Shown: positions 1-64,000 of the stretch, piece after piece
Numbering within the stretch: the stretch's first letter is position 1
How the letters are laid out: each line of letters opens with the position of its first letter
Assembly: GCF_009689005.1 (NCBI RefSeq)
Contig: NZ_AP021879.1
Coordinates: 6,821,501-6,885,500 of the forward strand
Direction: 5' to 3'
Origin: Desulfosarcina ovata subsp. ovata
GTDB lineage: Bacteria; Desulfobacterota; Desulfobacteria; Desulfobacterales; Desulfosarcinaceae
Length of the DNA: 64,000 nt
The notes under the pieces: model-generated
What the model was told of the DNA's origin: nothing
What the model saw: the letters and a program-made list of their open reading frames with translations, nothing else
Databases searched by the model: none
Position numbers and translations under genes: made by a program

Positions 1-112
1 CACGTCAAACTTTATTATCAGGCTTTCTGTAACATGTTTTATTATCATTGTTATGAAACAGGGATTTTTATAAAGAGTGAGGGTGATGCAGCCATGGCAA
101 TAAATTGAAGAA

Positions 113-143
113 AATGGCAACCTCAGAGAACCAGGTTGCCATT
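113..143 (-). terminator. Hairpin, possible minus-strand terminator
   Basis: An 11-bp perfect stem (AATGGCAACCT at 113-123, AGGTTGCCATT at 133-143) closes a 9-nt loop. Read on the minus strand it is followed by a T-rich stretch (TTTTCTTCAATTT), as expected of an intrinsic terminator for a minus-strand gene. No such gene is visible in bases 144-355, so its owner is unknown. Nothing else could be supported in the first 320 bases. Confidence 0.35.
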
Positions 144-322
144 GTTAACGTAACAGGTTTCGCCAACCACCGCTTTAACCCCGACCGGGCGGGCCTCGGC
201 ATTCCTTTTGAGTGCTTGTAATTTCATGAATTGTGGGACCTTTTTTAAAAGCTTTTCTGGCTATCCGCCCGGCCGGTGAAGCAATCGAACCGTCAGGCAA
301 ATTAAGCTTGCATAGCACAATG

Positions 323-341
323 GTATGATATATTGTCATAC
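323..341. promoter_or_regulatory. Operator-like inverted repeat before the toxin-antitoxin pair
   Basis: GTATGATATATTGTCATAC is an inverted repeat (GTATGA...TCATAC) that contains a plausible -10 hexamer (TATGAT). It ends two bases before a strong ribosome binding site (GGAGGTGA, 343-350). Ribbon-helix-helix antitoxins commonly repress their own operon at such sites, so autoregulation is the natural inference. Confidence 0.5.
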
Positions 342-355
342 TGGAGGTGATTTGA

Positions 356-598
356 ATGGCAGCATCTAAAATTGCAATTACAATCGACGACAACACACTT
401 AAACGTTTAGATATTCTCGTCAAATCAAAATTTTTTCCAAACCGCAGCAAAGCTATTCAGGAGGCTGTTGCTGAAAAATTAATGCGCCTTGAGAAAAGCC
501 GTCTTGCCCAGGAGTGCGCTAAGCTAGATCCAGAATTCGAACAATCCTTAGCGGAGGAGGGCTTCTCATCGGAGTTGGAAGAATGGCCAGAATATTAA
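356..598 (+). CDS. Ribbon-helix-helix antitoxin (CopG/MazE-like)
   Basis: This 80-residue protein starts with a short beta strand ([15 protein letters not shown]) followed by two helices and a glycine-free turn ([16 protein letters not shown]), the layout of a ribbon-helix-helix DNA-binding domain. The acidic C-terminal tail (about residues 55-80, ending LEEWPEY) is the usual toxin-binding segment. It would bind DNA as a dimer, neutralise the MazF-type toxin encoded next, and repress the pair from the inverted repeat just upstream. The start is well supported by a GGAGGTGA site. The stop lies 16 bases inside the toxin gene, so the two are translationally coupled, antitoxin first. Family assignment is by motif only. 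Confidence 0.85.
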
Positions 599-921
599 GG
601 GGTGATATATACTGGGCGGATTTGAATCCAGTAATTGGTAGTGAACAGGGCGGATTACGCCCTGTTCTTATTTTAAGCCACAATGTTTTCAACGACAGAT
701 CTGGTACTGTCATTGCTGTGGCGATCACCAGCCAGCCACAAAAGGCTGGCTATCCGTTGACCATGGAACTATCGGATACCAAACTCCCCAAAAGGTCTTG
801 GGTAAAGATCAGCCAGATTCGAATTCTTTCTACGAAACGGATACGCAAAAAAATAGCAAAAGCATCTGACGAAGAATTAGCTCTTATCATTGACGGTTTG
901 AATGAAATAATTGGCGGTTAA
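583..921 (+). CDS. mazF: MazF/PemK-family mRNA interferase toxin
   Basis: The 112-residue product begins with the MazF signature ([21 protein letters not shown] then [12 protein letters not shown]), continues with the internal strand containing VIAVAITSQ, and ends with a typical C-terminal helix ([16 protein letters not shown]). Members of this family are sequence-specific endoribonucleases that cut cellular mRNA when the antitoxin is lost. The length matches the family (about 110 residues) and nothing is truncated. The start ATG overlaps the antitoxin gene and is preceded by GGAG inside it (570s). A chromosomal pair next to gene debris could serve stress or phage defence, or just be a selfish remnant; the sequence does not decide. 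Confidence 0.9.
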
Positions 922-1002
922 CCTTTGCTTTCACGGCGACGGCAAAAAGCCGCCGCGCGTGAAGCTGGGTTATCAGGTACAATTGAAAAAGGGGTAATTC
1001 AG

Positions 1003-1446
1003 ATGAATGTTGACAAACAATTTGATATCGCTCTCGCGTCACTTCAGAGCATTTACACAAACTACTTAAGTAATTTTTGGACTGCCCTCGGATCAGCACT
1101 TATTGTTATCGGTTGGCTGCTGACTTCCGAAAAGGCCCGTAATTATTTGGCCAGCGATAGATTTGCAAAGTTTGCAGTTCTCTTTGTTCTTTTTGTATGC
1201 GCAGTTGGACACATCCGTATTGCATTCCTTTTTTATAACGCCTCACAAGAAAAGATGAGATTACTTGGAAATTTGGGAAATGCCCTGAGTCCTGTTTACT
1301 ACAACAATTATGGGATTATGCTTGATCGAATTATTATTAATATTGTGATCATTTTGGTGTTATTATTATTAGCAGCAACTCTTGTTTGGCGCTTAAAGCC
1401 TGTAGATAAATCTCAGGAAACTACTGCTAATTTCAATGGTTGGTAG
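1003..1446 (+). CDS. Small three-helix membrane protein, unknown function
   Basis: I do not recognise this 147-residue protein. The frame is open from 925, but the ATG at 1003 is preferred because AAAGGGG lies 7 bases before it. Three hydrophobic segments are visible: about residues 16-38 (FWTALGSALIVIGWLLTS), 52-75 (FAVLFVLFVCAVGHIRIAFLF) and 107-130 (IIINIVIILVLLLLAATLVW). There is no signal peptide cleavage motif. It follows the toxin gene by 81 bases on the same strand and could be cotranscribed. It overlaps the first codons of a decayed transposase fragment, so its last residues may be changed from the ancestral gene. Confidence 0.55.
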   Translation: MNVDKQFDIALASLQSIYTNYLSNFWTALGSALIVIGWLLTSEKARNYLASDRFAKFAVLFVLFVCAVGHIRIAFLFYNASQEKMRLLGNLGNALSPVYYNNYGIMLDRIIINIVIILVLLLLAATLVWRLKPVDKSQETTANFNGW

Positions 1447-1685
1447 GGCTGGTGACCGGTTTGTTCGGCCTCACGTCAAAGGAGCTGTTGACTGGTGGGA
1501 AACAACGCAAAACGGTAGCGGCGCGCAGCGCGTTGTGCTATTGGGCGACGCGGGAACTTGGGATGAGCGGGGTGGTGGTATCAAAACGACTGAACATCGC
1601 TGCCTCGACGGCCAGCGAGTCCGCGGCGAGGGGCTTGCGGATTGTCGAAGAGCAAGGGTTTAAACTTTCAGATGAGGTTATCTGA
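1440..1685 (+). pseudogene. C-terminal remnant of a RAYT/IS200-like transposase
   Basis: The reading frame encodes 81 residues with the pattern VAARSALCYWATRELGMS followed by a helix-turn-helix (VSKRLNIAASTASESAARG). This matches the DnaA-like C-terminal domain common in REP-associated tyrosine transposases. The catalytic N-terminal half (HUH motif and Tyr) is missing, so this is a fragment. REP-like palindromes are present elsewhere in the window (9.6-9.8 kb and 50.25-50.33 kb), the substrate these enzymes normally travel with. Assignment is from memory of the family pattern. Confidence 0.55.
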
Positions 1686-1963
1686 TAATCCGATAAACCG
1701 AGGATGTCCCTAATTTGAGCGACATAAATGATTGAGCTGGTTAAAGAGTCAAATTATAATGGGTCATCGCTTCGGATAATCTTATCGATCTGTTTTCTCT
1801 ACAGCGTCAGAATACAGTTGGATTCACTAACCCACCGAAATGTATTTAAATATATCACTACATCCATTCATAATTGTATCACTGTTCGATTATTATGGCG
1901 GCACTAAAATTTGTAACCATTTGATATTATTAAACCTGAGGGTTGACATAGGAGGGTCGAATT
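1686..1963. other. AT-rich intergenic stretch
   Basis: About 280 bases with no open reading frame of note. TGTATCAC at 1875-1882 partly resembles the arms of the inverted repeat just downstream. ACTAACCCACCGAAATG near 1828 resembles part of the palindromic element at 20.1 kb. No promoter or terminator could be called. Confidence 0.3.
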
Positions 1964-2009
1964 GATACGATTATTTGAATGAATTCAAACTCATACAAAT
2001 AATTGTATC
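1964..2009. promoter_or_regulatory. Long inverted repeat ahead of the two-ORF transposase unit
   Basis: GATACGATTATTTG (1964-1977) and CAAATAATTGTATC (1996-2009) are inverted copies with one mismatch, separated by 18 bases that contain GAATTC. The right arm ends 10 bases before the ATG of the helix-turn-helix ORF, a position fit for an operator, or for a transposon end bound by the element's own protein. No matching copy was found beyond the 3' end at 4616, so an operator is more likely than a terminal repeat. Confidence 0.45.
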
Positions 2010-2019
2010 ATGAGGCCAT

Positions 2020-2712
2020 ATGCTCTCATTTGAAGAATCCAAGACAGTACTTCGGAACTTTTTCAACAAGAAGTATATCGCAGATATTGGCCAGTTATAT
2101 CATTTACTTCAAACGACGTCGCGAATGAGTGTTTTTCGAAGACTCAAACGCATGGGATATTTAACGAGTTTTACGGATGCCGGTCGTTATTATACGCTTC
2201 AGGATGTACCGATTTTTGATGAGTGGGGATTGTGGTTTCATAAGGGGATTGGTTTTTCACAATATGGCACGCTGAAAAACACCATCATCAAAATCGTCCA
2301 TTCTTCAGATGCCGGCATGATGCCCAAAGAAATGCTGAATTTGTTGAAAATAAGAATTCCCAACACGTTGCATAATGCACTGCATGGGCTGGTTAAAAAC
2401 AATCAGATCGGTCGCCGTCGGCTGGAACGTTTCTTTCTATATACAGATGCAAATCCTGAAAAAGCACAACTGCAGTTAAATACGCGCCGTTTTCTTTTGC
2501 AAAAGACAGCACCGGTTGTTGAACCACCATCAGCAGAATTAACCATCGCCGTGCTGATTGAAGCGTTTAAAACCGTAAAGATCAGGGTGTCTCCAACGTT
2601 GGTTGCTGAGCGCCTGGACGTACGAGGGATGTCGGTTACAGTCGAGCAAGTCAAACAGATTTTTACTCGACACGGGATCCCGACAGAAAAAAAAACGGCA
2701 AGCCTCCCTTAA
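2020..2712 (+). CDS. DNA-binding accessory protein of a two-ORF transposase unit (orfA)
   Basis: The 230-residue protein looks like stacked winged-helix or helix-turn-helix units: around residues 20-55 (YIADIGQLYHLLQTTSRMSV then FRRLKRMGYL), 88-135 and 175-225 (VSPTLVAERLDVRGMSVTVE). I do not recognise a named family. Near its end the gene has nine consecutive A residues (2687-2695). The next ORF is in the -1 frame, has no ATG at its beginning and is open across this run, so slippage would join the two as ...EKK then KNGKPPLNV... This is the organisation of many insertion sequences that make transposase by programmed frameshift. The ATG start sits just after an inverted repeat that may be its operator. 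Confidence 0.6.
   Translation: MLSFEESKTVLRNFFNKKYIADIGQLYHLLQTTSRMSVFRRLKRMGYLTSFTDAGRYYTLQDVPIFDEWGLWFHKGIGFSQYGTLKNTIIKIVHSSDAGMMPKEMLNLLKIRIPNTLHNALHGLVKNNQIGRRRLERFFLYTDANPEKAQLQLNTRRFLLQKTAPVVEPPSAELTIAVLIEAFKTVKIRVSPTLVAERLDVRGMSVTVEQVKQIFTRHGIPTEKKTASLP
2687..2695 (+). promoter_or_regulatory. A9 slippery run, candidate -1 frameshift site
   Basis: Nine A residues sit 15 bases before the orfA stop codon. Codons in the orfA frame are GAA AAA AAA ACG; the -1 frame reads AAA AAA AAC GGC and is open into orfB, with no stop between. Poly-A runs of this type drive -1 ribosomal slippage or transcriptional slippage in several IS families. No stimulatory stem-loop was identified. Confidence 0.5.
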
Positions 2713-2726
2713 ACGTCCTGAGCGAT

Positions 2727-4616
2727 TTGAGAGATGAGGCGCGTCGTTTGAATGACCGTTGTTGTAAACAGGCTTTCGGACTGACCGATGTTGTTGTTTC
2801 GGCCAAAGAGGAGCGTGGACGCTGTGAAATCTGTCATGGCCCAATGAAAGTTCAGAAAACATACCGCCATGAAGGCAGGACCCTTCGACATGGAGTATTC
2901 GAAGTATGTGAAACAGTGTATGTTTGTGCCGGCCGATGCCATCATCCCGTCGGCACCTTGGTGACCCAAAGATCTTTATCCGTGTCGCAAACTATTATGC
3001 CAAACTGCAATGCCGGCTATGATTTGATGGTTTTTGTCGGACGCCAGCGGTTGCTTGAACATCGGCAGCGAGAAGAGATCATGGCAGCGCTCAATGACGA
3101 CTATGGCATTCGTATCTCAGCTGGTGAAGTCAGTGACTTGGCCATGCGGTTTTCACAATATTTTCTACGGCTTCATTATGCAAAAGCCGACCGCATAAGA
3201 AAAATATTGGAAAATGACGGTGGATGGCCGATGCACATCGATGCAAGCGGAGAAAACGGCCGAGGCACGCTTTTTGTTGTGATGGCCGGTTGGCGAAAAT
3301 GGGTGCTTGGCGCATGGAAGATAGCCACTGAGAAAGCTGAACTTATTTTGCCATGTCTGCGCGACACCGTTGAAAGATTCGGCCCGCCTTGTGCGGGGAT
3401 GCGAGATTTAGGGCGAGCGGTCACACCGGCGCTGAACGATTTGGTTTCCGAATTGGGATTGGAGATCCCTGTTTTGGCCTGCCATCAGCATTTTCTGGCG
3501 GATATCGGCAAAGATCTTTTAAATTCTGACCATTGTGCCCTTCGCGACCTTTTTCGCAGAACCAAGGTTCAGGCCGACATTAAGCGCCTGATTCGCGAGT
3601 TCGGCGGAAAGATTGGTTTACAGATCGATGATGCTCGGCAAACGGTTATTGCATGGCAAGAGATGGAAGACCATACATATCAATTGCCGCCGGGAAAAAA
3701 TGGGATAGCGGTTGTCCGTGCGCTAAGCCAATGGGTGATCGACTATCATGCCGACGCCTCCGGGCTGGATTTTCCATTTGACCGACCCTATTTCGATTTT
3801 TTTAACCGCTGCATGATCGGATCAAAAGCGATTGATGCGTTTCTTCGTATCCCATCCGATGATCGAAAAGTAACGGGTGCACTCAAACGGCTTGGCCGGA
3901 TTTTGACCAAAGTTGCATGTGAAGTTCCTTTTCGTCACATCATCAAGCGTCTTCAACGCCGTGCTGAGCTATTCGATGAATTGCGGGATCAACTGCGGAC
4001 CGCGAAAAAACTGCCCGAAAATGAAACAGTGGCAGACATTGATTTGATGCGGAAACGATTTTACGATTGGACGGCATCGCTCAAAGAACGTCGTCCCAAA
4101 AGAGGCCCGGCCCAAGATATGCGTGATGCCATTGATATCATCTTGAAACATATCGATGTTCATGGCGAACACCTTTGGGGCCACGTTATTACGTTACCGG
4201 AGAACGCCCCTTCTCGAATGCGACTTGTGAGTCGTACAAACGAAATTATAGAAAATTTTTTCGGCACCATAAAACATGGCGAACGACGCAGGAGTGGGCG
4301 GAAAAACCTCACACATGATTTTGAACGATTACCGGCTGAGGCAGCGCTGGTGTACAATCTGAACCAACCCGATTATGTCAGTGCCGTTTGCGGATCCATT
4401 GATCGTCTTCCTCTTGCTTTTGCACAACTCGATAAAGAAGAAGCGCGGAGAAAAGAAAAAGGGTTACCGTCCCAAAAGATGTCAAATCTGGATAAAATAC
4501 TTCAACTTTCCACTTCATCTTTATCTTCCGCTGATCGCCATGTTGTAAGAACGGAAAATATGAATCAACGCATCATCAAGGCAGCCAGAAGCCGCGCTCC
4601 GCGCGTCGCGTGTTGA
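2727..4616 (+). CDS. DDE-type transposase (orfB), possibly expressed as an orfA-orfB fusion
   Basis: This 629-residue frame has a Cys/His-rich N-terminal region (CEICHG about residues 33-38, then CETVYVCAGRCHH) that may bind zinc. A probable RNase-H-fold catalytic core follows: Asp in MHIDASGE (about 171), Asp in AGMRDLGRA (about 226) and Glu in TNEIIENFFGTIKHGERRR (about 512). The last motif resembles the acidic residue plus basic tail of DDE transposases. The only start in this frame is TTG at 2727 without a clear ribosome site, and the frame stays open upstream through the A9 run, so a frameshift fusion is the likelier product. I cannot place it in a named IS family. Its end runs directly into the substrate-binding-protein gene and no terminal repeats were found. 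Confidence 0.65.
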   Translation: MRDEARRLNDRCCKQAFGLTDVVVSAKEERGRCEICHGPMKVQKTYRHEGRTLRHGVFEVCETVYVCAGRCHHPVGTLVTQRSLSVSQTIMPNCNAGYDLMVFVGRQRLLEHRQREEIMAALNDDYGIRISAGEVSDLAMRFSQYFLRLHYAKADRIRKILENDGGWPMHIDASGENGRGTLFVVMAGWRKWVLGAWKIATEKAELILPCLRDTVERFGPPCAGMRDLGRAVTPALNDLVSELGLEIPVLACHQHFLADIGKDLLNSDHCALRDLFRRTKVQADIKRLIREFGGKIGLQIDDARQTVIAWQEMEDHTYQLPPGKNGIAVVRALSQWVIDYHADASGLDFPFDRPYFDFFNRCMIGSKAIDAFLRIPSDDRKVTGALKRLGRILTKVACEVPFRHIIKRLQRRAELFDELRDQLRTAKKLPENETVADIDLMRKRFYDWTASLKERRPKRGPAQDMRDAIDIILKHIDVHGEHLWGHVITLPENAPSRMRLVSRTNEIIENFFGTIKHGERRRSGRKNLTHDFERLPAEAALVYNLNQPDYVSAVCGSIDRLPLAFAQLDKEEARRKEKGLPSQKMSNLDKILQLSTSSLSSADRHVVRTENMNQRIIKAARSRAPRVAC

Positions 4617-5706
4617 GGGATATTGTAAAATCCAACCGTAGAATGACGCTTAAGTGTTTTCTATTATTTACGGCCCCAGTGTATGCCGATGAGATAATTA
4701 TTGTCGCGGATGAATGGCCACCATATTGCGGTAAGGCAGGTTCGACATACCCCGGATATGGGGTTGAGATCGCCAAACAGGTTTTTGAGGCGGCCGGGCA
4801 CAAGTTTAAATATTTGAATATACCTTGGACCAGAGCGATTAAAGAGACTCGTGCAGGGAAGTATAACGCCATTATTGGCGCATACAAAGAGGAGGCACCG
4901 GATTTTGTTTTTCCGGAAGAAGAGTTTGGCGTTTCACGATATGCTTTTTATTCCAAGCGAGGAAGTCTATGGACGTACTCTGGAATAGAATCCCTGCAAT
5001 CGAAAAAAATAGGTTTGATAAAGGGCTACTCATATGGCCAAGAACTCAACGCATATTTTGAGAAAAATGCTCAACGTGTCCAATATGTGTCTGGCGATGA
5101 CCCACTTTCTATGAATATAAGGAAGTTGCTTGCCGGCAGGTTTGATACCCTTATCGCTGGCGAAAATGTCATGACGTACAAAATCAAAGAAATGGGAGTT
5201 GTGGGCGAGGTCATTAATTCAGGTGTTACCGATATTAGTGCCAATTTGTATATCGCCTTTTCACCAATAAACAAAAAATCTGATATGGTTGAACACTTGT
5301 CAAGAGAAAAACCTATCCATACCCAAAAAACTTGGGCCAATAATTTTCATCGAGCGTTTGGATAGAGGCGGGGTCTGCAATAACGACGGTAGAGCACTCT
5401 GATATTCGCGGATTGGATACCGCATGACTAGGCTTCGTCGTGGAGCTGCCTCGGTCTAAAGACGGGAGTTTCGGCCTGAAGGCCTATTCCGATAGCTTTT
5501 TCGAGGGTTCTCCAAACCGCGACCGCGCCCCTATCCAAAAGCTCGATGGCTATATTTGTTCTTTGATAAAGCCGATCCTTTCTTGAGCATTTTTAAAATC
5601 AATAAGTTCTTTTTCTATTTGCATCATCGATTATAGAGAAGTACTTATCCAGCTTCTTGAGCCGGAGCAACAGTCGCGCTTCTCTCGCCGTCGCTAATTC
5701 CCACCC

Positions 5707-5791
5707 AGCGTGGAAAGTCAGGGCTGTCAAGGCTGCGACCTTAGGGAGCACCCTTTAGGGCTTGGCCTTGATAGGCCTGGGTTTCCACGCT
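5707..5791. other. Long hairpin next to the IS110 transposase
   Basis: The two ends AGCGTGGAAA (5707-5716) and TTTCCACGCT (5782-5791) are perfect complements. Further inside CAGG pairs with CCTG, and CTGTCAAGGC (5724-5733) pairs with GCCTTGATAG (5765-5774) with one G-T. About 24 pairs thus enclose a 31-nt apical part that can itself pair. It ends 8 bases from the transposase stop codon. It could be part of a bridge RNA, a strong terminator, or a folded recombination site; its position makes the first two most likely. Confidence 0.6.
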
Positions 5792-5799
5792 ATAACAAA

Positions 5800-6918
5800 T
5801 CATCTTTCAGCGGCCACGATTGGAACAGCCCGGGCAATGGCCCAGATGAAACCGGCCAACTCGCGTGCAATCGCGGTGATGACCACGTTATGGTTTTTGC
5901 CCTTTGCAATCAACCTGCGGTAGCGGTGGCATAGTCGTAGCTGTGCATTCCAGGCAATATCCAAAACATCGTCCGGCAAGCCTTCCTGGCGTTTACGGAT
6001 CGCCTTACTTTTCCGGGCCGGCATACGATAGGCCTGAGCCGATTCGATCAACGTCCTGCGGGCATGGGTATTGCCGGTTTTGGTAATGGGGCCTTTTTTG
6101 ATGGTGCCACCGCTTGAATGCTCCGATGGGATCAGACCCAAATAGGCCATCAGCTGTGCCGGCGTATCGAAACGGCTCAGATCCCCCAGTTCAGCGACGA
6201 CGGTCACCGCGCTGAGCAAAGAAATCCCCCTGAGCGCTTGCAGAGCCTCGATAACCGGAAGCAGTCGACTGGTTTGGCAACATTGCTCAATCGCTTTTTC
6301 GATGCGCTTAACGCGGGCCTCATGGTCTTCCATGGCGTCCAGGTATTCGGTAAGGGCAATATGCTGGGCAGGATGCTGCATTTTCAGCTCCGCCAGCCAA
6401 TTTAAATGAGCTTTACCCCATTTGCTTTTACCTGGATAACTGATTCCTTGTCGCAATAAAAAGGCATTGATCTGTTGTTTGACTTTGCGGAGCGATATTT
6501 GGATGTCTTTTCGTGCACGTACCAGGTCACGAAGCGCTTCATCGGCCTGATCGGGGACATACACCGGCGTCAGTTCTCCGGAACGGTGGAGCGTCGCCAG
6601 GTGGGTTGCATCACGGCGATCATTCTTAACCCGATCACCTGTTTTTTTGGGGATCAACGCTGGAGCAACGACAACGCAATCGATCCCCTTGCTTGTTAAA
6701 TGCCTATAGATCGGATATCCGCACGGACCTGCTTCGTAAACACAATGCAATTCGGCGTTTTGTGAAATCAGTTTTCGCATGACGTTATCAATCTGCCCCA
6801 GGTCGTTGCTGATTTTTCCATACACTCGAACGTTTCCGTCACGTCCTTCATCGGCGATAGCAATGGTAATCGAATCTTTGTGGACATCTAAACCAACATA
6901 CTTTACTATCTTGTTCAT
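5800..6918 (-). CDS. IS110-family transposase
   Basis: The protein (372 residues from this start) has the DEDD RuvC-like N-terminal domain of IS110 recombinases: Asp in YVGLDVHKDS (residue 11), Glu in CVYEAGPCGYP (about 62) and the pair in VKNDRRDATHLA (about 100-103). The C-terminal Tnp_20 domain follows, with LRGISLLSAVTVVAELGD and the serine region PSEHSSGGTIKKGPITKTGN. Start ATG at 6918 is chosen over one 63 bases upstream because GGAGG stands 6 bases before it (AAGGAGGCAGGCC). IS110 enzymes insert DNA guided by a bridge RNA from the element's own end. It appears intact and could be active. Confidence 0.9.
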   Translation of the reverse strand: MNKIVKYVGLDVHKDSITIAIADEGRDGNVRVYGKISNDLGQIDNVMRKLISQNAELHCVYEAGPCGYPIYRHLTSKGIDCVVVAPALIPKKTGDRVKNDRRDATHLATLHRSGELTPVYVPDQADEALRDLVRARKDIQISLRKVKQQINAFLLRQGISYPGKSKWGKAHLNWLAELKMQHPAQHIALTEYLDAMEDHEARVKRIEKAIEQCCQTSRLLPVIEALQALRGISLLSAVTVVAELGDLSRFDTPAQLMAYLGLIPSEHSSGGTIKKGPITKTGNTHARRTLIESAQAYRMPARKSKAIRKRQEGLPDDVLDIAWNAQLRLCHRYRRLIAKGKNHNVVITAIARELAGFIWAIARAVPIVAAER

Positions 6919-7291
6919 GGCCTGCCTCCTTGATTTTGGCTCTGTAGTTAGGTTTTTTACGGACCGCTCACTATAACCCACGTTTTCAAGGTTTGGCAGG
7001 CCTTTTTATTGCCGTCTTGGTTAACGTTCAACCATATTGTCTAAAAAATACACCGAGACTTTTTCAAAAGGAATACGAAATTTGAAAAAATCAGGAGAGC
7101 TTGATCAAATTCTTGACCGATATGAATTACATTATTGGAAATAGTTGAGCTCATCTTACAGAGTAGACGAATCTATCCCAAACACCATCAGTTCCTACGT
7201 CGATATTCAAATCGATGTAAACCAAAACTTTAATGGGTGACCCCGGACCCATCCCGGACCCACGATCGCCTAACGATTCTCATTCCAAAAG

Positions 7292-7334
7292 AAGGCCACG
7301 GGAACCTTACCGGTCGGTACCCGTGGCCTTTTTT
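7292..7334 (+). terminator. Strong intrinsic terminator
   Basis: AAGGCCACGGG (7292-7302) and CCCGTGGCCTT (7320-7330) form an 11-bp perfect stem with a 17-nt loop, followed by six T residues on the plus strand. It lies 148 bases after the stop of the reconstructed solute-binding-protein gene and insulates the HipBA-like operon. The rest of 7145-7511 holds no gene. Confidence 0.8.
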
Positions 7335-7463
7335 GCGGCCATTGAACGGTGGATTCGTCTGTATATTTAATGTAAATCGGCATTTATTGCGAATTACAGC
7401 AAAATTATCAAATTTATCGCCAACAATGACGACTTGAAAGATATAAATATGTGATATATAAAA

Positions 7464-7477
7464 CGTCATATATGACG
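7464..7477. promoter_or_regulatory. Perfect palindrome, probable HipB operator
   Basis: CGTCATATATGACG is a perfect 14-bp palindrome 35 bases before the hipB-like ATG, set in an AT-rich stretch that could hold the promoter. A half-site-like TATGACG recurs at 7511-7517 over the start codon. HipB-type antitoxins usually bind several such sites as dimers, so autorepression is inferred. Confidence 0.6.
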
Positions 7478-7511
7478 ATTAATGTAAACTTTTAGGAGTT
7501 ATTCGCCTGAT

Positions 7512-7865
7512 ATGACGATTGACAAACTTTCAAAACTCATGACCGACGATGCGATTCTGGCCGAGTTGGGCTTTCGCATGGCCCGGTGCCGTATCGACCG
7601 GCAGCTGACCCAGGCGGCGCTGGCCCACCAGGCCGGTGTTTCCAAACGCACCGTGGAGCGCATCGAAGCCGGCGCATCGGCCCAGATGGTGAGTGTCATC
7701 CGTATCTGCAGGGTTTTGGATCTCGTCGCCGGGATCGATCAGTGGATTCCCCAGCCGGACCTCCGGCCGATGGATCTGGTCGCCCGCAAGGGCCGGACGC
7801 GCCAGCGAGCCTCATCTAGCCGCAAGACCCAGGGCGCGGATGAACCATGGACCTGGGACCCATGA
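7512..7865 (+). CDS. hipB: HipB-like helix-turn-helix antitoxin
   Basis: This 117-residue protein has a Cro/CI-type helix-turn-helix at about residues 20-75 (RMARCRIDRQLTQAALAHQA then GVSKRTVERIEAG), the family form of HipB-like antitoxins. The basic C-terminal tail after residue 90 (RKGRTRQRASSSRK) is probably flexible. Its stop overlaps the next gene as ATGA, so the pair is translationally coupled. It should bind the palindrome upstream and hold the HipA kinase inactive. A ribosome site (AGGAG, 7494-7498) supports the start. Confidence 0.85.
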   Translation: MTIDKLSKLMTDDAILAELGFRMARCRIDRQLTQAALAHQAGVSKRTVERIEAGASAQMVSVIRICRVLDLVAGIDQWIPQPDLRPMDLVARKGRTRQRASSSRKTQGADEPWTWDP

Positions 7866-9169
7866 GCACCTATGCGCAAGTGAACCTCTGGGGGCGGACC
7901 ATTGGTGCGGTCGCCCTGCAGGATGGCCAGACCGTCGCCGCCTTTGAATACGACCCCGCCTTCGCGAAGAGCGGCATCGAAATCGCTCCCCTGACGATGC
8001 CGCTTTCCACCCGGGTGTATGCGTTTCCGGAACTGGCCTACCGGACTTTTCACGGCCTGCCCGGTCTGCTTGCCGATTCCTTGCCCGACCGTTTCGGCAA
8101 CGCCCTGATCGATGCCTGGCTGGCGACTCAGGGGCGATCGGCGGAATCCTTCAATGCTGTCGAGCGACTCTGTTATGTCGGGCAACGGGGCACGGGGGCA
8201 CTTGAATTCGCTCCGGTGATCGGCCCGCGCAACCGGCGTTCCATGCGGCTGAATGTCGACCGGCTCGTCGAACTGGCGTCGCAAATCCTCAGCCAGCGCA
8301 ATCATTTGGCCGATTCGTTTGCCGGCCCGCAGAAAGCCAAGGCCCTGGCGAATATCCTGCGCGTCGGTACGTCTGCGGGCGGTGCCCGGGCCAAGGCGAT
8401 TATCGCCTTGAACCCGGAAACGGATGAGGTCCGTTCGGGGCAGGTCGACGCCGGAGATGGCTTTGAGTACTGGCTGCTCAAATTCGACGGGGTCGGCGGC
8501 AACCGGGACAAGGAACTGGAGGACCCCAGGGGCTACGGTGTTGTCGAATACGCCTATTGGAAGATGGCCACCGATGCCGGCATTACCATGAGCGAGTGCC
8601 GCCTGCTTGAGGAGAATGACCGCCGGCATTTCATGACCCGGCGCTTCGATCGCGGCCCCCGGGGGGAAAAGCTGCACATGCAGTCGCTGTGCGCCATGGC
8701 CCATTTGGATTTCAATCTGGCCGGTGTTTATGCCTACGAGCAGGCCCTGTTGGTCATCCGGCAGCTGGGACTCTCCATGGACGCGGTGGAAGAGCAGTTC
8801 CGGCGCATGGTCTTCAACATCGTCGCCCGCAACCAGGATGACCATGTGAAGAATATCGCTTTTATGATGACACCTGACGGCGCATGGTCACTCTCACCCG
8901 CATTTGACGTGACCTACAGCTACAACCCCGACGGTGCATGGACCGGCAGCCATCAGATGACACTGAACGGCAAACGGGACGGTTTCACCCTGGCGGATTT
9001 CCGGGCCTGCGCCAGGGCGGCCATGATGAAACGCGGGCGGGCCGAGGCGATCATTGAAGCCGTGCAGCGCGTCGTTGCCCGTTGGCGCGATTATGCCGAC
9101 GATGCCGGGGTGCCACCGGACTGGCGGGATCGGATCCACGCCACCCTACGGTTAGAACGGTTTGGATGA
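7862..9169 (+). CDS. hipA: HipA-like serine/threonine kinase toxin
   Basis: The product of 435 residues matches HipA kinases in length and order: N-terminal couple_hipA-like domain (VNLWGRTIGAVALQDGQTVAAFEYD), the glycine-rich loop region (GTSAGGARAKAIIAL), ATP-handling WLLKFDG, the catalytic segment NIVARNQDDHVKNIAFMM, and the metal-binding Asp in LSPAFDVTYSYNPDG. HipA enzymes phosphorylate aminoacyl-tRNA synthetases or other targets and cause dormancy. The ATG at 7862 is chosen because it overlaps the antitoxin stop (ATGA). All key residues seem present, so it is probably active. Confidence 0.9.
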   Translation: MSTYAQVNLWGRTIGAVALQDGQTVAAFEYDPAFAKSGIEIAPLTMPLSTRVYAFPELAYRTFHGLPGLLADSLPDRFGNALIDAWLATQGRSAESFNAVERLCYVGQRGTGALEFAPVIGPRNRRSMRLNVDRLVELASQILSQRNHLADSFAGPQKAKALANILRVGTSAGGARAKAIIALNPETDEVRSGQVDAGDGFEYWLLKFDGVGGNRDKELEDPRGYGVVEYAYWKMATDAGITMSECRLLEENDRRHFMTRRFDRGPRGEKLHMQSLCAMAHLDFNLAGVYAYEQALLVIRQLGLSMDAVEEQFRRMVFNIVARNQDDHVKNIAFMMTPDGAWSLSPAFDVTYSYNPDGAWTGSHQMTLNGKRDGFTLADFRACARAAMMKRGRAEAIIEAVQRVVARWRDYADDAGVPPDWRDRIHATLRLERFG

Positions 9170-9175
9170 ACCGTC

Positions 9176-9199
9176 ACCGGTTTTGACCACAAAACCGGT
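9176..9199 (+). terminator. Hairpin after hipA
   Basis: ACCGGTTTTG (9176-9185) and CAAAACCGGT (9190-9199) form a perfect 10-bp stem with a 4-nt loop, 6 bases after the hipA stop. There is no T-tract, so it may stabilise the mRNA end rather than terminate. The structured repeat B1 begins at its last base. Confidence 0.5.
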
Positions 9200-9345
9200 A
9201 AGGATCGGGGATGAAATTAATTGAACGTAATTGCGCCGGGCTTGTGTTCGTCTTCAAGGCGCATCAAGGGTTGCATACCGGGAGTATGTGGCCGTTGATG
9301 CAACGCGGAAGACGGGCGCAAGAACAAGCAATTTTGTTTAATTTT
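9199..9345 (-). repeat. Structured dispersed repeat, family B copy 1
   Basis: About 147 bases nearly identical, in reverse orientation, to 30.85-31.02 kb, and clearly related to 34.12-34.29 kb. It starts with TAAGGATCGGGG, the terminal repeat of the longer copy, but lacks the other terminus. The core folds: GTCTTC pairs with GAAGAC, GCATCAA with TTGATGC, and CATAC with GTATG around a CGGGA loop. The element truncates a thioesterase-like gene at its right end. Confidence 0.75.
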
Positions 9346-9348
9346 TAG

Positions 9349-9429
9349 CCCGTGGTCGTTAAGCCTGCCGCAGCCATAACAGTGCGCGTAATTGTCCGGG
9401 TAGTAATCCTGAAATGCCTTGAGAGTCAT
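9349..9429 (-). pseudogene. 5' remnant of a PaaI-like thioesterase gene
   Basis: The minus-strand frame starting at 9429 reads MTLKAFQDYYPDNYAHCYGC then GRLNDHGLKIK before running into repeat B1. The N-terminal pattern (DNYAHCYGCGRLNDHGL) is that of hotdog-fold thioesterases of the PaaI type. The rest of the gene, about 100 residues, is absent, so it is a truncated remnant. Confidence 0.5.
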
Positions 9430-9623
9430 TTTGTCGTTTTCCCTTTCGTGGCAGCCTTGAAAAACCGTTTTCGATGTGTTGCCGATAGAGTGGCCGTTGT
9501 GGCCGTGCGGGCGGTTCACAGCAAGTCGTCGCTCAATACACATTATTTTGTTTTGCCATCGGCGACGATGTTTTTAAAGCCCCCAACAGGGTCACCGCAT
9601 TTGGCAACCTCTATGGAAAACCG

Positions 9624-9815
9624 TTGTCGCAGGCATGGCCAGCTCTTACAACGCAACCTATAGTATTTAAGATAATGTTTTTGGCAAGGCCAGAGGGAGG
9701 AAGTCGTATTGTAATACTGCGACGACCGATAACGCAGCCCAAAAACATTATCTTGAATGCTATATTAAACAACCATATCGTAAGAACGTGTAGGAGCGGT
9801 CCTTGACCGCGAACA
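9624..9815. repeat. REP-like palindrome pair interrupted by a MITE
   Basis: TTGTCGCAGGCATGGCCAGC (from 9624, ending TCTTACAA) and its partner TGTAGGAGCGGTCCTTGACC (from 9789, ending GCGAACA) are inverted REP-type sequences resembling the pair at 50.25-50.33 kb. Here 102 bp of the family-A element (9661-9762) sits between them, so the element jumped into a REP doublet. Confidence 0.6.
9661..9762. mobile_element. MITE family A, copy 1
   Basis: A 102-bp palindromic element flanked by TA on both sides (9659-9660, 9763-9764). Its ends, TAGTATTTAAGATAATG and the complement of CATTATCTTGAATGCTA, are about 26-bp terminal inverted repeats. It has no coding capacity. The 12.66-kb copy is the same length, inverted, with only two or three differences. 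The TA target points to mobilisation by an IS630/Tc1-mariner-type transposase, which is not in this window. Confidence 0.75.
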
Positions 9816-10092
9816 ATAGGAATCAGTCCAAATTCATACCAAAATAATTGCCAAGGACAAATATAATCTGCATTATGTACCTAACGCATCGCTGGTGAGT
9901 TGTACGAGGTATCTGCATATTAATAGCCTTTCAAATCAAGTGAGAAATCAAATGCATTAACGTCGCCTGTTTCAAGCCTTTTACATCAGCAATCCTCGTC
10001 CTGAAAGAGTGTTATCGTTGAGGTTATGTTTGTTGATATCTTTATCACAATGAAAAAATGGCAAAACCTATGTTTAACTGTTAATCTCTGAG
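9816..10092. other. Intergenic stretch without visible features
   Basis: AT-rich sequence between the REP/MITE cluster and an RHS fragment. No credible gene, promoter or terminator was seen. Confidence 0.3.
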
Positions 10093-10251
10093 CCTGACGG
10101 TAATGTCGGCCGGCTTGTCAGCGCTGACAATGGAGAGGTAGCGGCTCACTACGAATTTGATCCATTCGGAAATGTTGTTCAACAAAGCGGGAGCATGGTG
10201 GATCCCAATCCGTTCGGGTTCTCGACAAAGTACCACATTCCGGTGGTTCGA
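10093..10251 (+). pseudogene. Fragment of an RHS/YD-repeat core
   Basis: One plus-strand frame reads PDGNVGRLVSADNGEVAAHY then EFDPFGNVVQQSGSM and NPFGFSTKY. This is the conserved RHS core (YEFDPFGEV...NPFRFSTKY) that precedes the variable toxin tip of RHS polymorphic toxins and YD-repeat proteins. It lacks a start codon and both flanks, and abuts the convergent HD-domain gene, so only about 53 codons survive. Confidence 0.7.
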
Positions 10252-10257
10252 AATTAT

Positions 10258-11109
10258 TTATACCCCATTTATCCCTTGTTCCAGGTACGCCCGGGCCCGT
10301 GCAAAAGCGGCATCAATTTCAGGGATCTGCTGCGGCAGCTGATCATGGATGGCTTCCAGGTATTTGTTTTCCTTTACCAGTTCAAATGTCCGGCGGAAAT
10401 TGATATCGTAAATCCACCCGATCTGCAGCAATTTGAAATCATTCAGGGTCCGAAGGTCGGTCATACGGACGAGTTCTCCTCGTAAAAGCGATTGGCAGAC
10501 AGCTTCGGAGTATTCATCGCTGTCCGGCAGATCCAGTTCAACGGCCTTGTTGCGGCTGTCTGATGTATTGCGGTAGTAGCCGGTCACCACCCGCCATATA
10601 TCGACCTTGTCCGCATCCCTGAGCAGTTTGAGGATCAAAAGGGAACGTGCACCGGCCTGGCGGGGAAGGGCCAAACGATTGTGGCAGGCCACGGCCTGCA
10701 AAATGACGTCGGCCGATCCTGGATCGAAACCTTCCAGCAGCCGGTTTTCCCTGATAATTCGCACCCCCAGGGCGGCATGATCTTCAGATTTTTGGTCTGC
10801 AAAGGTCCGATAGCGCTGATACTGTTCAAAGCGGCCGATATCGTGCAGCAACGCAGCGGTCTCAGCAATAATCAGATCCTGATAGGACCGCGCAAGGCTC
10901 AGGCTGTTGGCGATGTTTTTGATGTTCTTGCAAACATGCCGGGTATGGTCTGCCTTCAGGTCGATGTTTTTGCGAAGCTCCGCATCATCACCATCAAACC
11001 TGCAGATGTAAGCATCAAACCATTTTTTCAAATTCGATAACAAAGAATCCAGGTTCATTTTTTTGGCCGCTGTTTTCGGCGTTGTATCCTGCCGGTCAAT
11101 GTTTTTCAT
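10258..11109 (-). CDS. HD-domain phosphohydrolase
   Basis: This 283-residue soluble protein carries an HD metal-dependent phosphohydrolase domain: His in KADHTRHV (about residue 55), the HD pair in AALLHDIGRFEQY (about 88-89), a further His in SEDHAALG and the Asp in LRDADKVDIWRV. The C-terminal part (FRRTFELVKENKYLEAIHDQ) is helical. HD enzymes hydrolyse nucleotides or phosphodiesters; the substrate cannot be told. Two starts are possible (11109 or 11058); neither has a perfect ribosome site. It ends against the RHS fragment and stands alone on its strand. Confidence 0.75.
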   Translation of the reverse strand: MKNIDRQDTTPKTAAKKMNLDSLLSNLKKWFDAYICRFDGDDAELRKNIDLKADHTRHVCKNIKNIANSLSLARSYQDLIIAETAALLHDIGRFEQYQRYRTFADQKSEDHAALGVRIIRENRLLEGFDPGSADVILQAVACHNRLALPRQAGARSLLILKLLRDADKVDIWRVVTGYYRNTSDSRNKAVELDLPDSDEYSEAVCQSLLRGELVRMTDLRTLNDFKLLQIGWIYDINFRRTFELVKENKYLEAIHDQLPQQIPEIDAAFARARAYLEQGINGV

Positions 11110-11264
11110 TCCCTTGATTGCTTCACAATACGCGTATTGATATCATGAATACTTAAATAAAGCTAAAAAGAAAATGGACTATTTGAACTGTGAAGGCCAG
11201 TGACAATTCCTACCCCGGCGTTGGAAAGATATTTTTCTGCAATGGGACTGCACCCATCGGGCGA

Positions 11265-11430
11265 TCAGCACCACCTGACGTTATCCTCGGTTGAAGCTTT
11301 TCGATTAGAGGCAGGAATGAGCATGACGATGCCGGCGATCAGCAGCATAACAGCGAATAGAAAATCAAACCAATCGGTAAAAATACCTATTCAAGCGCCT
11401 AAAAATAGTCCTTTATACCAATTGCTAACA
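11265..11430 (-). pseudogene. Decayed membrane-protein remnant
   Basis: Translating the minus strand gives NWYKGLFLGA, a stop, then IGIFTDWFDFLFAVMLLIAG and IVMLIPASNRKAST before a final stop. It looks like the last transmembrane helix and short polar tail of a small membrane protein, broken by a nonsense codon and without a start. The family is not recognised and the call is tentative. The rest of 11110-11614 shows nothing else. Confidence 0.25.
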
Positions 11431-11614
11431 TTTTGAACTTTGGTTATGTTTTTGTGAATCGGGTCCTGCAGAGCATTGATGTTCCCAATCACCTAAAAAA
11501 GAAGAGAAAATTCAGGATTAGGCAAAATTGATTGAAAAGAAGGTATTATCATTGTTGGTTTCATTATCCTTCCCACTCAGCCATTTCACCCCTCAATGAA
11601 AGGAAGGCAATAAT

Positions 11615-11809
11615 ATGGAAGCTTTGTTGAAAAAAATTGCCCGCAAATTGGTTACCCCTCCAGCCAAGGTCGGCTTGAATACGGACGCCGACGACAGAAC
11701 AGCCATCTACCAACCAGGCATTGACGAGAGTGTAACGGACCAACAGATAGCAAGCCAGGTTCAACGGCAATTGGGCGGCGTAACGCATCAAACAAGAACA
11801 TTATCATGA
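11615..11809 (+). CDS. Hypothetical 64-residue ORF
   Basis: A short frame with a good purine-rich site (AAAGGAAGG) before ATG. The sequence (MEALLKKIARKLVTPPAKVG...) begins with an amphipathic basic helix and is otherwise polar. No family is recognised. It may be a real small gene or chance; the minus strand here also has open frames without better support. Confidence 0.25.
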   Translation: MEALLKKIARKLVTPPAKVGLNTDADDRTAIYQPGIDESVTDQQIASQVQRQLGGVTHQTRTLS

Positions 11810-11933
11810 ATGGTCTTGGTATCACGCACGGGCCGAACCATCCATTGCACCGAATCAACGGAGAACGCTGTCCATAACATCCGCTTCTATCAAACAATGG
11901 CCTATGGCAAGAAGGGAAAAGGCTTGGAGTGTC

Positions 11934-12002
11934 TAAGGCTGGCGGAAAGAAATAATTCCTCCATCCTGCTTGTCGGGGAATTATTTCTTTCCGGCAACCT
12001 TA
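11934..12002. repeat. Family B repeat, internally deleted copy 4
   Basis: TAAGGCTGGCGGAAAGAAAT (from 11934) and its inverted partner ending ...CCGGCAACCTTA (12002) match the 26-bp termini of the 34.1-kb element. Only the short piece CCATCCTGCTTGTC remains between the arms, so the folded core was lost. It lies 35 bases upstream of the universal stress protein gene. Confidence 0.65.
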
Positions 12003-12036
12003 CGCGATTTCATCCCTTATCACCCCAGGGAGGTAC

Positions 12037-12504
12037 ATGATGTACAAAAAAATACTCGTTCCCTTGGACGGTTCCTTGCGAGCCGAGGCGATACTGCCCC
12101 ATGTGGAGAGCCTGGCGCTGCGCTTCAATGCCGAGGTTGCTTTGCTTTATGTGGATGCGGGTTCCGATCTGATGTTCGAGCGCGATGAGGTGCCCGATGT
12201 GGATTCTTTCCTCGATACGCGTCGACGGCTAATCAAGAAGCATCACCTGTATTTGCAGGCCATCGCTGACAAATGGCAGAGTACCGGCATTGCCGCCGAG
12301 GTGCGCATCGCCCGGGGCGCAGTTGTCGCCGGTATCATCAATGCCGCCAAGCAAACGTCGGCCGATCTGGTGGCCATGGCCAGTCATGGCGAGGGCGGCG
12401 AGGAACGGACGTTTTACGGCAGCGTTGCCGTCAGCGTGCTAAATCGCATTGATCGGCCCCTGTTGCTAATCCGCTCGCGTTACCTCAAACCCAGCGCAAG
12501 TTGA
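12037..12504 (+). CDS. Universal stress protein (UspA family)
   Basis: The 155-residue protein has the Usp fold signature: strand 1 KKILVPLDGS at the N-terminus, the acidic ALLYVDAGSD strand, and the C-terminal ATP-binding pattern MASHGEGGEERTFYGSVAVSVL before RPLLLIRSRYL. The G-x2-G-x9-G(S) arrangement suggests an ATP-binding member. Length is normal for a single-domain Usp. AGGGAGGT ends just before the two tandem ATGs (12037 and 12040). It acts in the cytoplasm in stress responses; no partner gene is adjacent. Confidence 0.9.
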   Translation: MMYKKILVPLDGSLRAEAILPHVESLALRFNAEVALLYVDAGSDLMFERDEVPDVDSFLDTRRRLIKKHHLYLQAIADKWQSTGIAAEVRIARGAVVAGIINAAKQTSADLVAMASHGEGGEERTFYGSVAVSVLNRIDRPLLLIRSRYLKPSAS

Positions 12505-12663
12505 CCCTTTTGCGCACCGGCACCTTACTCAGTATCCAATGAAGCCTCTGGTCCGACGGACCCGTCGCAGGCCCAGATATGCTTTTCTCTTCCTTGAAGC
12601 ATGCGGTGCCCCAGTATGGATCGATGAGAAGATTGGCGCCCTCAATTGGACGCGTTCGCCCTA

Positions 12664-12765
12664 TAGCATTCAAGATAATGTTTTTGGGCTGCGTTATCGG
12701 TCGTCGCAGTATTACAATACGGCTTCCTCCCTCTGGCCTTGCCAAAAACATTATCTCAAATACTA
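12664..12765. mobile_element. MITE family A, copy 2
   Basis: A 102-bp copy in inverted orientation relative to 9661-9762, differing at two or three positions, again flanked by TA (12662-12663, 12766-12767). Near identity suggests recent movement. The sequence between uspA and this element (12505-12661) shows no supportable gene. Confidence 0.75.
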
Positions 12766-12767
12766 TA

Positions 12768-14833
<2,066 letters not shown>

Positions 14834-14841
<8 letters not shown>

Positions 14842-15154
14842 CAACCTGTCAAAACATCGGAAAACGTTTCCAGATGCGGTAGACAACGTCGAAAAGCGGA
14901 AACTGTGGGCTCGTGAGAAAAAAAAGGACCCCATCTGGTTCGGCCTGGGAATGTTCGGTGTGGTGGGGTGGGCCGTGGCGATTCCCACGGTGCTGTGCAT
15001 TTTCCTGGGGGTGTGGATCGATCTGCGCTGGCCCGGTCCTTACAGCTGGACGCTCATGCTGCTGGTTGCCGGCGTGGCATTGGGATGTCTCAACGCCGGT
15101 TTCTGGGTGAAGCGGGAAAAGCACTCTATCGATCGGGAGAGGGAAGAACCATGA
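14834..15154 (+). CDS. atpQ: N-ATPase accessory membrane protein AtpQ
   Basis: A 106-residue protein with a charged N-terminal cytoplasmic segment (to about residue 35) and two transmembrane helices (FGLGMFGVVGWAVAIPTVLC and SWTLMLLVAGVALGCLNAGF) separated by GVWIDLRWPGP, resembling AtpI-type assembly factors. ATG at 14834 follows GGAAAAA within atpC and overlaps it by 8 bases; an in-frame TTG 9 bases earlier is less likely. AtpQ is known only from N-ATPase operons and probably helps c-ring assembly or ion handling, together with AtpR. Its stop overlaps atpR as ATGA. Confidence 0.9.
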
Positions 15155-15453
15155 AAGTCGATGGCACAATGTGGGGGCTGGCGTTCTTGTGGGGAGCCTT
15201 TCTTGGTCTGCTCTATTTCGGCGGGTTGTGGCTGACCGTAAAGACGGCGCTCGACAAACGACGGCCGGGACGTTGGCTGGCGATCAGTGCCATCGTCCGC
15301 CTGGCCACGGTCCTGTCCGGCTTCTGGATCGTACTGCGGATGGATCCGGCAGCCTTTTTCTTTACCCTGGCCGGGTTTTTCCTGGTCCGTATCGCTCTGA
15401 CCCGTATACTGGGCCCTGAAAGCAAAGGTCCTCATCATGCAACTCACCCCTGA
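15151..15453 (+). CDS. atpR: N-ATPase accessory membrane protein AtpR
   Basis: This 100-residue protein has three hydrophobic segments (LAFLWGAFLGLLYFGGLWLT, WLAISAIVRLATVLSGFWIV and AAFFFTLAGFFLVRIALTRI). The conserved Arg within the second (AIVRLATVL) fits AtpR of N-ATPases, proposed to help c-ring assembly. ATG at 15151 overlaps the atpQ stop. The frame is open upstream but only as a shadow of atpQ. The last five codons overlap the atpB start. Confidence 0.9.
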   Translation: MKVDGTMWGLAFLWGAFLGLLYFGGLWLTVKTALDKRRPGRWLAISAIVRLATVLSGFWIVLRMDPAAFFFTLAGFFLVRIALTRILGPESKGPHHATHP

Positions 15454-16177
15454 CGATCACATCTGGTGGCAGTTTGGCCTGCTAAAGGTCAATAGCACCA
15501 TTTTGTTCACCTGGGCCGTGATGGTGCTCCTCACCGCCGGTTCCTGGCTGATCAGCCGGCGCCTGCAAACCGGTGCCCGGATGTCACGGATGCAGCATGT
15601 TCTTGAAGTGGTGGTCCACGTTATCGAACAGCAGTTGAACGAAATTACTTCCCGCCGGCCCAAAGGTCTGTTGCCGTTTTTGGGAACCTTGTTTCTCTTT
15701 ATCGCCGTATGTAACTTTTTGGCCGTGGTTCCCGGGTTCGAGCCACCGACGGGCTCCCTCTCCACCACGACGGGACTGGCAATCTGCGTCTTTTTTGCGG
15801 TTCCCATATACGGCATCGGGGTCATCGGCGTAAAGCGCTACGTGGGTAATTATCTTCAACCGACACCTTTTATGCTGCCGTTCAACATTATGGGTGAGTT
15901 CAGCCGTACCCTGGCCCTTTGTGTGCGCCTGTTCGGCAATGTCATGAGCAGCACCATGATCGGTGCCATTTTGCTGATCATCGCGCCGCTGATCGTTCCT
16001 ATCCTCATGCAGCTGTTGGGGCTGTTGACGGGGATGGTGCAGGCATACATATTCGCCATTCTGGCAGCGGTTTATATCAGTGCCGGCATGGAGGTGACCG
16101 TGCCGGCACAAAAAGAAGTGCCGGCAGTCCCGACGGGCATGAGCTCGGCACGTGAAAACGCAGCCACAGGTAGCTGA
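15437..16177 (+). CDS. atpB: N-type ATPase F0 subunit a
   Basis: The 246-residue integral membrane protein contains the subunit-a core: PFLGTLFLFIAVCNFLAVVP, the PF(N)IMGEFSRTLALCVRLFGN segment with the essential Arg, and the final pair of helices (LLTGMVQAYIFAILAAVYIS). It forms the ion half-channels beside the c ring. The ATG lies 17 bases inside atpR, as in other tightly packed N-ATPase operons. The hydrophilic tail after residue 228 (PAQKEVPAVPTGMSS) is probably disordered. Confidence 0.94.
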   Translation: MQLTPDDHIWWQFGLLKVNSTILFTWAVMVLLTAGSWLISRRLQTGARMSRMQHVLEVVVHVIEQQLNEITSRRPKGLLPFLGTLFLFIAVCNFLAVVPGFEPPTGSLSTTTGLAICVFFAVPIYGIGVIGVKRYVGNYLQPTPFMLPFNIMGEFSRTLALCVRLFGNVMSSTMIGAILLIIAPLIVPILMQLLGLLTGMVQAYIFAILAAVYISAGMEVTVPAQKEVPAVPTGMSSARENAATGS

Positions 16178-16213
16178 CCTGTCGCGAAATTGCCAATTTT
16201 AGGGGGTAATCGT

Positions 16214-16492
16214 ATGGATACACTCGGTTGGGTCGCTTTGGCTTCAATTCTGTCGGCGGGGGTCTGCATGGGCATTGGTGCCATCGGGCCGGCTCTGGGT
16301 GAAGGGCGTGCTCTGGCCCAGGCACTAGGATCAATCGCCCAGCAGCCGGATGAGACCAGTACCATCACCCGGACCTTGTTCGTGGGCATGGCCATGGTGG
16401 AATCGACGGCCATCTATTGTTTCGTGGTGACCATGATACTGATTTTCGCCAATCCATTTTGGAAGTACTTTCTTTCAACGGCCGGAGGATAA
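16214..16492 (+). CDS. atpE: N-type ATPase F0 subunit c with a Na+-type, two-carboxylate site
   Basis: A 92-residue hairpin of two membrane helices joined by the polar loop IAQQPDET. Helix 2 carries Glu63-Ser64-Thr65 and Tyr68 (MVESTAIY), which line up with Glu65, Ser66, Thr67 and Tyr70 of the Na+-binding c ring of Ilyobacter. The position of Ilyobacter Gln32 is Glu30 here (GPALGEGRA), giving two carboxylates, a variant described for Fusobacterium. By established precedent this indicates Na+ as a coupling ion. ATG at 16214 follows AGGGGG; the frame is open 24 bases upstream from a TTG but without a better site. Confidence 0.95.
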   Translation: MDTLGWVALASILSAGVCMGIGAIGPALGEGRALAQALGSIAQQPDETSTITRTLFVGMAMVESTAIYCFVVTMILIFANPFWKYFLSTAGG

Positions 16493-16495
16493 CCC

Positions 16496-17251
16496 GTGTT
16501 GATCGACTGGTTCACGGTCGTAGCGCAGATCGTCAATTTTCTCATCCTGATCTGGTTGCTCAACCGCTTTCTTTTCAAGCCGATCCGCGGCGCCATGGAA
16601 AGGCGGGAGAAGAAAATGGCCGATGTCTTGGGCCGGGCACGGCAGGCCGAGCAGGAGGCGCAGGCCAATTCCCTTGCGCTGGAGCGGGAGAAAGTCGCAT
16701 TTGCCGAAGCCCGGGAAAAACTCATGGCCGAAGCCCGGGAAGAGGTGACGCAATGGCGGGAGACCACCATGGAAAGGGCCCGGGAAGAGGTGGAATCACT
16801 TCGTAGCGCCTGGATGGCCAGCATGTCCCGGGACCGACAGGCATTTCTCGACCGGCTCAAGCGGCAGGTGGCGCGGCAGGTGGTGCGCATCGGCGAGAAG
16901 ACGCTCCGGGATCTTTCGGATCAGGGCTTGAACCAGCAGGTGCTTCGGGTTTTTATGGAAAAAATTTCCGACCAAAAAGATCTGCTGAACCATCAAGCCG
17001 CCAACCGGGAGATTGTCGTTCAGTCGGGAATTCCCCTGGATGATGAGGATGACCGCATGCTGCGGGAACGTCTTTCAAAATGGTTCCCCACGGCTACCCC
17101 AATCCGGCTGGAGGCGCATCCGCAGATAGGATTGGGAATTCAACTGGTGGTGGGCGACCGCACGGCCGCTTGGAACCTGCTCGACTATCTTCAGGACCTG
17201 GAAGTTGAGATCATGGAAAGTCTCTTTGACAATGTGCGGGTGAATTCATGA
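16496..17251 (+). CDS. atpF: N-type ATPase subunit b with a delta-like C-terminal domain
   Basis: This 251-residue protein starts with one membrane helix ([19 protein letters not shown]) and a long charged coiled coil (about residues 30-150), as in subunit b. It is about 90 residues longer than an ordinary b. The tail ([20 protein letters not shown] to [18 protein letters not shown]) resembles the C-terminal domain of subunit delta. There is no separate atpH in the operon, so this b-delta-like arm probably anchors F1. It starts with GTG after GGAGGAT. The stop overlaps atpA by 4 bases (ATGA). Confidence 0.92.
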
Positions 17252-18837
17252 ACCAGAAGTATCACAGCCTGGAAACGAGCGGGCTGGAGGACGTACTGGG
17301 CGACGTTGACCGGGCCGTCAAACAGGGGGTGGAACACTTTTTACCCGAACTGAAGACCGGGGAGGTGGGCCGCGTCCAATCGGTCGGTCAGGGGATCGCC
17401 TGGGTCGACGGTCTGGGGCAGGTACAGTTCGAGGAACAGGTGCAGGTGGGAACCCGCGTCGCCGGAATGGTGCTGGACATCCTGCCCGACCGGGTGGGGA
17501 TCGTCCTCTTCGGTTCCAGCGAATCGGTATGTGCCGGAGATGAAGTGCGCCGTAGCGGCCGTGTGCTGGATGTGCCTGTGGGGAACGATTTGGTCGGTCG
17601 TGTGGTGGATCCTTTGGGCCGGCCCCTTGACGGTCGGGGCCGTCCCGACGTGGTAGACTATCGGACCGTGCTTCACGATGCCCCACGGATCATGGACCGG
17701 GCGCCGGTGGTGCGTCCGCTTCAAACCGGCCTCAAGGTGGTGGACGCCCTGATTCCCATAGGAAGGGGCCAGCGGGAGCTGATCCTGGGAGATCGCCAGA
17801 CGGGGAAGACCGCGGTGGCCTTGGATGCCATGGTCAATCAGAAAGGCAAGGATGTCCTTTGCATCTACTGCGCCATCGGCCAGCGAAGTTCGGGGACAGC
17901 CCGGGTCGTAGATGCATTGGCACGAAACGGGGCCATGGCGTACAGTGTGGTGGTCGTGGTAGATGCCGACGCCCCGCCCGGGCTGCAGTATATCGCCCCC
18001 TACGCCGCGACCGCCATGGGTGAGCATTTCATGGATACGGGCCGGGATGTGCTCATCGTTTACGACGACCTTACACGCCACGCCGTGGCCTACCGCCAGC
18101 TGAGCCTGCTGCTGCGACGTCCTCCGGGTCGCGAGGCCTTTCCCGGCGACATCTTTTACGTGCACTCCCGGCTGCTGGAACGCGCAACCCATCTGCGGGA
18201 AGAACTGGGCGGCGGCACGCTCACGGCCCTGCCCATTGCCGAAACCGAGGCACAAAACATATCCGCCTACATTCCCACCAACCTGATCTCCATTACCGAC
18301 GGCCAGATCTACCTCTCCCCGGAACTCTTCCAGAAAGGGGTGCTCCCGGCCGTGGACGTGGGCAAGTCGGTCTCCCGGGTGGGCGGCAAGGCACAGCTTC
18401 CGGCCTATCACAAGGTGGCCGGAGCGTTGCGCCTATCCTATACGCAATTTCAGGAGTTGGAGTCCTTTGCCCGCTTCGGCACCCGGTTGGACGACCTTAC
18501 CCGTCGAACCCTCGAACACGGTCGCCGGGTACGGGCGGTGCTCAGGCAGCCGGAATTGCTCACCATGTCGGCCGGTGAACAGATTGCCGTGCTGTTTGCC
18601 GTTTCCAAGGGACTTATGGATGAGGTCCCCGAGGTACGCATGCAGGAGGCCGAAACCGCCATCCTCGAATCGGTGACGGCCGGCATCCCCGACATTGAAG
18701 AGGCCATAACTAGGGCCGGCGACGATGATCCGGTGTGGGACCGGTTGATACAACTCATCTCAACGGCCATCGGTCCGTTCAAGGAGGCGTATGCCGACGC
18801 TGGAGACATTGGGCCGCAGAATCCGGACCGCCCATGA
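17248..18837 (+). CDS. atpA: N-type ATPase F1 subunit alpha
   Basis: The 529-residue alpha subunit has the non-catalytic nucleotide site ([15 protein letters not shown], about residues 183-197), [26 protein letters not shown]-like Walker B ([20 protein letters not shown]) and the SISRVGG-type motif ([20 protein letters not shown]). Its N-terminal crown domain begins at about residue 35 ([20 protein letters not shown]). It alternates with beta in the F1 head. Length is within the family range. The last 47 bases overlap atpG in another frame. Confidence 0.95.
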
Positions 18838-19678
18838 ACTGTTGAGCGTGGTCAAGACCATGAAGAGCCTGGCCGCCGTCAATATCCGTCAGTTCGAGCG
18901 GGCGGTGGCGTCCCTGGAGCAATACCGCCGCGTGGTGGACATGGGATGGTCCGTGTTTCTCAGAATGGGGCGCCCCATGCTCCAGCGGTCCCGAAACGAT
19001 GTAGACGTCTGTATGGTGGTGGGGTCCGATCAAGGCATGTGTGGTCAGTTCAATGAATCCCTTTGGCCATTTGTTCTCGAACAGGTGGCAAAGACGGAGT
19101 CGGCCAACGGACGGAAATGGAGATACTGGAGTGTGGGTGAAAAAGTGCGGGGCATCATAGAAGATGCGGGGGTGGTCCATGACGTACACTTGTCGCCCCC
19201 GGGGAGCTTGAATGCCGTCAACCGGAAAATTCACGAAATAGTCCTGGCAATCGAAAAGTGGTGGTCGGCCAAAAAGATGGAAACGTTCTTCATCTGCCAC
19301 CATGTACTTGGCGCACAGGGGGGATACGCACCCGTGTTCCAGCGGGTTCTGCCTCTCGATGAAACCTGGGCTGAAGAACACAGGCGCACAACCTGGCCGG
19401 GACGCTGCCTGCCCATGCTGAGCGCCTCACGGGAAACGATGTTCGCCCATCTCTTCAGGCAATATCTGTTTATCTTCCTTTACAGGGCGCTCACCCAGTC
19501 CCTGGCGAGCGAGAACGCAGCCCGGCTCGTGGCCATGCAGGCCGCCGAAAAAAATATTCTGGAAACCCTCGACGACCTTACGGGCCAGTTCCGGGAACAG
19601 CGCCAGACCGCCATCACCGCCGAGTTATTGGATATCGTTTCCGGTTTCGAAGCACTCAGCGATGAGGGTTCTTTATAA
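18791..19678 (+). CDS. atpG: N-type ATPase F1 subunit gamma
   Basis: The 295-residue rotor shaft begins [20 protein letters not shown] then [16 protein letters not shown], the conserved N-terminal helix of gamma, has the Rossmann-like middle ([20 protein letters not shown], variant of the usual GSDRGLCG), and ends with the C-terminal helix [20 protein letters not shown]. The middle domain differs more from ordinary gamma, as usual in N-ATPases. The ATG lies within the atpA end. It is the last gene of the operon; three bases after its stop a copied fragment of an oxidoreductase gene begins, so the 3' flank is rearranged. Confidence 0.93.
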
Positions 19679-19681
19679 GGC

Positions 19682-19906
19682 GCCTCGCTTGCGATCGCGG
19701 ATGGAGAACATATGGCGCACTGGCTGGCCATGGCGATCGGGCAGGCGATGACGCTCGACGAGTGCCTGTTCCAACCGTTTTATCATCCGGTGATCGAAGA
19801 GACGCTGCGGGATGCGTTGCAGGACTGTCTGGCGCAAACCGAGCTGGGATTGCCGAACCCGCCGGGTATGATGCCCGGCGTAACCATGTTTCCGGCGGCT
19901 CGGTAG
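19682..19906 (+). pseudogene. Duplicated C-terminal fragment of the disulfide oxidoreductase gene
   Basis: The frame from GCC at 19682 (ASLAIADGEHMAHWLAMAIG...PAAR) matches the last 75 codons of the intact gene at 24410-25831, with only a few differences (FQPFYHP for TQPFYHP, for example). It has no start or N-terminal part and begins three bases after atpG. About 80 bases after the stop are also copied, including CCCGTGCCAAGCCACGGGCA, which can form a short hairpin. Confidence 0.85.
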
Positions 19907-20093
19907 GGACGCGATGCCCGTGCCAAGCCACGGGCAAGTAGCGTATCCCTGAGTTTGGATTTGGAGCTCTCGCAATAGCCATTTTTCCATTCAAAAAGCA
20001 ATTGCCGTTTTGTTTGCAATGGACTGATTTATCAGATATCATTTTACATTATGCTAAATGTGAGAAGACGTCGACGAGTATCGCTTTCCCCCG

Positions 20094-20198
20094 CAGGGTG
20101 AATTTGTTCTAATGCTAACCCACTGAAATGATAGATTCGCTTTATATTTCATAGGTATGTAAAATCAATGGGTTACAAGTAGAACAAATTTATCCTGC
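20094..20198. repeat. Palindromic element of about 105 bp (family C)
   Basis: GCAGG at 20094 begins an inverted repeat whose inner arms are AATTTGTTCTAATGCTAACC (from 20101) and ...GGGTTACAAGTAGAACAAATT (to 20190), continuing to CCTGC at 20198. The 29-bp arms differ at about five positions; the centre is AT-rich. It is non-coding and absent from the second copy of the duplicated segment at 25.9 kb, so it arrived after or during the duplication. No clear target duplication was seen. Confidence 0.55.
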
Positions 20199-20241
20199 TC
20201 TCCCCCGATGTTTGCTTGAAACGGCTCTGCCAACTATGCTA

Positions 20242-20309
20242 TAGCATTCAAGATAATGCTTTTGGACTTCCTCCCTCTGGCCTTGCCAAAAACATTATTT
20301 TAAACATTG
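20242..20309. mobile_element. MITE family A, copy 3 (internally deleted)
   Basis: The left end TAGCATTCAAGATAATG and the segment CTTCCTCCCTCTGGCCTTGC match the 102-bp copies, but about 34 central bases are missing. TA flanks both ends. The right end has diverged. It is also absent from the duplicate at 25.9 kb. Confidence 0.65.
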
Positions 20310-20389
20310 TATCAACAAACCTCTGATCAATGCGTTTCGCAACCGAAAGCGGTTTTCGTTTTTTAATTTTTAATGAAAAAGGAGCAAAC

Positions 20390-20884
20390 ATGAGCAAGGT
20401 TATTACAATGATTGGATTGATGGCGATGATGGGTTGCATACTGAATGTTGTGGCAGCACCCGTTTATGCGGCCGACTTGAGCCTGGCCAGTACGTTGGTT
20501 GAAAAACTGGGCGTTACCACCGAACAGGCCGAGGGCGGTGCCGGATCAATTTTTAATGTCGTCTCCAACCGTTTGAGCGCCGACGATTTCTCCAAAGTCA
20601 CCGATGCGCTACCCGAAGTATCATCCCTGCTGTCGAGCAGTTCATCCGATAGTTCGAGCTCGTCGAGCGGTTCGAGTTCCAGCGCCCTGGGCGGACTGAC
20701 CTCGCTAATGGGCAAGAGCAGCAGCACCAGCAACCTGACATCCGTTGCCAGTCTGGCATCCACCTTCTCCGATTTTGGGCTCGGCAGCGATATGGTCAGC
20801 AAGTTCTCGTCCGTTATCCTGGAATATGCCGAATCCAAGGGCGGCAGCGAGATCGCCAGCCTGATCGGTTCCGTCCTCAAATAG
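20390..20884 (+). CDS. DUF2780-type exported protein
   Basis: This 164-residue protein has a signal peptide (MSKVITMIGLMAMMGCILNV, cleavage near AAPVYA-AD) and the DUF2780 pattern: LASTLVEKLGVTTEQAEGGA, LSADDFSKVTDALPEVSSLL, a low-complexity serine stretch at about residues 77-98, then ASTFSDFGLGSDMVSKFSSV. Function is unknown in the family. ATG at 20390 follows AAAGGAG; the frame extends upstream but without a signal peptide. A small hairpin with T-run (AACCGAAAGCGGTT then TTCGTTTTTT, 20341-20366) lies in its leader. A broken copy of the gene is at 25.95 kb. Confidence 0.75.
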   Translation: MSKVITMIGLMAMMGCILNVVAAPVYAADLSLASTLVEKLGVTTEQAEGGAGSIFNVVSNRLSADDFSKVTDALPEVSSLLSSSSSDSSSSSSGSSSSALGGLTSLMGKSSSTSNLTSVASLASTFSDFGLGSDMVSKFSSVILEYAESKGGSEIASLIGSVLK

Positions 20885-21384
20885 TATGGGCCTACAAGGG
20901 GGTTGCCCATTAAATGGCTCGTCAAGAGAAAAAGCACCCCCGTGCAAAATTTTTAGACAATTTTGCTTGACGACTAGCTGACCGATTGGCTCAGTACGCT
21001 TCGTCTCGCATCCGACCTTTTCAATAGTCCCGATTGCAGATATCCACTATCCATTGAGCCAAAATTCTTCAACACCCTGATACAGATACGGTTAAAGGGT
21101 CTTTATCCTTGGGATATAGCATCCAAAAACACGGATATCATGGTGCCGATGTTTTTGCCAGGAGGATGGGAGATCCCCTGCGCCATCCGGGAACGTTCCA
21201 ACCGGTTCCGCCGCCTTGGCACTCCAAGAAATGAGGAGATAATGCGTATACTGTTCTGGTATTGCGACCGTTTTGCCTGGCATCCGACCCTGAAAACCCT
21301 ATAAGACGCTCCCGATGCGGCGCCCATGTCTTGTGATCGGTCCCCAAACAACAGAGAATAACCGAAAAGGAGAAAAAGCCTGTT
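20885..21384. other. Non-coding stretch with one hairpin
   Basis: GCAAAATT (20944-20951) and AATTTTGC (20959-20966) form a perfect 8-bp stem, 60 bases after the DUF2780 stop. GGGGGT and ACCCCC nearby could also pair. No T-tract follows. No gene could be supported up to the vWA fragment. Confidence 0.35.
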
Positions 21385-21564
21385 CACCATTTCTCCGCCG
21401 CCGTGGCCGGATTCGGCATGCTGCTGCGCGATTCCCGGTTCAAGGGCGATCTCACCTGGGAGGGTGTGAGAATACTGGCGGCCGGGGCAAAGGGCGCGGA
21501 CGAAGACGGAGACCGGGCGGAAATGATCCGCATGGTGAGGACGTGCCAAATGCTGGCAAAATAG
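21385..21564 (+). pseudogene. C-terminal fragment of a YfbK-like vWA-domain protein
   Basis: The frame reads HHFSAAVAGFGMLLRDSRFK then GDLTWEGVRILAAGAKGADE and DRAEMIRMVRTCQMLAK before a stop. The AVAGFGMLLRDS...AKG.DE.G.RAEMIRMV pattern is the C-terminal DUF3520 region of vWA proteins such as YfbK. The vWA domain and start are missing. Confidence 0.55.
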
Positions 21565-21597
21565 GAATGGAGTAATGGGGTCGGACCAAACGGAATG

Positions 21598-21617
21598 CTA
21601 ACCTATCGATAAGTTAG
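21598..21617. promoter_or_regulatory. Palindrome upstream of the yeeE-like genes
   Basis: CTAACCTATCGATAAGTTAG is a 20-bp palindrome with one mismatched pair, 148 bases before the yeeE-like start. It may be an operator; no regulator gene is adjacent. Confidence 0.3.
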
Positions 21618-22036
21618 ATTAAAAACAGTGTTGCAGTTTGTTTCGCTTTTTTCATGTAACGTATTTCCGGTAAGTGGTTCTATGGGATATCAGTGTGAGA
21701 ATTTTGTTCTTCTGATGTTGAATCCATGCATAACCTGACGATAGATGTATAGAGGAGGGAGAAAATGAAATTCGAAACGTGGAACCCTTATCTGTCGGGA
21801 GCCCTTGCCGGCATCCTGCTGGTGGCTTCGGTGGCCGTGGCCGGCCAGTACTTGGGCGCATCGACCACATTTTCACGCAGTGCGGCATACATAGAAGATA
21901 AAGCCGGTGTCGACACCAATCGATTCGACTATTTCACCGCCAAAAAAGGCAAATACGGGCCGGGATCCCTGCCAAACTGGCAGTTGATGTTCGTAATCGG
22001 CGTTGTTGCCGGATCCTTCGGCATATCCCTGCTCAC

Positions 22037-23549
22037 CAGCCCTTTCAAGGTAGTACTATCGGGCCACTTTAACTGATTGAACTTATGTATAAAACACTGG
22101 ACAAATGCCTCTGTCTGAAGTACGGTACAGCAAAACAACTGTACCCAGAGGAGGTGGATCCTATGTTGAGTCCTGTTTTCACGCCGTTCATCAAGAGTTC
22201 CCCGATTTCCGTTATGGCCCGCGGCATGGTAGAGCGGGTGCTGAATCCCGAGCAGTTAGACGAATGGTTCGATACCACAGCAAAGGAGCAATACACAAAG
22301 GACCTTTTGTTTTCGACCCTTTTTAACCTGATGAGCCAGGTTGTCCAGGGCAGCCAGCGGTCGATTCACGCGGCTTTCCAGACCTCAAAAGAGGATATTA
22401 CCGTTTCAATCACGTCAATTTACAACAAGTTGAACGGCATGGAACCCAGCACATCGGCAGCGTTGGTCCGATATGCCGCTGAGCAAGTGGAACCAATTAT
22501 CCAAAAGCTGTTGGGGAAACAGAACTCCCCTTTGCCTGGCAAACGGATCAAGCTGCTTGATGGCAACTGTATCGAAAAAAGTCATCACCGAATCAAAGAG
22601 TTGCGGTCCATAGCGGCGGGTCCGCTTCCAGGAAAATCATTGGTTGTGTATGATCCGATGTTACACCTGCCCATCGATGTGTTTCCTTGTGAAGACGGCC
22701 ATGCACAAGAACGCTCAATGTTGAAAACGGTGCTTGAAACCATTGTTGCCGATGATGTCTGGATTGCCGATCGCAATTTCTGCGTGGTTGAATTCACCTG
22801 CGGCATCGATAAGCGGGATGCGTGGTTCATCATCCGGGAGCATGGGAATTATCCTTTCGAGTTAATTGGAAAGGGAAAATATATCGGCAAAATTGAAACC
22901 GGAGCGGTATATGAGCAACCCATTCGGGTTCGTGATGAGGCCGGCGAAGAGCACCCCTTCAGGCGGATTCGCGTGAAGCTGAAGGGCGAAACCCGTGATG
23001 GAGATACCGAGATCCTCATCATCACGAATCTGTCAAAAAGCGCAGCGAACGCAAAGACAGTCGCGAGGTTGTATCGGGACCGTTGGACCATCGAAACCGC
23101 CTTTCAACGTCTCGCTGAATATTTAAATTCTGAAATTAACACCTTGGGCTATCCTCGTGCTGCCCTTTTCGGTTTTTGCGTTGCCCTGGTCGCCTACATC
23201 GGCATGTCCGTTGTAAAAGCCGCGCTGGGCAGTGTGCATGGTATCGATTTCATAGATCAAAATGTATCGGGCTATTATGTGGCCAATGAAATCGAAGGCG
23301 TCTACCAAGGGATGATGATCGTCATCGACGTTGAGCATTGGGTTGTTTTTCGGGATATGCCAACAGGCGACCTGGTTCGGTTACTTAAGAAACTATCTGG
23401 CAACGTAAAATTATCAAAGTACCAAAAGCACCCTCGAGGGCCTAAAAAACCACGGCCAAAGCGAATTGCAATGAAAAATAAACCACATGTCTCAACCGCA
23501 AGAATTCTTGCGGAGAGAAAAAAGTAAAAGTACTACCTTGAAAGGGCTG
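22037..23549 (+). mobile_element. IS4-type insertion sequence, 1513 bp
   Basis: Ends are perfect 20-bp inverted repeats starting CAGCCCTTTCAAGGTAG. They are flanked by CCCTGCTCAC at 22027-22036 and 23550-23559. The single transposase gene fills the element. Intact ends, intact gene and a perfect target duplication point to a recent insertion. Confidence 0.92.
22163..23527 (+). CDS. IS4-family transposase
   Basis: The 454-residue enzyme has the DDE triad of the IS4 group: Asp in IKLLDGNCIEKS (about residue 134), Asp in VWIADRNFCVV (about 200) and Glu in the YREK-like signature LYRDRWTIETAFQRLAEYLN (about 313). It cuts and pastes the surrounding 1513-bp element using the 20-bp terminal repeats. 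ATG at 22163 is preferred over one at 22085 because GAGGAGG stands 8 bases ahead. The basic C-terminus (HPRGPKKPRPKRIAMKNK) may bind DNA. Nothing suggests it is broken. Confidence 0.9.
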   Translation: MLSPVFTPFIKSSPISVMARGMVERVLNPEQLDEWFDTTAKEQYTKDLLFSTLFNLMSQVVQGSQRSIHAAFQTSKEDITVSITSIYNKLNGMEPSTSAALVRYAAEQVEPIIQKLLGKQNSPLPGKRIKLLDGNCIEKSHHRIKELRSIAAGPLPGKSLVVYDPMLHLPIDVFPCEDGHAQERSMLKTVLETIVADDVWIADRNFCVVEFTCGIDKRDAWFIIREHGNYPFELIGKGKYIGKIETGAVYEQPIRVRDEAGEEHPFRRIRVKLKGETRDGDTEILIITNLSKSAANAKTVARLYRDRWTIETAFQRLAEYLNSEINTLGYPRAALFGFCVALVAYIGMSVVKAALGSVHGIDFIDQNVSGYYVANEIEGVYQGMMIVIDVEHWVVFRDMPTGDLVRLLKKLSGNVKLSKYQKHPRGPKKPRPKRIAMKNKPHVSTARILAERKK

Positions 23550-23824
23550 CCCTGCTCACCCATAGCTTCAAGGTGGTGCCGGTGCCGCCCATGTGGTCGG
23601 CGCGGTTCGGTGACAACCCCTGGAAGCGGGGTACGGCCGCCTTCCTGGGCGGCGCCATCGCCCTGTTTGGCGTACGCCTGGCCGGTGGGTGCCCGAGCGG
23701 TCACGGTTTGAGTGGGTTGTCTCAACTGGCGGTGAGCGGATTCATCGCTCTGGCATTCTTTTTTCTTGCCGGTTTGGTCACGGCCCGGCTGGTCTATGGT
23801 CCACGGAAATAGGGAGGTGCTGCC

Positions 23825-24349
23825 ATGAGTCTTGTTTACGGATTGGTTACCGGTCTTCTGTTCGGTATTTTGCTTCAACGGGCCGAGGTGCTGCGTTTCG
23901 ACAAACAAGTCGGTGCTCTGCGGCTTCAGGATATGACCATCTTCAAATTCATGCTCAGTGCCATCGTGGTCGGTTCCGTGGGGATTTACCTGCTCAAGGA
24001 TCTGGGCGTCATTCAGCTTAACCTCAAAGCCACCTCCATCGGTGCCCAGGTGCTCGGCGGCAGCCTGTTCGGCATCGGCTGGGCCGTTCTCGGCTATTGC
24101 CCCGGAACGGCCGGCGGTGCCCTGGGGGAAGGCCGTATCGACGCCGCCTGGGGGATCGCCGGTATGTTGGCCGGCGCGGCCCTGCACGCGTGGGCCTACC
24201 CCTTTCTGAAGGCGTCGATTGTACCCCTTGGGGATTTCGGTAAGATCACTCTGCCTCAGGTGCTGGGTGTCAGCCATTGGGTAGTGATACCGATCTTCGC
24301 CATCGTCGTGGGATTCTTTTTCTGGTTGTTCGAGAAAAAAGGGCTGTAG
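23825..24349 (+). CDS. YeeE/YedE-family membrane protein (second half of pair)
   Basis: A 174-residue integral membrane protein with four or five helices and the family motif LFGIGWAVLGYCPGTAGGAL GEG (residues about 80-101), containing the conserved Cys implicated in thiosulfate or sulfur-compound passage in YeeE. It also has the N-terminal LVTGLLFGILLQRAEVLRFD pattern. It normally works as a pair with the gene just upstream, which is now interrupted, so transport is probably lost unless this half functions alone. AGGGAGGTGCTGCC precedes the start; the pair was separated by 12 bases. Confidence 0.85.
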   Translation: MSLVYGLVTGLLFGILLQRAEVLRFDKQVGALRLQDMTIFKFMLSAIVVGSVGIYLLKDLGVIQLNLKATSIGAQVLGGSLFGIGWAVLGYCPGTAGGALGEGRIDAAWGIAGMLAGAALHAWAYPFLKASIVPLGDFGKITLPQVLGVSHWVVIPIFAIVVGFFFWLFEKKGL

Positions 24350-24409
24350 CCGCACCGCAGGTAAGACCGATATTTCTATCATTCCTGTTTTCAGAAGAGG
24401 AGGAATTTT

Positions 24410-25831
24410 ATGAGGCGTAAAGTTGACGTGGTTATCATCGGTGCGGGCAGTGCCGGTGTTACCGCGCTTTTCACATTGGCGCGTGCCGGAAAATCATTTG
24501 TGCTGATCAACAGTGGCGAAGAGGGATCAACCTGCACACGTGTCGGTTGTATGCCGTCCAAGGCGCTGATCGAGGCGGCTTCACTCCATCATGCGAGGGA
24601 ACGATTCGATGAATTCGGCTTGCGTGGCGCTCAAGGGGTGATTGTGGATGGACCGGCGGTTCTGGCACGGGTTCGTGCCGTGCGCGATCAGCTTGTGAAA
24701 GGCGTGGTCGGCCGTTATCATCAAATCATGGATGATACGCAGTTCATCAGCGGTCACGCACGGATCGTGGCGCCGGATTGCGTCGAGGTCAACGGCGAAC
24801 GCATAGAGGCTGGTGCCATCATTATCGCGACAGGCTCTTCACCCGTGATTCCTCCTGCCTTTAGTGAACTGGGCGATGCCCTGCTGACAACCGATACCCT
24901 GTTCGAGCAGACATCGTTACCACGTTCACTTGCGGTGGTCGGACTGGGGGCCATCGGCTGTGAAATGGGTCAAGCCCTGGCGCGATTGGGTGTGGAGGTT
25001 CATGGTTTTGGTGGACGTTTCATCGCCGGTGTGAAAGATCCGGTCGCTGCCGAAAAGGTCATTGAACTCTTCGGACGGGAGATGTCGATTACAATGGGCG
25101 CTCGTGTGGTGCCACATCTGGAAAACGGCCAGGTGGTTATTGAGGCCGGTGATCGCAGGTATACGGTGGAGCGCGTGCTGGCCAGCCTCGGACGACGGCC
25201 GAATATAGGCGATCTTGGGCTTGAGAATCTCGGAATTGAATTGGATGAGCATGGCATTCCGCCGTTTGACCGCGAAACCCTGCAGATCGGTGATCTACCG
25301 GTTTATATCATCGGCGATGCCAATGGCTATCGCCTGATTTTGCACGAATCTGCGGACGAAGGGCAGATCGCTGCACTGAACATCATATATGGCAAACGCC
25401 GACCGTTTCCTCGAAGGGTGCGGATGTCGGTGACATTCACCGCGCCGCAAATCGCCTCGGTGGGTGCTCAGCTGAATGAACTGGACGCAGAGACCACTGC
25501 GATTGGCAGCGCCAGCGCGCAAATGAACGGCAGGGCGCTGATCAACGGTGACACGGATGGGCTGATCCGCATCTATGCCGACAAACAGAGCGGCCGCCTG
25601 CTGGGAGCCTCGCTTGCGATCGCGGATGGAGAACATATGGCGCACTGGCTGGCCATGGCGATCGGGCAGGCGATGACGCTCGACGAGTGCCTGACCCAAC
25701 CGTTCTATCATCCGGTGATCGAAGAGACGCTGCGGGATGCGTTGCAGGACTGTCTGACGCAAACCGAGCTGGGATTGCCGAATCCGCCGGGTCTGATGCC
25801 CGGCGTAACCATGTTGCCGGCGGCTCGGTAG
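24410..25831 (+). CDS. FAD-dependent disulfide oxidoreductase (dihydrolipoyl dehydrogenase/MerA-like)
   Basis: The 473-residue protein has the FAD-binding GAGSAG motif at the N-terminus (VDVVIIGAGSAGVTALFTLA), the redox pair Cys42-Cys47 (CTRVGCMPSK), the ATG linker (IIIATGSSP), an NAD(P)H-binding VVGLGAIGCEMGQALARLGVE segment, VYIIGDANG and the C-terminal dimerisation domain with HPVIEETLRDAL. That ending has HPVIEE in place of the HPT.SE of lipoamide dehydrogenases, so the true substrate may differ. It follows the YeeE pair by 60 bases, hinting at sulfur or thiol chemistry. GAGGAGG precedes the ATG. Its last 75 codons are also found, copied, right after atpG. Confidence 0.85.
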   Translation: MRRKVDVVIIGAGSAGVTALFTLARAGKSFVLINSGEEGSTCTRVGCMPSKALIEAASLHHARERFDEFGLRGAQGVIVDGPAVLARVRAVRDQLVKGVVGRYHQIMDDTQFISGHARIVAPDCVEVNGERIEAGAIIIATGSSPVIPPAFSELGDALLTTDTLFEQTSLPRSLAVVGLGAIGCEMGQALARLGVEVHGFGGRFIAGVKDPVAAEKVIELFGREMSITMGARVVPHLENGQVVIEAGDRRYTVERVLASLGRRPNIGDLGLENLGIELDEHGIPPFDRETLQIGDLPVYIIGDANGYRLILHESADEGQIAALNIIYGKRRPFPRRVRMSVTFTAPQIASVGAQLNELDAETTAIGSASAQMNGRALINGDTDGLIRIYADKQSGRLLGASLAIADGEHMAHWLAMAIGQAMTLDECLTQPFYHPVIEETLRDALQDCLTQTELGLPNPPGLMPGVTMLPAAR

Positions 25832-25944
25832 GGACGCGATGCCCGTGCCAAGCCACGGGCACTGCATCCTTGAGTTTGGACTTGGAGATCTCGCGATCGT
25901 CATTTTTCCATAATGTGCGGCAACATCTATAATACGTCGTATCA

Positions 25945-26235
25945 ATGATCGGATTGTTGGCGATGATGGGTTAAATGCTGAACGTTGTGGCTGCACCCGT
26001 TTGTGCGGCCGACTTGAGTCTGGCCGGTACGTTGGTTGAAAAACTGGGCATTACCACCGAACAGGCAGAGGGCGGCGCCGGATCAATTTTCGATGTCGTC
26101 TCCAACGGTTTGAGTGCCGACTATTTCTCCAAGGTCACCGATGCGCTACCCGAAGTATCATCCCTGCTGTCGAGCAGCTCGTCAGCCAGTTCGAGTTCAT
26201 CGAGCGGTTCGAGTTCCAGCGCCCTGGGCGGACCA
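25945..26235 (+). pseudogene. Broken second copy of the DUF2780 gene
   Basis: From ATG at 25945 the frame reads MIGLLAMMG, then a TAA where the intact gene (20390) has a Cys codon, then continues LNVVAAPVCAADLSLAGTLV and most of the DUF2780 domain and serine stretch. Homology ends abruptly at GGPTS (about 26235); the last third is gone. It is therefore both nonsense-mutated and truncated. Confidence 0.85.
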
Positions 26236-26298
26236 ACCTCGATCTTTCCATCGAGGCGCCCGGTCATCCCCTGGCCAGGATCTACAAAGAATTTTGAC
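26236..26298 (+). pseudogene. Short coding remnant of unknown origin
   Basis: At the breakpoint of the duplicated segment the plus strand reads LDLSIEAPGHPLARIYKEF and a stop. It resembles the end of a protein but is too short to identify, and has no start. Confidence 0.25.
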
Positions 26299-26316
26299 GG
26301 CCGGGACTGCCGGCGA

Positions 26317-27927
26317 TCAGTTTACCCGGCGGTCGCGTCCCTGCCACTCTTTCTCGCGCAGCTTGAATTTCTGGATCTTGCCGGTGGCCGTTTTGAGCAG
26401 TGGCCCAAACTCAACTGTCTTGGGGGCCTTGAAACGGGCCAGGTTGGCCTTGCAAAAATCGATAATCTCGGCGGCCGTCGGGCTCGATCCCGGCTTGGGC
26501 ACGATGAAGGCTTTGGGCACCTCGCCCCATTTGGGATCCGGCACCGGCACCACGGCCACTTCCATGACATCCGGATGGCGGTAGAGTACGTTTTCTACCT
26601 CGACGGTGGAGATGTTCTCCCCGCCGCTGATGATGATGTCTTTCTTGCGATCCATGATCTGGATGTAGTTGTCCGGATGCATCACCGCCAGGTCGCCGCT
26701 ATGGAACCAGCCGCCGGCAAAGGCCGTTTCGGTGGCTTCGGGGTCGTTGTAGTAGCCCAGCATGACGTTGTTGCCGCGCATCACGATTTCGCCCATGGTC
26801 TGGCCATCGCGGGGCACCGGTTGCATGGTTGCCGGGTTGACCACATCCATGTGCTGGGCAACGATGTAGGGTACGCCCTGGCGGGCCTTGAGCTGGGCCT
26901 TCTCATCGTCGGAAAGGCCGTCCCACTGGGGCTGCCACTGGCAGACGCTATGGGGGCCGAAGACCTCGGTCAGGCCATAGGTCTGGGTGATGTTGGCGCC
27001 GATACCTTCCATGTTTTGGATCACCGTGGGTGCCGGCGGGGCGCCGGCGGTCATGATCTCCAGCCGTTTTTCCAGGCTCAGCTTGTGTTCGGTGGCGTAG
27101 GCGGACATGCTGATCAAAATGGTCGGGGCCGCACACAGGTGGGTGACGCCCTCCTCGGCGACGATCCGGAAAATCTCCTCCGGAACCACCTTGCGCAGGC
27201 ACACATGGGTGGCGCCCATGGCCGTGATGCCCCAGGTGAAACACCAGCCATTGCAGTGGAACATCGGCAGCGTCCACAGGTAGACCGAGTTGGCTGTGGT
27301 GCTGAACTCCAGCTGCTCGCCCAGGGCGTTGAGGTAGGCGCCGCGGTGGTGGTACATGACTCCCTTGGGCAGGCCGGTGGTGCCACTGGTGTAGTTGATG
27401 GTGGCCACCTGGCGTTCGTCGTCGACCTCTATTTCCATCGGATCCGGATCGCCTTCCGCCAGGAAGGCCTCGTAATCCGGGCCGTCCAGGGGCGTGTCGG
27501 CGCTGATGTCGCAGATGTTGACCACCGTCTGAACCTTTTCCAGCTGGTCCATGGCCGGGGCCACCAGGTCGGCGAATTCATTGTCCACGAAAATGGCCTT
27601 GCTGTCCGAATGGTTGATGATGTAGGCCACCTCGTTGGATGAGAGGCGGATATTGATACTCACCAGGGCCGCGCCGATCATGGGCACGGCGTAGTGGGCT
27701 TCGAGCATGGGCGGCGTATTGGGGCAGATGAAGGCCACCTTGTCGCCCTTGCCGATGCCCCGTTTCTTGAGCGCGCTGGCCAGCCGGTTGACCCGCTCGA
27801 AAAATTCACTGTAGGTGCGCCGGATGTCGCCGTAAACCACTGCCGTTTTGTCGGGAAACACCATGGCGCTGCGGACGATAAACTTTACCGGGCTGAGGAT
27901 ATCGTAGTTGACTGTGGGTTGAGACAT
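26317..27927 (-). CDS. Acyl-CoA synthetase (AMP-forming)
   Basis: The 536-residue enzyme carries the adenylate-forming signature YTSGTTGLPKGV (residues 179-190), TYGLTE (316-321), the A8-type GWFHSGDLAVMHPDNYIQI with DRKKDIIISGGENIS, and the C-terminal catalytic Lys in TATGKIQKFKLRE. It activates a carboxylic acid (medium or long fatty acid, or similar) to its CoA thioester with ATP. The ATG follows a GAAAGGAAT site. It lies 66 bases after the interrupted acyl-CoA dehydrogenase on the same strand, so both were likely one operon for fatty-acid or related degradation. Chain-length preference cannot be read from sequence. Confidence 0.92.
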   Translation of the reverse strand: MSQPTVNYDILSPVKFIVRSAMVFPDKTAVVYGDIRRTYSEFFERVNRLASALKKRGIGKGDKVAFICPNTPPMLEAHYAVPMIGAALVSINIRLSSNEVAYIINHSDSKAIFVDNEFADLVAPAMDQLEKVQTVVNICDISADTPLDGPDYEAFLAEGDPDPMEIEVDDERQVATINYTSGTTGLPKGVMYHHRGAYLNALGEQLEFSTTANSVYLWTLPMFHCNGWCFTWGITAMGATHVCLRKVVPEEIFRIVAEEGVTHLCAAPTILISMSAYATEHKLSLEKRLEIMTAGAPPAPTVIQNMEGIGANITQTYGLTEVFGPHSVCQWQPQWDGLSDDEKAQLKARQGVPYIVAQHMDVVNPATMQPVPRDGQTMGEIVMRGNNVMLGYYNDPEATETAFAGGWFHSGDLAVMHPDNYIQIMDRKKDIIISGGENISTVEVENVLYRHPDVMEVAVVPVPDPKWGEVPKAFIVPKPGSSPTAAEIIDFCKANLARFKAPKTVEFGPLLKTATGKIQKFKLREKEWQGRDRRVN

Positions 27928-28691
27928 CGTCGTATTCCTTTCGGAGAGAAGTTTTACATTTTTACAAGACCATCACATTACCGCCGGGGATGATTACTTG
28001 AGTTTTCCCAGCAGTGCACTGGCAATGGTGTTTTTCTGGATTTCGCGGGTGCCTTCGTAGAGTTCGGTGATCTTGGCATCCCGGGCAAAGCGCTCCACTT
28101 CGTACTCCTGCATGTAACCGTAGCCGCCGAGCAATTGGATGGCTTCGTCACATACTTCCACGGCGGCCCTGGCCGCGGCCATTTTGGCCATGCTGGTCAG
28201 CTTGGGATCGATGCGTCCCTGATCGAAATTCCAGGCAGCCTTGTAGGTCATCAGACGGGCCATCTCGATTTTGGTGGCCATGTCGGCGAGTTTGTGCTGG
28301 TTCACCTGAAACTGGGCGATCTTGCGGCCGAACTGCTCCCTGGATTTGATGTAAGCCAGGGCGCGGTCAAAGGCCCCCTGGGCCGTGCCCAGGGCCTGGG
28401 CGGCAATCAGGATGCGGCTTTCGTCAAAAAACTCGAGCACCTGGTAAAAGCCCTTGTTCTCCTTGCCGATCAGGTTGCTCGACGGCACCCGTACATCCTT
28501 GAAGGTGACCTCGGCGGTGTGCATCATGCGGATGCCCATCTTGGCGCCGACGTCGGTGGTGGAGACACCGGTGCGATCGGCCTCCACCAGGATCAGGCTC
28601 ATGCCGCGGTAGCCTGGGCTGGCCTCGGGATCGGTCTGGCACAATACACTGTAGAAGCCGGCCAGCGGCCCGCCGTTGGTGATGAAAATTT

Positions 28692-30278
28692 GTAAACGGT
28701 CACGGGGCTATTAGCTGAAGAGAGGCTTAGATCCAACTCACATCAACAGAGATGCCTGCAAAGTAACATTCCAGGCATTCGACTATAAACGGAAATGTGG
28801 CTTTATCTCTCAGTCGGCAGGTTTCTTTTACAGACAAGATTCGTTCGACCCAGCGGTTGCCTTTGTCGCTTTGCGTTCCCAGACTACATTTGCGCCATAG
28901 CACGCCAAAGCGCAGAGAGCGTTCGGCACGGTTGTTGGTGGGTTCGACGCCATCATGTTCGAGAAAGGTCCACAATGCGTCAATTTCTCGTATTATTTGC
29001 CTGGCCAGGCGACCGGCACCGTCGGTGTCGTCTTCAAAAAGGCTGAGGATGAGCAACAAGGAGTTATAAAAACGCTCCCATTTTAAAGGTGGCGGTTTGT
29101 TTTTTGAAAATTCGATCAGGGTATTCAAATGTGCCAAGATTAACTTGCCGCCTCGCCTTTCGTTGAGTTTTCTACTCTCGATTAACGCCTTGGCCTTTCG
29201 GATCAAATGGGCCAGGCAGGTTTGCCGGCCATGGACCCATTTGCAATAAAGGCGATAACCATCGCTGATCAAGATGCCTTTCCAGTCGGCGATCAGTTCG
29301 AGAAAGGCCTGTTTGGATCTTTTCGGATCGATGCGGAAAAAGGCCACCATCGTATTGACCATTACCCAGAGCCATTGCAGATTGTGCTTTTTAAACCAAC
29401 TGGTTTCATCGATGAAGTTGCACTCACTGCTGCGGGCCACCTGGCCGATACGCTCATAGGTGGAGGCAATGGCCTCGGAAGCGCGGTCGATAACCTTTTG
29501 GATCGTGCCGGTGGCGATTTTGATATCAAACACGGAGTGGACCAGTTGCTGCACATTTCTCCGACTCATGGCCTTGATACCACTCAGTTCGGCGATAAAC
29601 GCACAAAACCGCGGGCCGTAGCCGGTGCTAAACGCCTCCGGAACCTGTGCTTTGACAATCTTGCCGCACCCAGGGCATTGACCTTGGTGCAGAACAAAAT
29701 GGGTGATGTCCATCTCGATTTCAGGCAATTCGATATGTTGGTGAGTATGAAAGGGTCGCAGATTATCCCAATCCGATGAATGGAGACCGCAACCGCAGCA
29801 CTCGGGCATCACATTTTGAGTATTGTTGGGCGTTAGCAGCATTTGCCCATGCCCCGGGTGTCCTTTTTGTCCGCCCGGCTTGCGTTCGCCTTTGGGCTTT
29901 TCGCGTTTGGGTTTGTTATAGGGCGGATCGGATGAGGGCGGTTTGCTGGAGTTGGTCGAGTTTTGGCGTTTTTGCTTTTCAAGCTTCTCGTTGTTTTTCT
30001 CCAGCTTGTCGTTTTGAGTTTTAATCGCCCGCAGCTCATCTTCCAAAGAAACGATGTACTGGCGTACCGGTTCAGCAGTAGCTTGCCAATCGGCATCTGA
30101 AATGGGTCTATCGGGCTTCATGAAAAGCACGATAGCATACTAGAAATGGAAAGTCTAGATATTTTTAATTATTTCAATAAGTTATTGATTTTGTATAAAA
30201 ATATTGAAATTACGAGAGGTTAGCGGAGCGAAAAAAGTGCGCCGGATTGAGCGCCCAATATACCCCGTGAACGCTTAC
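28692..30278 (-). mobile_element. IS66-type insertion sequence, 1587 bp
   Basis: Ends are GTAAGCGTTCACGGGG and GTAAACGGTCACGGGG as inverted repeats with two mismatches. The flanks are GAAAATTT at 28684-28691 and 30279-30286, the 8-bp duplication typical of IS66. Only the large tnpC-type gene is present, without the small tnpA/tnpB ORFs, as in the ISBst12-like subgroup. Confidence 0.9.
28727..30121 (-). CDS. IS66-family transposase (TnpC-type)
   Basis: The 464-residue protein has an N-terminal coiled coil (YIVSLEDELRAIKTQNDKLE), a basic linker rich in Ser/Pro/Lys (SSKPPSSDPPYNKPKREKPK), a zinc-finger-like CCGCG/CPGCGK region, and the DDE core: Asp in CNFIDETSWF, Asp in ILISDGYRLYCKWVHGRQTC and Glu in EPTNNRAERSLRFGVLWRKC. 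This is the DDE_Tnp_IS66 layout. ATG at 30121 is preferred over GTG at 30130. It seems complete, so the element may still be mobile. Confidence 0.9.
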   Translation of the reverse strand: MKPDRPISDADWQATAEPVRQYIVSLEDELRAIKTQNDKLEKNNEKLEKQKRQNSTNSSKPPSSDPPYNKPKREKPKGERKPGGQKGHPGHGQMLLTPNNTQNVMPECCGCGLHSSDWDNLRPFHTHQHIELPEIEMDITHFVLHQGQCPGCGKIVKAQVPEAFSTGYGPRFCAFIAELSGIKAMSRRNVQQLVHSVFDIKIATGTIQKVIDRASEAIASTYERIGQVARSSECNFIDETSWFKKHNLQWLWVMVNTMVAFFRIDPKRSKQAFLELIADWKGILISDGYRLYCKWVHGRQTCLAHLIRKAKALIESRKLNERRGGKLILAHLNTLIEFSKNKPPPLKWERFYNSLLLILSLFEDDTDGAGRLARQIIREIDALWTFLEHDGVEPTNNRAERSLRFGVLWRKCSLGTQSDKGNRWVERILSVKETCRLRDKATFPFIVECLECYFAGISVDVSWI

Positions 30279-30852
30279 GAAAATTTTGCTGCCGTTGATC
30301 ACCCAATCGTCGCCATCCTTCACCGCCACCGTATTCAGCGAGGTGATGTCGGAACCATGATCCGGCTCGGTGAAGGCCCCGCAGGAGAGGACGTCACCTT
30401 CGGCCACCTTGGGCAGCCAGGTCTCTTTCTGGGCGTCACTGCCGAAATGCAGGATGATTTCGGAAGCAAAGTCGGCCAGAATCAGGCAGGCCCCGACGGT
30501 GGAGTCCCCTGCGCACAGTGCTTCGGCGACCAGGATGTTCTCCATGACACCCATCCCCTGGCCGGAGTAGGCTTCGGGAAAATGGATGCCGATGAAACCG
30601 AGGTCAGCGGCCTTCTTCCATATTTTTTCGGGATACTGGTGGTTGGCTTCCATCTCGGCGATCAGGTTTTTGTCGAATTCGCCTTTGACAAAGTCCCTGA
30701 CCGCTTTCTGGATCTGTTGCTGTTCGGTGGTTAGTGCAAACTCCATATTGCCTCCTTTTTTTTTATCGTCCGGACCGGGGATGGGGGAATCACTTTGCAG
30801 AGACGGGCTGTCCGGTTGCATGAAAACGCAGGTGAATGTACTGCCTGTACCC

Positions 30853-31016
30853 TAAGGATCGGGAATTTTATTAATTAAACAAAATTGCTTGTTCTTGCGC
30901 CCGTCTTCCGCGTTGCATCAACGGCCACATACTCCCGGTATGCAACCCTTGATGCGCCTTGAAGACGAACACAAGCCCGGCGCAATTACGTCCAATTCAT
31001 TTCATCCCCGATCCTA
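30853..31016 (+). repeat. Structured dispersed repeat, family B copy 2 (full length)
   Basis: A 164-bp element with inverted ends (TAAGGATCGGGAAT... and ...ATCCCCGATCCTAA). The core is nearly identical to 9.2-9.35 kb. The centre can fold: GCTTGT with ACAAGC, GTCTTC with GAAGAC, GCATCAA with TTGATGC, and ATAC with GTAT around a short loop. It sits between the CoA-transferase and acyl-CoA dehydrogenase genes and may affect their cotranscription. Confidence 0.75.
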
Positions 31017-31201
31017 ATTAACGGGGGGGAAAGATTCAATCGGTCAGCAACCGATTTTCATATTGCCGATTGCCTGATGGGCGGTAATGTTTAAACCTAC
31101 AAATTTGACGGTCTCATGTTCTAAGGGAGTCACCCGAAAATTAGGGTGACTTCGTGGACATGGATATTTCCCCGAAAGGGGTACGTTGCTTTTCTCCTGC
31201 T
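31017..31201 (-). other. Non-coding stretch with two small hairpins
   Basis: AGTCACCC (31128-31135) pairs perfectly with GGGTGACT (31144-31151), and CCCC-GAAA-GGGG stands near 31170. They follow the CoA-transferase stop on the minus strand and may terminate or protect its mRNA, though no T-run is present. Confidence 0.35.
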
Positions 31202-32695
31202 TTATCGAACCTGCATATCCCCGGTGGCCATAAAGCGTTCATGAAAACTGAACGCTTCGCTCAGGATATGCGGTTCGTGACCGCCCGAGGCCCGGATGGC
31301 CTGCTGGTAATAGTCCCATAGTAGGTCGCGATAGTTAGGATGGGCGCAACGCTTGATTACCTGCTCGGCCACCTGGCGAGGGGTCAGGGGACGGGTATCC
31401 ACCAGCCCGTGCTCAGTGACGACCACGTCCACCGAGTGCTCGCTGTGATCAACGTGGGAGACCATGGGCACGATGGCCGAGATTTTCCCCCCCTTGGCCG
31501 TACTGGGGGTAACGATGAACGACAAAGCGCCGTTGCGGATGAAATCGCCGGATCCACCGATGCCGTTCATCAGTTGGGAACCCATCACATGGGTGGAGTT
31601 CACCTGACCATAAATGTCGACCTCGATGGCCGTGTTGATGGCGATAACGCCTAATCGTCTGACCACTTCCGGTGAGTTGGATATTTCTACCGGTCGAAGC
31701 ACGATTTTATCTCGATAGCGGTAAATCTCATTGAAAAAACGGTTTCTGGCTTTGTGTGAAAGCGTCATGGCAGAGCCGGAAGCGGCCCGCACCTTGCCCA
31801 GATCAATCAGATCCAGGACGGCATCCTGCAACACCTCTGAATAGATATCAATGTTTTGGAAGAAGTCGTTGTCGATGAATCCGCTCAGTACCGCATTGGC
31901 CACATCGCCCACGCCGGACTGCCAGGGCAGGGCAGGAGGCATGCGGTCATGTCGAATTTCGTGGGCGACGAAATCCAGGATGTGTTCGGCGATGCGTTGC
32001 GATACCGTTCCCGGCTCATTGAATACGGCACAGCTGTCCTCCTCCCGGCTATAGAGAATAGCCACAACCTTGTTCGGGTCCATCTCGATGGACGGTTTGC
32101 CGATACGATCTCCGCTGCGGTAAATGGGAATGGGCATCCGATAGGGCGGATCCTCGGGGATGAAAATATCATGGATTCCCTCCAGTTCGGGGGGCTCCGA
32201 AGAGATTTCGATGATGATCTTCTCGGCCTCCTGAACATAGGTCGGCGTATTGCCCACGGACATGGAGGGAATCAGGTGGCCCTTCTCGGTGATGGCGATG
32301 GCCTCCACGACAGCCACATGGGCTTTTCCCAAGCCACCGTCGCGAACTTGGGCGGACAACCTTGAAAGATGGTCGTCCTTGAAACGGATCTCACCACGGT
32401 TGATTTTCTCACGCATGCCACGGTTGCTCATATAAGGCCGCCGCCAGGCGATCAGGCCGGCTTCGGCCAGAATGCCATCCACGGCATCTCCGGTGGATGC
32501 ACCGGCAAACAAATTGATTTTGAAACGGTCTCCATCTTTGGCGCGGCGGACCAGCGCCTGGGGAATCAGTTTCGGATAGCCCGCGGTAAAACCGGAAATA
32601 AATACATTGGTTCCATTTTGAATGTGGCGACATGCCGTGTCCGGATCAGTGACTTTATCCAGAAGATGTTTCAAGCGAATCCGTTTTTCCAGCAT
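31202..32695 (-). CDS. Acetyl-CoA hydrolase/succinyl-CoA:acetate CoA-transferase family
   Basis: This 497-residue protein matches the Ach1/AarC/Cat1 group: the N-terminal domain has SGFTAGYPKLIPQALV and SVGNTPTYVQEAEKIIIE, and the C-terminal domain has QSGVGDVANAVLSGF, YSEVLQD with the probable catalytic Glu at residue 287, LRPVEISNSPEVVRRLGVIA, NSTHVMGSQLMNGIGGSGDF and VPMVSHVDHSEHSVDVVVTE. These enzymes transfer CoA between acetate, succinate or related acids. Length is typical. It is upstream of the acyl-CoA dehydrogenase on the same strand, fitting an acyl-CoA pathway. Substrates cannot be told more exactly. Confidence 0.9.
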   Translation of the reverse strand: MLEKRIRLKHLLDKVTDPDTACRHIQNGTNVFISGFTAGYPKLIPQALVRRAKDGDRFKINLFAGASTGDAVDGILAEAGLIAWRRPYMSNRGMREKINRGEIRFKDDHLSRLSAQVRDGGLGKAHVAVVEAIAITEKGHLIPSMSVGNTPTYVQEAEKIIIEISSEPPELEGIHDIFIPEDPPYRMPIPIYRSGDRIGKPSIEMDPNKVVAILYSREEDSCAVFNEPGTVSQRIAEHILDFVAHEIRHDRMPPALPWQSGVGDVANAVLSGFIDNDFFQNIDIYSEVLQDAVLDLIDLGKVRAASGSAMTLSHKARNRFFNEIYRYRDKIVLRPVEISNSPEVVRRLGVIAINTAIEVDIYGQVNSTHVMGSQLMNGIGGSGDFIRNGALSFIVTPSTAKGGKISAIVPMVSHVDHSEHSVDVVVTEHGLVDTRPLTPRQVAEQVIKRCAHPNYRDLLWDYYQQAIRASGGHEPHILSEAFSFHERFMATGDMQVR

Positions 32696-32746
32696 TTTAT
32701 GCTCCGTTTTATTTTCTTCAGCCAGATCAATGTGAAGTTCACTGTA

Positions 32747-33139
32747 TCATTTCCCGTTTAACGCCTGACGGTTACGGGGTTTGGGGCGCCGCCAGAGTAT
32801 CCAGGAATAGATCACACCATTGACAACAAGAACAACAGCTCCCAGAAGGAATTGAAAATGCCGGCTAAGCGGCGTTGGATAAAGCAAAGGCGTCAGATAT
32901 TGCTCAACAACGCCAATTTTATCAATGGCCATACCGGCTTTTAAACGCAACCCGTGCTCAAGCGGGCCCAGCGGGAAAAAACAGCCCGTGAGCATCCCAC
33001 ATGCAGACCAAAGCGCGACGGGGACATGGAATACGATCAAGCGGCGCCATTGGAGCACGCCGAATGCACCAAACAGTGCGAAAATGACAGCGGCAAAATA
33101 GACGATCAGGACCAGATCTGCCAATATGCGGTAAACCAT
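32747..33139 (-). CDS. DUF2784-family membrane protein
   Basis: The 130-residue protein has four hydrophobic stretches (RILADLVLIVYFAAVIFALF, HVPVALWSACGMLTGCFFPL, and two near the C-terminus) and the family pattern LADLVL...HVP.ALW...FPLGPLEHGLRLKAG...VEQYLTPLLYP. The role of DUF2784 is unknown. It precedes the CoA-transferase by 51 bases and follows the methyltransferase by 45 bases on the same strand, so it may be cotranscribed with either. It ends in a basic cytoplasmic tail (RRPKPRNRQALNGK). Confidence 0.75.
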   Translation of the reverse strand: MVYRILADLVLIVYFAAVIFALFGAFGVLQWRRLIVFHVPVALWSACGMLTGCFFPLGPLEHGLRLKAGMAIDKIGVVEQYLTPLLYPTPLSRHFQFLLGAVVLVVNGVIYSWILWRRPKPRNRQALNGK

Positions 33140-33184
33140 CTGCCGTCTTTCCGTTCATCTTTTAATGGGGATACCAACGGACCA

Positions 33185-33811
33185 TCAGATACAGGTGTAG
33201 ATTTTCGATCTGCCGGTTATCGTGGTCGTTTTCTTGACGTGGCGGAAATGTCGTTTCAGAAAAACCAGCTCATGCTTCAGGATTTGAACAGCCCTTTCCC
33301 GGCCCATGGACATCAGCCGGATATAAAAAAGCAGCCGTACCAGTCGGTTTTCAGGAACCTCGTGCTCCATCATCAAAAAAGGCTTTCCCGGCAGGAGGCA
33401 GCGCTTGATTTCCTCTATCGTCTTGACCTGCGTTTTGCCTTTCAGTTCATAGAAGGCATGGGAGCAGGTAATGGCGGCAAAGACACCGGTTTTGAACGGC
33501 AGCCGGGAACAGTCCGCCTGCACCAGGCAGACCCGAGCGTTGCTCCGCGTCTTTTCGTGGGCCGCCCTGAGCATCCCCGATGAAAAATCGAGCCCCACGA
33601 CCACGCCCGTGTTTTCCACCCGGGCGGCCAGGGGCCTCAGGGCCGCACCGGTACCGGTACAGATGTCGAGCACGATATCTCCAGGCCCGGCGGCGGTGTG
33701 TTCGGCGAGGATATCACGCAAAGCGCCTTGCCCGTCGGTGGCGTGCATGGCGATAAACCGGTCATAGAATTTCGAAAACAGGTCGTAATAGTTGCGTCTG
33801 ATTTTACCCAT
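33185..33811 (-). CDS. Class I SAM-dependent methyltransferase
   Basis: The 208-residue protein has the Rossmann methyltransferase motifs: DIVLDICTGTGAALRPLA (motif I), VVGLDFSSGMLRAA, VQADCSRLPFKTGVFAAITC and the post-motif EIKRCLLPGKPFLMMEHE. It resembles UbiE/Coq5-type enzymes acting on small molecules or lipids; the substrate is unknown. ATG at 33811 is chosen because GAAGGGA lies 9 bases upstream; the frame is open to a TTG 21 bases earlier. The final 15 residues (HVKKTTTITGRSKIYTCI) are basic. Confidence 0.85.
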   Translation of the reverse strand: MGKIRRNYYDLFSKFYDRFIAMHATDGQGALRDILAEHTAAGPGDIVLDICTGTGAALRPLAARVENTGVVVGLDFSSGMLRAAHEKTRSNARVCLVQADCSRLPFKTGVFAAITCSHAFYELKGKTQVKTIEEIKRCLLPGKPFLMMEHEVPENRLVRLLFYIRLMSMGRERAVQILKHELVFLKRHFRHVKKTTTITGRSKIYTCI

Positions 33812-34121
33812 GGCGGCAGGTCCCTTCAACAATACGGATATTCCGACTTTTTGCTGGGGATGTCAACCGATACCGCGACGAAAAGGAGATTGCCTCGGGA
33901 AGTAGCTCTGCACACCGGTGTGACGATTTCATGTTCACCGAAATGCTGGTGATCGCCTTTTTCCAACCGCCATAACTTCTATAAAGTCATCCATCTCTGG
34001 TAGACAACGGCTTTGGAAATTTCCCATTTCTTTTTAGATGAAAAACAGACATATTATTTCCACATCTTGATAAGTTGCTCACATACGCAAAAGTATGTCG
34101 GGTGAAAAATATTATGATGCC

Positions 34122-34286
34122 TTAGGCTGGCGGAAAAAAATAATTCCCCCAGATCGCGCCGGATTTGGGGTCGTCTACAAGGCGCCGCCACCGGTGCATA
34201 TCGGGAATATGTGCCTGTGGCGGCAACACGGTAGATGGGCACAAAGACAAGCAGGATGGTGGAATTATTTCTTTCCGCCAGCCTTA
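34122..34286 (-). repeat. Structured dispersed repeat, family B copy 3 (full length)
   Basis: A 165-bp element with 26-bp terminal inverted repeats (TTAGGCTGGCGGAAAAAAAT... and ...CCGCCAGCCTTA). Its core aligns without gaps to copies 1 and 2 but has changed both sides of three stems: GCCGCCAC/GTGGCGGC replaces GCATCAA/TTGATGC, CATAT/ATATG replaces CATAC/GTATG, and TCTAC/GTAGA replaces TCTTC/GAAGA. It ends 28 bases before the start of the large helicase gene and extends that frame spuriously upstream. A short hairpin (ACATAC...GTATGT, 34081-34098) precedes it. Confidence 0.8.
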
Positions 34287-34313
34287 CCTGGAGGCAACGA
34301 TTTGACTTGGCGG

Positions 34314-37247
34314 ATGGACCATAAGGAATTGCTGAAGAAATATACTGTCTTATTGGAAGAGGTAGAACGATTAACAAAAGAAAATAGCCGCTTGAAAGCT
34401 CAACTGGAGCTGCTGACGTCCGAGACCTCCGGGAAGGCTCCTGAAGAAATAAAAAACGTTGAGAAAAAGGCTTGCGACGAATCCATTACGAATAATTTCA
34501 AAACAGATGTTGATAATAAGTCGGACTCCAATGCCAAGATTCATCTTTTTATGTCGCTTTTCAAAGGCCGCAGTGATGTTTATGCGAAGCGATGGGAAAG
34601 CAAAAACAAAGGCACATCCGGCTATTCACCGGTTTGCCTGAACCAATGGCAGGCAGGAGTGTGCAAAAAACCAAAAATTTCCTGTTCAAAATGTGAAAAC
34701 AAAGATTATGCGGCCCTGGATGAAAATGCCATTGAAAATCATCTGAGAGGGAACATCGTTGTTGGCGTCTATCCAATGCTACAGGATGAAACATGCCACT
34801 TTTTGGCCGTTGATTTTGACGAAACAGACTGGCAAAGTGATATTTCCGTTTTCAGAGATGTCTGTATTGAACTCGCTATTCCCGTTGCCGTTGAGCGGTC
34901 ACGTTCCGGCAACGGCGGGCATATCTGGTTTTTTTTCGAAACCCCGGTTTCCTCTGCCTTGGCACGTAAATTTGGCACGATTCTGCTTACTACTGCCATG
35001 AACAAAAGGCATGCAATACAATTCAAGTCCTATGATCGGCTGTTTCCCAGTCAGGATACTATGCCCAAAGGGGGATTGGGTAATCTGATTGCATTGCCGT
35101 TACAAAAAACGGCCAGAGAGAAATCCAATAGTGAGTTTGTCGATGAGCATTTCCAATCCCATGAGGACCAATGGGCGTTCCTATCCACAATCCAAAGAAT
35201 ATCTCAAGGCCGACTTGAAGAGGTTCTTTCCGAGCTTGGCGAAGTTCATGAACTGGGCGTCTTGAAACAGGATGAAGAAGATGGTTCTGAAAAACCATGG
35301 GAACCCCCGAAAACCAAAATCGATTTGCAGAGAGATGATTTCCCGAAGTGCATCGAAATCGTCAGAGCAAATATGCTGTTTATCCCAAAAGCGGGTGTCT
35401 CCCAAAAAGCGATGAATCGGTTAAAACGGCTCGCGTCCTTTAAAAACCCGATGTTTTACAAACAGCAAGCCATGCGTTTACCGACCTATGGGCATCCACG
35501 CGTCATCTCCTGTGCAGATGAAACAAATGCGTACCTGTGTTTGCCAAGAGGATGCGAGACTGAGTTGGTCTCCGAACTGGAAGAATTGGGAATTGAAATT
35601 CGGATTTGCGATAAAAGAATTAGTGGGAGAAGGATTGATGTGGAATTCAATGGCCAGCTCCGAGATGAACAATCCTTGGCCCTCAATCACCTGTTGCAGA
35701 ACGATACCGGAATCCTTTCAGGCACGACAGCATTTGGGAAAACAATTGTGGCGATTAAGCTGATTGCCGAGAAAAAAGTGAATACGCTGATCTTGGTTGA
35801 TAAGGTCAGCCTATTGTCGCAGTGGAAAGAACGGTTGTCGGAATTCCTGGTTGTGAATGAGCCGTTGCCGGAGCAGCCCGCCACCCAAGCCAAGAAAAGA
35901 GGGCGGAAAAAGAAAGTAAGCGTGATCGGCCAATTGGGCTCCGGGAAAAATTCTCTAAGCGGCATTGTTGATATTGCCGTGATGCAATCGCTCAGCCGAA
36001 AAGGTGAGGTTAAGGAATGCGTGAAAAATTACGGAATGATCATTGCCGACGAGTGCCACCATGCATCGGCATTCACCTATGAACAAATCTTGAAAACCAC
36101 CAATGCCAAATACATTTACGGCCTGACGGCAACGCCAACACGAAAAGATGGGCATCATCCGATTCTGTTCATGCATTGCGGCCCCATTCGATATCGGGAC
36201 AATCCCAAAAAGCAGGCGGAAAACAGGCCGTTTGAGCATTACATCGTTCCCCGTTTCACATCATTGCGGGTTCCGCTGGATATAGACGAACAAGAAGTAT
36301 CCATCCAGCAATTATATACCGAAATCATGGAAAGCGATTTTCGCAATCAGCAGATTATTGACGATGTGCTGAACAACTATCATCAGGGCAGGAACTGCAT
36401 TGTACTGACCCTCAGAACCGCCCATGTTGAATGGCTTGCCAAAAGACTGAAGGAAAAAGTACCGAATGTTATCGCTCTGACGGGCGGAATGGGGAGAAAA
36501 GCCACTCGGGAAATCTTTCAAGGCATTGCTGACATTCCTGCCGACAGGAATATCATCCTGGTGGCTACCGGTCATTTTATCGGAGAAGGTTTTGACGAAC
36601 CACGTCTCGACACTCTTTTTTTAGCCATGCCGATATCATGGAAAGGTACCTTGCAGCAATATGCCGGGCGACTCCACCGATTGTACGAGACAAAAAAAAA
36701 GGTCAAAATTTACGATTATGTGGATATCCAGGTAAAGATGCTGGAAAAGATGTATCAAAAGCGCCTCAATGGCTACGCTTCCATGGGATACAAGGCCAAA
36801 GGCGAGGAGCTGAATGACACACCTTTGGATATTATCTTTGATAAAGATAATTTTCTGCCTGTTTTCAATCAGGATATCAACGCCGCAAAGAGAGAGCTTC
36901 TAATTGTAAGTCCGTTCGTCAGAAAAATGCGCACGCTTCAAATGACAAAACACCTGAACGTGGCATTTGACAAGAAGATTCGTGTTTTAATTGTTACCCG
37001 TCCTAAGGAAGATTTTAAACCGAGAGATCAGGTCTCCATCCAAAAGACATTGGACCTGTTGACAGATTGCAACGCCAGTGTCGTTTTCAAATCCAATATC
37101 CACCAAAAATTTGCAGTTATGGATCAAAGAATCGTGTGGTACGGCAGTATCAATCTGTTGAGCTATGGGAGCGCACAGGAAAGCATCATGCGCATCAAAA
37201 GTTCCAATATCGCGAATGAATTGATGAAGAGCGTCGATAGGGAATGA
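34314..37247 (+). CDS. TOTE-type primase-helicase-PLD protein (probable conflict/defence protein)
   Basis: A 977-residue protein in four parts. Residues 1-38 form a coiled coil. Residues about 75-300 resemble an archaeo-eukaryotic-primase domain of TOTE conflict systems: a Cys cluster (C108, C117, C124, C127), catalytic-type Asp167 and Asp169 (LAVDFDE) and His203 (SGNGGHIWFFF). Residues about 440-830 are a superfamily-2 helicase: Walker A TTAFGKT, DECHH box (579-583), GLTATPTRKDGHH and QQYAGRLHRLYE. The C-terminus (about 860-977) ends like a phospholipase-D-type nuclease (HQKFAVMDQRIVWYGSIN). ATG at 34314 is used; a TTG at 34302 has the better ribosome site (GGAGG 7 bases upstream). The frame reaches 34095, but that part is repeat B3. 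It stands alone, as in solitary defence genes; function is inferred. Confidence 0.85.
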   Translation: MDHKELLKKYTVLLEEVERLTKENSRLKAQLELLTSETSGKAPEEIKNVEKKACDESITNNFKTDVDNKSDSNAKIHLFMSLFKGRSDVYAKRWESKNKGTSGYSPVCLNQWQAGVCKKPKISCSKCENKDYAALDENAIENHLRGNIVVGVYPMLQDETCHFLAVDFDETDWQSDISVFRDVCIELAIPVAVERSRSGNGGHIWFFFETPVSSALARKFGTILLTTAMNKRHAIQFKSYDRLFPSQDTMPKGGLGNLIALPLQKTAREKSNSEFVDEHFQSHEDQWAFLSTIQRISQGRLEEVLSELGEVHELGVLKQDEEDGSEKPWEPPKTKIDLQRDDFPKCIEIVRANMLFIPKAGVSQKAMNRLKRLASFKNPMFYKQQAMRLPTYGHPRVISCADETNAYLCLPRGCETELVSELEELGIEIRICDKRISGRRIDVEFNGQLRDEQSLALNHLLQNDTGILSGTTAFGKTIVAIKLIAEKKVNTLILVDKVSLLSQWKERLSEFLVVNEPLPEQPATQAKKRGRKKKVSVIGQLGSGKNSLSGIVDIAVMQSLSRKGEVKECVKNYGMIIADECHHASAFTYEQILKTTNAKYIYGLTATPTRKDGHHPILFMHCGPIRYRDNPKKQAENRPFEHYIVPRFTSLRVPLDIDEQEVSIQQLYTEIMESDFRNQQIIDDVLNNYHQGRNCIVLTLRTAHVEWLAKRLKEKVPNVIALTGGMGRKATREIFQGIADIPADRNIILVATGHFIGEGFDEPRLDTLFLAMPISWKGTLQQYAGRLHRLYETKKKVKIYDYVDIQVKMLEKMYQKRLNGYASMGYKAKGEELNDTPLDIIFDKDNFLPVFNQDINAAKRELLIVSPFVRKMRTLQMTKHLNVAFDKKIRVLIVTRPKEDFKPRDQVSIQKTLDLLTDCNASVVFKSNIHQKFAVMDQRIVWYGSINLLSYGSAQESIMRIKSSNIANELMKSVDRE

Positions 37248-37697
37248 TCTGAAGAAGTGGTTCCTAAGTGCATCACACCACCTTCAACCGAGCGCCTTGG
37301 TGACCTCGCTGACTATTATGAAACCGGAGTTGCCGTAGCATAACACACATAGTCACACACAAAAAGAAGCGGTAGTGACTATTGAAATTCGACTGGTTCA
37401 AGAGTAATTGACAATCATTTGTAATTACACTGATTTTACACTTTTTAACTCATCTAATCAAATATTCACACCCTGCTAATCGAAATTTAACACACAGATC
37501 CTAAACAACGTTAATCCTGACGCTTGAGACGTTAGGGTTGACATTTTTCACCGAAAATTTTTCCGAAGACCCGCTGTCGGGGTCATAATCAACATCAATT
37601 CAGTACAATTTTGGAAAACCGGACTTCCGTCATCCAACGGTAACGCATGCGTATCTATTGGATTGGAATAAAATTGTTTTTCCATTCAGGACAACCA
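37248..37697. other. AT-rich intergenic region
   Basis: 450 bases without a supported gene. TTGACA at 37539-37544 could be a -35 box, but no convincing -10 follows. GACCCGCTGTCGGGGTC (about 37569) can form a small hairpin. Nothing else stands out. Confidence 0.3.
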
Positions 37698-37871
37698 ATG
37701 CCCGCTGAAATCATTAGAAAGCCGAAAACAGGAAAGCCGGACAAACTCGAGCAGCTTTACGAGTATCTCGCCAATATTCGTACTGAGAAATTTACCGGTT
37801 ATATAAGAGTCAATTTCTCTCAAGGCAATATTGGCCGAGTAGAGAAGTTTGAGGAGATTTTAAAAAAATGA
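37698..37871 (+). CDS. DUF2292-like small protein
   Basis: The 57-residue product (from MPAEIIRKPKTGKPDKLEQL) ends in LANIRTEKFTGYIRVNFSQG then NIGRVEKFEEILKK. The pattern of a short helix followed by a G.I.V.F..G.I..VE strand pair fits DUF2292/YezD-type proteins, whose role is unknown. ATG at 37698 is chosen over one 51 bases upstream because homology begins there. Single gene; no obvious partner. Confidence 0.55.
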   Translation: MPAEIIRKPKTGKPDKLEQLYEYLANIRTEKFTGYIRVNFSQGNIGRVEKFEEILKK

Positions 37872-37956
37872 GGAGCTTTGCGATTAGACCGATTTTTGTA
37901 TCTGGAACGAAAGGAAACGAACCGTTTTGTGGGATTTTTTTACTCGTTTAAAGGCC

Positions 37957-38418
37957 ATGCGCTTCTCAGCTTTGATTGTTCTCATAACCTTTATGGTTGC
38001 GGGTTGTGCGGCAACCGTATCCGATATCAGTCCCGTTTCTGGATTCCGGGATATCGCATGGAACACGCCGCTTGAAAGCATACCTAATTTAACCATCATT
38101 CCCAGGGGGAATGGGCGATGGAAATGGGCTACGCGTGAACCCGAAAAACTCAAATTCGGTGATGTCGACGTCGATAATCTCGAGTACATTTTTGTCGATG
38201 ATGCATTTTCAGGCGTCGATATCCAATTCTCGGGTTATGAGAACCTTGGTCGTCTGATCAGACAGCTGGAATCGGTTTTTGGGCCCCCGACGATAAAAAA
38301 CAAAAAAATGAAAATGCTGGCCTGGAAAATGGAAGGGACTACGATCATGTTGCGTTATTATGGTAGGCCAAATGCCGGCAGTCTAAAATATACACTAGAT
38401 CAAGTAATGAATGATTGA
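37957..38418 (+). CDS. Small lipoprotein, unknown function
   Basis: This 153-residue protein starts MRFSALIVLITFMVAGC, a lipoprotein signal with lipobox VAGC (Cys17), so it should be membrane-anchored by lipid. The mature part contains SGFRDIAWNTPLESIPNLTI and a C-terminal FGPPTIKNKKMKMLAWKMEG segment; the pattern of FRDIAWGT..E recurs in small periplasmic proteins. No function is known. The start at 37957 fits the signal peptide; the frame opens 30 bases earlier. It ends 54 bases before the giant repeat protein on the same strand and may be cotranscribed. Confidence 0.65.
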   Translation: MRFSALIVLITFMVAGCAATVSDISPVSGFRDIAWNTPLESIPNLTIIPRGNGRWKWATREPEKLKFGDVDVDNLEYIFVDDAFSGVDIQFSGYENLGRLIRQLESVFGPPTIKNKKMKMLAWKMEGTTIMLRYYGRPNAGSLKYTLDQVMND

Positions 38419-38471
38419 TTTTTAAAATCAATGTTGATTTTGCCATAAAATATTACCGGATAATAGACATA

Positions 38472-41400
38472 ATGAGAAAGATCGCCATTGCTTTAATTGC
38501 TGTTTTTGTACTTACGAGTAATGCTTTTGCCGATTTCGATTATGGTCTACCAAGTTCTCTGGCTCTCTCCATTTATAACACGGAAACCGGCGTGGAAACC
38601 GGTTATGATCTGGGTGTGGGAGTGGATCTTACCCAAAAAGAAGTGGTACTCTATTCCGGCGTCAATGTTAGCGATCTTGATTCAACTGTGGCGCTTTACA
38701 GTGCCGAATGCGATTATGTAACTAACGCCTGGGCTTGGATGGGAGTAACTTCGGAGAATCCGCTAACAGTCGTGGATACATATGCCTTTCAGAGCCTTGT
38801 TATGGGAATATTTAATCTTGGATACGACAACATGTCTTCTCCGGTATCAATTCAAACGAGTAACAATAATAGCGCCTCTACAATCTTTGGTACGAATGGT
38901 TCTTATGGTGGCCTTACTACTGAAATTGGATATATGCCAAGCCTGAGCAGTCTTGCCACCGATGGTTACGTTGACATCTATCTTTACGAGTATGATTTTT
39001 TTGATTCAGTCGGAACTGACTACGTCGCCGTTATTACCATTTACGGCACCAGCATGCATGGTCACAGCGCTGGTGATGTGGTGCTCAACAGGAACATCGA
39101 CAAGGACCCGGTTGCCAATGCCGGTGACGATCAGAGTGTTGACGAGGAAGCTCTGGTGACCCTCGACGGCAGCGGCTCCAGTGATCCCGAGGACGGCGAC
39201 AACCTCACGTATGCGTGGGTACGCAAAGACAACGAGTCGGTCAGTGTTGCTCTGTCCGACGCCACGGCGGTCAGCTCGACGTTTACGGCGCCGGCAGTCG
39301 GTGCCGACGGCGCAGAGTTGATTTTCGGCCTGACGGTAACGGACACCGCCGGGAATACCTCCGAGGAAGATACGGTAACGGTAACGGTCAACAACGTCAA
39401 CCAGGTGCCGACGGCCGATGCAGGAGCCGACCAGAGCGTTTCCGGGGGGGCGAGGGTGACGCTGGACGGCAGCGACTCCACGGATCCGGATGACGGTGAT
39501 GTGCTGACCTATGCCTGGGTACGCCAGGACAGCGAATCGGTCAGCGTGACCCTGTCCGACGCCACTGTGGTCAAGCCGACGTTCACGGCGCCGACAGTCG
39601 GTGCCGAGGGCGCGGTGTTGATCTTCGGGCTGACGGTAACGGACGGTTCCGGCGCCAGCGATGAAGATACGGTCCAAGTGACAATCACCAACGCCGACCA
39701 GGCACCGACTGCCGATGCGGGTACCGATCAGAGTGTTTCCGAGGGGGACAGTGTAACCTTAGACGGCAGCGGTTCCGATGATGCCGAAGACGGCGACAAT
39801 TTGACCTATGCCTGGGTGCGTAAGGATGGCGAATCAGTCGCGGTGACCCTGTCCGACGCCACCGCGGTCAAGCCGACGTTCACGGCGCCGGCAGTCGGTG
39901 CCGAGGGCGCGGTGTTGATCTTCGGCCTGACGGTAACGGACACTTCCGGGAACACCTCCGAGGAAGATACGGTAACCGTAACGGTTGGCGACGTCAACCA
40001 GTCACCGACGGCCGATGCGGGAGCCGACCAGAGTGTTGCCGAGGGGGCTTCCGTGACCTTGGACGGCAGCGGCTCCAGTGACCCCGAGGACGGCGACAAT
40101 TTGACCTATGCCTGGGCGCGCAAGGGCGGCGAAACGGTCGAGGTGACCCTGTCCAGCGCGACGGCGGCGCAGCCGACGTTTACGGCGCCGGCAGTCGAAA
40201 CCGAGGGAGCGGTATTGATCTTCGGGTTGACGGTAACGGACACTTCCGGGAACACCTCCGAGGAAGATACGATTACCGTGACGGTCACCAACGTCAACCA
40301 GTCGCCGACGGCTCATGCGGGAGAGGATCAGGATGTTGCCGAGGGGGCGACGGTGACGCTGGACGGTAGCGGCTCCACGGATCCGGACCAGGCCACTGAC
40401 ACGCTGGTTTATGCGTGGAGCCAGGAGAGCGGCAGCGCGGTGGTTCTGACGGGTGCGTCGACCATGTCACCGACCTTTGTCTCGCCGTCTGTGGATGCCG
40501 ACGAAACCCTGACGTTCCGCCTGACCGTGACTGACAGTGAGGGTGCGACGGACGAGGGTACGGTTCGTGTGACGATCGGCAACGTGAATCAGTTGCCGAC
40601 GGCCGATGCGGGAGAGGATCAGGATGTTGCCGAGGGGGCGACGGTGACGCTCGACGGCAGCGGCTCCACGGATCCGGACCAGGCCACTGGAACGCTGGTT
40701 TATGCGTGGAGCCAGGAGAGCGGCAGCGCGGTGGTTCTGACGGGTGCGTCGACCATGTCACCGACCTTTGTCTCTCCGTCTGTGGATGCTGACGAAACCC
40801 TGACATTCCGCCTGACCGTGACCGACAGTGAGGGTGCGACGGACGAGGATGTGATCGCCGTAACGGTTCGATTCGTAAATCAGCCGCCGGTGGCCATTGC
40901 CACGCCGGTATCCCAGAACGTCAACGCCGAAGAGACGGTGTCCCTGAACGGCAGCAGTTCCACCGATCCGGACAGCGGCGATTCGATCGCTGGTTACGCC
41001 TGGGAACAGATTGGCGGCAGCCCAGATGTGACGCTGCTTCCGTCGGCCGCAGCCGAATTGGTGACGTTTTCGGCGCCGTCCACGAACGCTACCCTGACGT
41101 TCCGCCTGACCGTGACCGACAACCACGGCGGGAGCCACGCGGCGACCTGCGAAGTCAACGTCTCCACGGGCGATAACCAGCCGCCGGTGCCCGACGCCGG
41201 GGAAGAACAGACTGTTTTGGAGCAAACCGTCGTTACCCTGGACGCCAGCGGCACCACTGATCCGGACGGTGCAGACGATATCATCGGCTATCAATGGGAG
41301 CAGCTGAACCCGACAGAGGCAACCACCGTCGTGCTTTCGGACATCAATGCCATCCAACCGACCTTCACGGCGCCTGCCGTCGGCCAGGACATCCAACTGA

Positions 41401-44400
41401 CCTTTCGGCTGACGGTAACGGATAGTGCCGGTTTCACGCCGACAGATACAGTTACTGTGACGGTCACCAACATCAACCATGCGCCGACGGCCGATGCGGG
41501 CGCAGACAAGAGCGTTGCCGAGGGGGCGACGGTGACGCTGGATGGCAGCGGTTCCACGGATCCGGATGGTAGTGATACGCTGACCTATGCGTGGGTACGC
41601 CAGGATAGCGAAGCGGTCAGCGTCACTTTGTCCAGTGCCACGGTGGCCCGACCGACGTTTACGGCTCCGGCCGTCGATGCAGACGGCGCCGTGCTGATTT
41701 TTGGCCTGACGGTAACTGACGGTTCCGGTGCAAGCGCCGAGGATACGGTAACCGTGACGATTACCAACATCAACCAGGCGCCAACGGCCGATGCGGGTAA
41801 CGACCAGCGCGTTGCCGAAGGCGAGACTGTGATCCTGGACGGCAGCGCTTCGAGCGACCCAGACAAAGGAGAGAGCCTCTCCTACCTGTGGACCCAGGTC
41901 GTCAGCGAGCAAGATCCTGCCGAAGTGGAAGATGGGGTCACGATTACCGTCGACGAGGAGAATCCGGCCAAGGCGACCTTTACCGCCCCGGAAGTGGATG
42001 CCGATGCGGAACTGACTTTTATGCTGACAGTGGCCGATGCGGGGGGCTTTGCGAGCGTCGACTTCCTTGTGGTGACCGTCGAATTTGTCAACCAGAACCC
42101 GGTGATCGCCTCGATCGACGCGCCTTCTTCCGTTACCGCAGGAGAGACGGTTTGGCTGAGCGCCGGCGCCGCGGATCCGGACATCGGCGACACGCTCACC
42201 TATCAATGGAAACAGGTGGTCAGTGAAGCGGACCCAATAGAAGTGGAAGATGGCGTGGTTATTACTGTGGATGAGGCAAATCCAAACCAGACCTCTTTCC
42301 AGGCGCCGGCAACAAGTCTGTTGACCCTGCTGCTTACCGTCACCGACAGCCATGGCGGCAGCGCGATGGCGACCTGTGTGATCGATGTCCTGAATCCGCC
42401 AACCGCCGATGCGGGCGATGCTCAAACGGTTTACGAAAGACGGACGGTCACTCTCGACGCAAGCGGGTCCGATGATGTCGACACGGGAGACAGCCTGACC
42501 TACCTCTGGGAGGAGACCACCGCCGCGGGGATCGCTTTGAGCGGCGCATCCGGCGAGTTCGCCACCTTCCAGGCCCCGGCTTTGAGCGTGGACCGTCTCA
42601 CGCTGACCTTCAGGTTGACGGTGACCGATTCGGCCGGTTTATCAGCCACCGACACGGTCGCCATCACCGTCTTGAACAACCACGCACCGGGTTCGCCCAG
42701 CGTCAATACCCCCAAGGATGGCAGTGAGGTCGATACCCCGAGTCCCGTTATTTCGGTCAACAATGCGGTCGACGCGGACAATGAAAGCGATGAATCTTTA
42801 GCGGCATTGACCTACGACTTCGAGGTGTATGACGACAAGGATATCGAGAACCTGGTCCAGAGCGCGGTGGCGATTGTCGAGGGGACGGCGACCACATTCT
42901 GGATACCGGACGAAGAACTCGGTGAGAACACCACTTACTACTGGCGCGCCAGGGCCTGCGACAGCACCGAAGAATGCGGCGACTGGATGACGACGGCCCA
43001 CTTTTTCGTGAACGCCGTCGAGGAGCCGCCGGGCCGGCCGGTGGTTTCGTCGCCAACCGACGGCGACAGCGTGGCCACGGCCACCCCCACCCTGGAGATA
43101 ACCAACGCCAGCGATCCGGACGGGGACGATCTCATTTATGGGTTCCGCGTCTATACCGGCAGCGATGTCGGCGTGAATGACTATTATTTATCGAGCGAGG
43201 CGGAAGAAATCGTCTACGATGAAGGCACCAGCGCTTGGACCGTAAGCGGAACGCTGGACGAAGACACGATCTACTGGTGGCGGGCGAGGGCCATCGACGA
43301 CACCGGCATGACCGGTGAATGGACCGATGCCGTCAGGTTCGAGGTCAATGCAACCAACGCCGCACCGACGGCACCGCTGCTGCGCTCGACGGACGACGGT
43401 TCCGCCATCGCTACGCTGACCCCGGACCTGGAGATAGAAAATGCCGTCGATACCGACGGGGATGAACTGGTCTACCAGTTCGAACTGGATACCGTCGATA
43501 CTTACGACAGCAAGAATTTAATCCAGTCGGGAGATATCGCGGAGGCCGGCGGTGGCATCACTGCATGGCAGCCGGGAACGCTGGACGACAACACGACCTA
43601 TTACTGGCGGGTTCGTGCCCACGACGGGACGGCCTCCAGCAGTTGGAGCGAGGGTACCTTTTTCGTCAACCTGGAAAACGATGCGCCAGGAATCCCCGTG
43701 GTTTACAGCCCGGTTGACGGAGGCAGCGTCGATACCCTGGGGCCCACCTTCGTCGTGAAAACGGCTACCGACGTGGATGATGACGATGCCGGTCTGACTT
43801 ACGATTTCGAACTCTACACAGCAGACAATCTCGACCAGACCATTGCGGAAAGGAGCGGCCTCGCCCTGGCGGACAGCGCAGCCGGTCAGGTCTCCTGGAC
43901 GGCGAACGGTGTCGAGGAGATCGAAAACGGCGGCGGTTATGCCTGGCGCGCCCGGGCCTGCGACGATGAAACCTGTGGCCAGTGGTGCGACTATGCAGGA
44001 TTCACGGTGGATGCCAACACCTATCGCCCCACCGATCCGGTGATCAATCAGCCCTATGACGGCGGCACAGTGAACACGCTTTATCCGGAACTCAGCGTGA
44101 TCAACGCCACCGACGCCGACAGTGAAGCGATCCGCATAGAATTTGAACTTTATGCCGATGCGGCGTTGACCGCGTTCATCGCGCAATTCGAGACCGGCCA
44201 GGCCGACGACGCGCTGATCACCGCCTGGTCGATGGAGAGTGCCCTGGCCGACGGCGGCACCTATTACTGGCGCGCCAGGGCCAACGACGGCGAAAAAACC
44301 AGCGACTGGACCGCAACGGCCAGTTTTCTCGTGGATCTGGATGCCACTGTTTGGAAAACAGACTTGGTCGCCCGGCAGACCGTGTTTGCCGCCGACGAGG

Positions 44401-44987
44401 AAACCGTCGAAATCGTGGTCGAAGATAACGGTAGCAATCTGGATGGCCTGCGGGTGGTGATCGATGCACAGACGCTGACGACGATCTGCGGCGACGAATG
44501 CGAGGATTATAGTCTCACCGTAAAAGTCAGCGAAGTGGCCGATCCACCGAATCTGCCCGACGGCGCCATCGGTATCGGTGCCGCCATCGAGTTCGATCCG
44601 TCGGACATCAATTTCGATCCGCCGGTGACGGTCTATATCCCCTATAGTCAGGAAGCCCTTGACAGCGCCGGGCTGACCGCCGATCAACTGATCGTCTACT
44701 GGTACGACGACGGTCAGTGGACGGCCATCGACGGCGTCGAACTGGATGAGGCGAACCAGTGGCTCGTCTGCGAGCTGGACCACTTCTCCCTCTACGCCGT
44801 GGGGGGAGACGCTTCAAACGAGAGCGAAGTCAGCAGCAGCGGTAGTGGTGGTGGCGGTGGAGGCGGCGGGGGTTGTTTTATCGGCAGCATGGACGTTTCG
44901 GGCCGGCCCTGCCTGTCATCGCTGGTGTTGGCCCTGCTCGCCGGAATCGCAATTTTTGGAATCACTCATCAAAAGAAAATTAACTGA
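38472..44987 (+). CDS. Giant exported PKD/FN3-repeat protein with Gly-Cys C-terminal anchor
   Basis: A 2171-residue surface or secreted protein. A signal peptide (MRKIAIALIAVFVLTSNAFA) is followed by a domain (residues about 21-208) homologous to the PEP-CTERM-like protein at 45453. Then come about 12 PKD/cadherin-like repeats (about 211-1403), recurring as PTADAG.DQSV.EG..VTLDG and LTYAWV, then five FN3-like units (about 1404-1957, APG.P...P.DG and TYYWRARA). A ZU5-like domain follows (about 1960-2115, VTVYIPYSQEALDSAGL). The end is a glycine run, Cys-Phe-Ile, a hydrophobic helix (LSSLVLALLAGIAIFGI) and a basic tail, the layout of a C-terminal sorting signal. Repeats 5 and 6 are nearly identical. 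Adhesion or cell-cell contact is inferred. ATG at 38472 fits the signal peptide. Confidence 0.85.
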   Translation: MRKIAIALIAVFVLTSNAFADFDYGLPSSLALSIYNTETGVETGYDLGVGVDLTQKEVVLYSGVNVSDLDSTVALYSAECDYVTNAWAWMGVTSENPLTVVDTYAFQSLVMGIFNLGYDNMSSPVSIQTSNNNSASTIFGTNGSYGGLTTEIGYMPSLSSLATDGYVDIYLYEYDFFDSVGTDYVAVITIYGTSMHGHSAGDVVLNRNIDKDPVANAGDDQSVDEEALVTLDGSGSSDPEDGDNLTYAWVRKDNESVSVALSDATAVSSTFTAPAVGADGAELIFGLTVTDTAGNTSEEDTVTVTVNNVNQVPTADAGADQSVSGGARVTLDGSDSTDPDDGDVLTYAWVRQDSESVSVTLSDATVVKPTFTAPTVGAEGAVLIFGLTVTDGSGASDEDTVQVTITNADQAPTADAGTDQSVSEGDSVTLDGSGSDDAEDGDNLTYAWVRKDGESVAVTLSDATAVKPTFTAPAVGAEGAVLIFGLTVTDTSGNTSEEDTVTVTVGDVNQSPTADAGADQSVAEGASVTLDGSGSSDPEDGDNLTYAWARKGGETVEVTLSSATAAQPTFTAPAVETEGAVLIFGLTVTDTSGNTSEEDTITVTVTNVNQSPTAHAGEDQDVAEGATVTLDGSGSTDPDQATDTLVYAWSQESGSAVVLTGASTMSPTFVSPSVDADETLTFRLTVTDSEGATDEGTVRVTIGNVNQLPTADAGEDQDVAEGATVTLDGSGSTDPDQATGTLVYAWSQESGSAVVLTGASTMSPTFVSPSVDADETLTFRLTVTDSEGATDEDVIAVTVRFVNQPPVAIATPVSQNVNAEETVSLNGSSSTDPDSGDSIAGYAWEQIGGSPDVTLLPSAAAELVTFSAPSTNATLTFRLTVTDNHGGSHAATCEVNVSTGDNQPPVPDAGEEQTVLEQTVVTLDASGTTDPDGADDIIGYQWEQLNPTEATTVVLSDINAIQPTFTAPAVGQDIQLTFRLTVTDSAGFTPTDTVTVTVTNINHAPTADAGADKSVAEGATVTLDGSGSTDPDGSDTLTYAWVRQDSEAVSVTLSSATVARPTFTAPAVDADGAVLIFGLTVTDGSGASAEDTVTVTITNINQAPTADAGNDQRVAEGETVILDGSASSDPDKGESLSYLWTQVVSEQDPAEVEDGVTITVDEENPAKATFTAPEVDADAELTFMLTVADAGGFASVDFLVVTVEFVNQNPVIASIDAPSSVTAGETVWLSAGAADPDIGDTLTYQWKQVVSEADPIEVEDGVVITVDEANPNQTSFQAPATSLLTLLLTVTDSHGGSAMATCVIDVLNPPTADAGDAQTVYERRTVTLDASGSDDVDTGDSLTYLWEETTAAGIALSGASGEFATFQAPALSVDRLTLTFRLTVTDSAGLSATDTVAITVLNNHAPGSPSVNTPKDGSEVDTPSPVISVNNAVDADNESDESLAALTYDFEVYDDKDIENLVQSAVAIVEGTATTFWIPDEELGENTTYYWRARACDSTEECGDWMTTAHFFVNAVEEPPGRPVVSSPTDGDSVATATPTLEITNASDPDGDDLIYGFRVYTGSDVGVNDYYLSSEAEEIVYDEGTSAWTVSGTLDEDTIYWWRARAIDDTGMTGEWTDAVRFEVNATNAAPTAPLLRSTDDGSAIATLTPDLEIENAVDTDGDELVYQFELDTVDTYDSKNLIQSGDIAEAGGGITAWQPGTLDDNTTYYWRVRAHDGTASSSWSEGTFFVNLENDAPGIPVVYSPVDGGSVDTLGPTFVVKTATDVDDDDAGLTYDFELYTADNLDQTIAERSGLALADSAAGQVSWTANGVEEIENGGGYAWRARACDDETCGQWCDYAGFTVDANTYRPTDPVINQPYDGGTVNTLYPELSVINATDADSEAIRIEFELYADAALTAFIAQFETGQADDALITAWSMESALADGGTYYWRARANDGEKTSDWTATASFLVDLDATVWKTDLVARQTVFAADEETVEIVVEDNGSNLDGLRVVIDAQTLTTICGDECEDYSLTVKVSEVADPPNLPDGAIGIGAAIEFDPSDINFDPPVTVYIPYSQEALDSAGLTADQLIVYWYDDGQWTAIDGVELDEANQWLVCELDHFSLYAVGGDASNESEVSSSGSGGGGGGGGGCFIGSMDVSGRPCLSSLVLALLAGIAIFGITHQKKIN
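40301..40850 (+). repeat. Recent tandem duplication of one PKD unit
   Basis: The segments starting at 40301 and 40592 (period 291 bp, 97 codons) are almost identical in DNA, while other PKD units in the gene have diverged. This marks a recent internal duplication and a site where repeat number may vary. Confidence 0.8.
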
Positions 44988-45105
44988 CATAAAACATAGC
45001 TTTAATAATCGCCTAATAAACGGCGCGTAAAAAGCAATCAGTTCGAACGTCACAAGTTAGCATAAAAATCGTTCGTGGTCCTTTGCTGACTCGTCAGAGT
45101 ACCAG

Positions 45106-45148
45106 AAAGCCCGAGTAACGTGAAGTCAACGTTTCTCGGGCTTTTTTT
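45106..45148 (+). terminator. Intrinsic terminator after the giant gene
   Basis: AAAGCCCGAG (45106-45115) pairs with CTCGGGCTTT (45135-45144), extended by ACG/CGT inside, followed by a T7 run. It separates the giant gene from the riboswitch-controlled unit downstream. Confidence 0.85.
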
Positions 45149-45249
45149 ATCTACCAATACCCACCCAAACAAAGGAGGTGAAAAAGACGACGCGATTAAT
45201 TCGATTCCGTTCCTTTCATTCATGAAGTAAAATTAAAGAACTCACAAAC

Positions 45250-45330
45250 CTCCAGAAAAAGCCAAACTCCGGGTGACCGGAGGACGGAAAGATACGGGTC
45301 CTAAGCACGATAAATAAAACCGCGCAAAGA
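45250..45330 (+). promoter_or_regulatory. Probable GEMM-I (c-di-GMP type) riboswitch
   Basis: The 5' half fits the GEMM-I consensus well: AAAAAGCCAAA, a 6-bp hairpin CTCCGG-GTGA-CCGGAG with a GNRA loop, then GGACGGAAAG and ACGGGTCCTAAG, where CCTAAG matches the tetraloop receptor. The 3' half is less clear to the eye. It lies about 120 bases before the PEP-CTERM-like gene. Such riboswitches sense c-di-GMP (or 3',3'-cGAMP in a subclass) and often control surface and extracellular genes. Confidence 0.6.
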
Positions 45331-45452
45331 TATTTGATCCAGTAAACTCATGTTAGATACTTGGATAAAAAAATTAGCGTTAGGTCATAGAAGCGTTGCA
45401 AAGGATGGCTGATCCGCCTGGAAAAAAACAGTTATTTTTTTTGGAGGAAAAA

Positions 45453-46202
45453 TTGAAAAAACTTATTACGATATTAGCAACTGCTTTGGTTGTATTTGCC
45501 GGGGCCGGCAACGCGATGGCAAATTTTACTATAGATACTTCCGCGGGACAAAGTACTCTTGCGCTATCGATTTACACCGATACGGTGGAGATTGGATATG
45601 AACTTGGATATGACGTAGACCTGACATTGGCACAAGCGGACGGAACAATTTTGGCCACTGGCATTGATGTCTCCGACACCAGTTCCACAGTGGCAATCTA
45701 TAGCGCCGAAACTGACTATGCATCCTTCGCCAACGCCTTTGCAGGTGTTACTGCTACAACGAAACCTACCGGTATTGATGCCTTAGCTTTCGTAAGCGTT
45801 GTACAGTCAATCTACAATAGTGGATATGAAAACTTGTCCGGTCCCGTAACGATCGACTCACCTTTGAGCGACAACAGTTCTGCAGCAAAACTTCTTGGTA
45901 CGACCGGCTATTATGCTGGTTTAATTTACGATACCGGGTTTATGCCTACCTTGTCCGGCATCGATACTGATGGTTATATCGATATTTACATTTACAACTA
46001 TGCATATGGGTCTGAAAGCGTGGTTACTGATACTGATTGGGAAGCGATTATTACCATCTATGGCGCGGGCAACATCGACGGCTATTCGGCTGGCGATGTC
46101 GTGTTGAATGCCACTCACAACACGGTTCCGGTTCCCGCTGCCGTCTGGCTGCTTAGCTCTGGACTGATCGGGCTTGTCGGTATTCGCAGAAAGAACAGCT
46201 AA
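45453..46202 (+). CDS. PEP-CTERM-like exported protein
   Basis: A 249-residue protein with signal peptide MKKLITILATALVVFAGAGN (cleavage near AMA-NF) and a C-terminal VPVPAAVWLLSSGLIGLVGI-RRK tail, the form of a PEP-CTERM-type sorting signal: motif, helix, basic end. The body (SLALSIY, DVSDTSSTVAIYSAETDYAS, DGYIDIYIYNYAYG, WEAIITIYGAGNIDGYSAGD) is clearly homologous to the N-terminal domain of the giant protein upstream. TTG at 45453 is taken as start because GGAGG is 5 bases ahead and the signal peptide begins there. It is the first gene behind the probable riboswitch. Function unknown; an extracellular matrix or surface role is inferred. Confidence 0.8.
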   Translation: MKKLITILATALVVFAGAGNAMANFTIDTSAGQSTLALSIYTDTVEIGYELGYDVDLTLAQADGTILATGIDVSDTSSTVAIYSAETDYASFANAFAGVTATTKPTGIDALAFVSVVQSIYNSGYENLSGPVTIDSPLSDNSSAAKLLGTTGYYAGLIYDTGFMPTLSGIDTDGYIDIYIYNYAYGSESVVTDTDWEAIITIYGAGNIDGYSAGDVVLNATHNTVPVPAAVWLLSSGLIGLVGIRRKNS

Positions 46203-46271
46203 ACAGTATCAATGGCTAAATCGCGATTAAAATGATTCACGAACCAACAAGAAAACAAAGAGGAGAAAGAA

Positions 46272-47675
46272 ATGTTTAAAAAAGTCGTTAAAGGCGCTCT
46301 GATCGGCGCGGCAGCCTTCATGATCGCTGCCCCGGCTCAGGCCACGATCGAAATCCATCTTTTCGGTGCCTCTGCACAGTACAAGTTTTGGACCTCGGCC
46401 GCACCCGAATTTTTGGCAAGCCCAAGTGGTGCCGACTGCCAAGGAATTGTTCAGCATGCGCTCAAAGAGGATGTTACAGATACCGATACGCTGATCAATC
46501 CTGACGGTGCCACTCCGGTAGATACCCGTGACGCAGGCGCCGCCCAGGGTTTTGACTGCCAGGGTACCGGTGAGCATGTGGTCATCACTTACACCACCTT
46601 CGCTTCCATCGCAGGGATTCAGGCCGTGAAAGGCTCCACCGCCTTCGATAATTGCGCCAACGGCGAAGCTGCCGTTCCTGACTGGGACAACTCGGATGGT
46701 GATAATGCCAGCATTACTTGGGGGACGTACCCTGCTGCTGCCGGAACCGTTGACGACCTGACCTGCAAGGACATTACAATCGGCGCCTCGGATGTTGCCG
46801 GCGAAACCTTCGGCCAGGAATCCCATGGCGAGCTGTATGGTCCCGATACCTCCGGAGGATGGTACGATTCCTATGCCAATCCAGAGGACACCACTGGTTT
46901 GGATAACTGCCAGCCGATCATCGTGCCGTTCTCCTTTTATGCTCATAAGGACACCGCCATCAACAGCACTGTCGATCTCGAAGCGCTGTACGCTGGCGTC
47001 TGCGATCCGGAACTGTTCGGCTGGTGGGACACAACCATTCTTCCGGGCAGCATTACCGGTAACATGACCCGGCTCATGGCTACCCTTATATTTGCAGGCC
47101 ATATTAATAACTGGGCAGACTTTGGTTATTCCGCCCAGGCGATTACCGCCTGCATGCGTCACGCCGGTTCTGGGACGCATGCCACTCTGGATGCCGATGT
47201 TTTTCGTGGCGACGCCGTGTTGGCGAAAACGGAAGTGTTGCCAGGCTCATTCGCATATATGGGGGGGGCTACACCCGTCGTTTACTTCAACAAAGGCTCT
47301 TCGGATATGATGTCCTGCATCGATACTGTTGGCGCCGGTGCCGTTGGCTACGCTGATTCTGATAAAAACGGTGGCGCTCCGGATGGCTCTGATAAAAATA
47401 CAAATATCGTACGTTTGACCTACATGGGCGCTGACGGCAACGCTCATTGGGTAAAATACGGCGTCTATGACTTTTGGTCAGCCCAGTGGCTCTATTGGGA
47501 TGAAAATGAGAGCACGGAAGTAAAAGAAAAAATCGCAGAATTGTGCGCCTATGCTTCCGAAGGTGACAACATCCCCTGCAGTAGAAAAGAGTTCTGGGTC
47601 GCCGGTGGTGACATGCGCGTTTACAAGGCCGATGATTTTACATGGCCCAAGAAAACCGGTAATTACGCTCCGTAA
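46272..47675 (+). CDS. Exported periplasmic-binding-fold (PstS-like) protein
   Basis: The 467-residue protein has a signal peptide (MFKKVVKGALIGAAAFMIAA, cleavage near PAQA-TI) and then IEIHLFGASAQYKFWTSAAP, the opening pattern of PstS-like substrate-binding folds. Middle segments (LMATLIFAGHINNWADFGYS, ACMRHAGSGTHATLDADVFR) match the binding-site loops of that fold (the conserved W.D and RH..SGT). Cysteines are frequent and may form disulfides. No transporter genes accompany it, so it may not be a transporter component. A GAGGAG site precedes the ATG. It follows the PEP-CTERM-like gene by 69 bases and probably shares its riboswitch-controlled transcript. Confidence 0.7.
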   Translation: MFKKVVKGALIGAAAFMIAAPAQATIEIHLFGASAQYKFWTSAAPEFLASPSGADCQGIVQHALKEDVTDTDTLINPDGATPVDTRDAGAAQGFDCQGTGEHVVITYTTFASIAGIQAVKGSTAFDNCANGEAAVPDWDNSDGDNASITWGTYPAAAGTVDDLTCKDITIGASDVAGETFGQESHGELYGPDTSGGWYDSYANPEDTTGLDNCQPIIVPFSFYAHKDTAINSTVDLEALYAGVCDPELFGWWDTTILPGSITGNMTRLMATLIFAGHINNWADFGYSAQAITACMRHAGSGTHATLDADVFRGDAVLAKTEVLPGSFAYMGGATPVVYFNKGSSDMMSCIDTVGAGAVGYADSDKNGGAPDGSDKNTNIVRLTYMGADGNAHWVKYGVYDFWSAQWLYWDENESTEVKEKIAELCAYASEGDNIPCSRKEFWVAGGDMRVYKADDFTWPKKTGNYAP

Positions 47676-47703
47676 ATTCTAACCTCGCAAAATTAAAAAA
47701 GTG

Positions 47704-47746
47704 ATGGGCGGATCTTTTTTTCAAGACCCGCCCTCTTTTTTTTTTA
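47704..47746 (+). terminator. Intrinsic terminator
   Basis: GGGCGGATCTT pairs with AAGACCCGCCC with one mismatch across a T-rich loop, followed by a run of T residues after CTC. It closes the transcript of the riboswitch-controlled genes. Confidence 0.8.
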
Positions 47747-47936
47747 CTCCAGAGCTTTTCTTACTACCCTCCCAGAAAGGCCAATACTAATTTTTTTTGT
47801 TCTGTCGATTGCTAATCGATCGCTAACACGCCAGATATATAAACATCTATTCGTCATAATCAGACTGCAACGATACCATTCTGCTGCTGCCTGTTCAACA
47901 CTGGTAAAAACCGAACAATACAGGAGAAAAACATCG

Positions 47937-48818
47937 ATGATGGGAATTATGATGTGCAAACGTAATATTCAATTGGGGAGAACGATTATAGCCGGTGCCC
48001 TGGCACTCAGCATGCTATACGGGTGCACTACGACATCCACATCAGTAAAAAGAATAAACGCAGGGGATGCGGTCTTAGTAGATTACACATGTCGCATAGA
48101 AAATGGCGACATTCTGGCTTCCACGCAAGAACAAATAGTCTTCGAAAAAGAGGCGCAGGTATCGCACGCCTTTGTACCGATGAAAAGTTATGGATCCATT
48201 CCCTTGATGGTCAATCGTGAGATGAAAAAAACCGGAAAACCGATTACTCGCGGTCTGCAAGAGGAGATCAGCTATCGCCTTGGAAAACAGCTTATTGGCC
48301 AAGCATATGACCAGATCCTGCATTTGGCCGTTGCATCCGAAGCGATCGAAAACCTGCCGAAAATGGAAAGATATCTGCAAATCGCTAAGATCATACGGAG
48401 GCCGAAGCAGCGCGACATGCCGAAAGCTGATTTCATCAAGGTTGCTGGAAAGGAACCGAAAGTCGGAGAAATCCTGTTTGAAGACAGATCACTTCAATGG
48501 AGGGTCATGGACGTACAGAAAGACAGCGTGACGATACGCTATCTGGCTGAAGAAGGCCAGAGGATAACCCTTCCATCTTTTGGCGAAGCGATTGTCCGGG
48601 AAAAGGATGATCATTATAACCTAGAGATTCAGGGGCGTCCGGGAAGTTTGATACGGGTCGGCCCTTATATCGGACGAATCGTGGACATTACCAATAAACT
48701 ATTTATCATAGATTTCGAGCATCCCTTCGGTGGACGCGAACTATCCTGCGAAGTGACCGTAAAGAAAGAAAACGATCATGCCGCGCTCGACTTGGAATCG
48801 GATTCTAAAAAAGAATAA
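47937..48818 (+). CDS. FKBP/SlyD-like lipoprotein
   Basis: This 293-residue protein has a lipoprotein signal with lipobox SMLYGC (Cys about 29). The mature part begins RINAGDAVLVDYTCRIENGD, the first FKBP strand, has a helical insert (about residues 75-145), and ends with FIIDFEHPFGGRELSCEVTV, the SlyD-type closing strand HP.AG..L.F.V.V. It is thus a peptidyl-prolyl isomerase-like fold, probably a periplasmic chaperone anchored in a membrane. The usual catalytic aromatic residues cannot be checked by eye. AGGAGA stands 10 bases before the ATG. It precedes a second FKBP-like gene and the two-partner secretion genes, hinting at help with secretion or folding of the giant proteins. Confidence 0.7.
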   Translation: MMGIMMCKRNIQLGRTIIAGALALSMLYGCTTTSTSVKRINAGDAVLVDYTCRIENGDILASTQEQIVFEKEAQVSHAFVPMKSYGSIPLMVNREMKKTGKPITRGLQEEISYRLGKQLIGQAYDQILHLAVASEAIENLPKMERYLQIAKIIRRPKQRDMPKADFIKVAGKEPKVGEILFEDRSLQWRVMDVQKDSVTIRYLAEEGQRITLPSFGEAIVREKDDHYNLEIQGRPGSLIRVGPYIGRIVDITNKLFIIDFEHPFGGRELSCEVTVKKENDHAALDLESDSKKE

Positions 48819-48855
48819 CCTGTAAACGGGTAAACGGTTAAGGAGAAAAAAGCCC

Positions 48856-50205
48856 ATGGATAGTATCGCAGGTGTACGGAAATTTTCGTTATTTATACTT
48901 CTTATTGGTTTAAGCATGATCGGCAGCGGCGCTGCCGCGATTGTTGCAGAGGCCGAGCCGGCGGTTGCTCCCAAAGAGGTGATGGTCAGCGATTATGAGC
49001 AATTTCAGACAATGCTTAAACAATCCATTGAAGAAGCAGAAGAAAAAGGTCAGAAGGAAATTTTTATTGAGCTGAAGGAAGATCCGAATATAGTTCAACC
49101 GGCGGATATGGTGGAGGTGGACTACACGGTCGTCGATCAACAGGGGCAAGTGGTCTACTCCACTAAAGAAGAAATGTTTGCGCGAATGGACGAAAGGTAT
49201 GCCGATTTGTTTGGACAGTCTGGAAAGGCAACCGGCGCGGAAACTGTGTTGGCAGGCTTTGCAGGGCTTTTTCCAGGTATCGGTCATGCTGTCCTGGGTA
49301 TGCATTCGGGAGAGAGGAAGAAAACTGAGGTTACTCCAGAAAAAGGATTCGGTGCCAGAGAGGAAAAAAAGGTGAAGGCCTATTCGCGGCGACGGGTGCT
49401 GCCGAAAATTGCCAGATTGACCGTAAACAGCTACCTGGAAAACTTCAAAAGTGCGCCGGAGACTGGAAAAGCGGTCAATTTTTCCACATACTTCCCATCC
49501 CGGGTCACCGGTGTGCAGAACGGGATCGTCACTCTGGAAAGCATGGCCGCAGATGGCAAGACCTACCAGGACGATTTCGGCGCAGCTACGGTTTCGGTTC
49601 AAGAAGATAGTGTCCTGATCACCCTAGAACCGTTGATTGGAGCGATTTTCGACGCAGAGGGAAAGCGGGGGGTTATCACTAAGAAAGATGCAGATCATTT
49701 TTATGTGGACTACAATCATCCGCTGGCCGGTACGAATCTGATTTTTGATGTTGCGGTTCACCGCCTTCAAAAATTCAGTGAGTTCGAGAAAATCCAAATT
49801 CCCTGGAATATAGATAACAACACGGCCATGGCGCTTGCCGAACAGGAGAACAAACCGGTGGTATTGGTGCTTTACGCCGAATGGTGCCATTGGAGTCAGC
49901 GATTGCTTACCAATACGTTCCGGGACCCGCGCATCAAACGGTTCCATGATCGATTCGTTTGGCTGAAGATCGATTCCGATAAAGAGCAGGTGTATAAAGA
50001 AATCTTCGGTCAAGAGAATTATCCCATGATCGTCCTGATGAATAGTCAGGGAGACATCCTGGAAAAAATAGGCGGTTTCCAGGACGGCGGCACGCTTGCT
50101 TTGTATCTGGAGAACATACTGACGGGGAAGACTCTTGCGAAAGCCATCGTTCATGCCAAGCAGCAATCTACTGCTTCATCGCAGCATTGCAAGTCCGCGG
50201 ACTAA
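48856..50205 (+). CDS. FKBP-like protein fused to a thioredoxin-fold domain
   Basis: A 449-residue protein. The N-terminal hydrophobic segment (FSLFILLIGLSMIGSGAAA) is a signal or anchor. Residues about 78-165 form FKBP (ADMVEVDYTVVDQQGQVVYS, FPGIGHAVLGMHSGERKKTE), and the SlyD-like second part ends near YNHPLAGTNLIFDVAVHRLQ (about residue 300). Then comes a thioredoxin-like domain (about 330-430): VVLVLYAEWCHWSQRLLTNT, with CHWS in place of CxxC, so it has a single active-site Cys, and YPMIVLMNSQGDILEKIGGF. It is probably a periplasmic chaperone/thiol protein. AAGGAGAA precedes the ATG, 37 bases after the lipoprotein gene, so they form an operon. Confidence 0.75.
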   Translation: MDSIAGVRKFSLFILLIGLSMIGSGAAAIVAEAEPAVAPKEVMVSDYEQFQTMLKQSIEEAEEKGQKEIFIELKEDPNIVQPADMVEVDYTVVDQQGQVVYSTKEEMFARMDERYADLFGQSGKATGAETVLAGFAGLFPGIGHAVLGMHSGERKKTEVTPEKGFGAREEKKVKAYSRRRVLPKIARLTVNSYLENFKSAPETGKAVNFSTYFPSRVTGVQNGIVTLESMAADGKTYQDDFGAATVSVQEDSVLITLEPLIGAIFDAEGKRGVITKKDADHFYVDYNHPLAGTNLIFDVAVHRLQKFSEFEKIQIPWNIDNNTAMALAEQENKPVVLVLYAEWCHWSQRLLTNTFRDPRIKRFHDRFVWLKIDSDKEQVYKEIFGQENYPMIVLMNSQGDILEKIGGFQDGGTLALYLENILTGKTLAKAIVHAKQQSTASSQHCKSAD

Positions 50206-50252
50206 TGTTTGCTGGCAAGGTTGCCGCATGTGAAACCCATTTTGAAAATATG

Positions 50253-50330
50253 GTCGCAGGCATGGCCAGCTCCTACAAGAAAACGATGTATATCCATTGT
50301 CAGATCTGTAGGAACGGACCATGCCCGCGA
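50253..50330. repeat. REP-like inverted pair
   Basis: GTCGCAGGCATGGCCAGCTC (from 50254) and TGTAGGAACGGACCATGCCC (from 50307) are inverted, imperfect copies of one REP-type sequence separated by about 30 bases. The same unit occurs at 9.62 and 9.79 kb. It lies in the 288-base gap before tpsB; no promoter was clear there. Confidence 0.6.
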
Positions 50331-50493
50331 AAAACTGAAAGCAAACCCAAATACTTTTACCTTGTGAGTATTTGCCGGTTCTGCAGGTTCGATTGGTTTC
50401 TCTTGTAAGGTGAATCCGGTCAGCCTGGAAATACTTTCCGACAGGGCGAATGATTAAAATATAAACCTGTTTCACATCGAATTGCGGAGAGAT

Positions 50494-52119
50494 ATGACGA
50501 AGACCCATTCAACGTGGCGGCTCGGTAGTTTCTGTCGGAAATTCTTATTCAGCTGGTTTAGTGGCTTTCTGGTGATTCTCATCCTTTGCATCAGTCGTCC
50601 CGGATGGGCTCAATCAGAGGAGGATATGGCCCGGTTCGACATCAAGGCCTTCGAGATCACCGGCAACACCATCTTTTCCGAATCAACGCTGCTGGACGCA
50701 TTGCGCCAATACCAGGGAGGCGACAAAACCGCTGAAGATGTGGAAAAGGCCCGCGCTGCCCTGGAACGCTACTACCACCAGAAAGGATACCCCACCGCCC
50801 TGGCCAATATCCCAGAACAGACCGTGGAAGGCGGCATTATCCGCCTAGAGGTGATCGAGAGCAAGATCCGGCGGGTACGCATCACCGGCAACCGCTTTTT
50901 CACCATGGAGAAGATCTTGAACGCCCTGCCCACCTTCCAGGAAGGAAAAATTCTATATGTTCCCAACGTGCAGACCGAATTGGCCGAACTGAACCGCAAC
51001 CCGGACCTCAAGGTGGCGCCGGTGCTCATGCCGGGCAAGGAACTGGGCACCATCGATGTGGAGCTCAAGGTCAAGGACAAGCTACCCCTGCACGGCAGCC
51101 TGGAACTCAACAACCGCAACACCCACGCCACCACGGAACTGCGGCTCAACGGCATGCTGCGCTACGACAATTTGTGGCAGAAGGACCATACCATATCCGT
51201 TCAGTTTCAAACCTCACCCCAGGACACTCAGGAGGTAGAACTCTTTTCCGGCTCCTATGTGTGGCCATCCTTTTTCGGTAAAGATAACATGAGTGTGCTT
51301 TACGGGGTGATATCGGACAGCGATACGGCCTTCGGGGGGGACTTTACCGTGGTCGGAAAAGGGGCCATCGTCGGATTTCGCGAGATCATCCCCCTAACCG
51401 GCATCGGTGATTATGCGCACAACCTGTCTTTGGGCGTGGATTACAAAGATTTCGATGAAGATCAACAGTTCGGTGAGGAATCCGAAACCGTCCCCGTCAG
51501 TTACCTTCCGCTCAGCCTTTCCTACAGTTCCTCTTTGAAGGGGGAGACCGGTGTCACCCGTTTCAACCTCGGATTGGGCCTGGCATTAAGGGGGCTGGTG
51601 AGCGACGAGAGTGAATTCGAATACAAGCGCTACAATGCCCGGGGTAACTACGTGGTCTTGAGCGCGGGGCTGGAACGGGCCCAGAACCTTCCCGGCGGCA
51701 TGAGCCTGCAGGTCAAGGCCAACGGGCAACTTGCCGATCAGCCGTTGATTTCCAACGAACAGTTCACCGCCGGCGGCATGATGAGCGTTCACGGATTCAG
51801 GGAGAGCGAAGCCAGCGGAGACAACGGGGTACTCGGCAACGCCGTTCTGAACAGCCCGGATCTGGCCGGCCCTTTTATTGCCGATAGCCGGTTTAAGATC
51901 AACCTCAAGGCCTTTTACGATGTGGCCTATCTGTCCAAAATCGACCCCCTGCCCGGAGAAGATGGCGAAACCAAATTGCAGGGGGCGGGTGCCGGTCTGC
52001 GGCTGGCCTGGGACAACCAATTCGAAGCCGTGGTGGATTGGGGCATGGCACTGGAATCCACCGCGGATACCGATTATGGGGATCATGTGGTCCATTTTTT
52101 AACCAAATTTCAGTTTTGA
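50494..52119 (+). CDS. TpsB outer-membrane transporter (two-partner secretion)
   Basis: The 541-residue protein belongs to the ShlB/FhaC/HecB group: a long signal region with a hydrophobic stretch ending near RPGWAQ-SE, two POTRA domains (FDIKAFEITGNTIFSESTLL and RRVRITGNRFFTMEKILNAL), then a 16-strand beta barrel. It includes LPLHGSLELNNRNTHATTEL, the VRGF-type motif as MSVHGFRESEASGDNG, and a final Phe (HFLTKFQF) for outer-membrane insertion. It exports the TpsA protein encoded next. ATG at 50494 follows GGAGAGAT. Only 56 bases separate it from tpsA. It is probably complete and functional. Confidence 0.92.
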   Translation: MTKTHSTWRLGSFCRKFLFSWFSGFLVILILCISRPGWAQSEEDMARFDIKAFEITGNTIFSESTLLDALRQYQGGDKTAEDVEKARAALERYYHQKGYPTALANIPEQTVEGGIIRLEVIESKIRRVRITGNRFFTMEKILNALPTFQEGKILYVPNVQTELAELNRNPDLKVAPVLMPGKELGTIDVELKVKDKLPLHGSLELNNRNTHATTELRLNGMLRYDNLWQKDHTISVQFQTSPQDTQEVELFSGSYVWPSFFGKDNMSVLYGVISDSDTAFGGDFTVVGKGAIVGFREIIPLTGIGDYAHNLSLGVDYKDFDEDQQFGEESETVPVSYLPLSLSYSSSLKGETGVTRFNLGLGLALRGLVSDESEFEYKRYNARGNYVVLSAGLERAQNLPGGMSLQVKANGQLADQPLISNEQFTAGGMMSVHGFRESEASGDNGVLGNAVLNSPDLAGPFIADSRFKINLKAFYDVAYLSKIDPLPGEDGETKLQGAGAGLRLAWDNQFEAVVDWGMALESTADTDYGDHVVHFLTKFQF

Positions 52120-52175
52120 TGAAAGCGATTGTCGATATCAATGCGAAAAAGCACCCTCAGCTGAGAAATTAAGCG

Positions 52176-55100
52176 ATGAAACCGTCATTTTTACTGAAGC
52201 GGCTGTTGGCTTTCATACTGGCGCTTGACCTGATTATTTTCCCGATGACCCTCGCCGCGCAAAATATTCCCGGTTTTTATGGGTCCTCAGGCACTCTGGT
52301 GCAGCCATCGGCCAACCAACTGCCGGTGATCCAGAGTATCGTCAGCAACGTATCCAGTCTGGAGCAAGTGGGGAATAACAAGCTGATCGTTCACCAAACG
52401 AATGATAAAGCCGTTCTGGAGTGGAAGTCATTCGACATCGGTGCCAATGCCTGGACCCACTTTGACCAACAGGGCAATACCAATTGGTCGGCCCTCAACC
52501 GTATTTACGATCAAAATCCCAGTCAGATCTTCGGGCGACTGACCGCCGATGGAAGCGTTTACCTGATCAACCAGAACGGCATTCTTTTCAGCCAGGGGTC
52601 GAGCGTGGATGTGCATGGGCTGGTGGCTTCCTCCTTGAACATCGCTCAGGATGCGTTCGAGGACGATTTGATGACCTTTGCCGCCGAAAATTACCAGGGG
52701 GTGGAAGGTTACGACGCATCGGCCGTGGCGGTTTCCAATCACGGAACAATAGAAACGGACAACGACGGTACGGTGATGCTCATCGCATCCACCGTGGAGA
52801 ACAATGGCACCATTACTGCTCCTTTGGGCACCATCATTTTGGCGGCCGGGTCCGAGGTCGCGGTTACGGAAAATGAAACGACCGGCGGGGAAACCTATAC
52901 GGTCAGCTATAGCGGATCCGCCACCGACCAAGCCGTTAATTTCGCCGACGGCTCCCTGGATGCATACAGTGGCTATATTGGCATGTTCGGACAAGTGGTC
53001 AATCAAGAGGGGCTGGTCAAGGCGGTGACGGCCATCCGCCAGAAGGGCCAGGTCGTGTTAAAAGCCAAGGAGGCACTGGTTCTCGCCGAAGGCAGCCTCA
53101 CCAGCAGCCCCATATCCGAATCGGATGAAACCGTTACGGAGTCTTCGACTTTTTCGACCGGAAAAATTACCCTGGAAAGCGAAGGCACCATCGACGTTAA
53201 GGGATCGATCGTCGCACCGTCCGGCGATATCGTTTTGAGCGGCGATGAGCGGGTGTATCTGGATTCGAACGCCCTGGTTGACGTCAGCGGCAGTTGGGTG
53301 GTTTTGCCGGCCGAAGAGGCGGTGGCCAGTGTTCAGCTCAACAGCGTCGAACTCAAGGACGACTACGCCCAGAAGGACAGCATCCTGCAAGGGCAGACGA
53401 TTTATTTCAATCTGGTGGAAGGGTCGAGCATCGGCGATGTCTCCGGTACGCTGACCACGGATGAGAAAACCGCCCTAGAGCGCAGCACGGCCGGCGGCAG
53501 CATCGAGATTACCTCTGCGAACGGCGACGTCATCGCCCGGTCCGGGTCGACCATCGACTTTTCGGGAGGCGGATGGGTTTATCTCGATGGTGTGACCAAT
53601 ACAACGATTCTGATTTCGGGAACCGATGTCTATACCATTGCGGATGCACCCGATAGTTTGGATTACGACACCATAATCGGCCCCGACAACCTAGTTACCG
53701 ACACCAATGAACGTTTCGGCATGTCCACATCCTACGACGGTGTCTACCATACCGGGTCAGCCAGTGCCGTCGGAAACTATTTTGAGGGGTATATTCAGGG
53801 AGATGATGCCGGTTCGCTGACCGTCATTGCACCGGTCGTGTTGCTCAATGGTACGTTGGACGGATCGGTCACGACCGGCGTCTACCAGACCGAGGATTCC
53901 GAGGACAGTGATGAAAACGGTTACCAGAGTACCCTCGGAATTGAACGTCCCGAGGCGGGCCAGCTGATTGTCGGCGGGGCTTACTCCGGCGGCTATTGGG
54001 AAGATCGAGACCCGGTGATTACCGCGATTACCATCTCATCGGAGAGCTGCCTGCTGGGAGACGATTTCGATTCGTCCACCCATCTTTCGGAATATTTAGC
54101 GAATTATATAGACAATTGGTCCGGCGAATCCATTGTATCGGCTGAGCTTTTAAGCGAATCGGGATTAAACGACATCACCCTATCGGTCCGTGAAAGCGTC
54201 GTTGTCGAGGCCGATGCAGTAATCGAGTTGGATTCGACCGGTTCCCTGACGCTGGCCGGACGGCATATCGAACATTATGGCGAAATTATCATTCCCGAGG
54301 GCAATGTCAGCCTGGTTCTGTCCAACAACAAGAGTGCCGATGAAGACAGCGATTCGTACGTCGATGCCGAAGCCCTTGGATACGAAAGAATTTATCTGGG
54401 CACAGGCAGCCTCATCGACGTCTCCGGGGAGCAAGTCGATTTGACCGAGGTGGCGCAACTGGATGGTGTAGCTTCGGATCCGGGGCAGATCGACGGCGGC
54501 ACGGTCATCCTGGCGGATTGGACCGATTCTGGTGAGGGTGTGATGGTCATGCCGGAGGCAGCGATCGATGTCAGCGGCGGATGGCGGATCGACGGGGATG
54601 GGACAATCAGCGGCGGCAATGCCGGAACGATCGAGATCTCAGGTTCATCGATTTACCTGAATGGTGACCTTTACGCCTACGCACTTTCCGATGCTGATGG
54701 GGGCACTCTCGATCTGCATACCGAAGGGATTACCGTGACGGCGGAGACCCAGGTGTCGGCTCTGCCTGAGGATTTCGGGGCCACCGATCCATTGACCGAT
54801 GATATCGCTGAATTCCTGGCCATTAGCGACGATCAGATCGACATCACGGGGGCTTCGGTGATCAATCTGACGAGCGTGACCGACTTGGTCGTCGAAGACG
54901 GAGTGGTTCTGACGCCGTCCACCTTGAGACTGACCGGCCCGGAACTGAGCGCCGACAGCACCGACGAGGAGGATGCGGCGAATTATACCGCGGCTGAGAC
55001 ATCCCTCACGGCAGGTAACGGCGAGGCAATTGTTCGGGTGACGCTTGACGAGGTCGGCGAATCGGCCATCTCCCTTCGTGCAGGAAAGACGTTGAGCAGT

Positions 55101-58100
55101 TCTAACTGCGAGTACATCCTTCCAAACGAACTGACCGATCAGAATGAACTGGCCACGGTGCGCATTGATGCCGAAACCATCGTGACGGTTGCGCCCCAAG
55201 GCACCATCGACATTACTGCTCCGTCCGTGGACATTGCCGGGCAGGTATCGGCCCCGGCAGGCACCATCGAACTTGAGGCCACATCAGCGGATAGCGGCAT
55301 GGCCTTGACAATCCAGTCTGGTGCGCTGGTTTCAGCTACCGCCGACAACCTGCCGGTCGAGCAAACCCTAACGACTGCGTCGGACGCGGCGTACGAAGCC
55401 TTAGACGGTGGAACGATTTCTCTCACTTCAGCCGGAGACCTGATCGTGATGGCGGAGGCCGTCCTGGACGTGTCCGGATCTGAACCGGTGGGTTCCCTGT
55501 ATCTAACTGCAGATGGTACCTATCAATCCCAAACCGTCGCCGGGGCGCCGGGGACCATTGAGATTACCTACCTCGATGAATTTATACTGGAAGGCGAACT
55601 TCGGGGAGAGGCTACGCTGGACAGCATGCACGGCGGGACCCTCTCCGTGTATAAGTCCGCCGTGAACGAGGCTTATGAACTTCAATCTGCAGTGCTTGAG
55701 ACCTACATCCGGTCCGGATTCGACGACATCACCATGGCTAGTGCCTGCGAATTGATTTTTACTGACGACGTGGACGTGAGTCTCGAGCGTAAACTGACCC
55801 TGGACGCTCCGGTAATCTCGACGAGCGGCCAGACTGTTACCCTGACCGCCCCGTGGCTCGTACTGACCAATACCTACCTGCCCGATGACGAGACATCGCC
55901 CACTGTGGAGTCCGGTGATTTGAGCCTTTCCGCCGACTGGATCGACGTTGAAGGTGCCGTGACGCTCTCCGGTTTTGCGACTGTAAGCCTGGAGGCCGGT
56001 GATGATCTGCGTCTTGAGGATTATTATTACACCACCAGCGATTTGAACGAATGGTGGGGGCTTCTCGAAACCGGGGCGGACATGCTTATTGACGCCGACC
56101 GGGTCTATCCTACAACCGCAACCCTTTTTTCCATTGTGACCACAGGCGATGTCACCACCCTGGCAACCACAGCCGATGACTCGACCAATCCGGTCTATTC
56201 CGCGTACGGCAGCCTAACCCTGGAGGCCGCCAACATCCAACACAAGGGGCGCTGGTACGCCCCCATGGGCCAACTCGAACTGACCGCTACCGGCGAAGAC
56301 GGACGCATCTACCTGGACAGCGACAGTGTCCTTTCCGTGTCCGGAGAGACATCGGTCAACTACGGCTTTTTTGACGATGAGGGCATCGTCTGGCAGGTGA
56401 CGGACAAAAGCGCCACCACAGGTCTATCCACCACGGTCGATGTGGCCCCGGAGACGGCGGTAACTTTGATCGGAGAAGAGGTGATCCTGCAGGATGGTGC
56501 CAGTGTAGATATTTCGGGCGGCGGCGAGATTTTTGGGTACCAATGGCTTGCCAGTGTCAATGGCTCCTCGGACCCGCTGGATGGGGTTTCTGTGATTATT
56601 CCCGGTTATTCGGATTCTCTCCCTGGCGAGGCCGTCTACCTGGCGGGCAACGAACTGATCGAAGCGGGCGTTTATACGCTTCTCGACGAATCCTACGCTT
56701 TCTTGGAAGGAGCGATGATCATTGAGGACCTGGGGACGGTCACAAACGCTTTCAATACGACCCAGTCCGATGACGGTTATGCGGTGAGCACAGGATATAC
56801 GATTATCGCAGGAACCGATTTCACCGCCTCCCAGCAGCATTTCTACAGTGTTCGTGAAGCTACGGATGTCTTGGCCGAGGGAACTTTCAGCATCGAGCGG
56901 ATTACCGTTGGCGACGGCGGTGATTTCTCGGTCACGGCCGATACGATCGTGCTCGACGGCACCTTCGAGGCCTCGGCCCTGGACGACAGTTACGAGGGCG
57001 GCACACTATCCATGGCCAGCACCAACATTATAATCAGCACGGTTGGTTCCAGTCTGCCCGACGATTTCGCTTACACCAACCAATTACCGGACGATGTGGC
57101 GGGAAGCCTGTACATCGATGCGAACGAGATCAGTGACGGCGGCTTTAATGACGTTACGCTCGGCGACGTGAGTCTTACCGAGAGCGTGGTTTTTGAATCT
57201 GGTTCTTCCCTGGAGGCGGCCAACATCACCGTCACGGCCACCGACAGTATTGTTGTCGAGGCGGACAGTTCGCTCAGCGCCACTGACGAAGACGGGGGCG
57301 TGCTCACGCTCGATTCCTCGGATGGAAGCATAACGGTTGCCGAATCCGCCACCCTTCATGCCACCAATGAAATCGCAATCGATACCTCCGCCATCGACCT
57401 TGACGGAGACGTTGTCGTGGACAACAGTCTTTTAAGCCTCCTTGGCGATACAATTGTCATTTCTTCCGATAGCGGCGGCCTGGTGTCCCTGGATGGTTTG
57501 ATCATCGACGATGAGCTATGGGAAAAAATCAAAGCGATTGACACTATCAATCTGTCCAGCCGATCGGAGATCGACTTCATGGGCGATGTGAACCTGGCGG
57601 CCGACGGCATCCTGATCCTGGACAGCGACAGCATCGTTCTTGACGGCGGCAGCGTGACCGTAGCAGCATCCCAAATCATCCTGCAGAACACCAGCCTGAC
57701 CGGGGAGACCTTTTCCGATATTTCCGGGACTTCCTCGTGTGATACGGGGTCGATCTCGTTTGCCGCCGACGACATGACCATCACGCTTGGGGAAATGGCC
57801 GATGATGACGCCGATGACGATGCCTATAACAGCCTGGCGATTTTGGGGGCCGCCGACCTGAGCATCACCGTTACCAACAACCTGGTGGTGGCCGGCGAGG
57901 GCACACTGTCCACCGAAGGTGACTTGGAAATCGAATCGGCTGCCATCGTCACAACCCTGATTGAAACAACCGGCGATGAGGCGGACGATACCACGGAGAT
58001 AACGGCGGCCAATATCGTCCTGGCCAGCAGCACGGGAACCATTACCACCGCTTCCAACGGCAACACGGCCGACACGGACACCGGCTACGGCGGAGCGATC

Positions 58101-61100
58101 ACCTTACAGGGTGTCTCAATTGACCATGGCGGGACGATTTTAAGCCCTTCGGGCACGATTACGCTGGCGGCCACGGGTTCGGATTCCGGCGACAATGTCG
58201 TCTTGCGCTCTGGATCGACCCTGGATGCGGCCGGCACGGAGAACGCCGCAGGGGGTACAGTGAACCTGGAAAGCAGTCAGGGGGCTGTGGAGGTAGCAAT
58301 CGGGGCTGTGGTGGATGTCTCGGCCGGCGATCAGGGGGACGCGGGAACCGTTTCCGTTGTGGCCCGGAACGGCAGCGTGCAACTGTTGGGCAATTTCTAC
58401 GGTCAGGCCAATGGTGGAACGGGGGGCAGCTTCGTGCTGGACAACCTGACCATCGACGATTTCGCTCTCCTGTCCGATTTGTTGACCGGCAGTGGATTCA
58501 GCGAGGATATCGATCTGCGGGCACGCACAGGCGATATCGCGATTGACACCACGGACAGTCTGGCCGCCTCCACGATTACCCTGGTCGCCGATACGGGCAG
58601 CGTGACCGTGGCGGGCACCCTGGACGCATCCGGTGCCTACGGTGGCGGGTCTCTGGAGATCGACGCCGGCCAGGATATCGTGATCAGCGGCATGCTCAAT
58701 GCCCAGGCCACGGATGCGGGCGACGGCGGGGAAATTGGTCTTTATTCAACGCAAGGGTCCATCGATATTCGTTCCGGCTCTGAAATTATCCTGAGCAGTT
58801 CTGGAGAGAATGCCACTGGCGGGAGTTTGTATCTGCGTGCCCTGAGAACCAGCGACAGCCTGAAGGTCTCCCTTGCCGGCGATATCACGGGTGCTTCAAA
58901 GATCACCGTTGAAGGATACGCGGCGGATGAAAGCACCACGGTTACCTCGACTTACCTCGACGGACTCGTCAGCGATGCTGCTAATTGGCTAACCAACCTC
59001 AATTTTACATACACAGCGGAAGGCGTCGACGATATCTTCACGGTCATCGCGGGCATTGAGATCGATTCGGAAACCGATCTGAGCGTCAGCGAGGCTGTTG
59101 ATCTCTCCGATTACGAAAGTCAAATCGGTTATGGCGTTTTGACCCTGCGCAGTGCCGCCGACCTGACAATCGACGAGAACATCACCGATATTCGCACTGT
59201 CGATTTAACAACACTGCGGGAAGATACGGCACAAGACACTTGGAGGATCAATCTGATCGCCGGTGCGAACCTGACGAGCAGTGACCCGCTGGCGACAGAT
59301 GCGTCCACTGTTACAGGAACGCTGACGATTGCAGACGGCGTGTTGGTCTATACCGAAAGCGATGCTATTCGTTTCGCTTCGGCCGGTGACACGATAGTGG
59401 GCACCGCCGGATCACTGGATCCCATGAGTAATTCTTCAATGGATTACAACATCGGATCGTTCAGCGGGTCGGTGTACGGCTACACCGGGGGAGATCTAAT
59501 AATCAAAGCCGACCGCAACAATGGAAGCGGCATTCAAACCGCTACCGGGGACATTCGACTGGTCGTCGAAGGGGATCTCTCCCTTACCAGCGGCAACTAC
59601 ACGGGAGCGATTCGTACGATCGGCGAAGCACCTATGACTTCCGAGACTTTCCCCGAAGCGACACCCGCAGAAATGGCTCTCTTCTATTGGGAATATACCA
59701 ACGGGGGGGATATCGTCCTGAATATCGGCGGGGATATCAATGGACGTACATTGAAAAAAGATGCCTGGGACGCTAGTTCACTCGATATCTACTACCATGC
59801 GGATTATTCGGACGGAGGCGCTAGGGGCATCGTCACCATGGCGGGCGGCAGTATCGCCATCGACGCCGCAGGAGACGTCACCTGCGCCGCAGGAACCTTC
59901 GGCCAGGGTGATCTGAGCATCAATGCGGGCGGCGATCTCAACGGCCGGTTTCTGATCAACGACGGACGTGCCAGCCTGAACACCATGGAAAACTTCGGCC
60001 TGCTCGAAGGACTTGAAAATCAGCCCATCGAGGTATTCGGTGCCGAGGTCGAACTGACCGCCCAGGGCAGCATTACCCTGGGGACGATACTGAACCCGAC
60101 CATCGCCAATGACGATTTCAATTATGACGCATCATGGATGTTGGGTTATACCACGGAAACCGCTGTGTCGCTTTCCTCGATACGTGGTGATGTCACCCTT
60201 ACCGGGATATCAAGGTTTTATTCGTACTCCCAGGAGAAACAGATGTCGAGGGGACGGATACTGCCCGCCTCGCTGACCATCGATGCCGCCGGCGATATCA
60301 TTTTGGAGAACTCTTTTTACATGGTGCCATCGGCGACGGGGAACCTTTCGTTAACCGCCGGTGGCGATATTCGGGCCGATTCCGACGCGGACCGATCGTA
60401 TACGGTATATATGTCCGATATGGCCCTGTCGTTCGTTTATTGTTCGATCTATGGCGATTTCAATGCAAAAGATATCGCCGATGCACTCGTCTCTGCCAGT
60501 AAATCGGAACATGCTGACTCCATTTTGCATTTGGATGATGAGATACCGGTTGTCATTACCGCCGGCGGAGATATCCGCAACCTGAATGTGAACATTCCCA
60601 AGGCCTCGGAAATCATTGCCGGCGGCGACATTCAGAACCTGTTTCTCTTTGGGCAAAACATTGATGCGGATGACCTTACGATCGTATATGCCGGCGGGGA
60701 TATCATCTACACGACTTCTATTATAACGACGTATAACAGCGGTATCGAAATCGGCGGGCCTGGTACCGTGATCGTCGCCGCCGGAGACAGCATCGACCTG
60801 GGAAGTTCCGAAGGAATTAGACTGGTCAGCAGCAGCTATAACACGGCACTGTCGAACTCGGAAATGACGCTCTATATTTTCGCTGGGCTTGGGCTGGATG
60901 CAGAAGCGATTATAGACCTGGTCGGTGACACGGCGATGTTTTTTGAAAGCCTTAGAGAAGAAGGCGAGGTATACAGTGAGGCTTTGGCTGAAGGAGACGA
61001 CATTAACGCGCAAGAAATTCTCGATGAGATCAACGCTACTATTATCGATTCTTACTTTGCCGGGACGGCTGCAGAAGACAGTGGAATAACAGGCAACATA

Positions 61101-61913
61101 GATATGGTCAATTCTGAGATCAACGCAAAAGTCGGGGTGGGTGATATTTATATCGTGGCTACCGGGGAAATCAACGTCGGCAAATCCACAATCTCTTCGT
61201 CCAGCGATGAAGGTTCAAATACAGGTATTTACACCACCTCCGGCGGTGCCATCAATATCTTTGCCAACGGGGACATTAATGTCAATGAGTCTCGTATTAT
61301 GACATTCCTCGGTGGGGAAGACGATATGGGAGACATCACCGTTTGGTCGCAGGAAGGAAATATTAACGCGGGTAAAGGGTCTAAAACAGCGATCACGGCA
61401 TCTTCGCCGAAACTTGTAGAAGATGAAAACGGCGAACTTAAAATACAATGGTCTCCCCCATCGGTGGGCAGCGGCATACGTTGTCTGACCTACGATCCGG
61501 ACGGCCCTGAAGGGCCAATAGATCAACCCGATGCGGGAGATATCTACCTGTTCGCACCTGCCGGTGAGATCGATGCTGGCGAGGCGGGCATTGCAGGAAG
61601 CAATATCATCCTGGCGGCGATCGAGGTTGTCAACGTCCAAAATATTGAAGTGGGCGGAACCGCTGTGGGGGTTCCCGACACCTCCCTGGCCGCGACCAGC
61701 CTGGGCGCCCTTGCCGGATCGGGGGCGGTTTCCGAGACCAGCAAAATCGCAGAGGAACAAGCGGGGTTGGCCAATGCCCAGGAACGCTTTTCAAAATTCG
61801 TCGAAGACATCTCCGGGAATCTGGTACCCAAGTGGATCGCCGTGGAGGTGGTCGGTTTCGGAGAGACGGATGACACAACCGATTCGTCGAGTGAAGATTC
61901 CGTCAATGACTAG
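52176..61913 (+). CDS. TpsA filamentous-haemagglutinin-type giant exoprotein
   Basis: A 3245-residue secreted protein. Residues 1-28 are the signal peptide. Residues about 30-260 form the TPS secretion domain, with WKSFDIGANAWTHFDQQGNT, LNRIYDQNPSQIFGRLTADG and VYLINQNGILFSQGSSVDVH. A very long beta-helical region of repeats (GD..L, GG.I.L..) follows. Near residues 2770-2900 the DUF3739-type pattern appears: AGGDIRNLNVNIPKASEIIA, GPGTVIVAAGDSIDLGSSEG. The end reads QERFSKFVEDISGNLVPKWI-AVEVVGFGE, typical of this subclass. It has no C-terminal anchor, so it is released or held by its TpsB. Function is probably adhesion or aggregation. Its stop overlaps or abuts the ExbB-type gene, which is unusual for TPS pairs. 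Confidence 0.9.
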   Translation: MKPSFLLKRLLAFILALDLIIFPMTLAAQNIPGFYGSSGTLVQPSANQLPVIQSIVSNVSSLEQVGNNKLIVHQTNDKAVLEWKSFDIGANAWTHFDQQGNTNWSALNRIYDQNPSQIFGRLTADGSVYLINQNGILFSQGSSVDVHGLVASSLNIAQDAFEDDLMTFAAENYQGVEGYDASAVAVSNHGTIETDNDGTVMLIASTVENNGTITAPLGTIILAAGSEVAVTENETTGGETYTVSYSGSATDQAVNFADGSLDAYSGYIGMFGQVVNQEGLVKAVTAIRQKGQVVLKAKEALVLAEGSLTSSPISESDETVTESSTFSTGKITLESEGTIDVKGSIVAPSGDIVLSGDERVYLDSNALVDVSGSWVVLPAEEAVASVQLNSVELKDDYAQKDSILQGQTIYFNLVEGSSIGDVSGTLTTDEKTALERSTAGGSIEITSANGDVIARSGSTIDFSGGGWVYLDGVTNTTILISGTDVYTIADAPDSLDYDTIIGPDNLVTDTNERFGMSTSYDGVYHTGSASAVGNYFEGYIQGDDAGSLTVIAPVVLLNGTLDGSVTTGVYQTEDSEDSDENGYQSTLGIERPEAGQLIVGGAYSGGYWEDRDPVITAITISSESCLLGDDFDSSTHLSEYLANYIDNWSGESIVSAELLSESGLNDITLSVRESVVVEADAVIELDSTGSLTLAGRHIEHYGEIIIPEGNVSLVLSNNKSADEDSDSYVDAEALGYERIYLGTGSLIDVSGEQVDLTEVAQLDGVASDPGQIDGGTVILADWTDSGEGVMVMPEAAIDVSGGWRIDGDGTISGGNAGTIEISGSSIYLNGDLYAYALSDADGGTLDLHTEGITVTAETQVSALPEDFGATDPLTDDIAEFLAISDDQIDITGASVINLTSVTDLVVEDGVVLTPSTLRLTGPELSADSTDEEDAANYTAAETSLTAGNGEAIVRVTLDEVGESAISLRAGKTLSSSNCEYILPNELTDQNELATVRIDAETIVTVAPQGTIDITAPSVDIAGQVSAPAGTIELEATSADSGMALTIQSGALVSATADNLPVEQTLTTASDAAYEALDGGTISLTSAGDLIVMAEAVLDVSGSEPVGSLYLTADGTYQSQTVAGAPGTIEITYLDEFILEGELRGEATLDSMHGGTLSVYKSAVNEAYELQSAVLETYIRSGFDDITMASACELIFTDDVDVSLERKLTLDAPVISTSGQTVTLTAPWLVLTNTYLPDDETSPTVESGDLSLSADWIDVEGAVTLSGFATVSLEAGDDLRLEDYYYTTSDLNEWWGLLETGADMLIDADRVYPTTATLFSIVTTGDVTTLATTADDSTNPVYSAYGSLTLEAANIQHKGRWYAPMGQLELTATGEDGRIYLDSDSVLSVSGETSVNYGFFDDEGIVWQVTDKSATTGLSTTVDVAPETAVTLIGEEVILQDGASVDISGGGEIFGYQWLASVNGSSDPLDGVSVIIPGYSDSLPGEAVYLAGNELIEAGVYTLLDESYAFLEGAMIIEDLGTVTNAFNTTQSDDGYAVSTGYTIIAGTDFTASQQHFYSVREATDVLAEGTFSIERITVGDGGDFSVTADTIVLDGTFEASALDDSYEGGTLSMASTNIIISTVGSSLPDDFAYTNQLPDDVAGSLYIDANEISDGGFNDVTLGDVSLTESVVFESGSSLEAANITVTATDSIVVEADSSLSATDEDGGVLTLDSSDGSITVAESATLHATNEIAIDTSAIDLDGDVVVDNSLLSLLGDTIVISSDSGGLVSLDGLIIDDELWEKIKAIDTINLSSRSEIDFMGDVNLAADGILILDSDSIVLDGGSVTVAASQIILQNTSLTGETFSDISGTSSCDTGSISFAADDMTITLGEMADDDADDDAYNSLAILGAADLSITVTNNLVVAGEGTLSTEGDLEIESAAIVTTLIETTGDEADDTTEITAANIVLASSTGTITTASNGNTADTDTGYGGAITLQGVSIDHGGTILSPSGTITLAATGSDSGDNVVLRSGSTLDAAGTENAAGGTVNLESSQGAVEVAIGAVVDVSAGDQGDAGTVSVVARNGSVQLLGNFYGQANGGTGGSFVLDNLTIDDFALLSDLLTGSGFSEDIDLRARTGDIAIDTTDSLAASTITLVADTGSVTVAGTLDASGAYGGGSLEIDAGQDIVISGMLNAQATDAGDGGEIGLYSTQGSIDIRSGSEIILSSSGENATGGSLYLRALRTSDSLKVSLAGDITGASKITVEGYAADESTTVTSTYLDGLVSDAANWLTNLNFTYTAEGVDDIFTVIAGIEIDSETDLSVSEAVDLSDYESQIGYGVLTLRSAADLTIDENITDIRTVDLTTLREDTAQDTWRINLIAGANLTSSDPLATDASTVTGTLTIADGVLVYTESDAIRFASAGDTIVGTAGSLDPMSNSSMDYNIGSFSGSVYGYTGGDLIIKADRNNGSGIQTATGDIRLVVEGDLSLTSGNYTGAIRTIGEAPMTSETFPEATPAEMALFYWEYTNGGDIVLNIGGDINGRTLKKDAWDASSLDIYYHADYSDGGARGIVTMAGGSIAIDAAGDVTCAAGTFGQGDLSINAGGDLNGRFLINDGRASLNTMENFGLLEGLENQPIEVFGAEVELTAQGSITLGTILNPTIANDDFNYDASWMLGYTTETAVSLSSIRGDVTLTGISRFYSYSQEKQMSRGRILPASLTIDAAGDIILENSFYMVPSATGNLSLTAGGDIRADSDADRSYTVYMSDMALSFVYCSIYGDFNAKDIADALVSASKSEHADSILHLDDEIPVVITAGGDIRNLNVNIPKASEIIAGGDIQNLFLFGQNIDADDLTIVYAGGDIIYTTSIITTYNSGIEIGGPGTVIVAAGDSIDLGSSEGIRLVSSSYNTALSNSEMTLYIFAGLGLDAEAIIDLVGDTAMFFESLREEGEVYSEALAEGDDINAQEILDEINATIIDSYFAGTAAEDSGITGNIDMVNSEINAKVGVGDIYIVATGEINVGKSTISSSSDEGSNTGIYTTSGGAINIFANGDINVNESRIMTFLGGEDDMGDITVWSQEGNINAGKGSKTAITASSPKLVEDENGELKIQWSPPSVGSGIRCLTYDPDGPEGPIDQPDAGDIYLFAPAGEIDAGEAGIAGSNIILAAIEVVNVQNIEVGGTAVGVPDTSLAATSLGALAGSGAVSETSKIAEEQAGLANAQERFSKFVEDISGNLVPKWIAVEVVGFGETDDTTDSSSEDSVND

Positions 61914-61954
61914 TGGTTAATTGCCGATTCGGCAGTTCTAATGCGGAGGCATGT

Positions 61955-63763
61955 GTGAGAAGAACAATCGCGGCATTTCTATGTTGGCTGGTATTGATAA
62001 CCATGGGCTTTACAACCCTGCCGAACATCTGCTCGGCCGAAGAGGGGTGGTGGAACGAGGGCTGGCAGTATCGGCGCAAGATCAGTTTCAATACCACACC
62101 GACGGGTGCGGACATCCAGGAGAACCTCAGTGACGTGCCGGTGCTGGTACGGCTGCATTCGGGCAATTTCAGTTTTACCAGCGCCCGTGACGACGGGGGA
62201 GACATCCGTTTTGTCGCCGGCGACGACACCACTTTGCTTAAGCACCACATAGAAAGAATCGACACCCTGGATGAAATCGCGCTGATCTGGGTGAAGGTGC
62301 CGCGGATCGGCGGCGGCAGCGACCAGGGATTTATCTGGATGTATTACGGCAACGAAAACGCGCTCGGCGGGCAGGATTCCGGTGGTAGTTTCGGAGCCAG
62401 CCAGGTGGGGGCGTATCACCTGGGAGAGGTGGAGGGACTGCCCCAAGATGCCACGGCCAACACCAACCATGCCGTCGTCTTCTCCGGTGGTCAGGGACTT
62501 CCCGGTGTAATCGGTAACGGCGTTGCGCTAAACGGGGCCGGTGACCGTATGGAAATCGCCGCCGCGCCGTCCATGGATTGGTCGGCCGGCTTCAGCCTTT
62601 CGGCCTGGGTGCGCATCAACCTGTCCCAGACCGATGCCTGGCTTTTCTCCCGGCAGGACAGTGATACGGCTTTTGTGGTGGGTATCGATGGCACCAAGGT
62701 GTATGCTGAGATTACCGTTGCGGATGGAAGCCGAAAGGTCGCTACCGACCAGAGCACCGACCTGGCGTTGGGTTCCTGGCATCTGGTCACGGTTACCGGC
62801 ACGCCAGGCGGCCGGCTGTCGATCCATCTCGACGGGATGGAGATGACCTGGACCGATTTGCCCCGAGATTTTTCCCTGCCGGGTGGGGACATCGTCATCG
62901 GCGATGCCGACGCTGGCGAGCATGGTTTCATTGGCGATCTGGATGAGGTGGGAATATATACCCAGCCGCTTTCCAACGACCGTATCAGAACTTCTTTTGC
63001 CACTCAGGGCCCCGAAGGCCTGATGCTGGCTTACGGCCCGGAAATCATGGGCGGTGGTGGTGGCGTGCCCGCGTTTTACCTGGGGACGATTTTGAGAAAC
63101 ATCACCATGGACGGCCTGATCGTTATCGGCCTGTTAATGGTGCTTTCCATCATCAGCTGGCTGGTGTTTTTGAGTAAAACCGGTTTTCTCTACCTGGCGG
63201 GCCGTGAGAACAGGAACTTCCTGGCCGCTTATAAGGCCAGCGACGATCCGGCGGGGACGCTGATCGAGGGCGGCAAGCTTAATAATTCCAACCTTTACCG
63301 CATCTACCGGGCCGGATATGCGGTGATCGAAAAATATTTGCGGTCAGAGAAGGCTGGATCCGCTGACGCCACTGGCGCCGGTTTGTCCGGCCCAACCCTG
63401 AAAACCCTGCGAACGGAGCTGGAGAAGAACTTCATCAATGAGACCAAGCGGCTCAACAGCAATCTCACCGTGCTTACCATGGCCATCTCCGGCGGTCCTT
63501 TTCTGGGGTTGCTGGGAACCGTATGGGGCGTCATGAACACGTTTGCCGCCATGGCCGAGGCCGGTGAGGCCAACATCATGGCCATTGCCCCGGGTGTGGC
63601 ATCGGCCCTGTCCACAACTGTCGTCGGGCTCATCGTGGCCATTCCGGCCCTTTTCGCCTACAACTTTCTGGTCAGCCGGATTAAGGACATTACCGTGGAT
63701 CTGACGGTTTTTGTCGATGAATTTGCCCTCAAGGCTGAAAACGGAAGCGGAGACACAGCATGA
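61955..63763 (+). CDS. DUF2341/LamG-ExbB fusion: proton channel with exported lectin-like domain
   Basis: A 602-residue protein. GTG at 61955 is taken as start because GGAGG lies 5 bases before it and a signal peptide follows (RRTIAAFLCWLVLITMGFTT, cleavage near CSA-EE). Residues about 32-130 match DUF2341 (WWNEGWQYRRKISFN, DVPVLVRLHS, FIWMYYGN). Residues about 140-345 are a LamG/concanavalin-like fold (FSLSAWVRINLSQTDAWLFS, GSWHLVTVTG). After GGGGG come the ExbB/TolQ helices: MDGLIVIGLLMVLSIISWLV and SGGPFLGLLGTVWGVMNTFA with IAPGVASALSTTVVGLIVAI. Such proteins use the proton gradient to drive work across the envelope. It follows tpsA by 41 bases and overlaps exbD (ATGA). The lectin-like part may bind glycan or the exoprotein; inferred. 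Confidence 0.85.
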   Translation: MRRTIAAFLCWLVLITMGFTTLPNICSAEEGWWNEGWQYRRKISFNTTPTGADIQENLSDVPVLVRLHSGNFSFTSARDDGGDIRFVAGDDTTLLKHHIERIDTLDEIALIWVKVPRIGGGSDQGFIWMYYGNENALGGQDSGGSFGASQVGAYHLGEVEGLPQDATANTNHAVVFSGGQGLPGVIGNGVALNGAGDRMEIAAAPSMDWSAGFSLSAWVRINLSQTDAWLFSRQDSDTAFVVGIDGTKVYAEITVADGSRKVATDQSTDLALGSWHLVTVTGTPGGRLSIHLDGMEMTWTDLPRDFSLPGGDIVIGDADAGEHGFIGDLDEVGIYTQPLSNDRIRTSFATQGPEGLMLAYGPEIMGGGGGVPAFYLGTILRNITMDGLIVIGLLMVLSIISWLVFLSKTGFLYLAGRENRNFLAAYKASDDPAGTLIEGGKLNNSNLYRIYRAGYAVIEKYLRSEKAGSADATGAGLSGPTLKTLRTELEKNFINETKRLNSNLTVLTMAISGGPFLGLLGTVWGVMNTFAAMAEAGEANIMAIAPGVASALSTTVVGLIVAIPALFAYNFLVSRIKDITVDLTVFVDEFALKAENGSGDTA

Positions 63764-64000
63764 GAAGAGACCTTTTCGATCTCCAGGGATTTGACGAAAT
63801 CAACGTCACCCCATTGCTTGACCTGGCCTGGACCCTCCTTGTTGTTTTTATCATCGCCGTTACGGCATCCATCCAGGGTATCAAAGTCAACCTTCCCAAG
63901 GCCAGCAATACGCCAAGCCTGGTCAAACCAAAGACCAAAGCAATTACCATCGACGCCAGCGGCCAGTTTTACCTGGATGCCTATCCGGTCACCCTTGCGG
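63760..64000 (+). CDS. ExbD/TolR-family protein (incomplete at window end)
   Basis: Eighty residues are visible: MRRDLFDLQGFDEINVTPLL, then the single membrane helix DLAWTLLVVFIIAVTASIQG with the conserved proton-path Asp at its start (LLDLAW), then IKVNLPKASNTPSLVKPKTK and the first strand of the periplasmic domain (AITIDASGQFYLDAYPVTLA). It overlaps the ExbB-type gene by ATGA and is its obligate partner in ExbB5-ExbD2-type motors. TonB-like and further genes would be expected beyond the window. The rest of the protein is cut off. Confidence 0.92.
   Translation, partial: MRRDLFDLQGFDEINVTPLLDLAWTLLVVFIIAVTASIQGIKVNLPKASNTPSLVKPKTKAITIDASGQFYLDAYPVTLA

What the first reader, a model, noticed from the sequence alone, without database searches (positions are those of the whole stretch)
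50494..64000. Two-partner secretion locus wired to an ExbBD proton motor with its own lectin-like exodomain
tpsB, a 3245-residue tpsA, a DUF2341/LamG-ExbB fusion and exbD run head to tail, with gaps of 56 and 41 bases and then an ATGA overlap. Classical TPS needs no energy input at the outer membrane. Here a proton channel is in the same transcriptional unit, and its exported half could touch TpsA, glycan or peptidoglycan. The gene order suggests energised export, retraction or release of the giant exoprotein. I know of no described mechanism, but the architecture may recur in other genomes.
Basis: partly seen in the sequence, partly recalled or inferred. Interest (0 to 1): 0.8.

Follow-up and report, generated by a model that had tools for sequence, protein, structure and literature searches.

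The report
Two-partner secretion locus with own Ton-motor
A bacterial gene cluster that exports one giant surface protein also carries its own proton-driven motor (ExbB–ExbD–TonB); this pairing is kept in nearly every relative examined, across several phyla, so a secretion route thought to need no energy may have an energised form whose mechanism nobody has tested.

Summary
In detail: tpsB, a 3245-aa tpsA, a DUF2341/LamG–ExbB fusion and exbD lie head to tail; tonB and a Porin_5 gene follow just past the window. The order is not local. In 50 named contigs carrying the full-length fusion, ExbD follows in 49/49 testable cases, TonB in 47/48, Porin_5 in 43/45; a DUF3739-type TpsA directly precedes it in 46/49. 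In 369 genomes of another class, 22 of 23 with DUF3739 also have DUF2341 (1.9 expected). The same module is published, uncharacterised, in Pseudomonas aeruginosa as pdtA/pdtB–exbB2–exbD2–tonB4–PA0696, induced by phosphate starvation. New here: the two-way coupling; a lectin-fold ExbB ectodomain; invariant proton-path residues; a TonB without the canonical motor-binding Ser/His; a conserved C-terminal strand motif on TpsA's disordered tail (35/37); a PstS-family neighbour (19/20). Most likely a dedicated Ton motor acts on the outer-membrane TPS/porin apparatus, with TpsA's tail as the best coupling candidate; that step is inferred. Energised export is neither shown nor excluded. A new variant of a known but uncharacterised kind.

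The parts
46272..47675 (+). PstS-family (PBP_like_2) substrate-binding protein with signal peptide; conserved neighbour of the module
   Evidence: hmmsearch 3.7e-142 with family profile, which includes this protein; relatives over PF12849 cut-off; nearest solved structures are PstS phosphate-binding proteins; present in 19/20 loci with upstream sequence
47937..48818 (+). FKBP-like/PPIase-related periplasmic protein, likely chaperone
   Evidence: similar to the FKBP_C protein next door by phmmer; weak FKBP_C match in a relative; an FKBP-like gene in 20/20 loci
48856..50205 (+). FKBP_C + thioredoxin-like protein
   Evidence: Pfam FKBP_C and Thioredoxin_7
50494..52119 (+). tpsB: outer-membrane TPS transporter (POTRA_2 + ShlB barrel)
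   Evidence: 1.4e-85 with the Klebsiella plasmid TpsB; only ShlB in the genome
52176..61913 (+). tpsA: 3245-aa exoprotein, TPS domain (aa 60-308), beta-helix, DUF3739 (aa 3052-3167), disordered tail
61833..61859 (+). conserved C-terminal strand motif of TpsA (WIAVEVVGF, aa 3220-3228) in the disordered tail
   Evidence: 35 of 37 relatives match against 0.0045 expected per 80 aa; tail pLDDT under 50; coordinates
61955..63763 (+). DUF2341 + LamG ectodomain fused to ExbB/TolQ proton channel (signal peptide, periplasmic lectin-fold domain, three TM helices)
   Evidence: model pLDDT 86; LamG Z 23.8 to an arabinanase lectin-fold domain; both channel threonines invariant 62/62
63760..64000 (+). exbD (continues to 64167-equivalent). 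Beyond the window in L002, where L002 position p = window 63500+p: exosortase 804-1826, tonB 1888-2631, Porin_5 2745-4364, coiled coil 4379-5098, MauE-Trx 5105-6043, TPR 6170-8584
   Evidence: proton-binding Asp 67/67

Best explanation
The locus encodes a two-partner secretion system with a dedicated Ton-type motor. TpsB exports the giant beta-helical TpsA. ExbB (with a periplasmic DUF2341-LamG ectodomain), ExbD and a TonB use the proton gradient to do work at the outer membrane on this TPS/porin apparatus. The most likely coupling point is TpsA's flexible C-terminal tail, which ends in a conserved beta-strand motif: the last part to be exported would stay in the periplasm and could be gripped by the TonB C-terminal domain through strand addition, to hold, complete or release the exoprotein. 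The wider module (Porin_5, FKBP chaperones, a PstS-family protein, phosphate-starvation control in P. aeruginosa) suggests it serves phosphate-related scavenging or survival under phosphate shortage. Shown here: gene content and order, two-way co-occurrence, intact motor residues, the conserved tail motif, lectin fold, PstS homology. Inferred: that the motor acts on TpsA, which step it powers, and the phosphate role outside P. aeruginosa.
For: Conserved order and strict pairing; DUF3739-DUF2341 co-occurrence 22/23 in an independent sample, p ~1e-27. All 8 DUF3739 genomes among 60 relatives (the window's own included) carry the fusion. Fusions form one side of a well-supported branch among sampled ExbBs (99/97). 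Proton-path residues invariant: ExbB Thr 62/62 and 62/62, 33 apart, ExbD Asp 67/67. TpsA tail motif in 35/37, in a segment AlphaFold leaves disordered. No comparable conserved motif seen in the TpsB linker or Porin_5 N-terminus. TonB/TolA C-terminal domains bind targets by beta-strand addition (PMC12204202). Phosphate links: PstS-family protein; PdtA, PA0696 and PA0698 among the proteins most enriched in low phosphate (PMC9769906), PhoB/sigma-VreI control (PMC4971064).
Against: No physical interaction was tested and no TonB-TpsA complex could be modelled here. Classical TPS works without energy input, even reconstituted in liposomes (PMC5422565). In the Proteobacterial members the TpsA tail motif is looser and is followed by about 25 more residues. 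In P. aeruginosa pdtA is transcribed apart from pdtB-exbB2-exbD2-tonB4 (PMC4971064), which weakens a strict stoichiometric link. Conserved porin and PstS-family neighbours fit import at least as well.
Confidence: 0.48

Rival explanations
1. Import, not export: TpsA is a surface catcher of a phosphate-containing ligand, Porin_5 is its outer-membrane pore, TonB-ExbBD energises passage, and the PstS-family protein receives the cargo in the periplasm. Logic as in HxuA/HxuB/HxuC haem piracy but with a plug-less porin.
For: Porin_5 in 43/45 loci; PstS-family neighbour 19/20 and in Burkholderia loci; 5'-nucleotidase domain among Burkholderia/Cupriavidus/Variovorax neighbours; PhoX and alkaline phosphatase genes between the fusion and TpsA in Methylomagnum; low-phosphate induction together with OprO/OprP in P. 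aeruginosa (PMC9769906).
Against: Porin_5 has no plug domain and no conserved TonB-box-like segment near its N-terminus; no TonB-dependent receptor among the genes read; PstS here has no permease genes beside it; the tight partner is DUF3739 TpsA rather than any importer.
Confidence: 0.3
2. A stress island without mechanical coupling: TPS, Ton motor and porin are co-regulated for phosphate starvation, and the motor energises receptors encoded elsewhere.
For: Regulation as one regulon in P. aeruginosa (PMC2729926, PMC4971064); Methylomagnum has tpsA 17 kb away from the motor genes and no tpsB beside them.
Against: Same ordered cassette kept across Desulfobacterota, Nitrospirota and Proteobacteria including plasmids; specialised ExbB ectodomain and TonB; DUF2341-ExbB with ExbD/TonB not seen away from this module in the loci read.
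Confidence: 0.14
3. An envelope-anchoring motor like TolQRA: the LamG domain binds glycan or peptidoglycan and the complex stabilises the cell envelope around a very large surface filament.
For: ExbB part scores best against TolQ by sequence; LamG fold matches carbohydrate-binding domains.
Against: No Pal-like partner in the cassette; the genome has other ExbBD sets, one with a TolA-like transducer; a shared fold says nothing about ligand.
Confidence: 0.08

Closest known systems
Pseudomonas aeruginosa PUMA3/sigma-VreI regulon: pdtA-phdA-pdtB-exbB2-exbD2-tonB4-PA0696..PA0699 (PMC2729926, PMC4971064, PMC7035377)
   Same: TPS pair + ExbB + ExbD + TonB + putative porin + PPIase; [quoted passage not shown] A Klebsiella plasmid locus (L117) with that published layout is homologous part for part to the window (TpsB 1e-85, fusion 5e-93, ExbD 3e-45, porin 1e-59, TonB 1e-17).
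   Different: Window has no VreA/sigma/VreR cassette, has tpsB-tpsA order, FKBP-type rather than PpiC-type PPIases, a PstS-family neighbour and an exosortase gene. Whether PA0693 carries DUF2341 could not be tested here.
Classical two-partner secretion (FhaB/FhaC, HMW1)
   Same: TPS secretion domain, POTRA_2 + ShlB barrel, long beta-helix.
   Different: No ExbB is mentioned in the review PMC5422565; DUF3739 C-terminus with conserved tail motif; no conserved plug-helix segment before POTRA was apparent.
TonB-ExbB-ExbD / TolA-TolQ-TolR
   Same: Channel threonines and ExbD aspartate, transducer with TM helix, proline-rich linker and TonB_2 C-terminal domain.
   Different: ExbB has a DUF2341-LamG periplasmic domain; TonB lacks the Ser-x3-His of the SHLS motor-binding motif (0 of 57) although two TonB/TolA-like transducers in the same genome have it; no TonB-dependent receptor in the locus.
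HxuA/HxuB/HxuC haem acquisition
   Same: TPS exoprotein used together with a TonB-driven step.
   Different: HxuC is a TonB-dependent receptor; here the outer-membrane protein is a plug-less Porin_5 and the motor itself is in the locus.
DUF2341-bearing generic ion transporters noted in PMC12505986
   Same: A-subunit with N-terminal DUF2341.
   Different: That paper reports the domain without function; no TPS link is stated in the passages found.

Membership tests
Two-partner secretion (type Vb) | TpsA with N-terminal TPS secretion domain | tested here: met
   PF05860 2.7e-23, TIGR01901 2.5e-19
Two-partner secretion (type Vb) | TpsB with POTRA_2 and ShlB/FhaC barrel, adjacent | tested here: met
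   PF08479 4.8e-17, PF03865 6.8e-19
Two-partner secretion (type Vb) | Export without energy input | not testable with these tools
   needs mutants or protonophore
Ton/Tol motor | ExbB/TolQ three-TM channel with two conserved threonines | tested here: met
   62/62 at both, 33 residues apart; hmmsearch to TolQ structures 2e-34
Ton/Tol motor | ExbD/TolR with transmembrane Asp | tested here: met
   67/67
Classical TonB (SHLS-type) | SHLS motor-binding motif in the TonB TM helix | tested here: not met
   Ser-x3-His in 0 of 57, present in two other transducers of the same genome
Classical TonB system | cognate TonB-dependent receptor with plug and TonB box in the locus | tested here: not met
   No TonB-dependent receptor found among the cassette genes profiled; no conserved segment before POTRA of TpsB
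PUMA3/Pdt TPS-Ton module | TPS pair with ExbB, ExbD, TonB, porin in one locus | tested here: met
PUMA3/Pdt signalling (vreA-sigma-anti-sigma, PhoB control); lineage-specific regulation, not a part of the machine | vreA-sigma-anti-sigma cassette and PhoB control | tested here: not met
   no VreA/VreR homologue in window or L002 apart from a weak hit to the TonB; no Pho box above chance. So the window is filed with the machine but not with the PUMA3 signalling system.
PUMA3/Pdt TPS-Ton module | sequence homology to PA0690-PA0696 themselves | not testable with these tools
   no P. aeruginosa genome held by name; linked only through Klebsiella L117
PstS family | phosphate-binding substrate-binding protein fold and ligand motif | tested here: met
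   PF12849 over cut-off in relatives, best solved hits PstS; R/GSGT and GASD columns largely 96-100% conserved; their role as phosphate ligands is recalled, and phosphate binding itself is untested

The most novel reading that the evidence does not exclude
DUF3739 exoproteins are exported or held by a proton-powered form of type V secretion: TonB grips the C-terminal strand of TpsA in the periplasm by beta-strand addition, and the LamG-bearing ExbB motor pulls, holds or releases the filament. This would be the first energised two-partner secretion system, spread across at least three phyla and some plasmids.
Probability: 0.3. Interest if true: 0.9.

Novelty: new variant of a known kind. Interest (0 to 1): 0.62.

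Why it matters
TPS is taught as a route that needs no energy at the outer membrane. A large TPS subclass that comes with its own Ton motor makes the question of energy in type V secretion directly testable. It also gives function-bearing context to DUF2341, DUF3739 and a TonB type without the usual motor-binding motif, and it places an 'uncharacterized putative TonB system' of P. aeruginosa within a widespread module.

Tried and rejected
TonB box on TpsB: no conserved segment between signal peptide and POTRA, so rejected. Pho box near the locus: five matches with 4.1 expected, no support. DUF2341 or DUF3739 in the 14 control genomes: no bacterial hit, but P. aeruginosa is not among those seen to be included, so nothing follows. 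Phage relatives: only plain ExbB/TolQ-like matches. E. coli genomes: no near match to the Klebsiella fusion. Structural matches of the LamG part to botulinum/tetanus binding domains are the shared lectin sandwich and are not read as a toxin relation. Exosortase gene as part of the machine: rejected, found between exbD and tonB only in the window's close relatives. DUF2341-only genomes in the gamma/beta sample: G487 is a fusion with ExbD, TonB and Porin_5 near a contig start; two others checked are a short LamG-type protein and a contig-end fragment. The single DUF3739 genome without DUF2341 (G583) has its match at the contig edge.
Full report
What is in the window. The four genes are as described. 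tpsB 50494-52119, tpsA 52176-61913, the fusion 61955-63763 and exbD from 63760 lie on the + strand with 56- and 41-base gaps and an ATGA overlap. Pfam gives POTRA_2 + ShlB, TPS domain + DUF3739, DUF2341 + LamG + MotA_ExbB, and ExbD, all above cut-off. tpsB is the only ShlB gene in the 7.63-Mb genome, whose close relatives include Desulfosarcina cetonica.

Past the edge. The genome continues (L002) with an exosortase, a TonB (TonB_2 domain), a Porin_5, a membrane-anchored coiled-coil protein, a MauE–thioredoxin protein and a TPR protein. A 14-pair palindrome follows the TPR gene, and no terminator-like site falls in the tpsB–tpsA–exbB–exbD junctions. Upstream are two FKBP-like genes and a PstS-family gene.

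Does the order recur? A scan of named genomes gave 50 contigs with the full-length fusion, from Desulfobacterota and relatives, Nitrospirota and one betaproteobacterium. Counting only contigs with enough sequence, ExbD follows in 49/49, TonB in 47/48 (the exception is a contig end behind an exosortase gene), Porin_5 in 43/45, and a DUF3739 TpsA directly precedes in 46/49; the other three have TpsB in the same locus. Twenty loci fetched further upstream show FKBP-like in 20, TpsB in 20 and the PstS-family gene in 19. Eleven plasmids hold the fusion over most of its length. Of ten fetched, all have ExbD and TonB next, nine a Porin_5 and nine TpsB and/or TpsA adjacent.

Is the pairing two-way? 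Among 60 relatives, 8 have DUF3739 and all 8 carry the fusion. In 369 genomes of the class of Pseudothauera, 23 have DUF3739 and 22 of these also have DUF2341, with 1.9 expected (Fisher p ~1e-27); the exception sits at a contig edge. All 32 fusion-bearing genomes tested have DUF3739. This test is at genome level; in a few of the 22 the DUF2341 protein may be a different, longer one (for example G484), and adjacency was read only in fetched loci.

Is the motor intact? The two channel threonines are invariant (62/62 each, 33 apart) and so is the ExbD aspartate (67/67). In a tree of 77 ExbB domains all 54 fusions fall on one side of a well-supported branch (99/97), with the caution that long branches meet there. 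The ectodomain model is confident (mean pLDDT 86); its LamG part matches lectin-type domains, best an arabinanase accessory domain (Z 23.8, rmsd 2.2, 190 residues). With ExbB/TolQ topology it lies in the periplasm.

What differs from classical Ton. TonB and TolA bind their motors through an SHLS motif, and their C-terminal domains bind targets by beta-strand addition (PMC12204202). None of 57 TonBs of this module has Ser-x3-His in the membrane helix, while two TonB/TolA-like transducers beside other ExbBDs of the same genome do. No TonB-dependent receptor was found in the cassette.

What might the motor hold? TpsB shows no conserved segment between signal peptide and POTRA, and the Porin_5 N-terminus shows only a loose helical repeat. 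TpsA, in contrast, ends in a conserved short strand (W-[LVI]-x-V-[KEQ]-[VIF]-x-x-[FL], then mostly acidic residues): 35 of 37 tails match the core pattern, against 0.0045 expected per 80 residues. The pattern was written after seeing the tails, so the contrast with the rest of the protein matters more than the exact figure. AlphaFold leaves the last ~80 residues disordered. A conserved linear motif at the end of a disordered tail suggests a binding partner. That it is TonB, the LamG domain or TpsB is inference.

What is it for? In P. aeruginosa the corresponding set is induced by phosphate starvation through PhoB and sigma-VreI (PMC4971064), and PdtA, PA0696 and PA0698 are among the most enriched proteins in low phosphate (PMC9769906). 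In non-proteobacterial loci a PstS-family protein is the steady neighbour; PstS-family genes also lie near two Burkholderia loci, and phosphatase genes near the Methylomagnum one. A phosphate-related role is therefore plausible but unproven outside P. aeruginosa. No Pho box stood out here.

What is known. The P. aeruginosa locus was described in 2009 and its TonB part called 'still uncharacterized' in 2020 (PMC2729926, PMC7035377). A Klebsiella plasmid locus with the published layout is homologous gene by gene to the window. The TPS review PMC5422565 says that no energy source powers type V translocation and does not mention ExbB. A 2025 paper lists DUF2341 on ion-transporter subunits without function (PMC12505986). 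Most subscription papers were not searchable, so earlier comment on the link may exist.

Verdict. It is a new variant of a known, uncharacterised kind.

Noticed in passing
window 50494-52119, aa about 430-433: The Omp85 loop-6 motif VRGY reads VHGF in the window and LHGY/VHGY in two relatives; 36 of 39 TpsBs of the module keep the arginine.
   Followed up: partly
L002:804-1826: XrtH-like exosortase gene inserted between exbD and tonB; also in D. cetonica, L059 and G008, not in other lineages.
   Followed up: partly
window 38415-44987 and 45396-46202: A 2190-aa PKD/Ig-repeat secreted protein ending in a Gly-rich CFI tail, and a 268-aa protein with similar N-terminal part and a PEP-CTERM-like end.
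   Followed up: no
L002:8764-20000: Apparent polysaccharide-export locus with AAA ATPase, chain-length determinant, TPR protein and glycosyl transferase-like genes.
   Followed up: no
G000:C1:6383001-6393000 (L152): Another motor set with a 478-aa ExbB-like protein, a second ExbB and ExbD side by side.
   Followed up: no
L002:1888-2631 and relatives: TonB of this module has a strongly conserved glycine-rich stretch (G.D.FGL...KGG..L) between linker and C-terminal domain.
   Followed up: no
L116, L117: Two Klebsiella plasmids, one of them conjugative, carry the module; L117 also has a VreA-sigma-FecR type cassette and two filamentous haemagglutinin genes.
   Followed up: no
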